Source: Fratercula arctica
Taxonomy: Eukaryota; Chordata; Aves; Charadriiformes; Alcidae
Direction of reading: 5' to 3'
DNA length: 64,000 nt
Assembly: GCA_947846985.1 (NCBI GenBank)
Contig: CANTUZ010000025.1
Span: forward strand, 8,740,100 to 8,804,099
The notes below the pieces were generated by a model. The model saw only the letters and a program-made list of their open reading frames with translations, was not told the origin of the DNA and made no database searches. Shown here one piece after another: positions 1-64,000 of this stretch. The translations under genes were made by a program, and so were the position numbers. Numbering within the stretch: position 1 is the first letter of the stretch; every line of letters begins with the position of its first letter.

Positions 1-500
1 CAGTATATACTGCTTCAGATAGTCTCAGGTTCCAATTTGATGCATGGACCTTTGTGACTCTTTTAATTAATCCATTGATCTGTTCTACCATTCCATTTGC
101 CTGGGGGTAATAAGGGGTATGGAAGACCCAGTCAATACCTTCCCCTTTTGCCCATTCCTGGACAATGGTTGCTGTGAAGTGTGAACCATTTTCACTTTGG
201 ATGGCAGAAGGCATAAGTAAAGTACTAAACCATTCCTTTAGCACTTGAACCGACCATTCTCCAGAAACTGTCATGGTTACGGTGGCTTGGGTCAATCCTG
301 ACACCACCCCTACACCTACTAGAATATATCTATACCGATTAGACACTTTAAATGGCCCAATATAATCAATTTGCCAAGTTTGCCAGAGTGTTTTCCCTGC
401 CCTAATATGTAAAGGCGGGGCTTGATTTGGATGATCCATTTTTAATCGCAGACGACACTGTGGACAGTGTGTTATTGTCCTTTCACAGTCAGACAGTGTA
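1..500 (-). pseudogene. ERV integrase fragment, runs off left edge
   Basis: Reading leftward from about 500, an open frame gives the CxxC half of an integrase zinc finger (HCPQC), then the catalytic core start WQIDYIGP, a second block QSENGSHF, and the third-acid region ANGMVEQ. In the related + strand pol at 2303-5516 the second block reads QSDNGSHF, so the second catalytic Asp is Glu here. The frame is open to the window edge. It resembles the ERV-1 integrase but is clearly diverged, so it is a separate, older copy. Upstream of the zinc finger it joins abruptly to the inverted-repeat segment at 490-712; the rest of gag-pol is missing. Confidence 0.85.
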
Positions 501-712
501 GCTGGTGTTGTGTGAAAGGGGCAAAGCGGTTTTGGGAGAAAATAAACCCCCTTGCGTTCTAACACTCCTCACCGAGGTGGGAGGCTAGGTGCGGCTGGGT
601 TTAAATTCTGAGTGATGCCCAATTCAGCACTGTCAGTCCAATCGCGTTTAATATGTATTAAACTATTACTAATAGTGGACTGCACCTTCAGTCTAGTTGT
701 GCTCATGAACTG
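490..712 (-). repeat. Left arm of a ~215 bp inverted repeat bracketing ERV-1
   Basis: The reverse complement of this stretch aligns with 9217-9436 over its whole length. I count about ten substitutions plus a 12 bp insertion in the right arm near 9260. It begins 5 nt before the ERV-1 primer site and ends where the minus-strand integrase fragment starts. Position and content suggest LTR U5-type sequence in the wrong orientation for a 5' LTR. Confidence 0.85.
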
Positions 713-716
713 AATT

Positions 717-735
717 TGGCGTAGTCGGCAGGATT
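717..735 (+). other. Primer binding site, tRNA-Ser type
   Basis: TGGCGTAGTCGGCAGGATT is complementary to the 3' end of a vertebrate serine tRNA of the type whose acceptor ends in CGACTACG plus CCA. I judged this from the known tRNA end, not from a search. The gag ATG lies only 3 nt downstream. Confidence 0.75.
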
Positions 736-738
736 GCC

Positions 739-2306
739 ATGGATAAACTGCTGCAAAAATATGATTGTGCCCCTTCCCAGGCTGGGAAGGACTGGGCCCA
801 AAAATTTTGGAAGGATGAAGAGAAAGTGGTGGAACGTATTGAAGAGTGTCGAGCTTCACTAAAGCTCGGAACAGGGAAAGGCAAGGGTGTGATTTGTGCG
901 GTGTTAGGCGCCTGTTTATCTTGTGCACAACAAGAAGCTAGGGAAACCCCTGCTCCTAATCTGATCTCAGCCGTAGAATATGCAACACTGAAATCGGAGA
1001 ATGAGGTGCTGAAGTCATCATTAGCTTTTCAGAAGGAGACAGGAGAAAAATTAAGAACTCAAGTTGATGAGCTTGTGAGTGAGAATGAATGTTTAGGAAA
1101 CCAAAATGCTCGACTTGGGAGTGAAAATCTCCAACTTAAAATGTTATTGGAAAGGGTGACTGGGCTCTTAGATAAAATGCAGCCCTCGACCCAGGTCCAA
1201 CAAATTCGTAAGTTAATGTGTTATCCAAATTCCGGAACCCAGACCGGAGATTTTTGGTCTAATAGTGAGGATGAGGAAGAAGATGAGGAGGAAAGGACTT
1301 TTACTTTGAAACCCCAAGTCTTTCCTTTACGTCCTCTGGTTAAAACTGAAACCGCGGTTGATGATGATGATGAAGTCCACACCACTGTGCGTACTGTTCC
1401 GTGGACACCAACCGAGTTAGCGAAAATAAGGGAGAAATATTCGAGGCGGCCAGAAGAATCAGCTGTTGAGTATGTGTGGCGAGTTTCTTCTGAAGGGGGA
1501 GATATAGAATTATGTTGAGTGAGGAGGAAGCAGGAGACTCTTGGGGACCGGGAGTGTTTTTAACTACTATGCCCGGGGATCATGATTATTCCCTAACTGC
1601 TCGAGCAGCCTATTGGGCCGGTGGTATGGATCCGCGAGAGAGGGGGGAGCCGTTAGGGATTAGAGCTACAGGCTACTCTGATCTGTTTGCAGCTGCGCGG
1701 AAAGCAGCTTGTCTGCAAGCCATGTATGACAGAGGGGAATTTCGGAAATCCCCAATGTCAGCCCCTGTCGACCCTGATAGATTAGCCCCTCTCATCCGTG
1801 GTCTTCCCGATTGCCTGAAACCATTCGTTGTCCACACTCAAGATCGCATATGAGATGCTCGGAGTGCTCAGAGGTGGAGCCGTCGTAACTACATGCCCAC
1901 CTGGAACGAATATGTACAGGAAATAGATCAATATGGGCGCCGAATGGGCTGGGCCAACCTAACTAGTGAAAAATCCTCCAAACTCCCACGAAAAGTTCAC
2001 CAAGTCCAAACTCACACTCAAAACCCTAAATCGGAGGGAAGGTTTAAGCCTGATAAGGACCGAAACGAGTTGTGGCGTAAAGCCCTACAATTAGGGGTGC
2101 CCCGACAATTCTTGCATGGTGTCCCTACAGGAGATCTCCGTACGCTAGTCCAATCTCTAACTAGAAAGAATAATTCGGCTGGGGAGAAAAGTCTAACAAG
2201 AGAATCCCCAAGTTGTGAGAAAATTGTGCCTTCTGCACTGGAGCGTAATTTGATTGATTTGTCAGAGCCCCAATCAAAAAACTCCTATCCCCGGGGAGGG
2301 CAGTGA
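739..2306 (+). pseudogene. gag: ERV-1 gag (coiled-coil type), frameshifted
   Basis: The first frame (739-1518) starts at an ATG in good context (GCCATGG) and encodes about 259 residues. Residues about 75-150 form a leucine/glutamate/asparagine-rich heptad region predicted to be a coiled coil, followed by an acidic run near residues 175-185. The frame then shifts. A second frame overlaps from 1512, stops with TGA at 1851-1853, and reopens to 2306; this part is capsid-like in position. I see no CCHC zinc knuckle. A coiled-coil N-terminus without a zinc knuckle resembles ERV-L/spuma-like Gag more than alpha-, beta- or gammaretroviral Gag, but exact homology was not tested. The next ORF (protease) overlaps its end by 4 nt. 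Confidence 0.75.
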
Positions 2307-5300
2307 GCCACCCTGCCCGACGGGTACTAGCGATCCAATGGCTCTCTCATAAAGACTCCAAACCTGTTATTGTAATTCCTGTTGGACCCCGAAAGATGTC
2401 GGTAAAGTTTATTATTGATACCGGAGCCCAAATGTCCGCAATTACTAACGAAACAGCACAACTTCTAGGTATAAATCCCACCCAACGCAGAGTCAACTTC
2501 ACAGGAATTGACGGTGTGGTAAAAACATGCCCCACCGCAAAAATTAACCTCTGGTTGCCAGGAGAGCAGCGAATGACTAGGGCAGAAGTGCTGGTGGGTG
2601 CCTCGCGTACTAACCTCCTAGGGTTTGATGTGCTGCGTGGGCGAATGTGGAAATTTCCAGATGGGACTGTGTGGAGTTCTGCAGGACGCGAAAAAGGATT
2701 AGACACAGTGAAACTGAGTCTATTAGAAACTTCTATACCTTTGCCTCCCTCTAAAATTACCAACGTCTGGCAGTATCCACTGCCTGCAGCTGCACTTGCA
2801 GGAGCAGACGGGGTGGTATCAGATTTAGAAAAAAGAGGCATCATTAAGAGGACTCACTCACCTTATAATTCACCGGTGTGACCAGTAAAGAAACCAACGG
2901 GGCAATGGCGTTTCACAGTAGATTACCGAAAGTTAAACGCCAACACTGCACCCCTGACCGCCGCGGTTCCAAATATTGCTGAAATTGTGACAATGATACA
3001 AGGAGCTGCCCATCCTTGGATGGCTGCCTTAGATGTTAAAGACATGTTTTTTATGATTCCCCTCCTTGAGCAAGACAAAGCGCGGTTTGCATTCACGTGG
3101 AAAGGAGTCCAATATACCTTTAACCGACTTCCACAAGGATACAAGCATTCCCCCACTATTGCTCATAATGCTTTAGCTAAAGTGCTATCAGAGATCCCTG
3201 TTTCACAGGGATGTATGGTATACCAATATATTGATGACATCCTAATAGGGGGAGAGAACCAAGAAAGTGTTAAAGACATGATGGAAAACATCCGAAAAAC
3301 ATTACTGGATTTAGGATTGGAAATTCCAGACTCAAAGTGTCAGGGACCTGCACAGGAAGTTAAATTCTTGGGGGTCTGGTGGATTAAGGGAGCTGCTTCC
3401 ATCCCTCAGGACACCCTGAAAAAAATAGAACATGGACAGAATCCTTCCAGCGCAAAGGAGTTACAGCAAGTTCTGGGAACTTTAAGTTTATTGGCGTAAA
3501 CATATCCCTGGATTTTCCATCATTGCTTGCCCCCTTTATAGTTTGCTCAAAAAGGGTAAATCCTGGGAGTGGACTGAACAACATACTAATGCCCTGGAAT
3601 TGCTAATAAAGGAGCTAAGGTTATTCCAACAACTCGGTCCTATACATCCAACTGACCCTGTCCATGTAGAGTGGGGGTTCAGTGAACATGGTTCTCATTG
3701 TAACTTATGGCAGAAGGGACCAGCAGGACCAGAGAGACCATTAGAATTTAGCTCTCACTCCTTTAATGATACTGAGAGCAGATATTCAGACCTTGAGAAG
3801 GGTTTACTGTCCCTAGTGAGAGCGTTGCAATGAGCAGAGCAGATAAGGAGGGAACAGAGTGTGATCGTTCGGGGACCTTTCTGCCTCCTAGATGTGGTCC
3901 ATAAAGGGACAGCACCACCAGCCGGCATTGCCCAGAAACCCACAGTTCGAAAGTGGTATGCTTATTTAGAAGGCATGAATGAAATCATGCCAGTCTCTGA
4001 AGGTAGTGTTAAAGTATCCAAGCTCCAGAAGGATATAGATGGTGCCCTATTGCTCCAATCACCACCAAACAGACCATCTCCGATCCAAGAAGCACCTCCT
4101 CTGAAGGAAGGCAGTGATCTTGCAGGAGTGTGGTTTACTGATGTGTCATCTCACCGCGAGAACAATAAGTGGAAATACAAGGCCGTAGCACTGGAAGCAG
4201 CAATGGGAGAAAGAGCAATTGAAACAGGAGAAGGTAGTGCACAAGTAGGGGAACTCAGAGCTGTCCTACTAGCTGCACAACATGGGGCTACTTACATTTA
4301 CACTGATTCATATGCTGTTTTTAAAGGAGCCACTGAATGGATAGGTCACTGGGCAGCCAATGATTGGCAGGTGAACAGAGTCCCAATTTGGGAGACGGAT
4401 AGTTGGAAGCAACTGTTAGAAATAGGAGGACAGAGAGCATTGCACATTGGTTGGGTAAAAGGCCATGATCGTTCAAACTCGATCACTGCTCAGTTCAACC
4501 AACAGGTAGATAGCCTCACACGGCTGCAGCAAATTGATATTGTAGATGATGGTCAGGAATGGGAACGCTTACTCGAATGGCTGCATGTTAAGCGTGGCCA
4601 CACAGGCTGTGCTGACCTGTATCAGGAAGGTCTAGCCCGGGGGTGGCCTGTATCAGCTAAGCTGTGCGAACAAGTAGTAACTGCCTGTTCACAATGTCAC
4701 CTACGACTCAATAAAGATCATCCGAGTAAGGCGCCTCCCTTACACATTCGGGACAAGAAAACATTGTGGCATTCATGGCAGATTGATTATATTGGGCCCT
4801 TAAGATCATCAGGTGAGAAAAGATACATCCTAGTAGGAGTGGAGATTATCTCCGGCCTCACTATGGCCACCAGCTTCAAATCAGCTACCGGGGACAACAC
4901 AGTGAAAGGTCTAAAAGGGTGGTTCAGCACACTTCCCCTTCCCGAAGAAATTCAAAGTGATAATGGTTCACACTTTACCGCTACGGTGGTACAAGACTGG
5001 GCCAAAGAAGAAGGGATTTGATGGGTATTTCATACACCCTATTATCCTCAGGCTAATGGCATTGTTGAACGCACCAATGGATTGGTTAAGCGTTTTGCAA
5101 AAACTCATGAACCTGGTTGGCATTTGCGATTGGATGATGCCATCTATCAATTAAATAACAGATGGAGTGGAGACGGCTGTCCTAAAATGAAAGCTTTCTG
5201 TGTATTTACCAATATCATCACTCCAAAAGTTCCCAATGAATCGGGAAAATACCTAGGAAGATTTCACCCTGGGCAACCAGTGTTAGTGAAAATGCCTCAA

Positions 5301-5516
5301 ATTGGAACGGTACCAATGGTGCTGGCTACTCCCAAAATCCCCATGCATGGGAAGCCAAAGACTGTTCAGGGAAGATACACCGGATCAGTACTCGGTGGAT
5401 CTCGCCCTCTTTTTAACCCTGTCGGTCAAATAAGACCGAGCAGATTTTCTTTTCCTTTGTGTCTTACAGGAACCTTAGATGAACTGTACGTGGACAGATG
5501 GACTGGCTTACGCTAA
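2303..5516 (+). pseudogene. pol: ERV-1 pol: protease, RT, RNase H, integrase; broken
   Basis: Domains in order: retropepsin with IIDTGAQMS near 2416; reverse transcriptase with LDVKDMF (about 3030) and QYIDDIL (about 3225); RNase H with FTDVSS, GELRA and YTDSY (about 4135-4310); integrase zinc finger GHTGC...CSQC (about 4600-4700); core WQIDYIGP, QSDNGSHF and IVERTNG (about 4780-5080). Breaks: TGA at 2879-2881, a frame change near 3487, TGA at 3831-3833 and TGA at 5019-5021. The motifs themselves are conserved, so the copy is not very old. No dUTPase was seen. The 3' end overlaps the micro-ORF that starts at 5479. Confidence 0.9.
5446..5469 (+). promoter_or_regulatory. Predicted splice acceptor for ERV-1 env mRNA
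   Basis: A pyrimidine-rich run (TTTTCTTTTCCTTTGTGTC) ends in TTACAG at 5469. The first ATG downstream is that of the micro-ORF at 5479, the next useful one is env at 5606. A matching tract ending in TTTGCAG occurs at the same place in ERV-3 (35779). The partner donor would be the GGGTAAG inside the LTR. Confidence 0.6.
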
Positions 5517-5604
5517 CCTTGAGTGTCTCCAAGGAATCCTGACATTGATCCTGGCAGTAATATTATTCTTATTATGTATGGCTATCTGCAGACCTAAATT
5601 CTAA
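5479..5604 (+). CDS. Micro-ORF: 41-residue single-pass membrane peptide upstream of env
   Basis: This ATG opens a 41-codon frame that overlaps the end of pol and stops 1 nt before the env ATG. The N-terminal third is polar with a possible glycosylation site (NCT at residues 2-4) and the motif LEC. A hydrophobic stretch at residues about 19-37 is long enough to cross a membrane, and the peptide ends with PKF. It would be the first ORF after the predicted splice acceptor, so an env mRNA could be bicistronic. A homologous frame, with the same NCTW, LEC, QG and PKF landmarks, sits at 35780-35919 in ERV-3 although the two env genes differ. Function is unknown. It could be an accessory protein or an env leader piece; no family is recognised. 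Confidence 0.6.
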   Translation: MNCTWTDGLAYANLECLQGILTLILAVILFLLCMAICRPKF

Positions 5605-5605
5605 A

Positions 5606-8237
5606 ATGACAAATTGGCAGATGCAATTGATGCTATTCAGTTTTACCTTTTTATTCCCTGTTGTTTGTAGTCAAAGAGACCCAGAGTGGCCATGGTCTCA
5701 AGCTTTTGTTAAACACAATGCGATGGCAGGAACAAGTAAGGAAAAATTGAGTTTGGCCACTGTAGTTCTACATGAAAACAAGATGTTTTCAAAACATGAG
5801 TGGACCTGGAATAGTTGGTACCCAACCCTGAAAGGTAGGGCGGGAGAGGAAGTCCAAGTAGGATGTAGAATGATCAATGGCTCAAATCATGAGAAAGCCA
5901 CCAGGATAGAAATACTTTGCCCTCAAAACCCATGCTCAGTGACAAAAAAGCACTGCATCACTGACAAGTGGGATTGCTGGTATAATTTCACTCTTGTGGA
6001 ACCCACTTTTGTAACTTGTCATTGGCCACAGAATGAAATAGCACTGCTATTCGAATTCAAGATAGATGTAGTCGAACCTGACCCAACTACACAGCCACTG
6101 CCACTATCTGAAACCCCTGACACTGACCACACTGACACCTTGTTGAGTGGGCTTAAAAATCTGCCCCTTGATAATGAGCTTTGGGATAATGCATTGTCAC
6201 GGTACACTGCAAGCACTGGGACACCAGAAAACATAAGAGATTTAAATCTCTCCACTCTGGTTATACAAGGAAGCGATGTATATTCCAGAGAGAAATGGAG
6301 ATGGAATGAATCACTTTGAATGGCAAAAATCGAGGCCGCCCTTGGAAAGAGAATACACATTGGTTGTCGATTTATCAATGGGTCTACCCACCACAGGCCA
6401 ACTGTAATTAAAACCATCCATGTAGACTCTACCAAACCGGACAAATACAACACTGATTGTTAAAAATTACGGAGCCAAATTCAGATTGCTGGCACAATTT
6501 CACTTTTATCAGTAGTGTATTGTATTTGGGGTTACAAGGGCACAGAATTGTCATTTGAATTTATGATTGACTCTAATACATCTGAACCTGCTGAAATGAA
6601 TCCAGAACCTACACCCCCACAAACTCTCAAAGCTGTACCTACTCAGCCCTCCATTAGTCTAACTCCTTACACCTTCAACATTGGCCCTTATGTTATTAAA
6701 CACACAGGTCAACAATGGATATTATTCAATCCAACATATTCCCTCAAACGAGTAGAACTGTCAATGCAGATTAATATCTCTGTGATCAAACCCACCTGCT
6801 CACCATTCCTCAGTACATCTTATGCAGGATGGTCGGCATGGTTACACAAGACGAACTCTTGCCACTTCACAACGACTGAAGAGAGATGTGGCTGGTATCT
6901 TGGGAACAGGACTGGGAGTCCTAAATAGTATAGATGCTGAGATACTTGCCAACAAACTAGTCACAACCACTAGTGATCTAGACAAATTAAGACATCCCCT
7001 ACAGTCCTCTCTATCAGCATTAGGAAACCACCAATGGCTTTTGTCGAATATATTGCCTCAGTGGGAAGAAACAAGTGAAAAAGACCATCAGCTGATCACA
7101 GATGCACTTGGTACAACCCAAAACAATGTTTCCTTGGCTCTTAGTTGTATCCAAGCCCAATTGTGGATGCAATCTATGACAGCCGCAATCATAAGGGAAG
7201 GTGAAGAAGGCACCTTACCCACCGAAATTCGAAAAGTAATGTGGGATAACACAATTGAATTTGAGAAAAAATATCAGTCCTGGTGGTACCTGGTTAATTT
7301 CACCTATGATCCCATTGAGAGCAAGGCCACAGCTTTTGTCTTAACAATACGCAATGCTCTGGTATACACCATATACCCAATCATCGCACTGGGGTTGAAT
7401 CACCATGGAGCCATACTCTATCCAATAGAGCACAGAGTGTGGGCACAACAAAATGAGAATAAATGGCAAACTGTTGATGTTGACGCATGCATTTCACGAG
7501 ACCAACAAGGATTCATTTGTGAGAGTAATACTCTCAAAGCACAAGACATTTGTCTTGACACCAACCAAAACGTTTGTCATTTTGAGATACATCCCGATGA
7601 AACCCCAGAAACTGTGCTTGTATATATTGGGAAAGGGTGCGTTTGCATGAGGTCTCCCTGTAGGCTTGTATTCGTAGATGACATAGTAGTTGATATAAGT
7701 AATCACTCAAATCTTTGTGCTTGTAACTTTACTAACATTATTGGATGTGACTTTGATTATTCAGCTCCTGTTACGTCTTTTCAGTTGCTACATTCTAATT
7801 ATACATTGATCCGAGATTTGTTGCCTACCCCTATCGGAATGAATCTCTCACTGGTGAACAAGCTGCTACAACATGATGACTTGAAGCAACTGTTGAAAGA
7901 GGCCCAAGAAAACGGACAAAGAACTTTAATTACTGTCCATCATGATGTTGAAGAAATACACCAAGTACTGGAAAGAGTCAAGAAAGATGGAGGACATGAA
8001 TGGTGGGACACTCTTTTTGGATGGTCGCCAACAGCTACAGGAATCTTTAACAAGATGCACCATCCTGTTGTTGTTTTACTAGTACTCACTATGTTGTGCT
8101 TTGCTTTGACAGTTGTTTTGTATGTTAAACGATGGATTATGATGAAAAGCTTAACTCGCTTGATCGCTCCACAAGATGTATTTGTGCTTGATAACCCTCA
8201 CCTCAAGAGCACATCTGATATTCCCAATCAGTTTTAA
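5606..8237 (+). pseudogene. env: ERV-1 env: duplicated SU domain and large cysteine-rich TM subunit
   Basis: The ATG follows the micro-ORF stop by 1 nt. A hydrophobic signal peptide spans about residues 8-22. The surface subunit holds two similar domains, about 5740-6080 and 6249-6580. They share GCR(M/F)INGS, DCW(Y/H)NFT and FEF(K/M)ID landmarks, so they look like a tandem duplication. Breaks: TGA at 6317-6319, TAA near 6462, at least one frame change inside domain 2, and another near 6880. A basic cleavage-like site RLKR is followed by a glycine-rich, fusion-peptide-like stretch (about 6880-6925). The transmembrane subunit (frame 6822-8237, open for 471 codons) is long, has many cysteines, no CX6CC motif, and a membrane anchor at about 8060-8125. 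A large TM like this recalls spumavirus-type organisation more than gammaretroviral; exact family is uncertain. Confidence 0.8.
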
Positions 8238-8278
8238 ATATCGTGGAGCTTGAGTGACTGTAGTCACAGGGTGGATTA

Positions 8279-9216
8279 TGTGGAATAATTACTAAATTGG
8301 CTAAAAATACAAAAGTACAGCATTGTTCACACATTAAGGAAAAGTATAAAATCAAGAGGCTTCTGAGGTAGAGAGCAGCTGCAGCTGGCATGCAAAGAAT
8401 TCAACATCTGTGATTCCCTGTGCAATATTCCTTGCGAAGCAACACAGGGAATGGAGTGGGATGGAAATTCTACGGCCAAGCCCTGTGATGATCCAACAGA
8501 TATGGGAACGAGATGGTACTATAGAACCGATAAGCTGCCCATTTACCACCCTGAGCCAACATTTTGTCAAATTTTGATGAAATGCTGTCCTTTGTGCGAA
8601 CTTTGCTCATTATAATGTCATTATAATACCAAAACACACCTCCATCCCAAAGGCTACCTGCCTCCAAGGTGCGACCACTCCTCCTTGAGTCTGCGCCCTG
8701 AATTTTTTGTAAACTATACCTTTAAATGTGAAGCGAGAGAATTTTACACTAATCATAATTAAAGTATTTATGACTAAAGTCACTCAAACTCCACCTTGAA
8801 GGTAACAAATAGTATAAAAATAGCCCAAGAAAGGGGGGATACCCAGGGAAGACACCATCGCGAAAAACTCCATCACTGACTCCCGGGATCAGTCGACAGG
8901 CTGAGCCTTTCTTCCCCCCCACAGGGACGCCTTTGGGTAAGACTCAGATTATACCGAGTGCTTTCTTGGGAAACTTCGAAATTTCTCTAGAGAATCTCTA
9001 TCCTACATTTATAGCCAGGCTGTATCATTTATAACTTTGTCACGCGTTTTGTATACTTAACAATACTTCCATTTGCACGTGCTTTGCAGACAGTGTATTT
9101 ATCACCGGCAATCCTAAGAACCTATCTATCTGTTGTTTAAATAAACTGCACTGTTTAAGTAGCTAGTCATTTTGGTTTCTCACTGAACGCGACCAAAGAC
9201 TCGAGAGTGGCCGTGC
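8279..9216 (+). repeat. ERV-1 3' LTR
   Basis: It follows a purine-rich GGGTGGATTA and starts TGTGGAAT, as does the ERV-3 LTR at 37461 after a near-identical tract. TATA-like TATAAAAA is at 8812-8819. A strong splice donor (TTTGG/GTAAG) lies at 8937, preceded by a pyrimidine tract ending CACAG at about 8923. AATAAA is at 9140-9145. The right boundary is uncertain because the 5' LTR is absent; I place it where the inverted repeat begins. Confidence 0.65.
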
Positions 9217-9436
9217 TAGTTCATGAGCACGACTAGACTGAAGGTGCAGTCCACTATTAGCGTATCCAAATCGTAATAGTTTAATACATATTAAACATGA
9301 TTGGACTGATAGTGCTGAATTGGGCATCACTCAGAATTTGAACCTAGCTGCACCTAGCCTCCCACCTCGGTGAGGAGTGTTAGAACGCAAGGGGGTTTAT
9401 CTTCTGCCAAAACCGCTTTGCCTCTTTCCACGCAAC
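9217..9436 (+). repeat. Right arm of the inverted repeat bracketing ERV-1
   Basis: Matches the reverse complement of 490-712 at about 95% by eye, with a 12 bp insertion near 9260. It may be the tail (U5) of the 3' LTR. It runs directly into CR1 sequence near 9437. Confidence 0.8.
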
Positions 9437-11998
9437 AGATGGCTCCTGTGACTGGAGTGTTGGAATGGAAGGATACAGGCTCTTCAGGAAGGACAGGCAG
9501 GGGAGACGAGGGGGAGGGGGTGTTGCCCTCTATGTCAATGACCAGCTGGAGTGCATGGAGCTCTGCCTGGGGATGGATGAAGAGTTGACCGAGAGCTTAT
9601 GGGTGGGCAGGGACAGGTGATGTTACAGTGGGGGTCTGCTACAGGCCACCTGACCAGGAAGACTGAGTGGATGAGGCCCTATATAGACAGATAGGAGCAG
9701 CCTCACATTCATAAGTCCTAGTCTTCATGGGGGACTTCAACCACCCTGATATCTGTTGGAGGGGCAACACAGCAGGGCACAAGAAATCCAGGAAGTTCCT
9801 GGAATGTGTTGATGATAACTTCCTTCTCCAAGTGATGGAGGAGCCAACAAGGAGAGGTGCCATGCTGGACCTTGATCTCACCAACAAGGAGGGGCTGGTG
9901 GGGAATATGTCAAGCTCAAGGGCAGCATTGGCAGCAGTGACCATGAGATGGTGGAGTTCAAGATCCTTAGGGCAGTGAGGAAGGTGTACAACAAGTTAAC
10001 TACCCTGGACTTCAAGAGAGCAGACTTTGGCCTCTTGAGGGATCTTCTTGGTAGAGTACCATGGGATAAAGCCCTGGAGGGAAGAGGGGCCCAAGTTCCT
10101 CCTCCAAGCTCAGGAACGATGCATCCCGACAAAGAAGAAGTCGGGCAAAAAAGCCAGGAGGCCTGCATGGATGAAGAAGGAGCTCCCGGAGAAATTTAAA
10201 CAGAAAAAGGAAGCCTACAGAGGGTGGAAGTACAGACAGGTAGCCAGGGAGGAATACAGAGAAACTGTCTGAGCAGCCAGGAATCAGGTTAGGCAAGCTA
10301 AAGCCCAGATAGAATTAAATCTGGCCAGGGATATCAAGGGCAACAAGAAAAACTTCTATAGGTATGTCGGTGACAAAAGGAAGACTAGAGAAAATGTGGT
10401 CCCTCTCCAGAAGGAAATGGGAGACCTGATCACCTGGGATATGGACATGACTGAGGTACTGAATAACTTTTTTCCCTCGGTCTTCACCAGCAAGGGTTCT
10501 AGCCACACCACCCAAGTCACAGAAGGCAAAGGCAGGGACTGGGAGAATGAAGAACCACACACTGTGGAACACCAGGTTCGAGACCATCTGAGGAACCTGA
10601 CGGTACATAAGTCGATGGAACCTAATGAGATGCATGCATGGGTCTTGAGGGAACTGGTGTATGAAGTTGCCAAGACACTTTCCATCATATTGGAGAAGTC
10701 ATGGCAGTCTGGTGAAGTTCCCACTCACTGGAAAAGGGGAAACGTAACCCCCATTTTCAAAAAGGGAAAAAAGGACGACCCGGGGAACTACAGTCCAGTT
10801 GGTCTCACCTCTGTGCCTGGCAAGATCATGGAGCAGATCCTCCTGAAATCTCTGCTAAAGCACATGGAAAATAAGGAGGTGATTGGTGACAGCCAACATG
10901 GCTTCACTAAGGGCAAATCGTGCCTGACAAATTTGGTGGCATTCTATGATGGGGTTACAGCATTGATGGATAAGGGAAGGGCAACTGACATCCTCTACCT
11001 GGACTTGTGCAAAACACTGTCCCACAAGACATCCTTGTTTCTAAATTGGAGAGACATAAATTTGATGGATGGATGACTCAGCGAATAAGGAATTGGCTGG
11101 ATGGTTGCACTCAAAGAGTTGTGGTCAACAGCTTGATGTACCAGTGACAAGTGGTGTTCCTCAGGGGTCAGTATTGGGACTGGTGCTGTTTAATATCTTT
11201 CTTGGCAACATGGACAGTGGGATTGAGTGCACCCTCAGCAAGTTTGCCGATGACACCAAGCTGTGTGGCACGGTCAACACACTGGAGGGCAGGGATGCAA
11301 TTCAGAGGGACCTGGAGAGAAGGACTTGGGGGTACTGGTGGATGAAAAGCTGTACATGAGCTGGCAATGTGTGCTCGCAGCCCAGAAAACCAACTGTAAC
11401 CTGGGCTGCATCAAAAGGAGCATGGCCAGCAGGTTGAGGGAGGTAATTCTGTCCCTCTACTCCTCTCTTGTGAGACCCCACCTGGAGTACTGTGTCCAGC
11501 TCTGGGGCCCTCAACATAAGAAGGACACGGATCTGTTGGAGTGAGTCCAGAGGAGGGCCACAAAAAATGATCAGAGGGATGGAGCATCTCTCCTATGAGG
11601 ACAGGCTGAGAGAGTTGGGGTTGTTCAGCCTGGAGAAGAGAAGGCTCCGGGGAGACCTTATAGCAGCCTTCCAGTACCTAAAGGGGGCCTACAGGAGAGA
11701 TGGGGAGGGACTCTTTATCAGGGACTGTAGCGATAGGACAAGGGGCAACGGTTTTAAACTGAAAGAGGGGAGATTTAGATTAGATATTAGGAAGAAATTT
11801 TTCACTATGAGGGTGGCGAGGCACTGGAACAGGTTGCCCAGAGAAGTTGTGGATGCCCCATCCCTGGAGGTGTTCAAGACCAGGCTGGATGGGGGTTGGA
11901 GCAGCCTGGTCTAGTGGGAGGTGTCCCTGCCCATGGTAGTGGGGTTGGAACTAGATGATCTTTAAGGTCCCTTCTAACCCAAACCATTCTATGATTTG
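9437..11998 (+). mobile_element. CR1 LINE, long but decayed
   Basis: Contains endonuclease landmarks (CYRPPDQE near 9640 and [11 protein letters not shown] at about 9727) and reverse transcriptase blocks: [16 protein letters not shown] near 10905, [10 protein letters not shown] near 11150 and KFADDTKLC near 11240. The C-terminal RT domain and the 3' UTR follow. The frame is broken into several pieces (10396-11076, 11069-11359, 11263-11544, 11492-11914). The catalytic Asp-containing block A is altered (LDLCKTLS). It ends with CR1-type CCATTCTATGATT. Its 5' end abuts the ERV-1 inverted-repeat arm, so ORF1 is missing. Confidence 0.9.
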
Positions 11999-11999
11999 A

Positions 12000-13528
12000 T
12001 GAATTATGGTATTATTACTGGTATTGTTATTTATCCTTTAGAATTTATATTTTCAAGACTTGAATGCCAGGAAAACTTTGTACTTTTCCCCCTTTTATTA
12101 GAGTATTAGACTTTAGAGTAAATATTCTGGATTGTCCAAATGGATCCTAAAGCCAGGACAGGAGAAACTGTTGAAGGGTGGCACTTGCACAGCTTAGAGG
12201 TAACACTGGTAAGAATATGTGGCTGAAACAGAATTATTATTTCAGAATTCCCATCACAAAGAAATAATTTATAGTTCTGTGTGTGACCTGTTCATTTCCC
12301 TTCTGATTTCAAACACAGCTGTATGTCACATACATAGTTGAATATATACTAAGATATAATACATAATGTACAATGAATAATGTATAAAAATATATAAAAT
12401 TATCATACCCAAACAGTAATATTATATATTAGTATACAACATTATTATTATATACATAATTAATAACATCATATATTAAAATACACATTATATTATTATT
12501 TAAAATATAATGTGTGATTTTTAATATTAATGAAGAAATCCCTTGCTTGATTTTTAAAATGAAAAATAGCTGGTCTGAGACAGATATAAGAGAAACAATA
12601 GTTTAAATCTCATATAATGTGTGAATGTGTATCATGAAAATTTTCAAAGTTGACAAAGTATAATCATACTATTTCCATTCAAAACAATAAGAGCTGTTTG
12701 GTTAATGCCTGTTGCAAGCTAGAAAAAAATTGAGAAAGTTTTAAAATACAGCAAGAGAAGTATCTCTTTACTATTGCCTAAAAGCCAATTTTTGATCCTT
12801 CTTCTCCTAAACTGAACCCACATATCATATATTGGAACTATTAAAGCTGTTAGACACTAAACTAAAAAATATTAGCACATATTCTGTATTTATGTAATTT
12901 ATTAAATGCAGTATATGTGATTGCTTGCATCAGTCAATCTGGTTGTCACATCCATCATGGTCAACAGCCACTGAATTAATACATCAAGCGTGGAACAACT
13001 GAAAGATATTACTTTCATATACTTTTCTGGTCTATAACAGCATCCAGTAAGTACTGCCTGGTAGAGCAAGCGCTTAAGAGGAATTACATTGCAGGTACAG
13101 ATACGAGTATGTACTGCATACCTGTGAATTTGAAAGGCCTTTCCACTCAGCTGACAAAACTTTGGTCTGCCACACTGGACATTTTCTGTCTAATCTCACC
13201 TCTTTCTATAATGTCCCTCTGCAAGTTTACTGGGATTTATTTGGAAAGTGAAGGTACATTAGTACTTTCTCAGAAAGACATAAAGGCTACAAAGTGCACA
13301 AATCATTAGAGATGATGCTAGTTCTCATTACTCTCACTGTTGTGCTTCTGTTCCATAACTATAGGCAATATACAGTATTTGTAGGTGCTGATCAGTAAGA
13401 ACTCTGAGACTGGATAACTATACAGCTTTAGTATAAGGATGACCTTAAGAACAATGAATAGGCAAGCTGGTGAGTGGAGAAGGCTCTGTAGATTCCTCAG
13501 TCTGACTTCTTACCAGGTTGATTCTCAC
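12000..13528. other. No gene seen; AT-rich
   Basis: No coding signature or recognisable repeat apart from an A/T-rich tract at about 12330-12530, which holds many TATA/ATTATT steps and looks like a decayed simple repeat. Confidence 0.6.
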
Positions 13529-14106
13529 TGTCATGGTTTGGGCTGGGTTGAGCCAATGACAGGAAAACAGATGTTCTCCCCCACCACTCACTCCAAGGAG
13601 AGGAAGAAGAGAGATAAAGAGATTTATGAGTTTAGAAAAGACTAAACTAATGAAATATTAACAATAAAATAAAAAAGATATAATGAAAGAGATATAAAAA
13701 TATATATAAAAAAAACAGATCAGGTTCCTAGGAAGATGTCGCTGGCAGGCACTGTGAAAGTTCCAGACGGGACTCTGACAAATGGAACACACTGACCAGG
13801 ATCAAAAAGGCAGATGAGCTGACAGGGTCCTCCTCAGACATCCATCCCTGAAGAAAGGGCACCCCTAAAGAAGAGACAACCTAGCCCCTTTGATGCCTCA
13901 GCTTTTATACTGAGCATGGCAGATGGGATGGAATACCCTATTGGTCAGTTTGGGTCACCTGACCTGTCCACTCCTCCCCACAGGTGCAACCCCTCCATGG
14001 GGTAAACAACCCAGTCAGCTGACCCTGGTTGCCACAGCAACAAGTAAGAGCAAGAGCCTCTCTCACTGAACAGAAAGTTGGCCCTGTTTTACCTCAAACC
14101 AGGACG
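13529..14106 (-). repeat. Solo LTR (family S) with 5 bp duplication CTCAC
   Basis: Begins TGTCATGGTTTGGGCTGG and ends CCAGGAC; CTCAC flanks both sides (13524-13528 and 14107-14111). A minus-strand TATA box is read from CTTTTATACTGAGC near 13910. The same family recurs at 50358-51069 and 61493-62212. Solo LTRs arise by recombination between the two LTRs of a provirus. Confidence 0.9.
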
Positions 14107-15329
14107 CTCACAAGTAAGCTCTGTCTCTAAAAAGGCTTGCTTTAGAAGATTGTTACATTTTCAGACTATTTTGAAATATTAATAGAATATTGCAAAGTGT
14201 TGGTAAAAAGAGGTCAAACCAATGCTGGTTGAGAAGAAACCCACTTTCTAAGCCTAACGAGCAAAGCAATGTTAACTGGAAAACAGTTCTGGCTAGTTCC
14301 TTAAGTCCAAGAGCAAACTCATTTCAAAACAGACAACTGAGAATGTTATTAACGCTGTCCTAGTTTGGGTGGGGAGTTATCAATAAATAAAAGGACGGAG
14401 TTAAGCAAAGTTTTTGAACATGGGAAGAGATAAGGAATTACTGAGAATTTCTCCAGTGTATCAGGTGATGCCTTGTGTAAGTGAAAACATATTATTATCT
14501 GTAACTTATTCTTATTTTTGAAGCAGGAATTATTATATGGAGTATTTACTTCATGATCTGAGTAATAAACTCTTTTTCCTACTTGCCAATGAGGAAGAAA
14601 GGCATTCAATATAATAAAAATAAAACACCAATTCACGTAGAAGAGGACAGATGAGAGGAAAAGGAAACTAAATGGTTAAAGAATCTCTTTTCTGAGGAAC
14701 ATGCCTAACTTTGTGAACGGTAAACATCTATTCAGTTCTTATATAGCTCATTTCACAACATCTGGCATGCTTTAGAGGTCAGATCTGTGTAAACAAAACT
14801 TCCTTTGTCTTCAGTGACAGGCTGGAATAATTAAACTTGACTTTTTAACAATTTCCTTTAATACTGCATTAAAAATGTACAACTAAGCTACATATATTCA
14901 GCAACATTTCCTCCACACCTCCAGAAAAAAGAAACGAAGCTACGACTTCTAAAATTGATTGGTCAAAGGAAAAAAAAGATTAAGATATCAAATATTCATA
15001 AGTGAAAATTAAAGCAATCCAAGCATAAGCGATTAAAGCTAAATGACACACTTTATGCTTAACTGAGGCATCCTTTATTTGTATGGATATTCCACTAAGA
15101 CAGAAGAACTACTGAAATAGTACTCACACAAATAAAGGATGACAAGTCAGGCCCTTAGTCTGAACCTTTAGCCATCTAGCAGAAAAAGTGAAGTCACAGT
15201 GCAGATCACTTTTCCGTATTTTGAGAAAGGCAGATTAGGAAATAAAATAAATTTAAATCTAATATAAAGCCATTACTTGACCCATGAGTACATAAACATC
15301 TTTTATTGTTTATCTGTTCTTTGAAGGTG
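14107..15329. other. No gene seen
   Basis: Unique-looking AT-rich sequence. Short open frames lack any recognisable motif. Confidence 0.55.
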
Positions 15330-15637
15330 GAGAAAACAAGATTTTTCAACACCAAAGCTGATAGGATGAGAGGAAACAGCCTCAAGTTGTGCCAGGGGAA
15401 GTACAGATTGGATATTAGGAAAAAAATTTTCATCAAAAGGATTATCAAGCATTGGAACAGGCTGCCCAGGGAAGTGGTTGAGTCACCATCCCTGGAGGTA
15501 TTTAAAAGACATGTAGATGTGGTACTTGGGGACATGGTTTAGTGTTGGACTTGGTAGTGTTAGGTTTGCAGTTGGACTCAACGATCTTAAAGGTCTTTTC
15601 CAATCTAAATGAGTCTATGATTCTATGAATTAAATGA
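15330..15637 (+). mobile_element. CR1 LINE 3' fragment
   Basis: Encodes the last ~65 residues of CR1 ORF2 (landmarks RLDIRKK and [18 protein letters not shown]). It then has the CR1 3' UTR ending TCTATGATTCTATGAAT. The 5' part is truncated, as is typical of LINE insertions. Confidence 0.9.
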
Positions 15638-15650
15638 AGAAACATCACAG

Positions 15651-15915
15651 TGTTGACGCGGAAGGTTCGAGCAATAACACGCAGACCAATATGATCAGGT
15701 TAATGCCACTTTATTCAACCTAAGTGTTACATTTATAGTATTATGATTTCTGTTCACGCGCTCTATCTCCTACTAATTGGCTGCATGCTATCTTCACGAG
15801 CTGTCCACGCGCTTGATTCTTTCTTGTCATTGGTCGACCTTTCTTGACGTATGATGTTTTCAATTCCTTTGTTACACTTCTTTCTGGTCAGCACTTCCTT
15901 ATCTCATGTCCGACA
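15651..15915 (-). repeat. 3' LTR of provirus B1
   Basis: Plus-strand limits are TGTTGACGCGG and GTCCGACA, giving TGTCGGAC...GTCAACA in element orientation. A poly(A) signal is seen as CTTTATT near 15710 on the plus strand. It is nearly identical to 20813-21077. Confidence 0.9.
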
Positions 15916-15947
15916 GTAACCTTTCTTAAACTCATGTCAAGGCAGGC

Positions 15948-16496
15948 CTACACAGCTGCTACCAACTCCTCAGTGCTTGGAGTGTTCATAGGGTGACCTC
16001 GTTGTATTAGAAATCCTTCCACAAATCCCCCTTTTTGTTTTTGAACACTCCAAGACTCTTCAGTTGCAAGCATTACTTGATTAAACCATATTTTTCTTAC
16101 CATGCGCTCCAAGCCTCTTTGCAAACAATAGAACAGACAAGGAACAATTAACAACACAACAAATATCATGATCAAAATCATTACGCCTATCTTTAAAAGG
16201 GATGCAACCCAGCCTGTGATTCCCCATCCTCTGAGCAGTCCTGTAAGCCAATGCCAGCTATCTTCACGAGCTTTCTCTCCTATATGAGCACTAGTTACAA
16301 CAAGGTGAGAAAACAAATCAACTGAAACATGTACATAGCGCAAACGTCCAAATTCCATAATGTCCATAACATCGGATTGCCAAAGTTCATCAGGTGTAAG
16401 CCCTCGCAGGGTAATCCCCGCAAATGATGGCAGAGGAGCCGGCTGCTGACAGCGCAAACGACCCTGTGAAATCAATCGTGCTAACATTTCAATCAT
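15948..16496 (-). CDS. Integrase/env-TM fusion ORF (182 codons), copy in B1
   Basis: Residues 1-75 match a betaretroviral-type integrase: the end of the zinc-binding region and the core start, with LWQSDVMDI carrying the first catalytic Asp, then FGRLRYVHVSVDLFSH. From about residue 77 the frame changes identity to the end of an env transmembrane subunit: WHWLTGLLRGWGITGW, a hydrophobic anchor at about residues 100-125, and a cytoplasmic tail. An internal deletion therefore joined pol to env in frame. The ORF is identical at protein level to 21110-21658. Stop is 33 bp from the LTR. A product would be a type II or tail-anchored membrane protein with a useless integrase stub. Whether it is translated is unknown. 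Confidence 0.7.
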   Translation of the reverse strand: MIEMLARLISQGRLRCQQPAPLPSFAGITLRGLTPDELWQSDVMDIMEFGRLRYVHVSVDLFSHLVVTSAHIGEKAREDSWHWLTGLLRGWGITGWVASLLKIGVMILIMIFVVLLIVPCLFYCLQRGLERMVRKIWFNQVMLATEESWSVQKQKGGFVEGFLIQRGHPMNTPSTEELVAAV

Positions 16497-16783
16497 CGTA
16501 GTTACTGTTTTTTGAAAAGGTATGTGGCAAAAATACTCACTCTAATGCAGTCAGGCTCTTTGCGAGTGCATCATCCCACTGTCCTATCAGGGCGTAAGGT
16601 TGAAATTTTTGATGTATCATAAACAAATCTACAATGTGCTGTAATGCTTTCTGAGCTGTTGGGGTTAATGAACGTGGAACCTACCAGGGAGGGGGGGCAG
16701 GCAGACACAGCACTTCAGGGCGTCCCCTGTATCTTCAAAGTGCGCTCATGTCTATCCCCCTCTCTCCGACCCGAGACAGCCCC

Positions 16784-16857
16784 CTTATATCCTGCCCCGG
16801 ATTGAGTGGAAAAGTACAGGCTAGGGTCGCTGCATGCATGGCCAGTGCATGCAGCGA
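16784..16857 (-). promoter_or_regulatory. TATA-like motif next to a perfect 12 bp hairpin (B1)
   Basis: On the plus strand TCGCTGCATGCA (16827-16838) and TGCATGCAGCGA (16846-16857) are exact inverted repeats around a 7 nt loop. About 40 bp away the minus strand reads GGATATAAGGGGG. Both are kept in B2 (hairpin at 21988-22018). Possible internal promoter or RNA export structure; inference only. Confidence 0.4.
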
Positions 16858-17055
16858 GCCTCACCAGACTCATGATCCAGCTTTGCTAACTGCGGATGTC
16901 TGATACCTGACTCCCTTGTACTCCCTTCTTGTTATCTTCTTCTTTGAAAGTTAGGTTCCCATGGACACACATATAGCTTTTCAGCAACAGTACCAAGTCC
17001 CTTTTTCCCAACATGCATACTGGGTTTGGTTCAACTAATAATTCTCCGTTGTGTC

Positions 17056-17560
17056 TCACTCGAACCATCCTCTATTATCCCTTACACATGCCACCCCGTG
17101 GCCCATAGTTGGGACACAAGGATATTTTATAACTCGTACAAGGGTATGATGCAAAGCAACATCTGCAACTGATCGTATAATGCTTATTAAACATAGCAAA
17201 CAGCATACTAAACATAACAGACAGATTCCTTCCACACAGGCAATGAGTATAATTTCCTTCAACCAACCCCACCCCCAAGTCCATCCAGCAAAGAGATTTC
17301 ACCCAGTGGTCTCCACAAGTTGCTGGCTCGGTCGGTGCAGTTCTTGCAACTGGGCATGGATGGATTTGGAGTGGTCACTTAGATTCATACAACACAGTCC
17401 TTTAAAATCTTGACAACTGTGTCCGTGAGCTAAAAGCAAAAAATCAATAGCAGTTCTGTTTTGCAGCGTTGCATGTTGAATACTATCTACATCTAGCAAT
17501 AACTCAGAAATAGCTGTACTAGTAGCATTACTAAACTTATCCTTGGCAGCGAGAGAGTCC
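17056..17560 (-). pseudogene. env: Env transmembrane subunit fragment, CX6CC type
   Basis: The frame shows a heptad/immunosuppressive-like stretch ([16 protein letters not shown]), then CQDFKGLCC, which is CX6CC, and then NLSDHS. A TGA at 17299-17301 is followed in the same frame by a Trp-rich membrane-proximal segment and a hydrophobic anchor (about 17175-17260) rich in Cys and Leu. The CX6CC arrangement is known in alpha-, gamma- and many class I ERV TM subunits. Its upstream side is replaced by LTR-like sequence (17545-17635). The whole 1.1 kb block is absent from B2, so it is either an insertion in B1 or a deletion in B2. Confidence 0.7.
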
Positions 17561-17635
17561 TTGTTATCAAGAATCCTTGGCAGCGAAAGAGTCCTTGTTA
17601 GCAAGAGCGTGTGTGGACTCCCTGTTCTTGCTGGT
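17545..17635 (-). repeat. LTR-like tandem segment also present at the right window edge
   Basis: Carries repeated ~18 bp units of the form GAGTCCTTGTTAGCAAGA and GAGTCCTTGGCAGCGAAA. It matches 63905-63990 closely. It interrupts the env TM reading frame, so it is a foreign LTR piece or a template-switch product. Confidence 0.7.
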
Positions 17636-17659
17636 ACTGTGCTTTGATCTTCTTCCACA

Positions 17660-18825
17660 ACAGGCCAAGATTCTCAAGCAGCTAGATAAGGTGTCCCTGA
17701 GTCCATTACAGACTGATGTCATCTAAGTGTTTTTCTTGCAAGCATCTGAGACTGAATAACAATGAGTGTGATAGATGTGTTTTCCAGCACCCAGGTGCGA
17801 GTCCCTTGAGCGTATTTACAATCCTCCTTGCTGATCTTCCGTTGCTTTCCCATATTCCACCCCCCGCTCAAGAGACCGCTTCTGCTGGGGTTCATTTAGT
17901 CTCGCAGGGTATAACACAGAGTAATTTACAAAGGCGTGCAATAACATATATACATATAGGAAAAACAAAAACCCAAAACCATATCTCTATAGCACTGCTT
18001 GAATCAGGTGTCCTATTTCTCTTTTTCTGCCGCTTTCTCGTAGCGCGTATGGCATACTTTTGTGCTAATGCGGCACATTTCCCTTCTAAATTGTTCCCTT
18101 TTTTTTTTTTTCTTCCCATCACTTATGGCTGACATAAAAGTCTGCCTTTGCAACAAGAGCTCACCCTTAAGTTTCTCATTTTCCTACAGAGCATCCTATA
18201 GATTTTGGCTCAACTCCTTTTCCCAGTCAGCCATGATCTTATAGGCAAACAACAAACAACCAGCCATACGCCCTGCATGGGTAAGCTGTTCCCGAGAGCG
18301 TAAGCATGTCGGCTGGTGAAAACTCCCCCAATATTTCAGGACTTCCATCAGTTCTATGGCCCATCATGGTCTATCTACCTGGGGCGCGCTCGCCTTACAT
18401 CTAAACATTGTGTATCTACAAACTTCTTCGCTTGACAGAGTGTCAGCCCTAGTCATGTATGAGAACAGTACCACACCGGGCAGAACACCTGCTCAAGCGG
18501 AGTCATCAAACGACACTGCACACAACAACAAACAAACAGTAGCACAGATGCTGATCAGCAGATATAAATTGGCGCCCACACACACTTACACAGCAAACAT
18601 ACAAAAACACCAGTTCTATCTCAGGGAGACGGCTGGGGGGGGGAGGGGGGGGCAGTGGCAGGAGCAAAGCGGCTCCGGCTCCGTCCTTCTCCCCCGACAT
18701 TCTGACAATACACTGCAATACCCCGATTCCGGCTGTGCACGTATAAGTGGTTGATAAGAAGGAACAGATGCGGTACCTGGCGCAAATGGAGGAGGGTTAA
18801 GAATGGAGGAGCGCGATAACGACTT
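17660..18825 (-). other. B1 internal region without recognised gene
   Basis: Contains a poly-T run near 18100 and G-rich stretches near 18635. From 18175 on, the sequence is shared with B2 (22214-22870) at high identity but with small indels that break any frame. I recognise no gene. Confidence 0.5.
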
Positions 18826-19330
18826 TCATCTCTGTTGCTGTAAAATCTCCTCCACAGTTGGAGCAGAGGCAGCCATAGCTTTAATTGGGGTTAAAGGTGG
18901 ACATAAATCAGGTTCAGTCTCTGGATTTATTGGGCCAGGATCAAAGGGATCTTCTGGCTCTTCGCCTCCTGAATTCTGTTTTTGGTAATGTTTTTCAGAA
19001 TTGGGAATTTGAGCATATTTAGGCTGAGGGTCTGCAACTGGGGGTGTCATTTCAAAAGACTGAGGTTCCTTTGGGGGAGCTTGTGGTGCCCCTCCAGCAA
19101 CCCCTTGCAGGGCTTGCTCTGCGGGATGCATTGCTCGTATGGCAGTGTATACAGTTCGCCAAGTAACTATTATTCCTCTGGCAAGGACAAGTGCAGCGTC
19201 TCCCGCGTTTGCAATTCCTCCCCCACTTTTAGCCACTGAGCCAAATCGTAGGACCACCCTTCAGGGAACCATAAGCAATAATCACGTATCCATACAAGCA
19301 AAAAATTTCCGAGTCAAATACTCATTCGCA
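18826..19330 (-). pseudogene. gag: Remnant of gag module C in B1
   Basis: The 3' part keeps the acidic, proline-rich tail seen in B2 module C (EEPEDPFDPGPINPETEPD) and the following EEILQQQR end. The 5' matrix part is truncated and frameshifted near 19240-19300, and the upstream module B ORF joins it abruptly. Confidence 0.65.
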
Positions 19331-19332
19331 TC

Positions 19333-20244
19333 CTATGAACCCATCTCCGCTTCTTCTAGCATAGTACAAATCCATCTCCTCACTTTCTGTTCTTTAACAT
19401 TATCTCCCTTTTCTGATACATTACACTGTTGCGTATCCCCAGACTCGTCCGCTGCTGCCCCAGACAGATCACCCGTTCCCGGACTCCCACACACCCTCTC
19501 CTCAACCGCCTGCAAACCCTCCTTGATAACCTCATGAGCCTTTTTATAAGCAGCCCGTATCGCGCCCGCTTTCGAACCCTTATCAAGTCTCTGCATTTCC
19601 GCGAGCAATTGCTGCATAGTGTTCTGTTGATCGCGGAGAGCGTCACAGAGCTCCGCAGTATCTTTAGGTGGATAGATGGTTTTCGGACGAACATCCTCGG
19701 AGGATGATGATGTTTCCATAGGCTGAGGAGAGTCGGGGGGAACCTGCGTGGATGACTCCGGTAGACCAGAGTACGGTGGAGCGGTTGGTTGCAGAGGCAT
19801 GAGAGGTGACGGCAGTGGCGGTGAAAATGTCCATCCATCAGACGCCCCCCAGAACTCCTTTTCTGACTGCTTTATTACAGGAAATGCATTGGAGGACAAA
19901 CTGTTTCCCTCTTCCCCAGCTGCATCTAACACCCTCTGGGCTGCGGCAGCAATAACAGCTGATCCATGCATGCCTGCAACCAGTCCCTTCACCTGTCGAT
20001 AAGTGCCTGCCAGGTTCCGGGCTTCCTTATTCTCTGACTGCACTGCTTCCCACATTTCCACTCCAATTCTAGTCCATGTTGAAAGGTCAAACAACTGAGT
20101 CGGATCTCTGAGCAATCCTCGTCGTCGGCACCAAGATAATAGTTCCAGTAAAGCACCCTTACTGAGGTTTTCCCTGGCACTTTTTGCCAGCTGCAGCAAA
20201 CTTTGTACCGCTGCCTTTTCCACGGCTGATACAGCCGAACCCAT
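19333..20244 (-). CDS. gag: Matrix-like module B with proline-rich and coiled-coil tail (303 codons)
   Basis: Starts MGSAVS, a fit to the N-myristoylation pattern MGxxx(S/T). Residues 1-95 resemble modules A and C: a helical region with LLELLSWCRRRGLL and STWTRIG. Residues about 150-190 are proline-rich and contain PTAP, a known TSG101-binding late-domain motif. Residues about 205-260 form a charged helical, coiled-coil-like stretch. It begins 83 nt downstream of the splice donor that ends module A, so it may be used on unspliced or differently spliced RNA. Probably the MA-p2/p12 part of a Gag whose capsid is deleted. The open frame is long and intact. Confidence 0.7.
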   Translation of the reverse strand: MGSAVSAVEKAAVQSLLQLAKSARENLSKGALLELLSWCRRRGLLRDPTQLFDLSTWTRIGVEMWEAVQSENKEARNLAGTYRQVKGLVAGMHGSAVIAAAAQRVLDAAGEEGNSLSSNAFPVIKQSEKEFWGASDGWTFSPPLPSPLMPLQPTAPPYSGLPESSTQVPPDSPQPMETSSSSEDVRPKTIYPPKDTAELCDALRDQQNTMQQLLAEMQRLDKGSKAGAIRAAYKKAHEVIKEGLQAVEERVCGSPGTGDLSGAAADESGDTQQCNVSEKGDNVKEQKVRRWICTMLEEAEMGS

Positions 20245-20627
20245 ACTACCGTTCCCACTCTAGGTGGCTCCCACTTCCCGTGGGGTCGCAGATCTGCTCC
20301 TGCCTCTCTTGGGCAGCCCGGCTTACCTTGGCGCCGGCGGTAGTATCCCCGCGTTTCTTTTAAAGTTTCTGTAACAAGCCGCCACAGCGTTGATAGCTTG
20401 TGTGCCTCTTTAGATCCTCGGCTTACTTCATCCCACAACACTGCCCCTATTTTAGCCCAAGTATCCTGGGCAAAGGCAGCCGCCACCGTGGGAAAAAGCC
20501 CCTTGTCTCTTGCCCATACTAAAAGTGACTTCAAAGAGGCAGAATCATATTTCAGTCCTCTCATAGAGAGCATATGTTGGAGGAGCTTAACTACAGCCTC
20601 TTCCTCTTTTGAGGTTGCAGACCCCAT
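19989..20627 (-). CDS. gag: Matrix-like module A in B1, with internal splice donor
   Basis: Starts MGSATS, again a myristoylation-type N-terminus, and continues with a helical matrix-like domain (SLLVWARDKGLFP and TWAKIG) to about residue 95. A strong donor (CCAAG/GTAAGC, minus strand at 20326) follows the domain. Sequence beyond it in this frame is probably intronic, so the coding exon is likely 20327-20627. The start is about 170 nt from the primer site. The module is homologous by eye to B (20244 onward), to A in B2 (23889 onward) and more weakly to C. Function of the extra module is unknown. Confidence 0.7.
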   Translation of the reverse strand: MGSATSKEEEAVVKLLQHMLSMRGLKYDSASLKSLLVWARDKGLFPTVAAAFAQDTWAKIGAVLWDEVSRGSKEAHKLSTLWRLVTETLKETRGYYRRRQGKPGCPREAGADLRPHGKWEPPRVGTVVWVRLYQPWKRQRYKVCCSWQKVPGKTSVRVLYWNYYLGADDEDCSEIRLSCLTFQHGLELEWKCGKQCSQRIRKPGTWQALIDR

Positions 20628-20792
20628 CTCCTCCCGGCCGCCCGCCTGATCAGAGCAGGATTTCCCTTTATAGATGCGCTAGCGTCTTCCCGAGTGCCGG
20701 GGCAGCACTCACTTTTCGGCCGCTTCTTCCGCCCCTCCGATTGCCGGCTGGATTTTGGGTAGGTGCAGTCCCAAAAGAAAACCGATCTGAGG

Positions 20793-20810
20793 GTCCCTGT
20801 TCGGGCGCCA
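20793..20810 (-). other. Primer binding site, tRNA-Lys3 type (B1)
   Basis: Minus strand reads TGGCGCCCGAACAGGGAC, the tRNA-Lys3 complement, 2 nt inside the LTR. Confidence 0.95.
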
Positions 20811-20812
20811 CT

Positions 20813-21077
20813 TGTTGACGCGGAAGGTTCAAGCAATAACACGCAGACCAATATGATCAGGTTAATGCCACTTTATTCAACCTAAGTGTTACATTTATAG
20901 TAGTATGATTTCTGTTCACGCGCTCTATCTCCTACTAATTGGCTGCATGCTATCTTCACGAGCTGTCCACGCGCTTGATTCTTTCTTGTCATTGGTCGAC
21001 CTTTCTTGACGTATGATGTTTTCAATTCCTTTGTTACACTTCTTTCTGGTCAGCACTTCCTTATCTCATGTCCGACA
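20813..21077 (-). repeat. Middle LTR shared by proviruses B1 (5') and B2 (3')
   Basis: 265 bp, same limits and near-identical sequence to 15651-15915. It serves as 5' LTR of B1 and 3' LTR of B2, the pattern expected after recombination between proviruses at an LTR. Confidence 0.9.
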
Positions 21078-21109
21078 GTAACCTTTCTTAAACTCATGTC
21101 AAGGCAGGC

Positions 21110-21658
21110 CTACACAGCTGCTACCAACTCCTCAGTGCTTGGAGTGTTCATAGGGTGACCTCGTTGTATTAGAAATCCTTCCACAAATCCCCCTTTTTGT
21201 TTTTGAACACTCCAAGACTCTTCAGTTGCAAGCATTACTTGATTAAACCATATTTTTCTTACCATGCGCTCCAAGCCTCTTTGCAAACAATAGAACAGAC
21301 AAGGAACAATTAACAACACAACAAATATCATGATCAAAATCATTACGCCTATCTTTAAAAGGGATGCAACCCAGCCTGTGATTCCCCATCCTCTGAGCAG
21401 TCCTGTAAGCCAATGCCAGCTATCTTCACGAGCTTTCTCTCCTATATGAGCACTAGTTACAACAAGGTGAGAAAACAAATCAACTGAAACATGTACATAG
21501 CGCAAACGTCCAAATTCCATAATGTCCATAACATCGGATTGCCAAAGTTCATCAGGTGTAAGCCCTCGCAGGGTAATCCCCGCAAATGATGGCAGAGGAG
21601 CCGGCTGCTGACAGCGCAAACGACCCTGTGAAATCAATCGTGCTAACATTTCAATCAT
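21110..21658 (-). CDS. Integrase/env-TM fusion ORF, copy in B2
   Basis: Same 182-codon protein as at 15948-16496, with the integrase stub (LWQSDVMDI) joined to an env anchor and tail. Same distance to the LTR. Identity may reflect recent common origin rather than selection; synonymous-site comparison would tell. Confidence 0.7.
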   Translation of the reverse strand: MIEMLARLISQGRLRCQQPAPLPSFAGITLRGLTPDELWQSDVMDIMEFGRLRYVHVSVDLFSHLVVTSAHIGEKAREDSWHWLTGLLRGWGITGWVASLLKIGVMILIMIFVVLLIVPCLFYCLQRGLERMVRKIWFNQVMLATEESWSVQKQKGGFVEGFLIQRGHPMNTPSTEELVAAV

Positions 21659-21987
21659 CGTAGTTACTGTTTTTTGAAAAGGTATGTGGCAAAAATACTC
21701 ACTCTAATGCAGTCAGGCTCTTTGCGAGTGCATCATCCCACTGTCCTATCAGGGCGTAAGGTTGAAATTTTTGATGTATCATAAACAAATCTACAATGTG
21801 CTGTAATGCTTTCTGAGCTGTTGGGGTTAACGAACGTGGAACATACAAGGGAGGGGGGGCAGGCAGACACAGCACTTCAGGGCGTCCCCTGTATCTTCAA
21901 AGTGCGCTCATGTCTATCCCCCTCTCTCCGACCCGAGACAGCCCCCTTATATCCTGCCCCGGATTGAGTGGAAAAGTACAGGCTAGG

Positions 21988-22018
21988 TCGCTGCATGCAT
22001 GGCCAGTGCATGCAGCGA
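21988..22018 (-). promoter_or_regulatory. Perfect 12 bp hairpin (B2 copy)
   Basis: Same stem and loop as in B1 (16827-16857), with the TATA-like motif again near it. Confidence 0.4.
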
Positions 22019-22873
22019 GCCTCACCAGACTCATGATCCAGCTTTGCTAACTGCGGATGTCTGATACCTGACTCCCTTGTACTCCCTTCTTGTTATCTTC
22101 TTCTTTGAAAGTTAGGTTCCCATGGACACACATATAGCTTTTCAGCAACAGTACCAAGTCCCTTTTTCCCAACATGTATACTGGGTTTGGTTCAACTAGT
22201 AATTCTCCGTTGTGTTCTCATTTTCCTACAGAGCATCCTATAGATTTTGGCTCAACTCCTTTTCCCAGTCAGCCATGATCTTATAGGCAAACAACAAACA
22301 ACCAGCCATACGCCCTGCATGGGTAAGCTGTTCCCGAGAGCGTAAGCATGTCGGCTGGTGAAAACTCCCCCAATATTTCAGGACTTCCATCAGTTCTATG
22401 GCCCATCATGGTCTATCTACCTGGGGCGCGCTCGCCTTACATCTAAACATTGTGTATCTACAAACTTCTTCGCTTGACAGAGTGTCAGCCCTAGTCATGT
22501 ATGAGAACAGTACCACACCGGGCAGAACACCTGCTCAAGCGGAGTCACCAAACGACACTGCACACAACAACAAACAAACAGTAGCACAGATGCTGATCAG
22601 CAGATATAAGCTGGCGCCCACACACACTTACACAGCAGACATACAAAAACACCACTTCTGTTGCAGGGAGACGGCTGGGGAGGGGAGGGGGTGAGGCGGG
22701 CAGCGGTGGGAGTGAAGCGGCTCTGGCTCCGTCCTTCTCCCCCGACATTCTGACAATACACTGCAATACCCCGATTCCAGCTGCGCACGTATAAGCAGTT
22801 GAGAAGGAGGAACAGATGCGGTACCTGGCGCAAATGGAGGAGGGTTAAGAATGGAGGAGCGCGATAACGACTT

Positions 22874-23452
22874 TCATCTCTGTTGCTGTAAAATCTCCTC
22901 CGCAGTTGGAGCAGAGGCAGCCATAGCTTTAATCGGGGTTAAAGGTGGACATAAATCAGGTTCAGTCTCTGGATTTATTGGACCAGGATCAAAGGGATCT
23001 TCTGGCTCTTCGCCTCCTGAATTCTGCTTTTGGTAATGTTCTTCAGGATTGGGAATTTGAGCATATTCAGGCTGAGGGTCTGCAACTGGGGGTATAATTT
23101 CAAAAGACTGAGGTTCCTCTGGGGGAGCTTGTGGTCCCCCTCCAGCAACCCCTTGCAGGGCTTGCTCTGCGGGATGCAGTGTTCGTATGGCAGTGTATAC
23201 AGTTCGCCAAGTAACTAGTATTCCTTCTGGCAAGGACAAGTGCAGCGTCTCCCGTGTTTGCAATTCCTCCCCCACTTTTAGCCACTGAGCCAAATCGTAG
23301 GACCCCCCTTCAGGGAACCATGAGCAATAATCACGTGTCCATATAAGCAAAGATACTAATTTGACAGGGGCCACTTTAAAGCCCTGTTCTGTTAAAATGC
23401 GCTGCAGAAGTTCAAGTTGCAATTTCTGTTCTCGAGTAGCTGTTTGTCCCAT
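22874..23452 (-). CDS. gag: Gag module C: betaretroviral-type matrix with acidic/proline tail (192 codons)
   Basis: Starts MGQTAT, a myristoylation-type N-terminus. Residues 1-70 show the betaretroviral matrix pattern (LLIWTRDYCSWFPEGG and LAQWLKVGEEL). Residues about 75-190 are rich in Pro, Glu and Ala, ending EEILQQQR. Capsid and nucleocapsid are missing because of the internal deletion. The start lies 26 nt below a splice donor (AAAAG/GTGAGC at 23478) that would end module A. Most likely the genuine Gag start of this lineage. Confidence 0.75.
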   Translation of the reverse strand: MGQTATREQKLQLELLQRILTEQGFKVAPVKLVSLLIWTRDYCSWFPEGGSYDLAQWLKVGEELQTRETLHLSLPEGILVTWRTVYTAIRTLHPAEQALQGVAGGGPQAPPEEPQSFEIIPPVADPQPEYAQIPNPEEHYQKQNSGGEEPEDPFDPGPINPETEPDLCPPLTPIKAMAASAPTAEEILQQQR

Positions 23453-23454
23453 TT

Positions 23455-23889
23455 TTAATGTCTACTGCAGCTGCTCACCTTTTTCGTCCAGCGAACGGCG
23501 ATGAAAGTAATTGTTAGAGAGCTCTCGGTATGAATTCCTCCGTCCAGCCGCAGGTACACCACCAGATAATTAGTTCTTAATATCTCTGTTCCTTTTAATC
23601 CTTGTTTGGACTTCATCTGCTGCAATGTGTCCTTAATTAACCTCCAGGTTGTTAAGACCTTCGTAGCTACCGCATCCCCTTTCGTTGCTGCCTCAAACAA
23701 AGTTTCACCGGCTTGCTCCCAACTTGATAATTGGAAAGCTGTTGTAGAATCAGCGGGAAGGCCCTTGCTTTTTAGCCATGCTAGCAAAAGCCGAAGAGTT
23801 CCTTCATCATATTGTATACCCCTTTTACTTAAAAACTTTTCTAATATACATACAATCGCCTTTTCCTCTGAGGACATTTTTGACCCCAT
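23455..23889 (-). CDS. gag: Matrix-like module A in B2, between two splice donors
   Basis: I take the ATG at 23889 (MGSKMS, myristoylation-type) rather than the upstream in-frame ATG at 24000, whose leader is arginine-rich and crosses a donor-like GTGAGC at 23913. The domain (LLLAWLKSKGLP and SSWEQAG) covers about 95 residues. A second donor, AAAAG/GTGAGC at 23478, lies just before the frame ends. It could be the first coding exon of a spliced product. Confidence 0.65.
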   Translation of the reverse strand: MGSKMSSEEKAIVCILEKFLSKRGIQYDEGTLRLLLAWLKSKGLPADSTTAFQLSSWEQAGETLFEAATKGDAVATKVLTTWRLIKDTLQQMKSKQGLKGTEILRTNYLVVYLRLDGGIHTESSLTITFIAVRWTKKVSSCSRH

Positions 23890-24008
23890 TCTCACACGTT
23901 CCCGGCTGCTCACCTTTCCTTGGTGATTAGTCGTCCGGACTGCAGCTCTCCGATACCGCCGCTTTTTTCGTTCAGCCGGGCTGCTCCACCGGTCGTACAT
24001 TCCTACGA

Positions 24009-24032
24009 TTCAAGTCCCGATTCGGGCAGCCA
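24009..24032 (-). other. Primer-site-like sequence of B2
   Basis: Minus strand reads TGGCTGCCCGAATCGGGAC, 2 nt inside the LTR. It resembles the Lys3 site but with changes; the cognate tRNA is unclear. Confidence 0.6.
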
Positions 24033-24034
24033 TT

Positions 24035-24328
24035 TGTGGAGCATTGATTCACGGACTCTGGCAGGGTATGGACCAAAGACCTTTATTACAACAATTTCCC
24101 GAGTTTTATAGGTACAGGCACTGCCCACGCGCAGGCAGCATCCTGCTGATAGGTTGAAGGTTGATCGCCACGCACTTCTCGGTGTCTTCCGATTGGTCGT
24201 CTCTGTCTGTTCACGCGGAGTAGCAGCTTTGCTTTTCACATTCCTTTCCTTGCTGATATCTCCTGATGCTTGCTTATCTTTTCTCTCAAGGCGTCTCTCA
24301 AGGATACAGTTTTGTCTCACCAAGGTCA
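24035..24328 (-). repeat. 5' LTR of provirus B2, different subtype
   Basis: Starts (plus strand) TGTGGAGC, with CTTTATT (poly(A) signal in reverse) near 24077. Overall plan matches the B1 LTR but the sequence is distinct. The outer limit is approximate because no target duplication was found. Confidence 0.65.
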
Positions 24329-24329
24329 A

Positions 24330-25159
24330 ACAGATCCCCTATGCTACTCCCTATCTCTACAAGGCTATTTGATATTTCTGCTATGTGTGACAAAGTACTT
24401 GAGTTTGGTTCCAAATATAATGTTGAAATCCAGACGATACTTCATTCATTGTGATTTTTGCCTTCATTTTGATGGGAACAGTATTCACTCCTAATGTATA
24501 AAATAATTACTCTGTAGAAATATACAGTACTGTTTGTTCTTGGAATGATCCATAGAGTCATTTGGGGGTTTGACTCTATATTGACACACTTTGCTCACTC
24601 ACTGGTGCTTCAATTCCTCATACATAAAAAACAATAAAGATTCTTCCCATTTATAGTCAGGTCTTTAGGGACAGTAGATTATAAGCACTGCAGTGTTGCA
24701 CCATGCTTTATATAGACATTTATCAGAGCAATGGCATAATCCAAATCCTGGAAAATTTTGACAATTTATAGGCCTGTCATCATTCTACTGTGAGGATGTG
24801 CTGTACTCAGTGCCTGAAATTTTGAGTCTACTAACCAAAAAGAGAAATTATACTCTACAGTATGCTGACAGTTCATCTTTTCAGCAAATGGCAATGAGAA
24901 GGAATCAACTAACAACCCCAAGTTCAGCACATTAAAGGGACCCTTTTTGTGCAGATTCTCAGAGTAGCACTGTACCTTTTTTTACCCATACAGATGAGTG
25001 CATTTGGATCCAGCAGGACAGCTAATGGAGGGCAAGCAGCAGGCCTGCTGGCTGTGATACCATGGGACACTAACCCCAGTAAATATTGGAGAAAGAAGCA
25101 TTCTCCAGTTGTAATTGTCTATGCATGACTATAAGAAATGAGTACCATTATTAAATTGC
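24330..25159. other. No gene seen
   Basis: Unique-looking sequence between provirus B2 and a CR1 fragment. Confidence 0.55.
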
Positions 25160-25885
25160 TGCAAGTTTGCTGATGACACAAAGCTGGGAGGGGTGGCTGA
25201 CACACCAGAAGGCTGTGCCGACACACCAGAAGGCTCTGCTGCCATACAGAGAGACCTGGACAGGCTGGAGATTTGGGCGGAGAGAAACCTTATGAAATTC
25301 AATAAGGGCAAGTGTAGGGTGCTGCACCTGGGGAGGAATAACCCCATGCACCAGTACAGGTTGGGGGCTGACCTGCTGGAGAGCAGCTCTGTGGAAAGAG
25401 ACCTGGGAGTCCTGGTGGACAACAGGATGACCATGAGGCAGCAATGTGCCCTTGTGGCCAAGAAGGCCAATGGCATCCTGGGGTGCATCAAGAAGAGTGT
25501 GGCCAGCAGGTTGAGGGAGGTCATCCTCCCCCTCTACTCTGCATTGGTAAGGCTGCATCTGGAGTACTGTGTCCAGTTCTGGGGTCCCTGGTTCAAGGAG
25601 GACAGGGAACTGCTGGAGAGGGCACAGCAAAGGGCTACCAAGATGGTTAGGGGACTGGAACACCTCTCTCATGAAGAAAGGCTGAGGGACTTGGGTCTTT
25701 TCAGTCTGGAAAAAAGACGACTGAGGGGGGATCTTATCAACACTTATAAATACTTAAAGGGTGGGTGTCAGGAGGATGGGGCCAGGCTCTTTTCAGTGGT
25801 GCCCAGTGACAGGACAAGAGGTAACGGGCACAAACTTGAACGTAGGAAGTTCCATCTCAACATGAGGGATTCGCAGGCTGACAGA
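25160..25885 (+). mobile_element. CR1 LINE fragment, C-terminal RT
   Basis: Starts within the CR1 catalytic FADD block ([14 protein letters not shown] reading) and continues open for about 240 codons with [23 protein letters not shown] and RRLRGDL landmarks. It loses CR1 similarity near 25885, before the 3' UTR, so it is truncated at both ends. Confidence 0.85.
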
Positions 25886-26044
25886 AAAGATGAAGGTAAG
25901 ACATCAAGAGCATTCTGCTCATGTTCAGCCCCGCACCCAGGCAGATGCTGAGATAAAGGAGACAAGATATGCTGTGGATTGCTCTGGGCTAGATGGGGAG
26001 GAAGACAACAAGCTCTCCTTGGAGATACCCTGTATTTAACAGAA

Positions 26045-26785
26045 AGTGCTAAGACAGACAGTGAGGTGGATTTAAAACTGGCTTAACAGCCAAGCTCAGA
26101 GGGTTTTGATCAGTGGCACAAAGTCTACCTGGAGGCAAGTAACTAGTGGTGCACCCCAGGGGTCAAAACTGGGTCCTATCCTGTTCAACATCTTCATTAA
26201 TGATCTGGATGATGGGGCAGAGCATACCCTTAGCAAGTTGCAGATGACAAAACTGGGAGGAGTGGTTGATATACCCGAGGGTTGTGCTGCCATCCAGAGG
26301 GACCTCGACAGGCTGTAGAAATGGACTGACAGGAACCTCATGCAGTTCAATAAGGAGAAGTGCAAAGTCCTGCACCTGGGAACAGCCCCAGTACATGCTG
26401 GGGGCCACCCAACTGGAAAGCAGCTCTGCAGAAAAGAACCTGGGGGTCCTGGTGGACTTCAGCAGTGAAGGGTGGGTGTCGGGAGGATGGGGCCAGGCTC
26501 TTCTCAGTGGTGCCCAGCAACAGGACAAGGGGTAACAGGCAGAAACTTGAACATAGGAAGTTCCACCTAAACATGAGGAGGAACTTCTTTACTTTGAGGG
26601 TGGCAGAGCACTGGAACAGGCTGCCCAGAGAGGTGGTGGAGTCTCCGTCTCTGGAGACATTCAAAATCTGCCTGGATGCATTCCTGTGCAACCTGCTCTA
26701 GGTGACCCTGCTCTGGCAGGGGGGTTGGACTAGATGATCTCCAGAGGTCTCTTCCAACCCCTACCATTCTGTGATTCTGTAATAT
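26045..26785 (+). mobile_element. CR1 LINE fragment with internal deletions
   Basis: Contains [17 protein letters not shown], a damaged catalytic block ([10 protein letters not shown] lacks the FADD acids), an internal jump near 26460, and the C-terminal [16 protein letters not shown]. It ends in CR1-type ACCATTCTGTGATTCTGT at about 26780. Confidence 0.85.
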
Positions 26786-28637
26786 TGTAACAGCAGTCAG
26801 TATCCTGTGCATACTTAACTAAGCAATTTTTAATTTGAAAAATATTCTAGACCTCAGTACTACAGCATATCCTAACCAGATATTCCTCTGGCACCCATCA
26901 ATAATGTTGCCTTCCCTCAGACATGTTTTTTAATGTCCATTCTACTTTATAGAATTTGGAAAGACTCCTTCAGCTTCATGCCCTCCACATCTCAATACTC
27001 ATTTACAAGTGAAATAAAACTCTTCCCATGCTTTGTAGATTGATGTTATACAAGTGATACATATCACTAAGATACTGTATTAGTGATGACTTATTTAAAT
27101 TTGCAGTTTGATTTTAGGATGCAGTAATTATATTCTGAATTTTCACTAGATATAATTTTAACTTAATAATAATCTATTTCATTTTCCATCAAACGTTTTC
27201 TTCAGTTGAAACGTTTCTACATTTCTGGTAAGGCATTAAAATGTAATCAGGCAATCACTTAAAATATACTGCACATGTAATCTTCTACCCTCAAACAAAA
27301 GGATGAAGCAGAAAAAGTAAATGCCATCATGGTAAGTCATTTGATATTGATACAAGCATTAAAAATTAATTCTATAAAATCCTTTTTACTCATTAAAAAA
27401 TTAGTATTAAAATGCTAATCATGTAATGTACTCCACTGTTTCTGAGCTGGAGAATGAAATTCAAACTGAGCAGAAGGGAAATATGCATGTAGCCTCACTG
27501 TATTACCTGTATAAAATAAAGGATGTTAGATATTGACATAAAAATCTAGATGACCATTCTGTTCAATGAAAAGCGAAAAGTAATACTTTAAAGAATCCTA
27601 TGCAATCCCAGTCTCCCTAAAGTAATCCCTGGTTTGGGGGTATTAACTCTTAATATAATTAAGTTGCTATCCAAGAAATATTGTTTAGATTTACAATCAA
27701 AGTGTGAAAATAACTAAAATTCACAAAAGTCTGTCCTTAATCCATGCAGATCACAAATCCTTGGGGATGTACATGATTGCAGAATTCATTACCAGTCATA
27801 GTGTGGCATCTGATGGTGCCTGAAAGACAACACGTTCCAATTAGAAACGTGAGGTAAGAATGTGTTTGCCTTGCAGATGGCTCTAGCTAGCTAATGTATG
27901 CATTTAATCTGTCAGAAATTAAACTAGTTCTAAAATAATTTGAATTAGACTTAAGGGGTGGAAGAATATGCTAATTTCCTTTCATATCTTATCAAGCAGA
28001 GAATGTTTGCAAGAAGTTAATGTTACAAGCAATTTATAGCCCTATCCGGTTCCATCTTAAAGAAGTGGACTCCACTTTTTAGTTTTTTAAGGACTTGTGA
28101 ATTAAATTAACATAGAAGTTAATAATAATGGTCTTAAAGAGCACAGATTTTTCCAATGCATATAGCGCAATTTTACATTAACAGCAATTGCATGACCTAC
28201 AAAATTGTCTGCTAGTTTTGTGTTATACTCACCTAAGAGTTAAGGCTCACAAACTCATTTTTATTTGTCATCTGGACAGTGACAAATTCTAAACAACAAA
28301 AAAAAAGACATAATGACATTAAATTACTATTAAACTACTGGTATTTTTATTTAATTCTGCTTAAGATAAGAATATAGTGTAATGATAACAATGCCATAAA
28401 TCAAGATATCCTTCTCTTTCCTTAGCTATTAATCCTCAAGTGCCTTATTTTCAGTGATTTACAGGTCAAATTCTCGTTATTTTGAATCTCTAAAAACAAG
28501 TTCTTCAGAACTTCCATTTCTCATGCAGAGTCTAGTAGCAACAATGCTCAACATGCAAAGCACTTAGAGCCTCTCAAGTGAAAGGCACTTGTACAAGCAC
28601 AGGATGATATCTAAATGTATGTATTATAGTGTTAATT
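26786..28637. other. No gene seen; AT-rich
   Basis: No recognisable coding or repeat signature. Confidence 0.55.
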
Positions 28638-28975
28638 TGTCATGGTTTAACTCCAATCTGCAACAACCAACCACGTGGCCGCTCGCTCACTTTCCCCCCC
28701 ACAGCTGTGGGATGGGGGGGGGGAGAATTGGAAGAAAAAGGCAAAACTCGTGGATTGAGATAAAGGCAGTTTAACAGAACAGCGAAGGAAAGAGGAAAAC
28801 AATAATAATACTGATGGAGGAATGTATAAAACATGATTAATGTACCACAACTCACCCACCAGACCGGGCCAGCTCCCCATCTATATACTGGGCATGGCGT
28901 CACAAGGTATGGAATACCTGTGTCCTGTGACAGCTCCTTGTGAAAATTAACCCTATCTCTGCCAGAATCAGGACA
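28638..28975 (-). repeat. Solo LTR of the ERV-2 family
   Basis: Starts TGTCATGGTTTAACTCC and ends CAGAATCAGGACA. Internal AAAAGGCAAAACTCGTGG and GGCAGTTTAACAGAACAG match the ERV-2 LTRs. Flanks TAATT and TAATC form a 5 bp duplication with one change. Confidence 0.85.
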
Positions 28976-29546
28976 TAATCCAAGAGGTTAACACATATTT
29001 TGGCAACAGTAACTAAATTATCATTATTATCATAATTTAAATCAAATAACAGCCAAATTATACATTTATGGCTTGTGTAGTTGATAACTAAATTCTTTAA
29101 TGACTTTTAAAAAAAAGCTGGTCTAGCATGTACTGCTTTACAGGAAGTTTAACATTAAAAGTTTTTCAGGATATGTCTGTGACCCACTGATAAGAAAGAG
29201 ATTTCTGGAAGATTCCTACCAGCAACATTGCTCCACATACTGCTTAGGTAAGTACCCTCAGCAGGAAAAGGAGAAAATGTCTAAACCTTTAAATAGTGCA
29301 GATAGATAGCAAGTTGATTCAGGCAACAAAATATAAATCACAGTGCAATTTATCAAACATTTTTCTATTTTTTTAGTCACTAGAAAGATGAGTTTATTTC
29401 ACGTCTAAGCTTTTTAACAAATACAAATAAAGCAATCCAGTAGTAATTACAGAAACCTAAGAGTCAAGAAACCTTTCCACTTTCAGCATCATCAGTGATC
29501 AGCCATGTGATCATAGTGATGTCCCAAAGCACAGTCATTTAGCCGG
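28976..29546. other. No gene seen
   Basis: AT-rich sequence between two LTRs. Confidence 0.5.
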
Positions 29547-30005
29547 TGTGAAGATGCCAATATACACACAGAGAGGAGGTATTATTTATTTAAATCATTT
29601 CTGCAGAGATGGGTGCTAGGTGGTAATCCACAAAGCTATCACACCAGCCTACAAACTCTTAGGAATATTTATACGGTTCAAAACACAGAAATACACACCC
29701 TTAATTATAATTATTGATTAGTACCTTATCTTAATATCGTCCAGTACTGGCGGTGGGGTGGGTGGGTAGTCCAATTCAGTCTCTAATTGAGTGGGTGGTC
29801 ACAGTCTCCCACCGCCACCTTTACCTTTCCCCCAGTTACTAAAAATCTTTGTTGACTTCATGCTTTATCCAGCAGCTGTCTGGTTTTCGGCTGGTTTTGG
29901 CGCCTTCTGCGGTGGGATGTTCCTTGTTATCAGCCTTCTGTTCTTCTTCAAGGGTATATTCATTAGTAAGGCATTTAATGTTTAGACCAACTGTCCAGTT
30001 TCACA
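29547..30005 (-). repeat. Probable solo LTR, another lineage
   Basis: Ends are inverted (TGTGAA...TTCACA). A reverse poly(A) signal (TTATTT) is near 29583. Its left 90 bp resemble 34706-34800. No clear target duplication. Lineage not identified. Confidence 0.55.
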
Positions 30006-30624
30006 AGGCCTTGTAACCTTTTTACAGCTCTTTGCACTTACTTAGTGAGAGATTCTACCTTCTAAAATATATTTTACCTTTTTAAAAGTACATTCTACCT
30101 TCTTAAAATACATCAATAGCAATCATACAAATCTTGGTTTTTTGTACAAAAGGATGCTTGTAAAGACTGTTGATCTGTCTCTTTGGAAAACACTATAAGC
30201 ATAATTCAGAATATATTACAAAACCAGCGCAATTGTGATATATGGTGAATACAAAAAAAAAATCTATATAAATGTACTGAAATGACTCACTTCTTAGACA
30301 TTAATAACTGGTAGATTTCAAAAGCAGGGTAACAAATGCTTTCAAACAATGAATGATATTAGAGTTTTTAAAAAATCTTCAAATGCAACAACTGTGATTA
30401 ATTTGTTTCTTCCTGAAAGGTAAAGTAGTGAGTCCAACCACTGTACAGTAACAGAGTCACAGAGCACCTAAAATCAAGGACTTGATTGAGAAAATGTCAA
30501 GTCCTAGAAAAGAGAGTCTTCCAAACAGGTATGGATGAAGTCCTGATTCAGCAATGAAAATTCTCCCAAGCCCCTTGTTTTTAACCTATTGTTACGGATA
30601 GGTAGCGATAGAATGAGGGATAAT
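30006..30624. other. No gene seen
   Basis: No coding or repeat signature seen. Confidence 0.5.
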
Positions 30625-30712
30625 CATAGAATCATAGAATGTGTTGGGTTGGAAGGGACCTTTAAAGGTCATCTAGTCCAACCCCCCCTGCAGTAAGGAG
30701 GGACATCTTCAA

Positions 30713-31489
30713 CTAGATCAGATTGCTCAGAGCCTCATCAAGCCTGGCCTTGAATGTCTCCAGGGATGGGGCCTCCACCACCTCTCTGGGCAACCTCTTC
30801 CAGTGCCTCACCACCCTCATTGTAAAGAACTTCTTCCTAATGTCTAATCTAAACCTACCCTGCTCTAGTTTAAAACCATTGCCCCTCGTCCTATCGCTAC
30901 ACGCCCTTGCAAACAGCCCCTTCCCAGCTTTCTTGTAGGCCCCCTTCAGGTACTGGAAGGCCGCTATAAGGTCTCCCCGGAGCCTTCTCTTCTCCAGGCT
31001 GAACAACCCCAGCTCTCTCAGCCTGCCTTCATAGGAGAGGTGCTCCAGCCCTCTGATCATCTTCGTAGCCCTCCTCTGGACCAGCTGCAACAGGTCCATG
31101 TCTTTCTTGTGCTGAGGGCTCCAGAGGTGGATACAGTACTCCAGGTGGGGTCTCACGAGAGCGGAGTAGAGGGGGAGAATCACCTCTCTTGATCTGTTGG
31201 CCACTGTTCTTTTGATGCAGCCCAGGATGCAATTGGCCTTCTGGGCTGCAAGCGCATGTTGTTGGCTCATGTCCAGCTTTTCATCCACCAGTACCCCCAA
31301 GTCCTTTTCCGCAGGGCTGCTCTCTATCCCTTCATCCCCCAGCCTGTACTGATAATGAGGATTGTCCCAACCCAAGTGTAGGACCTTGCACATGGCCTTG
31401 TTGAACTTCATGAGGTTTGCTCGGGCCCACCTCTCTAGCTCATCCAGATCCCTCTGGATGACATCCCGTCCCTCTGGCCTGTCAACCAC
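30713..31489 (-). pseudogene. CR1 ORF2 C-terminal RT part
   Basis: Open for 258 codons. It begins just after the FADD block and has [34 protein letters not shown] and RDGEG-type downstream landmarks, ending in the CR1 C-terminus. It is separated from the upstream RT (31495-33398) by frame breaks around 31490-31910, including a G-rich expansion. Confidence 0.85.
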
Positions 31490-31740
31490 ACCACTCAGCT
31501 TGGTGTCATCGGCAAACTTGCTGAGGGTGCACTGATCCCACTGTCTAAATCATTGATGATGATGTTGAACAACACCGGTTCCAGTATGGATCCCTGAGGG
31601 ACATCACTTGTCACCCCTCTCCCTGTGGACATCGAGCCATTGACCACCACCCTCTGGATGCGACCATCCAGCCAGTTCCTTATCCACCAAACAGTCCACC
31701 CATCAAACCCGTATCTCTCCAACTTAGAGAGAAGGATGTT

Positions 31741-31772
31741 GGGGGGGGGGACGGGGACGGGACGGGGGGACC
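31741..31772 (+). repeat. G-run expansion inside CR1, quadruplex-type
   Basis: Plus strand has four G tracts of 3 or more separated by AC dinucleotides. It lies inside the RT coding frame of the minus-strand CR1 and breaks it. Confidence 0.6.
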
Positions 31773-31910
31773 GTGTCAAAGGCCTTGCAGAAGTCCAGGT
31801 AGATGATATCCATTGCTCTCCCCTTGTCCACTGATGCAGCCACTCCATTGTAGAAAGCCACCAGGTTGGTCAGACAGGACTTGCCCCTGGTGAAGCCATG
31901 CTAGCTGTCT

Positions 31911-33398
31911 CTAATCACCTCCCTGTCCTCCATGTGCCTTAGCATAGCTTCTAGGAGGATCTGTTCCATGATCTTCCCAGGCACAGAGGTGAGGCTGACC
32001 GGTCAGGTAGTTCCCAGGGTCCTCCTTTCTACCCTTTTTAAAAATGGGTGCGATGTTTCTCTTTTTCCAGTCACCAGGGACTTTACCTGACTGCCACGAC
32101 TTTTCAAATATCATGGAGAGTGGCTTGGCAACTACATCAGCCAATTCCCTCAGGACTCTGGGGTGCATCTCATCGGGTCCCATAGACTTGTGTATATTCA
32201 GGTTCCTCAGGTGGTCACGAACCTTGTCTTCACTTACAGTGGGAGGGACTTTGTCCCCCAGGTCCCCGTCTTGCAATCTTTCAACTCGGGAGGTGTGAGG
32301 AGAGAGGCTGGCAGTGAAGACCGAGGCAAAAAAGTTGTTGAGAACCTCAGCCTTCTCCTCATCCATTGTTACTAGTTTGCCATTCTTGGTCATCAGGGAG
32401 GGCACGCTTTCTTTAACCTTCCTTTTCTGGTTGACATACCTGTAGAAGCCCTCCTTGTTATTCTTAGCATCCCTTGCCAAGTTCAGCTCCAGACGCGCCT
32501 TGGCCTTCCTGACCTCATCCCTACACTCTTCCCAGGACACCTGATGCTGCTTGAACTGCCTGTGCAGTTCCTTCTTGCCTTTTAGTTTGACCAGCAGGTC
32601 CCAGCTCAGCCATGCTGGTCTCCTCCCTTTCTTACTTGATTTCTTACACCTGGGGACTGAGAGCTCTTGTGCTCTATGGAAAGCATCCTTGAAGATCTGC
32701 CAGCTCTGTTCTGCCCCCTTGTCCCTGAGGACCATTTCCCAGGGGGTCCTATTGACTAACTCCTTGAAGAGCTGGAGGTTTGCTTTCCTAAAATTCAGGG
32801 TCCTGACTAGGCTCCTCGTCTGGCACGTATCCCTCAGGACCGTGAGCTCCACCAGTGCGTGGTCACTGCAGTCCAGGCTGCCTCCAATCTTGACATCCCC
32901 GATGAGCTCACTTGCATTGGTGACTATGAGGTCCGGTATGGCATCCCCTCGGGTAGGGCTGTCTATTTCCTGTCTTAAGAAGTTATCGTCGAGGCACTCC
33001 AGGAACCGCCTGGATTGTCTACAGCTTGCCGTGTTACTTTTCCAGCAGATGTCGAGGTGGTTGAAATCCCCCAGCAGGACGAGAGCCTTCGAGCGCAATG
33101 CCTCCTGTAGCTGGAGGAAGAAGGCTTCATCAGTAGGTTCCCCTTGATCAGGCGGCCTGTAGTAGACGCCAACCACAAAGTTCCCCTTATTGCCTCGGCC
33201 TCTAATTCCTACCCATAAGCTTTCGACTGCCTCTTGGCTGTTCTTTAGGGACATCTCTTCACACTCTATCCATTCCTTAACATAGAGGGCAACACCTCCG
33301 CCCCTCCTTCCTCGCCTGTCCCTTCTGAACAGCCTGTAGCCATCGATAGCCACGGGCCAGTCATAGGATTCGTCCCACCAGGTTTCAGTAATGGCCAC
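31911..33398 (-). pseudogene. CR1 ORF2 endonuclease and N-terminal RT (495 open codons)
   Basis: Apurinic-type endonuclease landmarks [22 protein letters not shown] and SDHALVEL are present. RT start landmarks follow ([18 protein letters not shown], and [13 protein letters not shown]). The ORF starts at an internal ATG within the endonuclease; the true CR1 start would be further upstream. It is frameshifted after 31990. Confidence 0.85.
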
Positions 33399-33742
33399 TA
33401 TGTCCTAGCTTTCTAGCAGCATGGTAGCTTCCAACTCCTCCTGTTTGTTGCCTGTGCTGCGTGCATTCGTGTAGAGGCACTTCAGCTGGGCTGTTGGCTG
33501 TGACGCCTTCTTAGAGGAGCATCCCTTGGGGTGTTTCACAGGTGTTTCCCTGCTGACTCGGACTACCTCAGGAGCCCCTGGCTCGTCTCCCTAAGACTTT
33601 GGCTGCGATGTAGCATCCCCAGCGTGCCTCGGGGAAACAGGTCAAAGGTCCTTACTAGCACCCCGTCCCTCTATCCCTGACGTGTTGTCCCACAGCTTGT
33701 CACAGACAAGCCTAATATTATCATCCCCCTCCCCCTTCACAT

Positions 33743-34300
33743 CTAGTTTAAAGCCCTGTCGATCAGCTCCGCAATCTCTTGGGCAAAGACCCTCTTCCCC
33801 CTTTGAGAAAGGCGTTTCCCATTTGATGCTAATAAGCCTGGTGCCACATAGGCCATCCCATTATCAAAAAACCCAAAATTGTGGTGGCGACACCAGCCAC
33901 GGAGCCACGTATTAATGGACTGGATCCGTCTGTTCCTTCCAATATCACTGCCTGCAACCGGAAGGAGTGAGGAGAAGATAACCTGTGCCCCAGACTCTCT
34001 TACCAACCTTCCCAAGGCCCTGAAGTCCCCCTTGATTGCTCTTGGTCTGTGAGTCACAGCTTCGTCTCCACCTACATGGAAAATCAGTAACAGGTAATAG
34101 TCCGAGGACTGTATCAAACTAGGGAGTTTCCTAGTTATGTCCTTAACCTGGGCTCCAGGAATACAGCAGACTTCCCTGTGAGGAGGATCTACCCGGCATA
34201 TTGGACCCTCTGTTCCCCTCAGGATGGAGTCACCAATGGCTACAACCCTTCTTTTCTTCCTTGTGGGTGTGGTGATGATACAGGCGGTACACCTTTCTGA
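33743..34300 (-). pseudogene. CR1 ORF1 esterase (SGNH type), catalytic His block lost
   Basis: The minus frame contains GDSIL near 34235, the nucleophile block of SGNH esterases known from CR1 ORF1. It also has LLLIFHVGGDEA and a C-terminal end RALN. The usual DxxH block near the end reads NGKRLS, so the catalytic Asp/His pair is missing. Confidence 0.75.
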
Positions 34301-34332
34301 CTGTGGAGATGTCTCTAGTGTAGATTGCCCGT

Positions 34333-34592
34333 CATAATGGCTTTAAACTGAAAGAGGGGAATTTTAGATTAGATATTAGGAAGAAATTCTTTACTGTGAG
34401 GGTGGTGGGACACTGGAACAGGTTGCCCAGGGAAGTTGTCAATGCCCCTTCCATGGAAATGTTCAAGACCAGGCTGGATGGGGCTTTGAGCAACCTGGTC
34501 TAGTGGAAGGTGTCCCTGTGCATGTCAGGGGGGTTGGAACAAGATGATCTTTACCGTCCCTTCCAACCCAAACCATTCTATGATTATATGAA
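34333..34592 (+). mobile_element. CR1 LINE 3' fragment, head-to-head with the previous CR1
   Basis: Encodes [23 protein letters not shown] C-terminal residues and ends with the CR1 3' UTR (AACCATTCTATGATTATATG). Orientation is plus, opposite to the CR1 on its left. Confidence 0.85.
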
Positions 34593-34705
34593 ATCCAATC
34601 TCTCACTAGTCCTTTTTCTGTACTGCTGCAACAACCATACTGCATCCGAAATTGCTGTGCTCTGCTCCCCTTTTAGTGCAGGAATCCTCACATGGACTAT
34701 AATGC

Positions 34706-35172
34706 AGTGAAATGCCGAAATCAGGACTCAATAGTCTTGGTGACTATTAAGCAGGTATTCTTTATTGCAGTGCTGGGTGCACAGGGGATCGCTCCACCTA
34801 ATGTGCGCGCCGTAAAGGATTAGTTAGCTTAAATACATGCCATATATACATATTCACGAGGTTTCCGAGAAATGATTAACATATTCATTAACTCATTACT
34901 ATAGGTTACTACCCACTCCCCCATGCGCACTATAGTCTCTCGGTGGTCTTCAGAGACATCTGGTGGTCGTTTACTTCTTTCACTCCTCTTTATCGCTGTG
35001 AACCGCAGTCATCTATTTCTTTGTTCTTGCAGATGAATCAACAGGACTGGTTTGACTGGTTCTGCATGCCTCATTGATCGGGGGGCCCCCTGTTCTTAGA
35101 GATAAATTTCTTCTACAAGGTTACATTATCCTAGGGCATTCTGTTCTCAGAGATAAGTTCTGACATTTCACA
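34706..35172 (-). repeat. Probable solo LTR, same lineage as 29547-30005
   Basis: Inverted ends (GTGAAATG...CATTTCAC). Minus strand carries AATAAAG near 34760. No matching target duplication was found, so limits are tentative. Confidence 0.55.
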
Positions 35173-35417
35173 ACTGTTACATCCGCTGCTTGTTTAACGC
35201 TTTAAGAAATCAAGTTCTCGCATCAACTAGAGCCAGCATAGTTGGCTGTGTAGTACTGCTTGGCATTAGGGAATCATACAGATGGCAGGGAGCATGGCCA
35301 GATGACATTGCTAAACTGGCAATGCACTGCCAGAACAGGCTCTAGGCAACTGTTACAAAAAGTGGGAATTCAGTGGCTGCAGCTCTCCAAATATTTCTCC
35401 TTTATTTCCAAAGGTCC

Positions 35418-35684
35418 TGTGGATCTTGGATAATGAGGTGAAGTCTCTGTGCTCAAAGAGCAATTAAGACTGGCTTTGCTATCTCTTGCCAGCCCAGGGG
35501 AGTGGAGACGACTCTGGCTGTCACAGGATGCAGATAAGGAGGGAGCCCTGTGTAGGCAGGACAGCCCTGCTTTTCAGTCAGCAAAGACAGTAAAATCAAG
35601 ATAACAGAGACTTTGTGTAGTTCTTTGTTTCTTCAAAAGGCTACCATGCCCGATGACTGACCTTTGCCTCATTACCTGTGAAAT
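35418..35684 (+). repeat. ERV-3 5' LTR remnant (U3 only)
   Basis: Begins TGTGGATCTTGGATAATGAGG and follows the 3' LTR to about CCTGTGAAAT, then breaks. The rest of the LTR and all gag-pol are deleted. Confidence 0.85.
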
Positions 35685-35755
35685 ACACCGAATTAGTACC
35701 AGATGGGCGGTACCTACCTTTTAACTTAACTCTGCCAGTCAGAATACAACTGAGC

Positions 35756-35779
35756 ATTCTCTTTTGGTTTACTTTGCAG
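35756..35779 (+). promoter_or_regulatory. Predicted splice acceptor of ERV-3
   Basis: A T-rich tract ends TTTGCAG at 35779. It aligns with the ERV-1 acceptor at 5446-5469; both follow GTCA...ACGAG/ACTGAGCA-type sequence. Confidence 0.6.
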
Positions 35780-35919
35780 AAACACTGACGACAACAAATT
35801 GCACCTGGGACCACGGCCTATCCTACACAGAGTTGGAGTGTCCTCAAGGCTCGCTAATAGCTCTAACAATCTGACTTGCTTTCATAGTGTTGATAATAGT
35901 TTGGCAACCGAAATTTTAA
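35780..35919 (+). pseudogene. ERV-3 copy of the membrane micro-ORF
   Basis: In frame from the acceptor: NCTW at 35797, LEC and QG at about 35836-35856, a hydrophobic run, and a final PKF before TAA at 35917. One TGA (35872-35874) interrupts the hydrophobic run, and the position of the ERV-1 ATG reads ACA, so this copy is inactive or uses another start. The env ATG follows the stop by 5 nt (35925). The frame otherwise stays open over its whole length despite divergence, which argues for past coding. Confidence 0.6.
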
Positions 35920-35924
35920 CCACG

Positions 35925-37418
35925 ATGCTGGTAAAATATAGTTTGGGTATTCTATTGTTGTCTACCTGTGGATGGGGTTTTTCCACAAACCTTGTATTGC
36001 AATTGATCCGTGCTTTTGGGCATATACATAATGTCAGTCAAATAATGGCATGTTTGCCTCTGCCCAAGTCCGCTGCTTCACCTTTGGACTGGGGAATTTT
36101 AACCCCTGATCTAAATTGAACCTTTACAGCCATGACAAAAACTAGCATAGGCAAGATGAAGTTTGGAAACACTACAATATATTCTCTCGGCTGGTCACAC
36201 ATTGACCAGAAAGAGACCTGCTGGGAAGGTAAATATTCCCATGCAACAATCAAAACCACATGTGACAAATTTCCCTGGGGAATGCACTTACCCAAAATAT
36301 GGGAAGAACCCCGAACGGGTGACTGGCATTACATGCAGACTACCGACTGGTGCATTGATTGGGATGGGACCATTGGACCATCAAAGACCCTTGTTGATGT
36401 ATATACCAATTTTAACATTTCTTGTTCCATTAAACCAAAAAGCTATAATTGGAATTGTACCAAAGTTTACAATTGCACTAGCAATTGGGCCCGAAAGCTC
36501 GAGCCCTTCGCCTGGGTTGTATTTGCCATAAATATACCACTCCTATCAATGACACCTGGTCACGTTTGACAGTTAAGGATAAATTGTAAAAAGCTAACAT
36601 TGCCTTCTATGGGACGCACTGTTTGGGTTAGTAGTGATGGAACATGGACTACCGATTGGCCAGTGGAAGGCCCATGATGCCAACACACATTGGGATTGTT
36701 GACACTCTGTCCTCTCTGGCAAAAACAACCCCTTGTGCCACCCCTATGGGGGCAGATCAAATGGGAACCAGGAGACCCTTGGCAGCATCTGACCACAGGA
36801 ACTGTAGTTGGATGGACTTTGGAATCCATCTTTACACCCCAGATAATGGCTTTCCAGAATTGCATGATGCTGTATAACCTTACAGGACAAATTGAAGGAT
36901 TGGCTAATGTGACTCAGGTTGGACTGGAAAAATTAAATGAACAGCTGCAGGCAACATCGAGAATGACATTGCAAAATACACTAGCATTAGATCTGCTATT
37001 GCTGCATGAAAATGGAGCGTGCGGATATTTGAACTTAGTAAATTATACTTGTTGTGTTCATATATCAAATGTGACTAAAGATCTTGATGAACAACTAGAT
37101 CACATAAAACGCGTGGCAAAGGCCAGCCATGAATTGAGAAAAGGGATGGACACAACAGGGTTGAATAAACTGTTACACAGATTGGGATTTTCACTATCAG
37201 GATGGCTTGCTTCTTTATTGCAGTCTGTGATTATTGTAGTCATTGTAGTCATTGCTTTTTGTATGATATTGGCTTGTGTCAAATCTATGTTGACCCGGGT
37301 GTTAATTCATCAGGTGCAGATGATCTCTGGCTGGACAGAATTGAAGGTGAGTCCTGGAGTGGAGGACGAGAAGTCTAATGTAAGGGATACCCCCAAAACT
37401 GATTTTATGAGAGTGTGA
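35925..37418 (+). pseudogene. env: ERV-3 env, CX9CC-type TM
   Basis: A signal peptide (LGILLLSTCGWGF) opens the frame, which stops with TGA at 36117-36119. Further SU with many N-glycosylation sites follows to 36569 in a shifted frame. The TM part (36690-37418) is open: a heptad region LQNTLALDLLLLHENGAC, then CGYLNLVNYTCC, a Trp/Leu membrane-proximal part, and an anchor (about 37215-37275) rich in Ile and Val, with a ~40 residue tail. The double-Cys motif marks a covalently linked SU-TM type, unlike ERV-1 env. Confidence 0.8.
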
Positions 37419-37460
37419 TTTGGATTTAGATTGGAGTGACTATAATCATGGGGTGGATAA

Positions 37461-38230
37461 TGTGGAACTTGGATAACGAGGTGAAGTCTCTGTGCTCAAA
37501 GAGCAATTAAGACTGGCCTTGCTATCTCTTGTGCAACCCAGGGTCTGGCTATCACAGGATGCAGATAAGGAGGGAGCCCTGTGTAGGCAGGACAGCCCTG
37601 CTTTTCATCAGCAAAGACAGTAAAGTCAAGATAACAGAGACTTTGTGTAGTTCTTTGTTTCCTTGAGAGGCTACCATGCCCAATAATTGACCTTTGCCTC
37701 ATTACCTGTGAAATGCATATTAAAGTTGACACACTCTGAATATGCTAATGAAGATTTTAGAGATCATGCTAAACATATATGACTATAGCACTTGTCTCTC
37801 CACCCAAATCATACTACATGTCACCTAGGGGAGGGAAACCTTGTAATTTTGGGGATAAAAAGATGGAGAAAATGACTGTTAAACCGGGAGAGAAGAACCT
37901 TGATACCTGATGGACCAGTTGACGGGTTGCGTTCTCTTCCTCCACCCCAGGCAGGGACGCCTCTCTGGGTAAGCGCTGCGCCTTTCACCCTCTCGTGAAT
38001 GTTACCCCCAGGTTGTTGTATTATTATTATTTTTGCTAGCAATATTAACCTTAATTAGTAGCGCTAGTGTAGTTAGTGAATTTATCAACATCAATCTCTA
38101 ATCTGTTCTGTCGCTCTCAACGAATAACTAATTTCAATTTTCCTGAATCTGGTTCAGTGAAAGTCCTTTGCTGGGACTCGGATAGACAAATCAGTGAAAG
38201 TCCTAGGACTCTGACAGACAAATATCAAAA
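37461..38230 (+). repeat. ERV-3 3' LTR
   Basis: Starts TGTGGAACTTGG. TATA-like GATAAAAAG is near 37854. The stretch CAGGGACGCCTCTCTGGGTAAG (37952 to 37973 with a donor GT at 37969) matches the ERV-1 LTR at 8922-8941. The end is approximate; a repeated GTGAAAGTCC lies at 38157 and 38193. Confidence 0.65.
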
Positions 38231-39224
38231 CTACATTCCTTTTAATGTGACAGGTCCTTGGCACCTAACTCCCCTTAGAATAGCAGTATCTGTTATGTAT
38301 AATGATACATGTGCTTATCACTGATCATGACATATCATCACTTTTTCTACAGTTTAGTGGCCAGAGTGCTTCCAGGAAAAGACTGTTTCTCCCAGTCAGC
38401 ATATGACTATTGTGAATCCCATTCTCCTGCATCTAATCTTCTCTCTTCTAGATAGAGGGAATCTAAGTCCTATTTTGAATTACAGTTCCCTTGGTAAATG
38501 CCTAACTTGAAGATCTGAGTATGTCGATAACTTGAGCCCTTTGGAATCATGATCCTTCATGAATCCAGCTCCTAGAAAGCAACTGTTGTTTGTACTTCTG
38601 AAAAAATCCCATTTCAATGTTCTAAAAGCAGATACAGCTTGATGAGGCTACCATTCAATACATTCTGGGATGCTCTGTAAAAATGAAATAGAGTTAAATG
38701 CAATTAAAACTGCTGTCTATTTTAAAACTTTTTAATATTTAATGAATGCAATAGTATGTATGAATGTGCTGTTTTTTTAATATTTTACAATATATAGGGA
38801 GAAGGTATAATTATAGTACTAAGCATATTAAAACCATAGCATATCAAAGTAAATACCTGGAGATACTTCTCTTTCCCATTAAATAGTCATAAGGAAAAAT
38901 ATTTGAAGAAATGTTTTCCCTTTCTATGTCAATTTATACCAGTTGTCTAAGAATCTTCCTGCAATCATTATTATAACCTAGGTAACATAGTTATGATTTT
39001 ACTAGTTATTTTTATATAGGAAACCAGCAGGTTTCTCATTTATTTTTATATTGGTAAATAGATTTCTAATTTAATATTATAAACAGATTTATTGCAAGCT
39101 AGCACTTTCAAGTAGTGGATGTCAAAATTAATTGAAATTTACTGCAATAATATATCAACAAGAATAGAAAAATAATAGTTTCATAAAGCCACCAACAGAA
39201 GTCAATTATTAAAGTCACCCTACC
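38231..39224. other. No gene seen; AT-rich
   Basis: A short open frame to 38324 continues from the LTR end but shows no recognisable domain. Confidence 0.5.
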
Positions 39225-39355
39225 AGCTCAAGAGGTCTCTGCCAGGATGGTGGGCACTCGCCTCAGAGCTAAAACCAGTGTTTCTACAGAGAAAGCCCCT
39301 GTGATGTCTAACACTTCTACCCAGACGAAACTGGTAAGAAAGGAGACAAGTACAG

Positions 39356-39688
39356 ATGGTAGGTTGCAATGAGTGCCCAGACTCTTCTCCTGGAGAAAAG
39401 GAAAGTACCTGCAAAAGCTGTGCACAGGCTGATGATCTGTTCCATCAGGTGGCTGAGCTGCAGAAAACAGTTAAAAGGCTATGCAGTATTAGAGGGGCTG
39501 AGACGGAGATAGATAAGTGGTTTCAGAACCATGTTCCTGTGGCGGATGTCACAGATAATGAGGCACCTTGGACCCTGGTGACCCACAAAAGCAGGACTAT
39601 GCTTCAGCCCCCACCCTCCAGCATTACAACTATAAACAGAGATGAAGCTTTAACAGCTGTAGACACCCACAAGCACAATGAGTGCTAG
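39356..39688 (+). pseudogene. CR1 ORF1 N-terminal part with Cys pairs and coiled coil
   Basis: Contains CNEC...CKSC, a CX2C-x12-CX2C zinc-binding-like pattern, then a heptad stretch (LFHQVAELQKTVKRL). It is frameshifted from the upstream ATG frame at 39247. Confidence 0.6.
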
Positions 39689-39689
39689 T

Positions 39690-40185
39690 AGTGGGCGACT
39701 CCCTGTTAAAGGGCACAGAGGCACCCATCTGCCATCCTGACAGGGAGTCACATGAGGTATGCTGCCTCCTGGGAGCTAAGGTTTGAGATGTTGCCGAGAG
39801 TGTGTCACAACTTGTCAAGAGCACAGACTACTAACCACTGTTACTCTTTCATGTGGGCATGAAGGACACTGCAAGCCGGAACCTGGGCAGAATCAAGGAA
39901 GACTATAAAGCCCTGGGGGTGCAAGTGAAAAAAATTGGTGCCCAAGTCATCTTTTTCTCCATTTTACCAGTCAGAGGAAAGGGAGCAGCCAGAAATGGGC
40001 GGATAATGCATATCAACTCCTGGCTACGCGGCTGGTGCCATCGTGAGGGTTTTGGCTTTTATGACAATGGGACATTCTTCGATGACTATAGCCTGTTAGG
40101 GAGGGATGGGATCCACCTGTCTAGAAGGGGCAAGGGAATCTTTGGCAGCAGGCTGGCCAACTTGATGAGGTGGGCTTTAAACTGA
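39690..40185 (+). pseudogene. CR1 ORF1 esterase with catalytic blocks kept
   Basis: GDSLL near 39694 is the SGNH nucleophile block, and GRDGIHLS near 40105 supplies the Asp and His. Two stops (about 39785 and 39830) interrupt the middle. The SGNH fold of CR1 ORF1 is established knowledge; activity of this copy is not expected. Confidence 0.75.
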
Positions 40186-41217
40186 ATGACTCGGGGGGTG
40201 GTGTCCAGAGTAGCAATGCTCATGCCATTGCAACAAACCGGGGACTAAGCCAGGCCAACCAGAGCAGTGACAAATGTTCCTTAGCTGCATCTCAAGATGA
40301 GATACAGAAGACTGCTCACCTCAGCTCGAATTGACATTGGCCAGAGATGTCAAAAACTACAAGAAAGGGTTCTTCACGTACCTAAACAACAAGCAGAAAC
40401 AGAAGGAAAATATTGGCCCACTGTTAAACAGGAGAGGGGAATTAGTCACCAACAACGCTGAAAAGGCAGAGGTTCTCAACACTTTCTTCTCCTCTGTTTT
40501 TACCAGCACTGTTGGGCCCCAGGCCTTGGGAACAACAATCCAGGTTGATGCAATCACAGACTCACTGTCAGTGAAGGACAGTTGGTATATGAACTGTTAC
40601 AGGAGCTTGATCCCTACAAATCGATGGGCCCTGACGTTATCCACCCAAAGGTGTTAAGAGAGCTGGTTGATGTTGTTGTGAGGATGCTCTCCATAATCTT
40701 TGAGAAGTCGTGGAGATTGGGGGACATCCCAGAAGACTGGAAGAAGGCTAATGTCACCCCCATCTACAAGAAGGGCTTAAAGAAGGATCCAGGAAATTAT
40801 AGGCCCATCAGTCTTACTTCAGTCCCTGGGAAAGTTATGGAACGAATCCTCCTGGGGGCTATCACAAGTCAAATGAAGCACGTGATTGGGAAAAGACAGC
40901 ATGGATTCACCAAGGGCAAATCATGCTTGACAAACCTGATTGCCTTCTACGACAAAGTAACCTGCTTGGTTGATGTGGGGTGAGCAGCGGATATTGTCTA
41001 CCTGGATTTCTCCAAGGCTTTTGATGTGGTTCCCCACAGCTTCCTCCTAGAGAAACTGATGCATTAAGGTCTAGACAAGTGGTCTGTGTGGTGGGTGGGG
41101 AACTGGCTGACGGGCCGCACCCAGAGGGTGGTGGTAAACAGCTCCTTTTCAAACTGGCAAGCTGTCACAAGTGGGGTCCCCCAGGGATCCTATATTGGGC
41201 CCAATGCTGTTTAATAT

Positions 41218-41563
41218 TGTCCTGGTTCCGGCAGGGACAGGGTTAAGTATTCCATGCCATGTGAGCCACGCCCACCCTGAGATTAAAAGGAGGGAGGGGG
41301 CGAGCAGTTGGGTTCGGAGCGGGCTGGCCCGTCCCGGGGCCGGACCGGCGGGGAGTGGCGGGGAGCGGCGGTTCCGTATTCGCGTCTGTATATTTCTCTG
41401 TCGGTGTTATTGTTGTTGTTTTCTTGTTCCCTTTGCTGTTCTGTTAAACTGCCTTTGTCTCAACCCAAGAGTTTTGCCTTTTTCTTTTGATCCTTCCCGT
41501 ACCGGGAAGCGCTGGGCGAGCGACACGTGGTTCTTTGTTGCCATCTGAGGCCAAACCACGACA
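41218..41563 (+). repeat. ERV-2 (+) 5' LTR
   Basis: TGTCCTGG...CCACGACA, 346 bp. GATTAAAAGG near 41281 is TATA-like. A GC-rich stretch at 41290-41375 carries a 10 bp duplication absent from the 3' LTR. Confidence 0.95.
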
Positions 41564-41571
41564 GTCCTTTT

Positions 41572-41589
41572 TGGTGCCCAACGTGGGGC
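41572..41589 (+). other. Primer binding site, tRNA-Lys1,2 type
   Basis: TGGTGCCCAACGTGGGGC matches the Lys1,2 complement except position 4. Confidence 0.9.
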
Positions 41590-41666
41590 TCGAAGGGTTG
41601 AGACAACGACAGAATCCAACTAGAGCTTGAAAAAACGAATTTGTTAGGTAAATAGTCACGGTCACT

Positions 41667-42663
41667 ATGTTGCTTAGTTTGTTCTCATGGCTGTGTTATG
41701 TAAATTCCTATGTGTTTTATGCACTCCCTGTGATGATATTTGTTACTTCTGGGAGGGGGATGAGGATTATCATTTTACTGTCCTGTGCAATATCGGCTTA
41801 TGATATGATAACATCACTTGTTAGACAGTTACTTTGGGGCGTTTATGTGATATTGCTCTCCTGTCCGTACATTGGGCACCACCTCTCAGAATTCATTAAT
41901 AATTACACCCAGTCTATGGGGGAAACAGGGGGGGGACACTTTCCCCAGCTCTTTGGCCTCCCTTTTCTCCTTTGAGTCAGGTATGACAGCTTTTGAGAAT
42001 TTTGAATATCCTTGGGATGCTCAAACCAGCATGTTCCTAGTGTTATGTTTGCTGAATATGTTCCAGGTCTCGTTTAGGGTTAAACAACTATTTAAGACTA
42101 CCACCCAGAGATCTGCTCCAAGGCTGGACAGTCAGGGGTGGCATGGCAGGTGGGAGAACATGGGCAGGCACTTAGAGAACTTCTCACCTCCAATGGTCTG
42201 GGACTTCACCCCTGAACAATTACAGGACCCTGATAGAATAGTAGAATATCTGAAGGGAAAATGCTGTGGCTATTCTAGAGAGGCACAACTCACCGCACTG
42301 TGCTGGGCCCTGGCTAGTGTCTACCAGGCACTGCTCAGTGCTATGCAGCACCCTCAGGAGAAAGAGACAGAGACCAGACCAGCAGGCGCTGCGGCCCCTG
42401 CGGCAGGCGCTGTGGTTGCTGTGGCCCCTGTGGCAGGTGCTGCTGCGACGGGCACTGCGGCTACTGCGACCCCTGCGACGGGCACTGCGGCTACTGCGAC
42501 CCCTGCGACAGGCACTGCGGCTACTGCAACCCCGGTGACAGCCACTGCTGCTGAACCAGGGAACCAACCCGTGCCAGTATCCGTTGCCCCCATACAAAAG
42601 AAGAAGTACACAAAGAAATCAGTTCACTTAGTAAGAGATGACGATGAACCAGGGCCATCATGA
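41667..42663 (+). pseudogene. gag: ERV-2 (+) ORF1, multi-pass gag-like protein, frameshifted
   Basis: Same protein as the intact minus-strand copy (56640-57635). An extra G in the run at 41928-41935 shifts the frame after residue about 90. The first ~75 residues are strongly hydrophobic. The second part (from 41872 frame) has SPPMVWDFTPEQLQDPD and a CCGYSREAQLT block, then Ala/Pro/Thr repeats and a basic KKKYTKK. Ends at TGA 42661-42663. Confidence 0.75.
42450..42540 (+). repeat. 30 bp tandem repeat coding Ala/Thr/Pro
   Basis: Three units of the form GGCACTGCGGCTACTGCGAC plus CCCTGCGAC. The minus-strand copy has fewer and more diverged units (56770-56870). Confidence 0.85.
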
Positions 42664-43662
42664 GGACAGGAGGAAGAGGCAGAACCAGAGATAATTACCC
42701 GATCCCTATCCCTGAGTGAGCTGCGGGATATGCGAAAAGATTTTAGCCGAATTCCAGGTGAGCACATTGTCACCTGGCTGCTTCGGTGTTGGGATAACGG
42801 GGCCAGTAGCCTGGAATTAGAGGGTAGGGAAGCCAGGCAGTTGGGATCCCTGTCCAGGGAAGGCGGCATTGACAAGGCAATTGGAAAGAAGACCCAAGCC
42901 CTCAGCCTCTGGAAGCGACTCCTGTCAGGCGTGAGGGAGAGGTACCCCTTCAGTGAAGATGTTGTATGCCAACCAAGCAAATGGACCACCATGGAAAGAG
43001 GTATCCAGTACCTGAGAGAATTAGCCATGCGGGAGATGATTTATTATGACTTGGACAACACAGACTTGCCCACGGACCCTGATGAGGTGCACCGCACAAG
43101 GCCCATGTGGCGGAAGTTTGTACGGAGCGCACCATCGTCGTATGCCAACTCACTGGCAGTAATGGAATGGAAGGGTGAAGAAGGACCAACGGTGGATGAG
43201 GTGGTTGGCCGGCTCCGGCGATATGAAGAAAGCCTCTCTTCCCGCCTTGTCTCAGCTGTGGAGAAACTGTCCCGGAAGGTTCAGCAACTTGAAGAGAATA
43301 TGTCCTACTCCCCACCTGTACGGGCCAGCATCTCAGCTATTAGGGGCAGGCATTTCCCCACTCAAGAGAGAGAGTACAAAGGGTACACACCACGAGGCAC
43401 CCTGTGGTTCTACCTGCGAGACCATGGAGAGGACATGAGGAAGTGGGATGGACAACCTACTTGGATCCTGCGGACACGGGTACAGGAGTTGCAAGGAAGG
43501 ACAACCACAAAAGGGGATCCCTCCAGGAAAAGTGCCGCCCCAGTTTCCAGTGGACAGTTGCCCAGACAGAGCATAAGGCCTGATCTTGCTTCTGATCCTC
43601 TTGAAGGAACCTCCAAGTCATTTCTGCAAGAAGTGAGTACCGGATACCATGACCAGGATTAG
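42664..43662 (+). CDS. gag: ERV-2 (+) capsid-like ORF between two in-frame stops
   Basis: Same frame as ORF1 and pol. The first ATG is 42730, but the frame is open from the TGA at 42663. It encodes a helical capsid-like protein (TWLLRCWDNGA, ERGIQYLRELAMREM) of about 330 residues and a coiled-coil-like stretch (SAVEKLSRKVQQLEE). No CCHC knuckle seen. It ends TAG at 43660-43662, followed by AGGGGCCC and a possible 5 bp hairpin (CCTCC 43673-43677 with GGAGG 43686-43690). Expression likely needs stop read-through or separate initiation. Confidence 0.75.
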   Translation, partial: GQEEEAEPEIITRSLSLSELRDMRKDFSRIPGEHIVTWLLRCWDNGASSLELEGREARQLGSLSREGGIDKAIGKKTQALSLWKRLLSGVRERYPFSEDVVCQPSKWTTMERGIQYLRELAMREMIYYDLDNTDLPTDPDEVHRTRPMWRKFVRSAPSSYANSLAVMEWKGEEGPTVDEVVGRLRRYEESLSSRLVSAVEKLSRKVQQLEENMSYSPPVRASISAIRGRHFPTQEREYKGYTPRGTLWFYLRDHGEDMRKWDGQPTWILRTRVQELQGRTTTKGDPSRKSAAPVSSGQLPRQSIRPDLASDPLEGTSKSFLQEVSTGYHDQD

Positions 43663-46600
43663 AGGGGCCCTGCCTCCAGCCAGGTGGAGGAAAGGGACAA
43701 CCAAGTTTATTGGACAGTGTGGATTCGATGGCCTGGCACATCAGACCCACAGGAGTATAAGGCTCTAGTGGACACAGGAGCACAGTGTACTCTGATACCA
43801 TCAAGCTATAGAGGGACAGAACCCATTTGTATTTCTGGGGTCATAGGGGGATCCCAAGAGTTGACTGTATTGGAGGCTGAAGTGAGCCTAACTGGGAATG
43901 AGTGGCAAAAGCATCCCATTGTGACTGGCCCAGATGCTCCATGCATCCTTGGTATAGATTACCTCAGGAGAGGGTATTATTTTAAGGACCCAAAGGGGTA
44001 TTGGTGGGCCTTTGGCATAGCTGCCTTGGAGACGGAGGAAGTTAAACAGTTGTCTACCTTGCCTGGTCTCTCGGAGGACCCTTCTGTTGTGGGGTTGTTG
44101 AGGGTCGAAGAACAGCAGGTGCCGATTGCTACCACAACGGTGCATCGGCGGCAATATCGCACTAACCGAGACTCTCTGATTCCCATCCATAAGCTGATTC
44201 GTCAACTAGAGGTTCAAGGAGTGATCAGCAAGACTCGCTCGCCTTTTAACAGTCCTATATGGCCGGTGCGAAAATCCAATGGAGAGTGGAGGCTAACTGT
44301 AGACTATCGTGGCCTGAATGAAGTCACGCCACCGCTGAGCGCTGCTGTGCCGGATATGCTAGAACTCCAGTATGAACTGGAGTCCCAGGCAGCCAACTGG
44401 TATGCCACGATTGATATAGCGAATGCATTTTTCTCAATCCCTTTGGCAGCAGAGTGCAGGCCACAGTTTGCTTTCACTTGGAGGGGCATCCAGTACACCT
44501 GGAATCGACTGCCCCAGGGGTGGAAACACAGCCCCACCATTTGCCATGGACTGATCCAGACTGCACTGGAACAGGGTGAAGCCCCAGAACATCTGCAGTA
44601 CATTGATGACATCATTGTATGGGGAAACACAGCTGAAGAAGTTTTTGAGAAAGGGGATAAAATAGTCCGAATCCTTCTGAAAGCTGGTTTTGCCATAAAA
44701 CGATGTAAGGTCAAGGGACCTGCACAGGAGATCCAGTTCTTAGGAATAAAATGGCAAGATGGATGCCGCCAAATCCCAATGGATGTGATCAACAAAATAG
44801 CAGCTATGTCTCCACCAACTAGCAAAAAGGAAACACAAGCTTTCTTAGGCATTGTGGGTTTTTGGAGGATGCATATCCCAGATTACAGTCTAATGGTAAG
44901 CCCTCTGTATCAAGTAACCCGGAAGAAGAACGATTTTAAATGGGGTCCTGAGCAACGAAAAGCTTTTGAACAAATCAAACAGGAAATAGTCCATGCAGTG
45001 GCCCTGGGGCCAGTCCGGGCAGGACAAGATGTTAAAAACGTGCTCTACACCGCAGCCGGGGAGAATGGCCCTACCTGGAGCCTCTGGCAGAAGGCACCAG
45101 GGGAGACCCGAGGTCGACCCCTAGGGTTTTGGAGTCGGGGATACAGAGGATCCGAAGCCCGCTACACTCCAACAGAAAAGGAGATATTGGCAGCATATGA
45201 AGGGGTTCGAGCTGCTTCGGAGGTGGTTGGTACAGAAGCACAGCTCCTCTTAGCACCTCGACTGCCGGTGCTGGGTTGGATGTTTAAAGAAAGGGTCCCC
45301 ACCACACATCATGCAACTGATGCTACATGGAGTAAGTGGATTGCACTGATCACACAGCGAACTCGAATGGGAAACCCCAGTCGCCCAGGAATTCTGGAAG
45401 TGATCATGGACTGGCCAGAAGGCAAGGATTTTGGAATGTCACCAGAGGAGGAGGTGACGCGTGCGGAAGAGGCCCCACCATATAATAAACTGCCAGGAAA
45501 TGAGAAGCAATATGCCCTGTTCACTGATGGGTCCTGCCGGATTGTGGGAAAGCATCGAAAGTGGAAGGCTGCTGTGTGGAGTCCTACACGACAAGTTGCA
45601 GAAGCCAGTGAAGGACAAGGTGAATCGAGCCAGTTTGCAGAGGTGAAAGCCATTCAGCTGGCTTTGGACATCGCCGAGCGAGAAAAATGGCCAGTACTTT
45701 ATCTCTACACTGACTCATGGATGGTGGCAAATGCCCAGTCGGGGTGGCTACAGCAGTGGAAGCAGGGCAACTGGCAGCGCAGAGGCAAACCCATCTGGGC
45801 TGCTGAACTATGGCAAAATATTGCTGCCCGGATAGAGAATCTGGTTGTGAAAGTACGCCACGTAGATGCCCACGTACCGAAGAATCGGGCCACGGAGGAA
45901 CATCAGAACAACCAGCAGGTGGATCGGGCTGCCAGGATTGAAGTGGCTCAAGTGGATCTGGATTGGCAACGTAAGGGTGAACTATTCATAGCTCGGTGGG
46001 CCCATGAGACCTCAGGCCACCAAGGAAGAGATGCGACATATAGATGGGCTCGTGACCGAGGGGTGGACTTGACCATGGACACTATTGCACAGGTCATCCA
46101 TGAATGTGAGACATGTGCTGCAATCAAGCAAGCCAAGCGTTTGAAGCCTCTTTGGTATGGAGGACGATGGTTGAAATATAAATATGGGGAGGCCTGGCAG
46201 ATTGATTATATCACACTGCCACGAACCCGTCAAGGCAAGCGCTATGTGCTCACAATGGTGGAAGCAACCACTGGATGGCTGGAAACATACCCTGTGCCCC
46301 ATGCCACTGCCCGGAACACTATCCTGGGCCTTGAAAAGCAAGTCCTTTGGCGACATGGTACCCCAGAGAGAATTGAGTCGGACAATGGGACTCATTTCCG
46401 AAGCAGCCTCATAGACACCTGGGCCAAAGAGCATGGTATTGAGTGGGTGTATCACATCCCCTATCACGCACCAGCCTCTGGGAAGATAGAACGGTACAAT
46501 GGACTGTTAAAAACTACACTGAGAGCAATGGGTGGTGGGACCTTAAAACATTGGGATGCACATTTAGCAAAGGCTACCTGGCTAGTTAATACCAGGGGAT

Positions 46601-46791
46601 CTACCAATCGGGCTGGCCCTGCCCAGTCAAAACTTCCACGTACCATAGAAGGGGATAAGGTCCCCGTAGTGCCCATGAAGAATATGTTGGGGAAGACAGT
46701 CAGACAGTCTGGGTTAGTCCTGCCTCAGGCAAAGGCAAACCCATCCGTGGGATTGCTTTTGCCCAAGGACCTGGGTGCACTTGGTGGGTAA
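43663..46791 (+). CDS. pol: ERV-2 (+) pol: protease, RT, RNase H, integrase
   Basis: Open from the TAG for over 1,040 codons. Protease VDTGAQCTLIP at about 43768; RT IDIANAFFSIP (about 44412) and QYIDDIIVWG (about 44598); RNase H FTDGSC (45520), AEVKAIQLA, YTDSWMV (45708) and VRHVDAHVPK; integrase HETSGH...CETC (about 46005-46120), WQIDYI (46196), SDNGTHF (46378) and SGKIERYNG. All key acids are present. An 8 bp tandem duplication near 46700 changes the last ~30 residues, so the integrase C-terminal domain is out of frame; the minus-strand copy keeps it. Pol-only, no env, agrees with ERV-L-like elements. Confidence 0.92.
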   Translation, partial: RGPASSQVEERDNQVYWTVWIRWPGTSDPQEYKALVDTGAQCTLIPSSYRGTEPICISGVIGGSQELTVLEAEVSLTGNEWQKHPIVTGPDAPCILGIDYLRRGYYFKDPKGYWWAFGIAALETEEVKQLSTLPGLSEDPSVVGLLRVEEQQVPIATTTVHRRQYRTNRDSLIPIHKLIRQLEVQGVISKTRSPFNSPIWPVRKSNGEWRLTVDYRGLNEVTPPLSAAVPDMLELQYELESQAANWYATIDIANAFFSIPLAAECRPQFAFTWRGIQYTWNRLPQGWKHSPTICHGLIQTALEQGEAPEHLQYIDDIIVWGNTAEEVFEKGDKIVRILLKAGFAIKRCKVKGPAQEIQFLGIKWQDGCRQIPMDVINKIAAMSPPTSKKETQAFLGIVGFWRMHIPDYSLMVSPLYQVTRKKNDFKWGPEQRKAFEQIKQEIVHAVALGPVRAGQDVKNVLYTAAGENGPTWSLWQKAPGETRGRPLGFWSRGYRGSEARYTPTEKEILAAYEGVRAASEVVGTEAQLLLAPRLPVLGWMFKERVPTTHHATDATWSKWIALITQRTRMGNPSRPGILEVIMDWPEGKDFGMSPEEEVTRAEEAPPYNKLPGNEKQYALFTDGSCRIVGKHRKWKAAVWSPTRQVAEASEGQGESSQFAEVKAIQLALDIAEREKWPVLYLYTDSWMVANAQSGWLQQWKQGNWQRRGKPIWAAELWQNIAARIENLVVKVRHVDAHVPKNRATEEHQNNQQVDRAARIEVAQVDLDWQRKGELFIARWAHETSGHQGRDATYRWARDRGVDLTMDTIAQVIHECETCAAIKQAKRLKPLWYGGRWLKYKYGEAWQIDYITLPRTRQGKRYVLTMVEATTGWLETYPVPHATARNTILGLEKQVLWRHGTPERIESDNGTHFRSSLIDTWAKEHGIEWVYHIPYHAPASGKIERYNGLLKTTLRAMGGGTLKHWDAHLAKATWLVNTRGSTNRAGPAQSKLPRTIEGDKVPVVPMKNMLGKTVRQSGLVLPQAKANPSVGLLLPKDLGALGG

Positions 46792-46859
46792 TGCGGCAGG
46801 ATGGGGAAGTCCGATGTGTACCTCATGGGGACTTGATTTTGGGGGAGAATAGCCAATGA

Positions 46860-46973
46860 ATCAAATTGTGTGTAACACTGTCACTGTATGTCCTCGTTAC
46901 TATAATTGCTATTGGCTGTACTGCAGTAAGAATCACCCAAATTAAGGACAGATGGACTTTGATGAACAGTTGA
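46860..46973 (+). other. Hydrophobic frame directly after the pol stop
   Basis: In the original pol frame (before the 8 bp shift) a TGA at 46857 is followed by 37 open codons. They begin IKLCVTLSLYVLVTIIAIG, a membrane-segment-like stretch, then a basic tail. No ATG of its own. The minus copy keeps it with one conservative Ile/Val change in the segment. Confidence 0.4.
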
Positions 46974-47128
46974 GTAAAGCTGTGGTGTTGGGATCAGAGC
47001 TGACGCCCAGCAACTTCCTCAAGATCTGCATCTTCGGACCATGGACTGTGTGCATGAGCTACGCCGGGTATACAGTCACATGTTCCAAAAACTGTAAGAT
47101 CTGGGCGTGGCAAAATGGTATGGAATAA
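46952..47128 (+). CDS. Small cysteine-rich ORF downstream of pol (58 codons)
   Basis: ATG at 46952, stop TAA in the polypurine region. Carries KICIFGPWTVCMSYAG and TCSKNCKIWAWQ with five cysteines. In the minus copy indels change its 5' end but the cysteine-rich core stays open from another ATG. No homology recognised. Confidence 0.35.
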   Translation: MDFDEQLSKAVVLGSELTPSNFLKICIFGPWTVCMSYAGYTVTCSKNCKIWAWQNGME

Positions 47129-47139
47129 GGGGTGGATAA

Positions 47140-47475
47140 TGTCCTGGTTCCGGCAGGGACAGGGTTAAGTATTCCATGCCATGTGAGCCACGCCCACCCT
47201 GAGATTAAAAGGAGGGAGGGGGCGAGCAGTCGGGTTCGGAGCGGGCTGGCGCGTCCCGGGGCCGGACCGGCGGGGAGCGGCGGTTCCGTAATCGCGTCTG
47301 TATATTTCTCTGTCGGTGTTATTGTTGTTGTTTTCTTGTTCCCTTTGCTGTTCTGTTAAACTGCCTTTGTCTCAACCCAAGAGTTTTGCCTTTTTCTTTT
47401 GATCCTTCCCGTACCGGGAAGCGCTGGGCGAGCGACAAGTGGTTCTTTGTTGCCATCTGAGGCCAAACCACGACA
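47140..47475 (+). repeat. ERV-2 (+) 3' LTR
   Basis: 336 bp, preceded by AATAAGGGGTGGATAA. Ends CCACGACA, followed by the AATAT duplication. Confidence 0.95.
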
Positions 47476-48178
47476 AATATCTTCATAAGTAATGTGGATG
47501 ATGGGATCAAGCATACCCTGACGAAGTTTGCTGATGATGGCAAACTGAGCGAGGAAGTGGACTCGTCAGAAGGGAGATCTACCCCGCAGGAAGACCTGGA
47601 TAGGCTGGAAGAGTGGGCTAACAAGAACCTGATGAAGTTCAACAAGGACAAATGTAAGGTCTTGCACCTGGGAAAACAGAATCCAAGAATACAGCATAGG
47701 CTGGGATCTATCCGGCTGGGGAGCAGCTCTGTGGAAAGGGACCTGGGGATCCTGGTGGACAACAAGCTCAATATGAGTGAACAGTGTGCTGCTGCGGCAA
47801 AGAAAGTCAACAGGATGCTGGGTTGCATCAACAAGGGCATCACCAGCAGAGATAAAGAAGTCATTATCCCACTCTACTCAGCGCTTGTCAGGCCACACCT
47901 GGAATACTGTGTTCAGTTTTGGTCCCTGCTATACAAGAAAGATGTGGACAGGCTGGAGAGGGTCCAGAGAAGGGCCACCAAGATGATCAAAGGACTGGGA
48001 AGCCTGCCATATGAGGAAAGGCTAAGGGAATTTGGTTTGTTCAGCCTTGATAAAAGAAGGCTTAGGGGAGACCTTATCACCATGTTCTCATGTTCTAGTA
48101 TTTAAAGGGTGGCTACAAAGAAGATGGATTCTTCCACACCCCTGACTAGTATTTCCTGGTATTCTATGATTCTATGAT
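47476..48178 (+). mobile_element. CR1 LINE 3' part after the ERV-2 insertion
   Basis: Resumes with KFADDGKLSEE and the C-terminal RT ([29 protein letters not shown]), then a shortened 3' end with ATTCTATGATTCTATGAT. Together with 39225-41217 it is one element. Confidence 0.9.
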
Positions 48179-50357
48179 AAATATCTAAACATTTGTTTCT
48201 CAAGTTTTTAAAAACCTTTTTAAAAACCAAGAAAATATCTTGTCAGATATTTGATGAATGCAAAAATGTTCAGTATTTATTTCAAATAAATGTTTATAAC
48301 GATGAAATTTTTCAACTTTAATGCAAAGAAAAAGCAAAATAACACATAAGTATGCTGAATGTTTATTAAGAATTTGGTGTTTGACATTACCAGTTTATAG
48401 ATGCAATTTTTAGATACTGTATTGGACTTGATGCTGTTTATCACATTCAGTCAGAGTTGCTGCAGTCCTTGCTGAGAGCTGTTAGGAACATGTGTAAACC
48501 CTCCTCTCTCGCCATTTCGAGTTGTCATGAGTGTTCCTTAATTTTCTGGGAAATGTGACAAATCCTTCCTTTTATAGCTTCCTGATGTTCTTTTAACTGT
48601 GCTTTCGTCAAAGGCTTGTGTCAAATTCAAAAAATGTTGTAATAAAGTAATATAGATATACATTATAAAATAATAGAATAAAAATTGTATTAACTACTGA
48701 TCATTTAAGCAATTTAAATGTTAATCTGATTGTTGGTAACTATGGTATATTTAATAAACACTTTAAACCCCTGGTTTTTTTTATAATCTATAATTTGATA
48801 AATAATCTGAACTTCATAATTTTCTATAATTTTGTCTTTTGCATACCTCAAACTCAACAGTTCAGATACCAAGAAATGAGCCACTCTATAACTTCCTGAA
48901 CCTATGTCAGAATCCAAGAAATAGCGACAAAACCTAAAATAAACAAGACTACAGGACTAAAATAAGAAATACTACAAAGAAATAAATACAAAAACTATGA
49001 TTGTAGAATGACCGGTTGTTCAAATTTTTGTAGGATGAACTTTTTTTCATTACCAGATCTCTACTTTCAATCTCATGCAGATGAGTTGAGGCTAAAAGTT
49101 AGTACTACTACTGCTTTTTGCTAGCAATTTCTTATGTGCCAATTACACACAATGCTGTTTTAAGACACCGGCCCCCAAATTCCCAGCTTGAAGGAAGATC
49201 TTAACAGTAGTACTACATCGCCCAGCTGTTCCTCCAGAAATACCATTAACACACCATGCAGTGAATGCACTAGAGTTATACATAGACGCCAAGTCTAACA
49301 CATAAGGTGTGCATGAGCATGTAGTGCCCAGGAGCTTTTCAAGGATGAAAACTCCTGCTGATCCACAAACTAAGAACAGTCCACATATTGTGCAAAGTGA
49401 ATATGATGATCGATTATTCTAATAGAAGAAAGTCATCAGTAAGTTTGAATAATATGACAACGAGAGGAGAGAGGGAGCATCATGAAAAAGAGTAATTTAT
49501 TTTAAATTTTCTGTGTGAGGAAAATTAATTTAAATATGATGTGGTGATAATGATGGAGACAGTATGGGATTCAAAGAGGGAGAATAACCTGGCTTGACCT
49601 GTATGCATGTATCAGGGAGCCCATTAGAGAGCCCCAGCCCACTGTTCTCATGAGCCATTTAAATTAACGTGTGGACTGTATTAGCTTCGGACAGGTTGTG
49701 AATCGGATCTCTTTCCTGCTCCCAACATGCCTGCTGCAACAGGATCAATAAGGAAAGGTAAGGGAGACATCAATTAGGCCACTTTTATTACCCATCAAAA
49801 GATGCTTGAGCTAGGAGTAGGTCCAGCAGAAAGAAGGTTACATTTTTTCATTGTCTTTTCAAAGAGAGGAAAAATGGTAATGAAGCAATTCACATGGATA
49901 TAGGAAGATAAAGAGGCACAGCCAGTGAACCTAAGGAAGGACAGTGAAAGAAAAGATTTAGAAGGAAAATGAGAAACTTCTGTTTCTCACTGAACTTCAA
50001 GACATCTACTTTCATCAGAAATTAGATAATCATTAGGTTATCTTGAGCTCTCCATTGTGAAATGCTAATAGTGTTTCTAGGTTTTGTTCTGTGGCTTTGA
50101 CCCGATTTCCTTCATACTTTTTCAAAACAAAGCTATCTACTCCCAAAAGAATTTCTGAAACCTTTGGGGACATGGGGTTATAAATTACTTCGGTGAAATT
50201 ACAAATAGGTTTTAGCTAATGTGAATGCTTTGAGACAGAATTTTTTGTGCTTTTCAGCACCATTCATAGGAGCATGTGAGCCTTTGTCTGGCTTATGTAA
50301 TTTAGATCTATGAAAATGGTTTCAACTATCTTCGCTTTTCACACCATTCTTAGGATC
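48179..50357. other. No gene seen; AT-rich
   Basis: About 2.2 kb without motif-bearing frames. Confidence 0.55.
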
Positions 50358-51069
50358 TGTTGTCATTTGGGCTGGGCTGGCCACTAAACAAATGACAGAT
50401 GCTCTCTTTACCTCTCCCTTTCCAGAAGAGGAGGGAGAGAAAATAAGGGAGAGACTTATGGATTGAAAAGAAAACTAAAGCTACTTAGATGAAATATTAA
50501 TAATAAAAAGAAAAGATAATAATATTAATAAGGAAATAATGAAATATACACAAAACCAGTATGGAGCTGCCAGAATGACAATCACATCACCTGCAGAGAA
50601 GTCCCAGACTGGACTCAGCAACTGACAGAAACTTGATTCCGAATCTGGATTCAGGAACGCAGGAATTGGGATCAAAGGCAGACAGAGTCCTTCTCAGACA
50701 CCAGCCATTGAAGAAAGAGGTTGACTCCTTTGATCCCTCAGCTTTTATACTGAGCATGATACCCCATTGGTCAGTTTTGGATCACCTGTCCTGCCTGCTC
50801 CTCCCCACAGGTGTGACCCCTTTACACTTTTCTGCCTCTGGCCCTCCAACTTGATACATAACAAAGTTAGCTGGCCTTGGTTGTTATAGCAAGAGTCTCT
50901 CTGCATACCATTCCTTGGTATTAACTACAAACAACAATGTTATCTGCTAGAAACCAACACTTGTCTGAAAAATATGCTGCAAATCTCAGAGAATTAGTTA
51001 GAAGAGGCTTAACTGAAAAGTAAAATTACTGAAAATAAAATTGATTCTGTTTTACCTCAAACTGGGACA
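50358..51069 (-). repeat. Solo LTR (family S) with duplication GGATC
   Basis: GGATC at 50353-50357 and 51070-51074. Plus strand shows CAGCTTTTATACTGAGCATG (reverse TATA) near 50740, as in 13529-14106. Ends CTGGGACA. Confidence 0.9.
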
Positions 51070-51834
51070 GGATCAAAAGTATATATGTGACAGCTACTTA
51101 TCCCAGAATGTCAGGTAGACTTCCCTATCCTATTCTGAAAGAGATTAAAACATATTTGATATTGCATCTACTACAAAGTGATTTCTCTGTCACTCAGTAC
51201 AGTTGGTTTAAAAAAACATATTCTGAATTTCCTGTTTATGAAGCAATAAAGATTCTAAATAAGAGTCATCATTGCAAGTTTGCAAGGTGAGACATATGAT
51301 ACAAATAAAATACAGCATTTTATTCACAGTCTTTTGGGTGTAGGGAAATTGAACAAGATGCAAGATAACCAGTATAAGAACATGCCAGTATAAGAACATG
51401 CCATAAAGTGCAAAAATGTAGATGACAAAGGATAATGCCTTCTTGAGCATTTTGAATGTCCTTGACTAAAGGAGAACTGCTTTCTGGATTATTAAAAGGA
51501 TTTTGCTGACTGTCTTAAACTGCCTGTAATTCCATTTGTTAGCTTTTTCTTCTGCATTTCAAACTTGGGATGGGGCGGAGTTTATTGGTATGAAAATAAG
51601 AAGAATATATTTCAGCCTGTAAAGTTCATGAATAGATTGCAAAAGTCTCTTACAGAGAAAACCTTTAAGTTAGTATTGCAGTCATCTAAAGCATCCATCC
51701 CTTCTTTTAAGTAAATAGCGTTCTGAAAGAAACAGGTTTATTCAAGTATCACTGGGAAGAACCTAATAAAACCCTAAAGAGCCATATTCATGGCTGTAAA
51801 GAATAAAATTTTAGGTGGGATTTTTCAGACCTGC
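51070..51834. other. No gene seen
   Basis: No coding or repeat signature. Confidence 0.5.
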
Positions 51835-52170
51835 TGTCGTGGTTTGGCCTCAGATGGCAACAAAGAACCACGTGTCGCTCGCTCAGAGCTTCCCGGTACG
51901 GGAAGGATCAGAAGAAAAAGGCAAAACTCTTGGGTTGAGACAAAGGCAGTTTAACAGAACAGCAAAGGGAACAAGAAAACAACAACAATAACACCGACAG
52001 AGAAATATACAGACGCGAATACGGAACCGCCGCTCCCCACCAGTCCGGACCCGGGACGCGCCAGTCCACTCCAAACCCAACTGCCTGCCCCCTCCCTCCT
52101 TTTAATCTCAGGGTGGGCGTGGCTCACATGGCATGGAATACTTGACCCTGTCCCTGCCGGAACCAGGGCA
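51835..52170 (-). repeat. ERV-2 (-) 3' LTR
   Basis: Plus strand TGTCGTGG...CCAGGGCA. The terminal CA/TG is changed to TGCCC in element orientation. The polypurine tract lies at about 52171-52186. Confidence 0.95.
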
Positions 52171-52453
52171 TTATCCACCCCTTATTCCATACCATTTTTG
52201 CCACGCCCAGATCTTACAGTTTTCGGAACATGTGACTGTATACCCGGCGTAGCTCATGCACACAGTCCATGGACCAAAGATGCAGATCTTGAGGAAGTTG
52301 CTGGGCGCCAGCTCTGATCCCATCACCACTTAGCTTTACTCAACTCTTCATCAAAGTCCATCTCTCCTTAATTTGGGTGATTCTTACTGCAGTACAGCCG
52401 ATAGCAATTACAGTAACGAGGACATACAGTGACAGTGTTACACACAATTTGAT

Positions 52454-55400
52454 TCATTGGCTATTCTCACCCAAAATCAAGTCCCCATGAGGTACACATC
52501 GGACTTCCCCATCCTGCCGCATCACCCACCAAGTGCACCCAGGTCCTTGGGCAAAAGCAATCCCACGGATGGGTTTGCCTTTGCCTGAGGCAGGACTAAT
52601 CCAGACTGTCTTCCCCAACATATTCTTCATGGGCACTACGGGGACCTTATCCCCTTCTATGGTACGTGGAAGTTTTGACTGGGCAGGGCCAGCCCGATTG
52701 GTAGATCCCCTGGTATTAACTAGCCAGGTAGCCTTTGCTAAATGTGCATCCCAATGTTTTAAGGTCCCACCACCCATTGCTCTCAGTGTAGTTTTTAACA
52801 GTCCATTGTACCGTTCTATCTTCCCAGAGGCTGGTGCGTGATAGGGGATGTGATACACCCACTCAATGCCATGCTCTTTGGTCCAGGTGTCTATGAGGCT
52901 GCTTCGGAAATGAGTCCCGTTGTCCAACTCAATTCTCTCTGGGGTACCATGTCGCCAAAGGACTTGCTTTTCAAGGCCCAGGATAGTGTTCCGGGCAGTG
53001 GCATGGGGCACAGGGTATGTTTCCAGCCATCCAGTGGTTGCTTCCACCATTGTGAGCACATAGCGCCTGCCTTGATGGGTTCGTGGCAGTGTGATATAAT
53101 CAATCTGCCAGGCCTCCCCATATTTATATTTCAACCATCGTCCTCCATACCAAAGAGGCTTCAAACGCTTGGCTTGCTTGATTGCAGCACGTCTCACATT
53201 CATGGATGACCTGTGCAATAGTGTCCATGGTCAAGTCCACCCCTCGGTCACGAGCCCATCTAGATGTCGCATCTCTTCCTTGATGGCCTGAAGTCTCATG
53301 GGCCCACCAAGCTATGAATAGTTCACCCTTATGTTGCCAGTCCAGATCCACTTGAGCCACTTCAATCCTGGCAGCCCGATCCACCTGCTGGTTGTTCTGA
53401 TGTTCCTCCGTGGCCCGATTCTTCGGTACGTGGGCATCTACGTGGCGTACTTTCACAACCAGATTCTCTATCCGGGCAGCAATATCTTGCCATAGTTCAG
53501 CAGCCCAGATGGGTTTGCCTCTGCGCTGCCAGTTGCCCTGCTTCCACTGCTGTAGCCACCCCGACTGGGCATTTGCCACCATCCATGAGTCAGTGTAGAG
53601 ATAAAGTACTGGCCATTTTTCTCGCTCGGCGATGTCCACAGCCAGCTGAATGGCTTTCACCTCTGCAAACTGGCTCGATTCACCTTGTCCTTCACTGGCT
53701 TCTGCAACTTGTCGTGTAGGACTCCACACAGCAGCCTTCCACTTTCGATGCTTTCCCACAATCCGGCAGGACCCATCAGTGAACAGGGCATATTGCTTCT
53801 CATTTCCTGGCAGTTTATTATATGGTGGGGCCTCTTCCGCACACGTCACCTCCTCCTCTGGTGACATTCCGAAATCCTTGCCTTCTGGCCAGTCCATGAT
53901 CACTTCCAGAATTCCTGGGCGACTGGGGTTTCCCATTCGAGTTCGCTGTGTGATCAGTGCAATCCACTTACTCCATGTAGCATCAGTTGCATGATGTGTG
54001 GTGGGGACCCTTTCTTTGAACATCCAACCCAGCACCGGCAGTCGAGGTGCTAAGAGGAGCTGTGCTTCTGTACCAACCACCTCCGAAGCAGCTCGAACCC
54101 CTTCATATGCTGCCAATATCTCCTTTTCTGTTGGAGTGTAGCGGGCTTCGGATCCTCTGTATCCCCGACTCCAAAACCCTAGGGGTCGACCTCGGGTCTC
54201 CCCTGGTGCCTTCTGCCAGAGGATCCAGGTAGGGCCATTCTCCCCGGCTGCGGTGTAGAGCACATTTTTCACATCTTGTCCTGCCCGGACTGGCCCCAGG
54301 GCCACTGCATGGACTGTTTCCCATTTCATTTGTTCAAAAGCTTGTCGTTGCTCAGGACCCCATTTAAAATCGTTCTTCTTCCGGGTTACTTGATACAGAG
54401 GGCTTACAATTAGACTGTAATCTGGGATATGCATTCTCCAAAAACCCACAATGCCTAAGAAAGCTTGTGTTTCCTTTTTGCTAGTTGGTGGAGACATAGC
54501 TGCTATTTTGTTGATCACATCCATTGGGATTTGGCAGCGTCCATCTTGCCATTTTATTCCTAAGAACTGGATCTCCTGTGCAGGTCCCTTGACCTTACTT
54601 CGTTTTATGGCAAAACCAGCTTTCAGAAGGATTCGGACTATTTTATCCCCTTTCTCAAAAACTTCTTCAGCTGTGTTTCCCCATACAATGATGTCATCAA
54701 TGTACTGCAGATGTTCTGGAGTTTCACCCTGTTCCAGTGCAGTCTGGATCAGTCCATGGCAAATGGTGGGGCTGTGTTTCCACCCCTGGGGCAGTCGATT
54801 CCAGGTGTAGTGGATGCCCCTCCAAGTGAAAGCAAACTGTGGCCTGCACTCTGCTGCCAAAGGGATTGAGAAAAATGCATTCGCTATATCAATCGTGGCA
54901 TACCAGTTGGCTGCCTGGGACTCCACTTTATACTGGAGTTCTAGCATGTCCGGCACAGCAGCGCTCAGCAGTGGCGTGACTTCATTCAGGCCACGATAGT
55001 CTACAGTTAGCCTCCACTCTCCATTGGATTTTCGCACCGGCCATATAGGACTGTTAAAAGGCGAGCGAGTCTTGCTGATCACTCCTTGAACCTCTAGTTG
55101 ACGAATCAGCTTATGGATGGGAATCAGAGAGTCTCGGTTAGTGCGATATTGCCGCCGATGCACCGTTGTGGTAGCAATCGGCACCTGCTGTTCTTCGACC
55201 CTCAACAACCCCACAACAGAAGGGTCCTCCGAGAGACCAGGCAAGGTAGACAACTGTTTAACTTCCTCCGTCTCCAAGGCAGCTATGCCAAAGGCCCACC
55301 AATACCCCTTTGGGTCCTTAAAATAATACCCTCTCCTGAGGTAATCTATACCAAGGATGCATGGAGCCTCTGGGCCAGTCACAATGGGATGCTTTTGCCA

Positions 55401-55619
55401 CTCATTCCCAGTTAGGCTCACTTCAGCCTCCAATACAGTCAACTCTTGGGATCCCCCTATGACCCCAGAAATACAAATGGGTTCTGTCCCTCTATAGCTT
55501 GATGGTATCAGAGTACACTGTGCTCCTGTGTCCACTAGAGCCTTATACTCCTGTGGGTCTGATGTGCCAGGCCATCGAATCCACACTGTCCAATAAACTT
55601 GGTTGTCCCTTTCCTCCAC
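52454..55619 (-). pseudogene. pol: ERV-2 (-) pol, 2 nt deletion in the integrase zinc finger
   Basis: Frame 55619-53124 covers protease, RT (YIDDIIVWG), RNase H and integrase start; frame 53218-52454 carries the integrase core and an intact C-terminal domain. The join at about 53190 lacks two bases in the CETC block compared with the + copy. Upstream it is open to the TAG at 55641. Confidence 0.9.
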
Positions 55620-55640
55620 CTGGCTGGAGGCAGGGCCCCT

Positions 55641-56639
55641 CTAATCCTGGTCATGGTATCCGGTACTCACTTCTTGCAGAAATGACTTGGAGGTTCCTTC
55701 AAGAGGATCAGAAGCAAGATCAGGCCTTATGCTCTGTCTGGGCAACTGTCCACTGGAAACTGGGGCGGCACTTTTCCTGGAGGGATCCCCTTTTGTGGTT
55801 GTCCTTCCTTGCAACTCCTGTACCCGTGTCCGCAGGATCCAAGTAGGTTGTCCATCCCACTTCCTCATGTCCTCTCCATGGTCTCGCAGGTAGAACCACA
55901 GGGTGCCTCGTGGTGTGTACCCTTTGTACTCTCTCTCTTGAGTGGGGAAATGCCTGCCCCTAATAGCTGAGATGCTGGCCCGTACAGGTGGGGAGTAGGA
56001 CATATTCTCTTCAAGTTGCTGAACCTTCCGGGACAGTTTCTCCACAGCTGAGACAAGGCGGGAAGAGAGGCTTTCTTCATATCGCCGGAGCCGGCCAACC
56101 ACCTCATCCACCGTTGGTCCTTCTTCACCCTTCCATTCCATTACTGCCAGTGAGTTGGCATACGACGATGGTGCGCTCCGTACAAACTTCCGCCACATGG
56201 GCCTTGTGCAGTGCACCTCATCAGGGTCCGTGGGCAAGTCTGTGTTGTCCAAGTCATAATAAATCATCTCCCACATGGCTAATTCTCTCAGGTACTGGAT
56301 ACCTCTTTCCATGGTGGTCCACTTGCTTGGTTGACATACAACATCTTCACTGAAGGGGTACCTCTCCCTCACGCCTGACAGGAGTTGTTTCCAGAGGCTG
56401 AGGGCTTGGGTCTTCTTCCCAATTGCCTTGTCAATGCCGCCTTCCCTGGACAGGGATCCCAGCTGCCTGGCTTCCCTACCCTCTAATTCCAGGCTACTGG
56501 CCCCGTTATCCCAACACCGAAGCAGCCAGGTGACAATGTGCTCACCTGGAATTCGGCTAAAATCTTTTCGCATATCCCGCAGCTCACTCAAGGATAGGGA
56601 TCGGGTAATTATCTCTGGTTCTGCCTCTTCCTCCTGTCC
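55641..56639 (-). CDS. gag: ERV-2 (-) capsid-like ORF
   Basis: Same length and frame relation as in the + copy, between TGA (56640-56642) and TAG (55641-55643). Few residue changes. The sequence after the TAG, with its hairpin potential, is identical in both copies. Confidence 0.75.
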   Translation of the reverse strand, partial: GQEEEAEPEIITRSLSLSELRDMRKDFSRIPGEHIVTWLLRCWDNGASSLELEGREARQLGSLSREGGIDKAIGKKTQALSLWKQLLSGVRERYPFSEDVVCQPSKWTTMERGIQYLRELAMWEMIYYDLDNTDLPTDPDEVHCTRPMWRKFVRSAPSSYANSLAVMEWKGEEGPTVDEVVGRLRRYEESLSSRLVSAVEKLSRKVQQLEENMSYSPPVRASISAIRGRHFPTQEREYKGYTPRGTLWFYLRDHGEDMRKWDGQPTWILRTRVQELQGRTTTKGDPSRKSAAPVSSGQLPRQSIRPDLASDPLEGTSKSFLQEVSTGYHDQD

Positions 56640-57635
56640 TCATGATGGCCCTGGTTCATCATCATCTCTTACTAAGCGAACTGCTTTCTTTGTGTACTTC
56701 TTCTTTTGTATGGAGGCAACGGATACTGGCACGGGTTGGTTCCCTGGTTCAGCAGCAGTGGCTGTCACCAGGTTTGGAGTAGGTGCAGTGTCTGTCACAG
56801 GGGTTGTGGTAGCCACAGTGCCCGTCGCAGGGGTCGCAGTAGCCGCAGTGCCCGTCGCAGCAGCACCTGCCACAGGGGCCACAGCAACCACAGCGCCTGC
56901 CGCAGGGGCCGCAGCGCCTGCTGGTCTGATCTCTGTCTCTTTCTTCTGAGGGTGCTGCATAACACTGAGCAGTGCCTGGTAGATACTGGCCAGGGCCCAG
57001 CACAGTGCGGTGAGTTGTGCCTCTCTAGAATAGCCACAGCATTTTCCCTTCAGATATTCTACTACTCTGTCAGGGTCCTGTAATTGTTCAGGGGTGAAGT
57101 CCCAGACCATTGGAGGCGAGAAGTTCTCTAAGTACCTGCCCATGTTCTCCCACATGCCATGCCACCCCTGACTGTCCAGCCTCGGAGCAGATCTCTGGGT
57201 GGTAGTCTTAAATAGCTGTTTAACCCTAAACGAGACCTGGAACATATTCAGCAAACATAACACTAGGAACATGCTGGTTTGAGCATCCCAAGGATATTCA
57301 AAATTCTCAAAAGCTGTCATACCTGACCCGAAGGAGAAAAGGGAGGCCAAAGAGCTGGGGAAAGTGTCCCCCCCTGTTTCCCCCATAGACTGGGTGTAAT
57401 TATTAATGAATTCTGAGAGGTGGTGCCCAATGTACAGACAGGACACCAATATCACATAAACGCCCCAAAATAACCGTCTAACAAGTGATGTTATCATATC
57501 ATAAGCCGATATTGCACAGGACAGCAAAATGATAATCCTCATCCCCCTCCCAGAAGTAACAAATATCATCACAGGGAGTGCATAAGACACACAGGAATTT
57601 ACATAACACAGCCATGAGAACAAACTAAGCAACAT
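56640..57635 (-). CDS. gag: ERV-2 (-) ORF1: intact 331-residue multi-pass gag-like protein
   Basis: Hydrophobic segments at about residues 5-25, 32-52, 54-72 and 118-138 suggest three or four membrane passes. Residues 150-225 hold a soluble domain (SPPMVWDFTPEQLQDPD and CCGYSREAQLT). Residues 230-300 are an Ala/Pro/Thr low-complexity linker, followed by KKKYTKK and DDDEPGPS. The ORF ends TGA in frame with the capsid ORF. Membrane-spanning N-termini are unusual for Gag. It sits 80 nt from the primer site, where Gag should start. It may be a membrane-anchored matrix or a separate accessory protein. Confidence 0.7.
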   Translation of the reverse strand: MLLSLFSWLCYVNSCVSYALPVMIFVTSGRGMRIIILLSCAISAYDMITSLVRRLFWGVYVILVSCLYIGHHLSEFINNYTQSMGETGGDTFPSSLASLFSFGSGMTAFENFEYPWDAQTSMFLVLCLLNMFQVSFRVKQLFKTTTQRSAPRLDSQGWHGMWENMGRYLENFSPPMVWDFTPEQLQDPDRVVEYLKGKCCGYSREAQLTALCWALASIYQALLSVMQHPQKKETEIRPAGAAAPAAGAVVAVAPVAGAAATGTAATATPATGTVATTTPVTDTAPTPNLVTATAAEPGNQPVPVSVASIQKKKYTKKAVRLVRDDDEPGPS

Positions 57636-57713
57636 AGTGACCAGTGCCTATTTACCTAACAAATTTGTTTTTTGAAGCTCTAGTTGGATTCTGTCGTTGT
57701 CTCAACCCTTCGT

Positions 57714-57731
57714 GCCCCATATTGGGCGCCA
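57714..57731 (-). other. Primer binding site, tRNA-Lys1,2 type (decayed)
   Basis: Minus strand TGGCGCCCAATATGGGGC; differs from the Lys1,2 complement at two adjacent bases. Confidence 0.9.
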
Positions 57732-57740
57732 AATAAGGAC

Positions 57741-58076
57741 TGTCGTGGTTTGGCCTCAGATGGCAACAAAGAACCACGTGTCGCTCGCTCAGCACTTCCT
57801 GGTACGGGAAGGATCAGAAGAAAAAGGCAAAACTCTTGGGTTGAGACAAAGGCAGTTTAACAGAACAGCAAAGGGAACAAGAAAACAACAACAACAACAC
57901 CGACAGAGAAATATACAAACACGATTACGGAACCGCCCCTCCCCGCCGGTCTGGACCCGGGACGCGCCAGCAGGCTCCGAACCGGACTGCCTGCCCCCTC
58001 CCTCCTTTTAATCTCAGGGTGGGCGTGGCTCACATGGCATGGAATACTTAACCCTGTCCCTGCCGGAACCAGGACA
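57741..58076 (-). repeat. ERV-2 (-) 5' LTR
   Basis: Plus strand TGTCGTGG...CCAGGACA, 336 bp. Confidence 0.95.
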
Positions 58077-61000
58077 CCTGTCCAAGTAAATCAGACTTAA
58101 AAACCACATATCCCACTTTAATCTCAGGTATACCAAAGCTAAATGGGGTCTTCCAACAGCAATGTGATCTTAGCTGCCTTTAAAGCCTTCTTTTTGGTAT
58201 TAATATTATTTTAAATTCATTCAAACTTTTGTAACCATGGAAAACCCAGTACAACACAACTTCTGTCACTGGTGCCTGGAGGACATAGAGCAATGCAATC
58301 TTAGCTCTCCAGATGTCAGTACTTATATTTATGAGAGGCAAAGAAAGAAAAGGAAATAGATGGTGATAGCACCAGGATGTATCAATAGACCTATATCCTG
58401 CAAAACCAATATTGTCACAGACTCTTTGTGAGTGTAAAGAGGGGACTTTATCAAAAAGGCTTTTGTCTCTTGAAAGCCTTATACACTACATTGAAAGCCT
58501 CTGTATGTTAAATCCACTTCCTTACAAGGGGACTAGAAATACAAAACAGAGTTTTACCTCTTTAAGTGTTTTCTACTTCCTCCATTTTCCTGTCCTTTCA
58601 GAAACCCATCTCTACATACCTGCATGAGTGATCCCTCCAAAATGTCAACTGTGAATAATCTGTGAAGCAGCTTGTATCTGAGGAAGTATTACCATATTCA
58701 TAAAGTAGCAGCTCTGTGGACTTACAGGATTGGGTACTCAGAAGCTGTCACAGAGCTTTCCTTCCTTCTCTCAGTTGCACTCTGGTAAAGTTCCCATAGA
58801 ATAATGTCCTAATATTCTGTATTTTGTGTATTTTATAGCTTTATTTGCATTATTCAAATTCCCGATAAACTGGATGATTAAAAGATGACCATAGAAAACA
58901 AGTCTCCAAGAGAAATATAGTCCCATTCTCATATATGACAGTTCTGTAAATGCGCACATTTAAATGCCTATTTCAAAGTTTTTTTGAATTGTAAGGTTGC
59001 AAAAACATTAGTAATAAAACTATTAATTTTTTGTTTTATTATGATTTTTTTATTCATGGGAAAAATGAGTTGAAATTGCTTGGAGCTACCTTCTTAAATA
59101 ACTTCCAGATTGTACATGTACATTTTGCATGCAAATAGAACTGAGAGATCGTGGCTACAAATAGATATACTTAATTTGAATATGCAAAAACATTATTTGC
59201 ATATGTGAACTTTACTCAAAGATGAGTAAGAGAGTTTAAAAAATAGGCTTGATATCTGTGTTTTCTAGTCTTCTGCAGGATGGCAGGAATATTTATCAAA
59301 CTAAGGACACATAGAAATATCAGGAAATTAACAAATTTGAAAACTGATGGAGGAAAAAAGGGAAAAGAATCAAATTATAATCCAGTATACTCTCATAATT
59401 CAGCAATCAATCAGATTGTACTTTATGGAAATAAAGCTTCACAAGCATGAATAATTCTCAAAAACAATAAACATCACAATTTACATTAGCCAAGTATTTC
59501 TTAATGGCAAGTTGGTAGATCTTGCTTTCCTTCAGATACAGTCCTTGGTTATTTACTGAGTCTCCTACAGTTCTGTGCCCTGGTTCTGCATCTGGATGAA
59601 GTTCAAATTCTATTCCTGCTGCCCGAGGAAATCTGGAAGTTAAGAAGACAAATACTGGATAGGAAAAAGGAATAAATCAAATTAATGAACCATTCATAAT
59701 AATGCAGTGTCAGACTCAGAGCAAATAAGACATTGCTCAACATGCTCTTAAATAACAAGATTAATAAGATCATACTTGCACCAAATATCCTACAATATAA
59801 GGGTATTTGAGGCAGCAGCTGTAACTCTTCCTGCCAACAATCCAGAACTGATCATCTATGTTAAGACACTACAAAATGAAAGGTATCTAAATTTTTATAT
59901 TTGCATAATATAGCAATAATATTAGAAATGTTTCTTGTAGAGAGGTAATCATCATATTTTGTACAAGTATGACACAAGGTTTATGATACCATTATCAGCA
60001 TTAAGTGAAACTGTGTGAAACATTTTAAGTTTCTAAGATAATTAATATTTTCATACACAGGTAGAACAGACTGAATGATTACTATACAGACTTTCCATCA
60101 AGACCTGGTTATCTGTAAAACTCCTTTTAAAAAGCTTCCAGCAGTTGTCTCCCTGGAATTCTGACTACTAGCAGTGGATCTACAACAGGGAGGATAGCAA
60201 AAAGACCATGCATAGTAAAATCCTCTGCTGGATATACTCAGTTTAAACAAAAGGTATCTACAAAACCTTAACAGAAAATAAAGACATTTCATGTAGGGTT
60301 TTTCTTCTGAAAACATCTGGCTATTTAATACATTTTCTTGTTGAAAGATTTGAGGTTAACTGTGGTTTGAGGTTATGCTAAATAAGAAAGAATGTATGTA
60401 AAAAAACTTGTTCAAATAACAGTGATGTAGGAGTTGATACTGCAAAGATCTTAACTTTATGTGCAGTAAAAAGTCTTAGAAAATTAAGCAAGCATGTTGA
60501 TTTAATGACACATATAGTTAGAGGTGTGTTGTTTGGGTTTTTTTTTAAATATTGCATACATGGGTAGGTGAAAAAAGCCAAATCTCAATCATAATCCCTT
60601 CCATCATAAAATAATAATACAGCCAACTTAAAACCAAAGCCATCCAGGCACCAGGTAAAATACTGTTTAAAAAAACCAAACAACAACAACAACAAAAAAA
60701 CAAATAAAAAAACATTATAAAGAGAGTAATTATTAGCTACGAAGAATGGAAAATGGAGATAACAACACCATCAAAACTGATTGTATATGAAGAGTTGTAG
60801 AAGCTTTCATTTTTTAAATAGTTCAGTAGCGTTTTGATTTAAAGCATATTTGGCAAAACCAATTGCTCTGCAGCTTTAGTAAGATCAATGTTTTATATGT
60901 AGGAAAAGAAATGTGTTCTCAAATTGCTTTTTATTTGATTGGGGAGTGGAACTAATTGCAAAAATATGTTGCTTTCAAGGTTACAACCAGGATTTCACCC

Positions 61001-61492
61001 GAGCTATTTTGTCTCATTACAGTACTGCTGTACTTTAACAAAGCATTTTTCACTCTCACCATATTTGCTCTACAAACACAATATGCTTGATTCCTGCCTT
61101 GCATACCATATACTTTAAAAGACAAAAAAACACCAAAACAAAGTACAGAAAAGTAGATTTTCTAAATAATGGAAATCACCAATACAATCTAACCTATAAA
61201 TACCAAATTTAAAATAATTTCTCATAAGACTATGTGTTCATATATGCACCAGTATGTATGTTATTGTACTTCAATCATAACCTGAAGCAGTTAGCTTATG
61301 TGATTAGTTCACATGTAACATGCTGATTTTTTCAGTATATGTATTGATATATGAAGCAGTAAAACTTACTTTTACAACTTTTTCCTAATTTTAAGTTCCT
61401 AATTTCTTCAGAGTTTTCTTTTCCTCTAATATAACTATCCCTGAATTCTTTTGTGTTACAAATCCCTGACTTCTGGATTTGTTCTTACTCAG
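58077..61492. other. No gene seen; AT-rich
   Basis: About 3.4 kb. A short CAACAACAAC/poly-A simple repeat lies at 60675-60715. No gene or mobile element recognised. Confidence 0.55.
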
Positions 61493-62212
61493 TGTCCTGG
61501 TTTGAGGTAAAACAGAACCAAATTTCTGTTCAGTAATTTTACTTCTTAGCTAGGCCTCCTCTAACTCTCTGAAATTAACAGCATGTTGTGCTGAAAACTG
61601 TTTGTTCTCAGAGTGATAAGACCTATGTTTATAGTTAATGCCAAGGAATGGTATGCAGAGAGGCTCTTGCTTATACTTATTGCTATAACAACCAAGGTCA
61701 GCTAATTTCATTATTTGCCCTGTTGGAGGGTCGGAAATGGAAAAGCATAGAGGGGCACCTGCAGGGAGGAGCGGACAGGACAGGTGACCCAAACCTGACC
61801 AACAGGGGTATTCCATCCCATCTGCCCCATGCTCAGTATAAAAGCTGAGGGATCAAAGGCCATTTCTTCAATGGCCAACGTCCGAGGAGGACCCTTGTCT
61901 GTTCATCTGCCTTTGATCCCAATCTGTGTGTTCCTGACTCCAACTCTGGAATCCAGTTCCCACCCGTCACCAAGTCCAGCCTGGGACTTCCCCAGTGCCT
62001 GCTGGTGACATCATCCTGAGAGCTTAATACGGTTTTGTATATACTGTATCTATTTCATTATTTTCTTTTTATTTTATTATTAATATTTTATTAAAGTTGT
62101 TTAGTTCCTTCTAAACTCATAAATCTCTGTCTCTCCTCCTCCTCTCCTTGGAGTGAGAAGTCGGGGAGAGCATCTGTCGTCTCGTCATTGGCCAATCTGG
62201 CCTAAACCACAA
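61493..62212 (+). repeat. Solo LTR (family S) with duplication CTCAG
   Basis: CTCAG at 61488-61492 and 62213-62217. TGTCCTGGTTTGAGG...CTAAACCACAA. TATA: GTATAAAAGC near 61838; poly(A): ATTAAAG near 62090. The best-preserved of three family members here. Confidence 0.92.
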
Positions 62213-63748
62213 CTCAGGTGTTTTTGAAGGGCTACTCCAAACTAAATAATTAAGACACATTTCCAAGGTTAAATATTAACATATTCAAAACATTTTGGAT
62301 TACTAAAAACGTTTTAAATGATGACTTTAAGTAGCTAGTGCTACATCAGCATGAGCAGCTTCTAGTATTGCATTGGGTATAGGACTTCCCAGACTGCTTT
62401 CTGCTCTTCCCACAGTATTTATACAACCATCTAATTCTGTATCAGCTGGAGAAAGAACTACTTCTGAAGGATGATAAATAATAAGATTCTCAATATATTT
62501 ATTTGCAACAAACATTTTCTTAATTCTAGAAATCTGTTTTAGAAAACATATTTGTTTTATAATTTTCAGTAGAAAAAGAAAAACATGAAAGAAGTGTATT
62601 ATCCCTTCAATCCCATAAATCTGAATAGACATACAAAACATCATTTGTTTTGGCCTTGATTAATGCCAACAGTTCTAAATCCATCTAGCTTCCACTCTAT
62701 GTCTATGCTTACGAGATGTTTAACAATACCAACAAAGCTACAAAATAAATCTCTGGAGCTTATCTAAGCAGGGGGAATTCCAGTCTAGCATTTCTTCTTA
62801 CTATATCCTATATAAATAATTTGCAGATAATAATGATAGTGGACAGCAGAACTGATCAAGACCTGCTGTAAGATAATAAATCCAAGACATTCCTGCAAGA
62901 ATAATAAATACAGTTCTATCCATCGTTGTCCTTGGGTAGAAAGTTTGACTGGACTGCAGGAGGTGACTGAAGTAGAGGAGTTTGTTCTCTTGCAGGGAAT
63001 CCGTTCTCATATGCAAAGCATATCTGTGATTTCACTTGTGAGCTTGGAAAAGTCAAATTTTTCCTTGTTTCATGTTGTATTTGTAAAGAGGAAGGTAAGA
63101 GGATTCAAATGATTGTACGAAATTCTATAAGAGGACTGAGAAGAATTTATCCAGAACTTGAGAATACATGGTAAGAGCTAATAACCACATTCATCAAATT
63201 AACAGGTTGTAACTTGTTGCTTAAATCCATTCTTGGAACCATCGTCAGCCACTTACATTTCCTGAGCAATCTTCTTAACTATTCTCCCAGTTAAATGTTC
63301 AAAACAAGTTCACCTGTGATCAGCAACAGAAATGTTTCTGCGGTTTAAAGACAGTTAAGATCAGGGATTGCAATCAACTTCACAGTCAACCTAACTTTAA
63401 CAGTCTCAAAGTTTTACTGTAATGTGCGCTAGTTTTTAGCATCTCTTGTGAATACCAATGATCTAATTAAAATTGTCTTGTCATCTCCAGAGTCCCCTCA
63501 GGAGCAGAGAATATAGCAGATGCACTACTAGGGCATGGCAAAGAATGCTTTATGGGAATCTACATGTGGTTGACTGTGTACGGTATCAGTGCTGCATATC
63601 AGAAAAAATAGCTTATTTAAATTTAATATTTTGACAGAAATATTTTATTCACAATGGGAATGCATTGTGCAACTGAACAGTGATAACTGCATAAGGAATT
63701 TAAGTATAAAGCTCTAGAGATTGGAGTGTTACAGTAGTATTACTAATT
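62213..63748. other. No gene seen
   Basis: No coding or repeat signature. Confidence 0.5.
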
Positions 63749-64000
63749 GTGTGAGCTGATGCAGGCAGGACGCAGAACAACCACAAAACCACAGATGAAA
63801 GGCAAAGAACAAGTTTATTCTCGATATCTCACGGACTGGGGAATCTCCAAAGCAACACCTGGGCAGAGGCACGCAAGCAGGGGACGCAGGCACCGTGGAG
63901 TGAGAGAGAGTCCTTGTTAGCAAGAGTCCTTGGCAGCGAAAGAGTCCTTGTTAGCAAGAGCGGGCGCAGACTCCCTGTTCTCTCTGGTATTTAAAGGGTT
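63749..64000 (-). repeat. Partial LTR at the right edge
   Basis: Minus strand carries AATAAA near 63806-63811 and TTTAAATACC near 63985. The tandem GAGTCCTTGTTAGCAAGA units match 17545-17635. Left limit is approximate; the element continues past the window. Confidence 0.6.

What the first reader, a model, noticed from the sequence alone, without database searches (positions are those of the whole stretch)
18826..24000. Several myristoylation-type matrix modules in one betaretrovirus-like lineage, with splice donors between them
Seen: MGSATS (20627), MGSAVS (20244), MGSKMS (23889) and MGQTAT (23452) each open a ~95-residue helical domain with similar spacing of LL.W, GL and W..(I/A)G positions. 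Donors lie right after module A in both proviruses (20326 and 23478) and before module A in B2 (23913). Known: a retroviral Gag normally has one matrix domain. Inference: duplicated matrix domains used as alternative first exons, giving membrane-targeted accessory proteins or alternative Gags.
Basis: partly seen in the sequence, partly recalled or inferred. Interest (0 to 1): 0.8.

Follow-up and report, generated by a model that had tools for sequence, protein, structure and literature searches.

The report
Stacked matrix genes in bird proviruses
Two broken retroviruses lying head to tail in what looks like a bird genome each begin with two matrix-protein genes in a row instead of one, most likely because the front ends of different retroviruses were joined by recombination, although a special use cannot be excluded.

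Summary
All four modules are retroviral matrix (MA) domains at the stated coordinates (minus strand), mutually homologous. C (MGQTAT) and A' (MGSKMS) pass Pfam Gag_p10; A (MGSATS) does not, though 2 of 5 relatives do; B (MGSAVS) has no Pfam match, but its predicted fold matches RSV, MMTV and M-PMV matrix. A broken fifth module (C') lies at 19313-18826.

Each of the four modules has a strong splice donor 25-86 nt before its own ATG: the ordinary leader-donor-Gag ATG layout repeated, so the donor "after module A" belongs to the next gag. Three of three A-type relatives extending past MA run straight into a Gag-like proline-rich region without a second module. First modules and leaders of the two proviruses are related; the stretches before the second modules are not, and C is of another clade.

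Best reading: two separately formed mosaic, defective betaretrovirus-like proviruses, each with a foreign leader-plus-MA behind its own MA. Functional stacking (alternative exons, double packaging handles) is not excluded but has no positive evidence. No bird genome could be searched.

The parts
24035..24332 (-). LTR-B, 5' LTR of unit 1 (5' border provisional, no second copy found in the window)
   Evidence: TG...CA ends, TATAAA and AATAAA read; weak co-linear similarity to LTR-A, score 258 against a maximum of 250 in 300 resampled sequences
24015..24032 (-). Lys-type primer binding site of unit 1 (diverged; tRNA assignment recalled)
   Evidence: read directly; 5 mismatches of 18 to the unit 2 PBS, counted one base over
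23908..23916 (-). splice donor 1 of unit 1, AAG|GTGAGC, 25 nt before module A'
   Evidence: PWM score 10.72, spacing
23590..23889 (-). module A' (MGSKMS), matrix domain; homology to A-type Gags ends at about 23602
   Evidence: Pfam Gag_p10 1e-5
23473..23481 (-). splice donor 2 of unit 1, AAG|GTGAGC, 27 nt before module C
22874..23452 (-). module C (MGQTAT) and following Gag proline-rich region, 192-aa ORF
   Evidence: Gag_p10 3.1e-14; M-PMV matrix 5e-8; 91% to an Alca torda protein, 55% to a Pelusios castaneus protein
21113..21703 (-). 197-codon open frame joining an integrase fragment to the Env TM C-terminal region (apparent deletion product); near-identical copy at 15951-16541
   Evidence: Pfam rve and GP41, both below cut-off; repeat 99.4%
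20813..21185 (-). LTR-A: 3' end of unit 1 and 5' LTR of unit 2
   Evidence: TGTGG...CAACA, purine tract before and PBS after it; 2 of 373 mismatches to the 3' copy
20793..20810 (-). primer binding site of unit 2, Lys3 type (assignment recalled)
   Evidence: read directly
   Evidence: PWM score 9.07, spacing
20322..20627 (-). module A (MGSATS), matrix domain; ORF runs to 19989; homology to A-type Gags ends at about 20346
20321..20329 (-). splice donor 2 of unit 2, AAG|GTAAGC, 83 nt before module B
   Evidence: PWM score 11.05, spacing
19333..20244 (-). module B (MGSAVS) plus proline-rich Gag-like region with a PTAP motif, 303-aa ORF
18826..19313 (-). C': broken copy of module C and its Gag region, starting inside the matrix domain (about residue 35), frameshifted
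   Evidence: Gag_p10 2.9e-6 for the first piece; 95.9% DNA identity to unit 1
17302..17673 (-). Env TM fragment; contains the only acceptor above the crude threshold (17429)
   Evidence: Pfam TLV_coat 4.7e-5, just above its cut-off; acceptor scan
15651..16023 (-). 3' LTR-A of unit 2

Best explanation
This is a head-to-tail pair of defective, recombinant betaretrovirus-like proviruses. Both descend at their 5' ends (U5, Lys-type PBS, leader, first matrix domain A or A') from one lineage whose ordinary Gag has a single A-type matrix. In each, the original gag was cut just after the matrix domain and replaced by the 5' end of a different retrovirus's gag: leader with its own donor, ATG, matrix and proline-rich region (B in unit 2, C in unit 1). 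Unit 2 then carries a further, truncated C-type gag. The likely mechanism is template switching between co-packaged RNAs during reverse transcription, with unit 2 later mobilised in trans; this is inferred. Shown: the MA identity, donor positions, relatedness of the 5' ends, unrelated inter-module DNA, and near-identical LTRs of unit 2. As translated, the first ATG (A or A') would give a short MA protein with a myristoylation signal and the second gag would be poorly translated (inferred); no special function is needed.
For: All four modules are MA by at least one of profile, pairwise or fold comparison. Each has its own donor at leader distance, 4 of 4, and these are 4 of the 6 donors scoring >=9 in 8.7 kb. 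U5-PBS-leader of the two units is homologous (score 191 against a maximum of 157 in 500), while interAB against interA'C is not (p 0.52). C clade against A/A'/B clade 100/100. A-type Gags elsewhere continue from MA into a proline-rich region (3 of 3 that extend past MA: P0008, P0009, P0010), and those tails have no match better than E 0.29 in the window. No capsid, nucleocapsid, protease or RT Pfam match in 44 of the 56 minus-strand pieces >=45 aa (count). LTR-A copies differ at 2 of 373 sites while C' is frameshifted and env and pol are fragments; no LTR-like repeat or PBS closer than 7 of 18 mismatches lies between A and B. Mosaic ERVs, and packaging and reintegration of defective recombinants by 'midwife' elements, are described for human ERVs (PMC4724089, passages).
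Against: Two independent cuts at nearly the same place (residues 94-97, end of MA) is a coincidence that a pure accident does not predict. Donor-ATG spacing is alike within each unit (86/83 and 25/27) although the leaders are not clearly alike, which is unexplained. The A and B ORFs are open while the rest is broken. Relatives were seen as proteins only, so a second module further downstream in them was not ruled out. No target-site duplication was recognised. InterAB against leader A' gave p 0.003 and 0.010 and leader A' against interA'C p 0.05 and 0.14, so a distant common origin of the leaders is not excluded.
Confidence: 0.6

Rival explanations
1. One reading: the lineage carries stacked matrix genes as alternative first exons; splicing from the donor behind A gives a membrane-targeted MA fusion or an accessory protein, and skipping A gives the second Gag.
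For: Strong donors behind A and A'. The one acceptor above the crude threshold (17429) coincides with where the C-terminal tails of two Alca torda proteins match the window (17429-17388), which suggests, from the proteins alone, that those gene models put an exon there. By frame arithmetic, unit 2's second donor leaves one base of a codon and 17429 is the second base of an Env TM codon, so the join would be in frame. The A and B ORFs are open.
Against: Donor positions fit the following gag; donor phases differ between the two units; C is not of the same clade as B and the inter-module stretches are unrelated; A-type relatives have a single module. The Alca proteins are annotations, not transcripts, their exon structure was not seen, and they do not contain A. 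An in-frame junction has a one-in-three chance.
Confidence: 0.12
2. Tandem leader-plus-MA modules are packaging handles: a non-autonomous element that keeps the 5' end of several helper viruses can be packaged by more than one Gag.
For: MMTV packaging needs the whole 5' UTR and about 120 nt of gag (PMC3473059, abstract). Each of the four modules keeps donor, ATG and MA. Unit 2 has near-identical LTRs but broken downstream genes. Non-autonomous LTR elements that retrotranspose are described for mouse VL30 (PMC4859993, passages).
Against: Leader-MA regions fold no better than shuffles: z 0.23, -1.85, -0.24, 0.48. Only one copy of each arrangement was seen.
Confidence: 0.08
3. The stacking arose in chromosomal DNA or in the assembly: nested insertions, deletions, gene conversion or a misjoined repeat array placed fragments of unrelated proviruses side by side.
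For: Head-to-tail units share one LTR; unit 1 has different LTRs at its ends; no target-site duplication was recognised; the surroundings are full of repeats.
Against: No LTR remnant was seen and no good PBS was found between A and B or A' and C (best 7 mismatches of 18 at 20319, and 6 of 18 at 23615, just upstream of the A'-C stretch). The second modules begin with donor and ATG in both units.
Confidence: 0.17

Closest known systems
Betaretrovirus matrix p10 (Pfam Gag_p10: M-PMV, MMTV)
   Same: C matches M-PMV MA at 5e-8; A' passes and A approaches the Pfam cut-off; MG...S/T start; Lys-type PBS (assignment recalled)
   Different: Normally one MA per Gag, followed by capsid and nucleocapsid (recalled); here two or three in a row and no capsid found in the pieces scanned
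Alpharetrovirus (RSV) matrix
   Different: Window modules carry an N-terminal MG...S signal, which RSV MA lacks (recalled); sequence identity only 20-21%
Mosaic (recombinant) human ERVs (Vargiu et al. 2016, PMC4724089)
   Same: Parts of different ERVs within one pair of matching LTRs; defective recombinants able to reintegrate (passages)
   Different: No stacked gag 5' ends in the 12 passages seen; the rest of the paper was not read
VL30, non-autonomous mouse LTR elements (PMC4859993)
   Same: Identical or near-identical LTRs around broken genes (passages)
   Different: No coding open frames in the members described in the passages; stacked modules not mentioned there

Membership tests
Gag_p10 (betaretroviral matrix) | Pfam gathering score (23.9 bits) reached | tested here: inconclusive
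   C 53.1, A' 25.8 and the first C' piece 27.6 pass; A 18.1 does not, and of its five relatives P0010 (25.5) and P0008 (23.9) reach it while P0009, P0011 and P0012 (14.2, 12.4, 13.6) do not; B no hit
Retroviral matrix fold | five-helix MA fold | tested here: met
Retroviral matrix fold | N-myristoylation | not testable with these tools
   starts MGSATS, MGSAVS, MGSKMS, MGQTAT are present; acylation needs a bench test
Betaretrovirus-like provirus | matching LTRs, PBS, polypurine tract | tested here: met
   unit 2; unit 1 only has a 5' LTR of type B and ends in LTR-A
Betaretrovirus-like provirus | gag capsid/nucleocapsid, pro, pol and env present | tested here: not met
   only matrix, integrase and Env TM pieces in 44 of 56 open pieces scanned, apart from weak non-retroviral matches below cut-off; these are defective derivatives
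Mosaic reintegrated ERV (criteria in PMC4724089) | same LTR at both ends and no internal unrelated LTR | tested here: met
   unit 2; an internal LTR was looked for only by self-comparison and PBS scan
Mosaic reintegrated ERV (criteria in PMC4724089) | several copies with the same internal structure and different flanks | not testable with these tools
   The genome search did not complete

The most novel reading that the evidence does not exclude
A retroelement strategy of stacking 5' modules: non-autonomous proviruses repeatedly capture the leader, donor and matrix start of other retroviruses behind their own matrix start, so that one RNA can be packaged (or spliced and targeted to membranes) by the machinery of more than one virus. 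Two units doing this independently, cut at the same point of MA, would be the trace of selection for it.
Probability: 0.1. Interest if true: 0.75.

Novelty: new variant of a known kind. Interest (0 to 1): 0.4.

Why it matters
If ordinary, it is a clear example that ERV recombination can stack whole leader-plus-matrix starts, and a warning that tandem matrix ORFs with donors between them are not by themselves alternative exons. If the stacking is maintained, it would be a new layout for retroviral 5' ends and a direct way to ask how non-autonomous elements exploit several helpers. It also documents a matrix sequence (B) that Pfam and the PDB sequence search miss.

Tried and rejected
Search of the window's own genome: the genome search did not answer in eight tries, so copy number is unknown. 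Viral contigs with module C: one locus, L001, which shares only a 13-residue stretch and looks like a chance match. Viral contigs and genome contigs with the A-type alignment: 33 and 108 pattern matches, none a relative. Alignment of all four modules: not conserved enough to search with. The 303-aa B ORF: 7235 candidates, none at E<=0.001. Rfam: nothing at the gathering score.

Rejected: chance similarity of the modules. Rejected: simple tandem duplication of one MA inside each unit (C is in another clade; leader A and the A-B stretch are not clearly alike, p 0.10 and 0.08). Against a clean split: leader A' against the A'-C stretch p 0.05 and 0.14, and interAB against leader A' p 0.003 and 0.010, among ten and six comparisons; I do not build on these. 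Programmed frameshifting from A into B or C: both second frames are +2 relative to the first, but A' ends in a stop before C. RNA structure of the four starts: nothing unusual, B lowest at z -1.85.

Papers: eight searches brought up no paper on stacked matrix genes among the titles and abstracts listed. They were capped lists of a library without most subscription journals, the most direct, matched mainly unrelated words. Seen: abstract of PMC3473059; abstract and passages of PMC4272516; passages of PMC4724089, PMC10536682 and PMC4859993. PMC3958055 is not held.

Caveats: the donor and acceptor matrices are recalled generic vertebrate frequencies. The 100-nt window and score 9 were chosen after seeing the sites. 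'Shuffles' are first-order resampling. In one search, 6 of 7 inner branches are open, B and A' are long branches and the bootstrap had not settled.
Full report
What is there. On the minus strand of 24335-15651 lie two retroviral units head to tail. Unit 1 runs from LTR-B (24332-24035) through module A' (23889) and module C (23452) to about 22215, where it joins a 1.4-kb 3' part ending in LTR-A (21185-20813). Unit 2 runs from that same LTR-A through a PBS, module A (20627), module B (20244), a broken C' (19313-18826) and an Env TM fragment to a second copy of the same 1.4-kb 3' part and LTR-A (16023-15651). The 3' parts are 99.4% and the C gag regions 95.9% identical; the two LTR-A copies differ at 2 of 373 sites.

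The donors. Counted by the module that follows, every module has a donor scoring 9 or more at 86, 83, 25 and 27 nt before its ATG. The chance of 4 of 4 within 100 nt is about 1.6e-6 at the whole-window donor rate and about 2.3e-5 at the rate of this stretch itself, with threshold and distance chosen afterwards. A donor between PBS and Gag ATG is the ordinary retroviral layout (recalled). So the pattern says 'leader, donor, ATG, MA' twice per unit, not 'MA exon, donor'.

Relatives. C-type: an Alca torda protein (91%), a turtle protein from Pelusios castaneus (55%) and a partial Alca torda protein (93% over 42% of the query). A-type: a goshawk protein (Accipiter gentilis LOC126035847, 63%), two JGI contig proteins (66% and 59%), a fragment labelled Klebsiella pneumoniae (65%) and an unnamed ncbi fragment (64%). 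In the three A-type proteins that extend beyond MA, MA is followed at once by a shared ASAFxAL segment and proline-rich sequence, with no second MA; the other two end inside MA. The tails have no match in the window better than E 0.29. Module A matches the A-type proteins up to about 20346 and A' up to about 23602, that is, to residues 94-97 (one relative's match to A' runs to residue 101).

Same first module, different second module. From U5 through PBS and leader the two units align better than 500 of 500 resampled sequences (score 191 against a maximum of 157), whereas the A-B and A'-C stretches do not (p 0.52). The tree separates C, Alca and Pelusios from A, A', B and the A-type relatives with 100/100; inside the groups nothing is resolved. 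Thus A and A' hold the same place behind related leaders, while B and C are different acquisitions. The single-module state of A's closest relatives (57-66% identity to A, against 38-39% between A and A') suggests that stacking is derived.

What is missing. Of 56 minus-strand open pieces of 45 residues or more in 15400-24700, 44 were scanned against Pfam. Found: Gag_p10 in four pieces, one integrase/Env TM fusion in two copies (both below cut-off) and one Env TM piece; no capsid, nucleocapsid, protease or RT; a few weak non-retroviral matches below cut-off. The 12 not scanned lie in LTR, flank or the second copy of the 3' part. Both units are therefore defective as far as scanned.

How it most likely arose and works. 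Recombination, most simply template switching during reverse transcription of co-packaged RNAs, put a foreign leader-plus-gag start behind the A-type MA. Unit 2, with matching LTRs around already broken C', env and pol, was probably mobilised in trans; this is inferred and rests on LTR similarity, which gene conversion could also produce. Translation would favour the first ATG (A: GAGGAGATGG; A': GTGAGAATGG), so the second Gag would be made poorly unless A is skipped (inferred). The scan found one acceptor above threshold, at 17429 in Env TM. The C-terminal tails of two Alca torda proteins match the window from there (17429-17388), which suggests an exon in those gene models; that is annotation and not RNA, and the exon structure was not seen.

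What remains odd. Two separate cuts at the same point of MA, alike donor-ATG spacing within each unit, and open A and B frames among broken genes are not explained by accident alone. They are the reason for keeping a functional reading (packaging handles or exon use) at about 0.1-0.2 in all. MMTV packaging needs the 5' UTR and about 120 nt of gag (PMC3473059, abstract), which would explain why leaders and gag starts are what is kept; but the four starts do not fold clearly better than shuffles (z 0.23, -1.85, -0.24, 0.48). Nothing here reaches expression, copy number or selection, because the genome search did not complete.

Noticed in passing
window 41214-47475 and 51834-58076: Two copies, in opposite orientation and 97.4% identical, of a 6.26-kb element with ~340-bp LTR-like direct repeats; the first copy has a pol ORF with RT, RNase H and integrase.
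   Followed up: partly
window 1-8234: Another ERV-like stretch on the plus strand: a coiled-coil ORF, an aspartyl protease ORF (Pfam), and RT-like and env-like ORFs by eye (the 6786-8234 ORF has no Pfam match at 0.01), plus an antisense integrase fragment at 2-568.
   Followed up: partly
window 21113-21703 and 15951-16541: A deletion appears to join an integrase fragment to the Env TM C-terminal region in one 197-codon open frame, open in both copies.
   Followed up: partly
window 35754-37415: Env-like plus-strand ORFs; of three scanned, the last has a weak TLV_coat match (0.0016, below cut-off).
   Followed up: partly
P0011 (330-base contig named Klebsiella pneumoniae): A retroviral matrix fragment of the A type under a bacterial name, most likely contamination.
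   Followed up: no
P0005 and P0007 (Alca torda proteins): Their C-terminal tails match window 17429-17388 in a non-Env frame behind the C-type gag part, as if a gene model joined gag to an exon in env; worth checking in RNA.
   Followed up: partly
window 20713, 20327, 23914, 23479: Donor-to-ATG spacing is nearly equal within each unit (86/83 and 25/27) though the leaders are not clearly alike; unexplained.
   Followed up: partly
window 25142-25948 and 30716-33404: CR1-like LINE reverse transcriptase ORFs (identity recalled, no call), which together with the Alca and Accipiter relatives suggest a bird genome.
   Followed up: no
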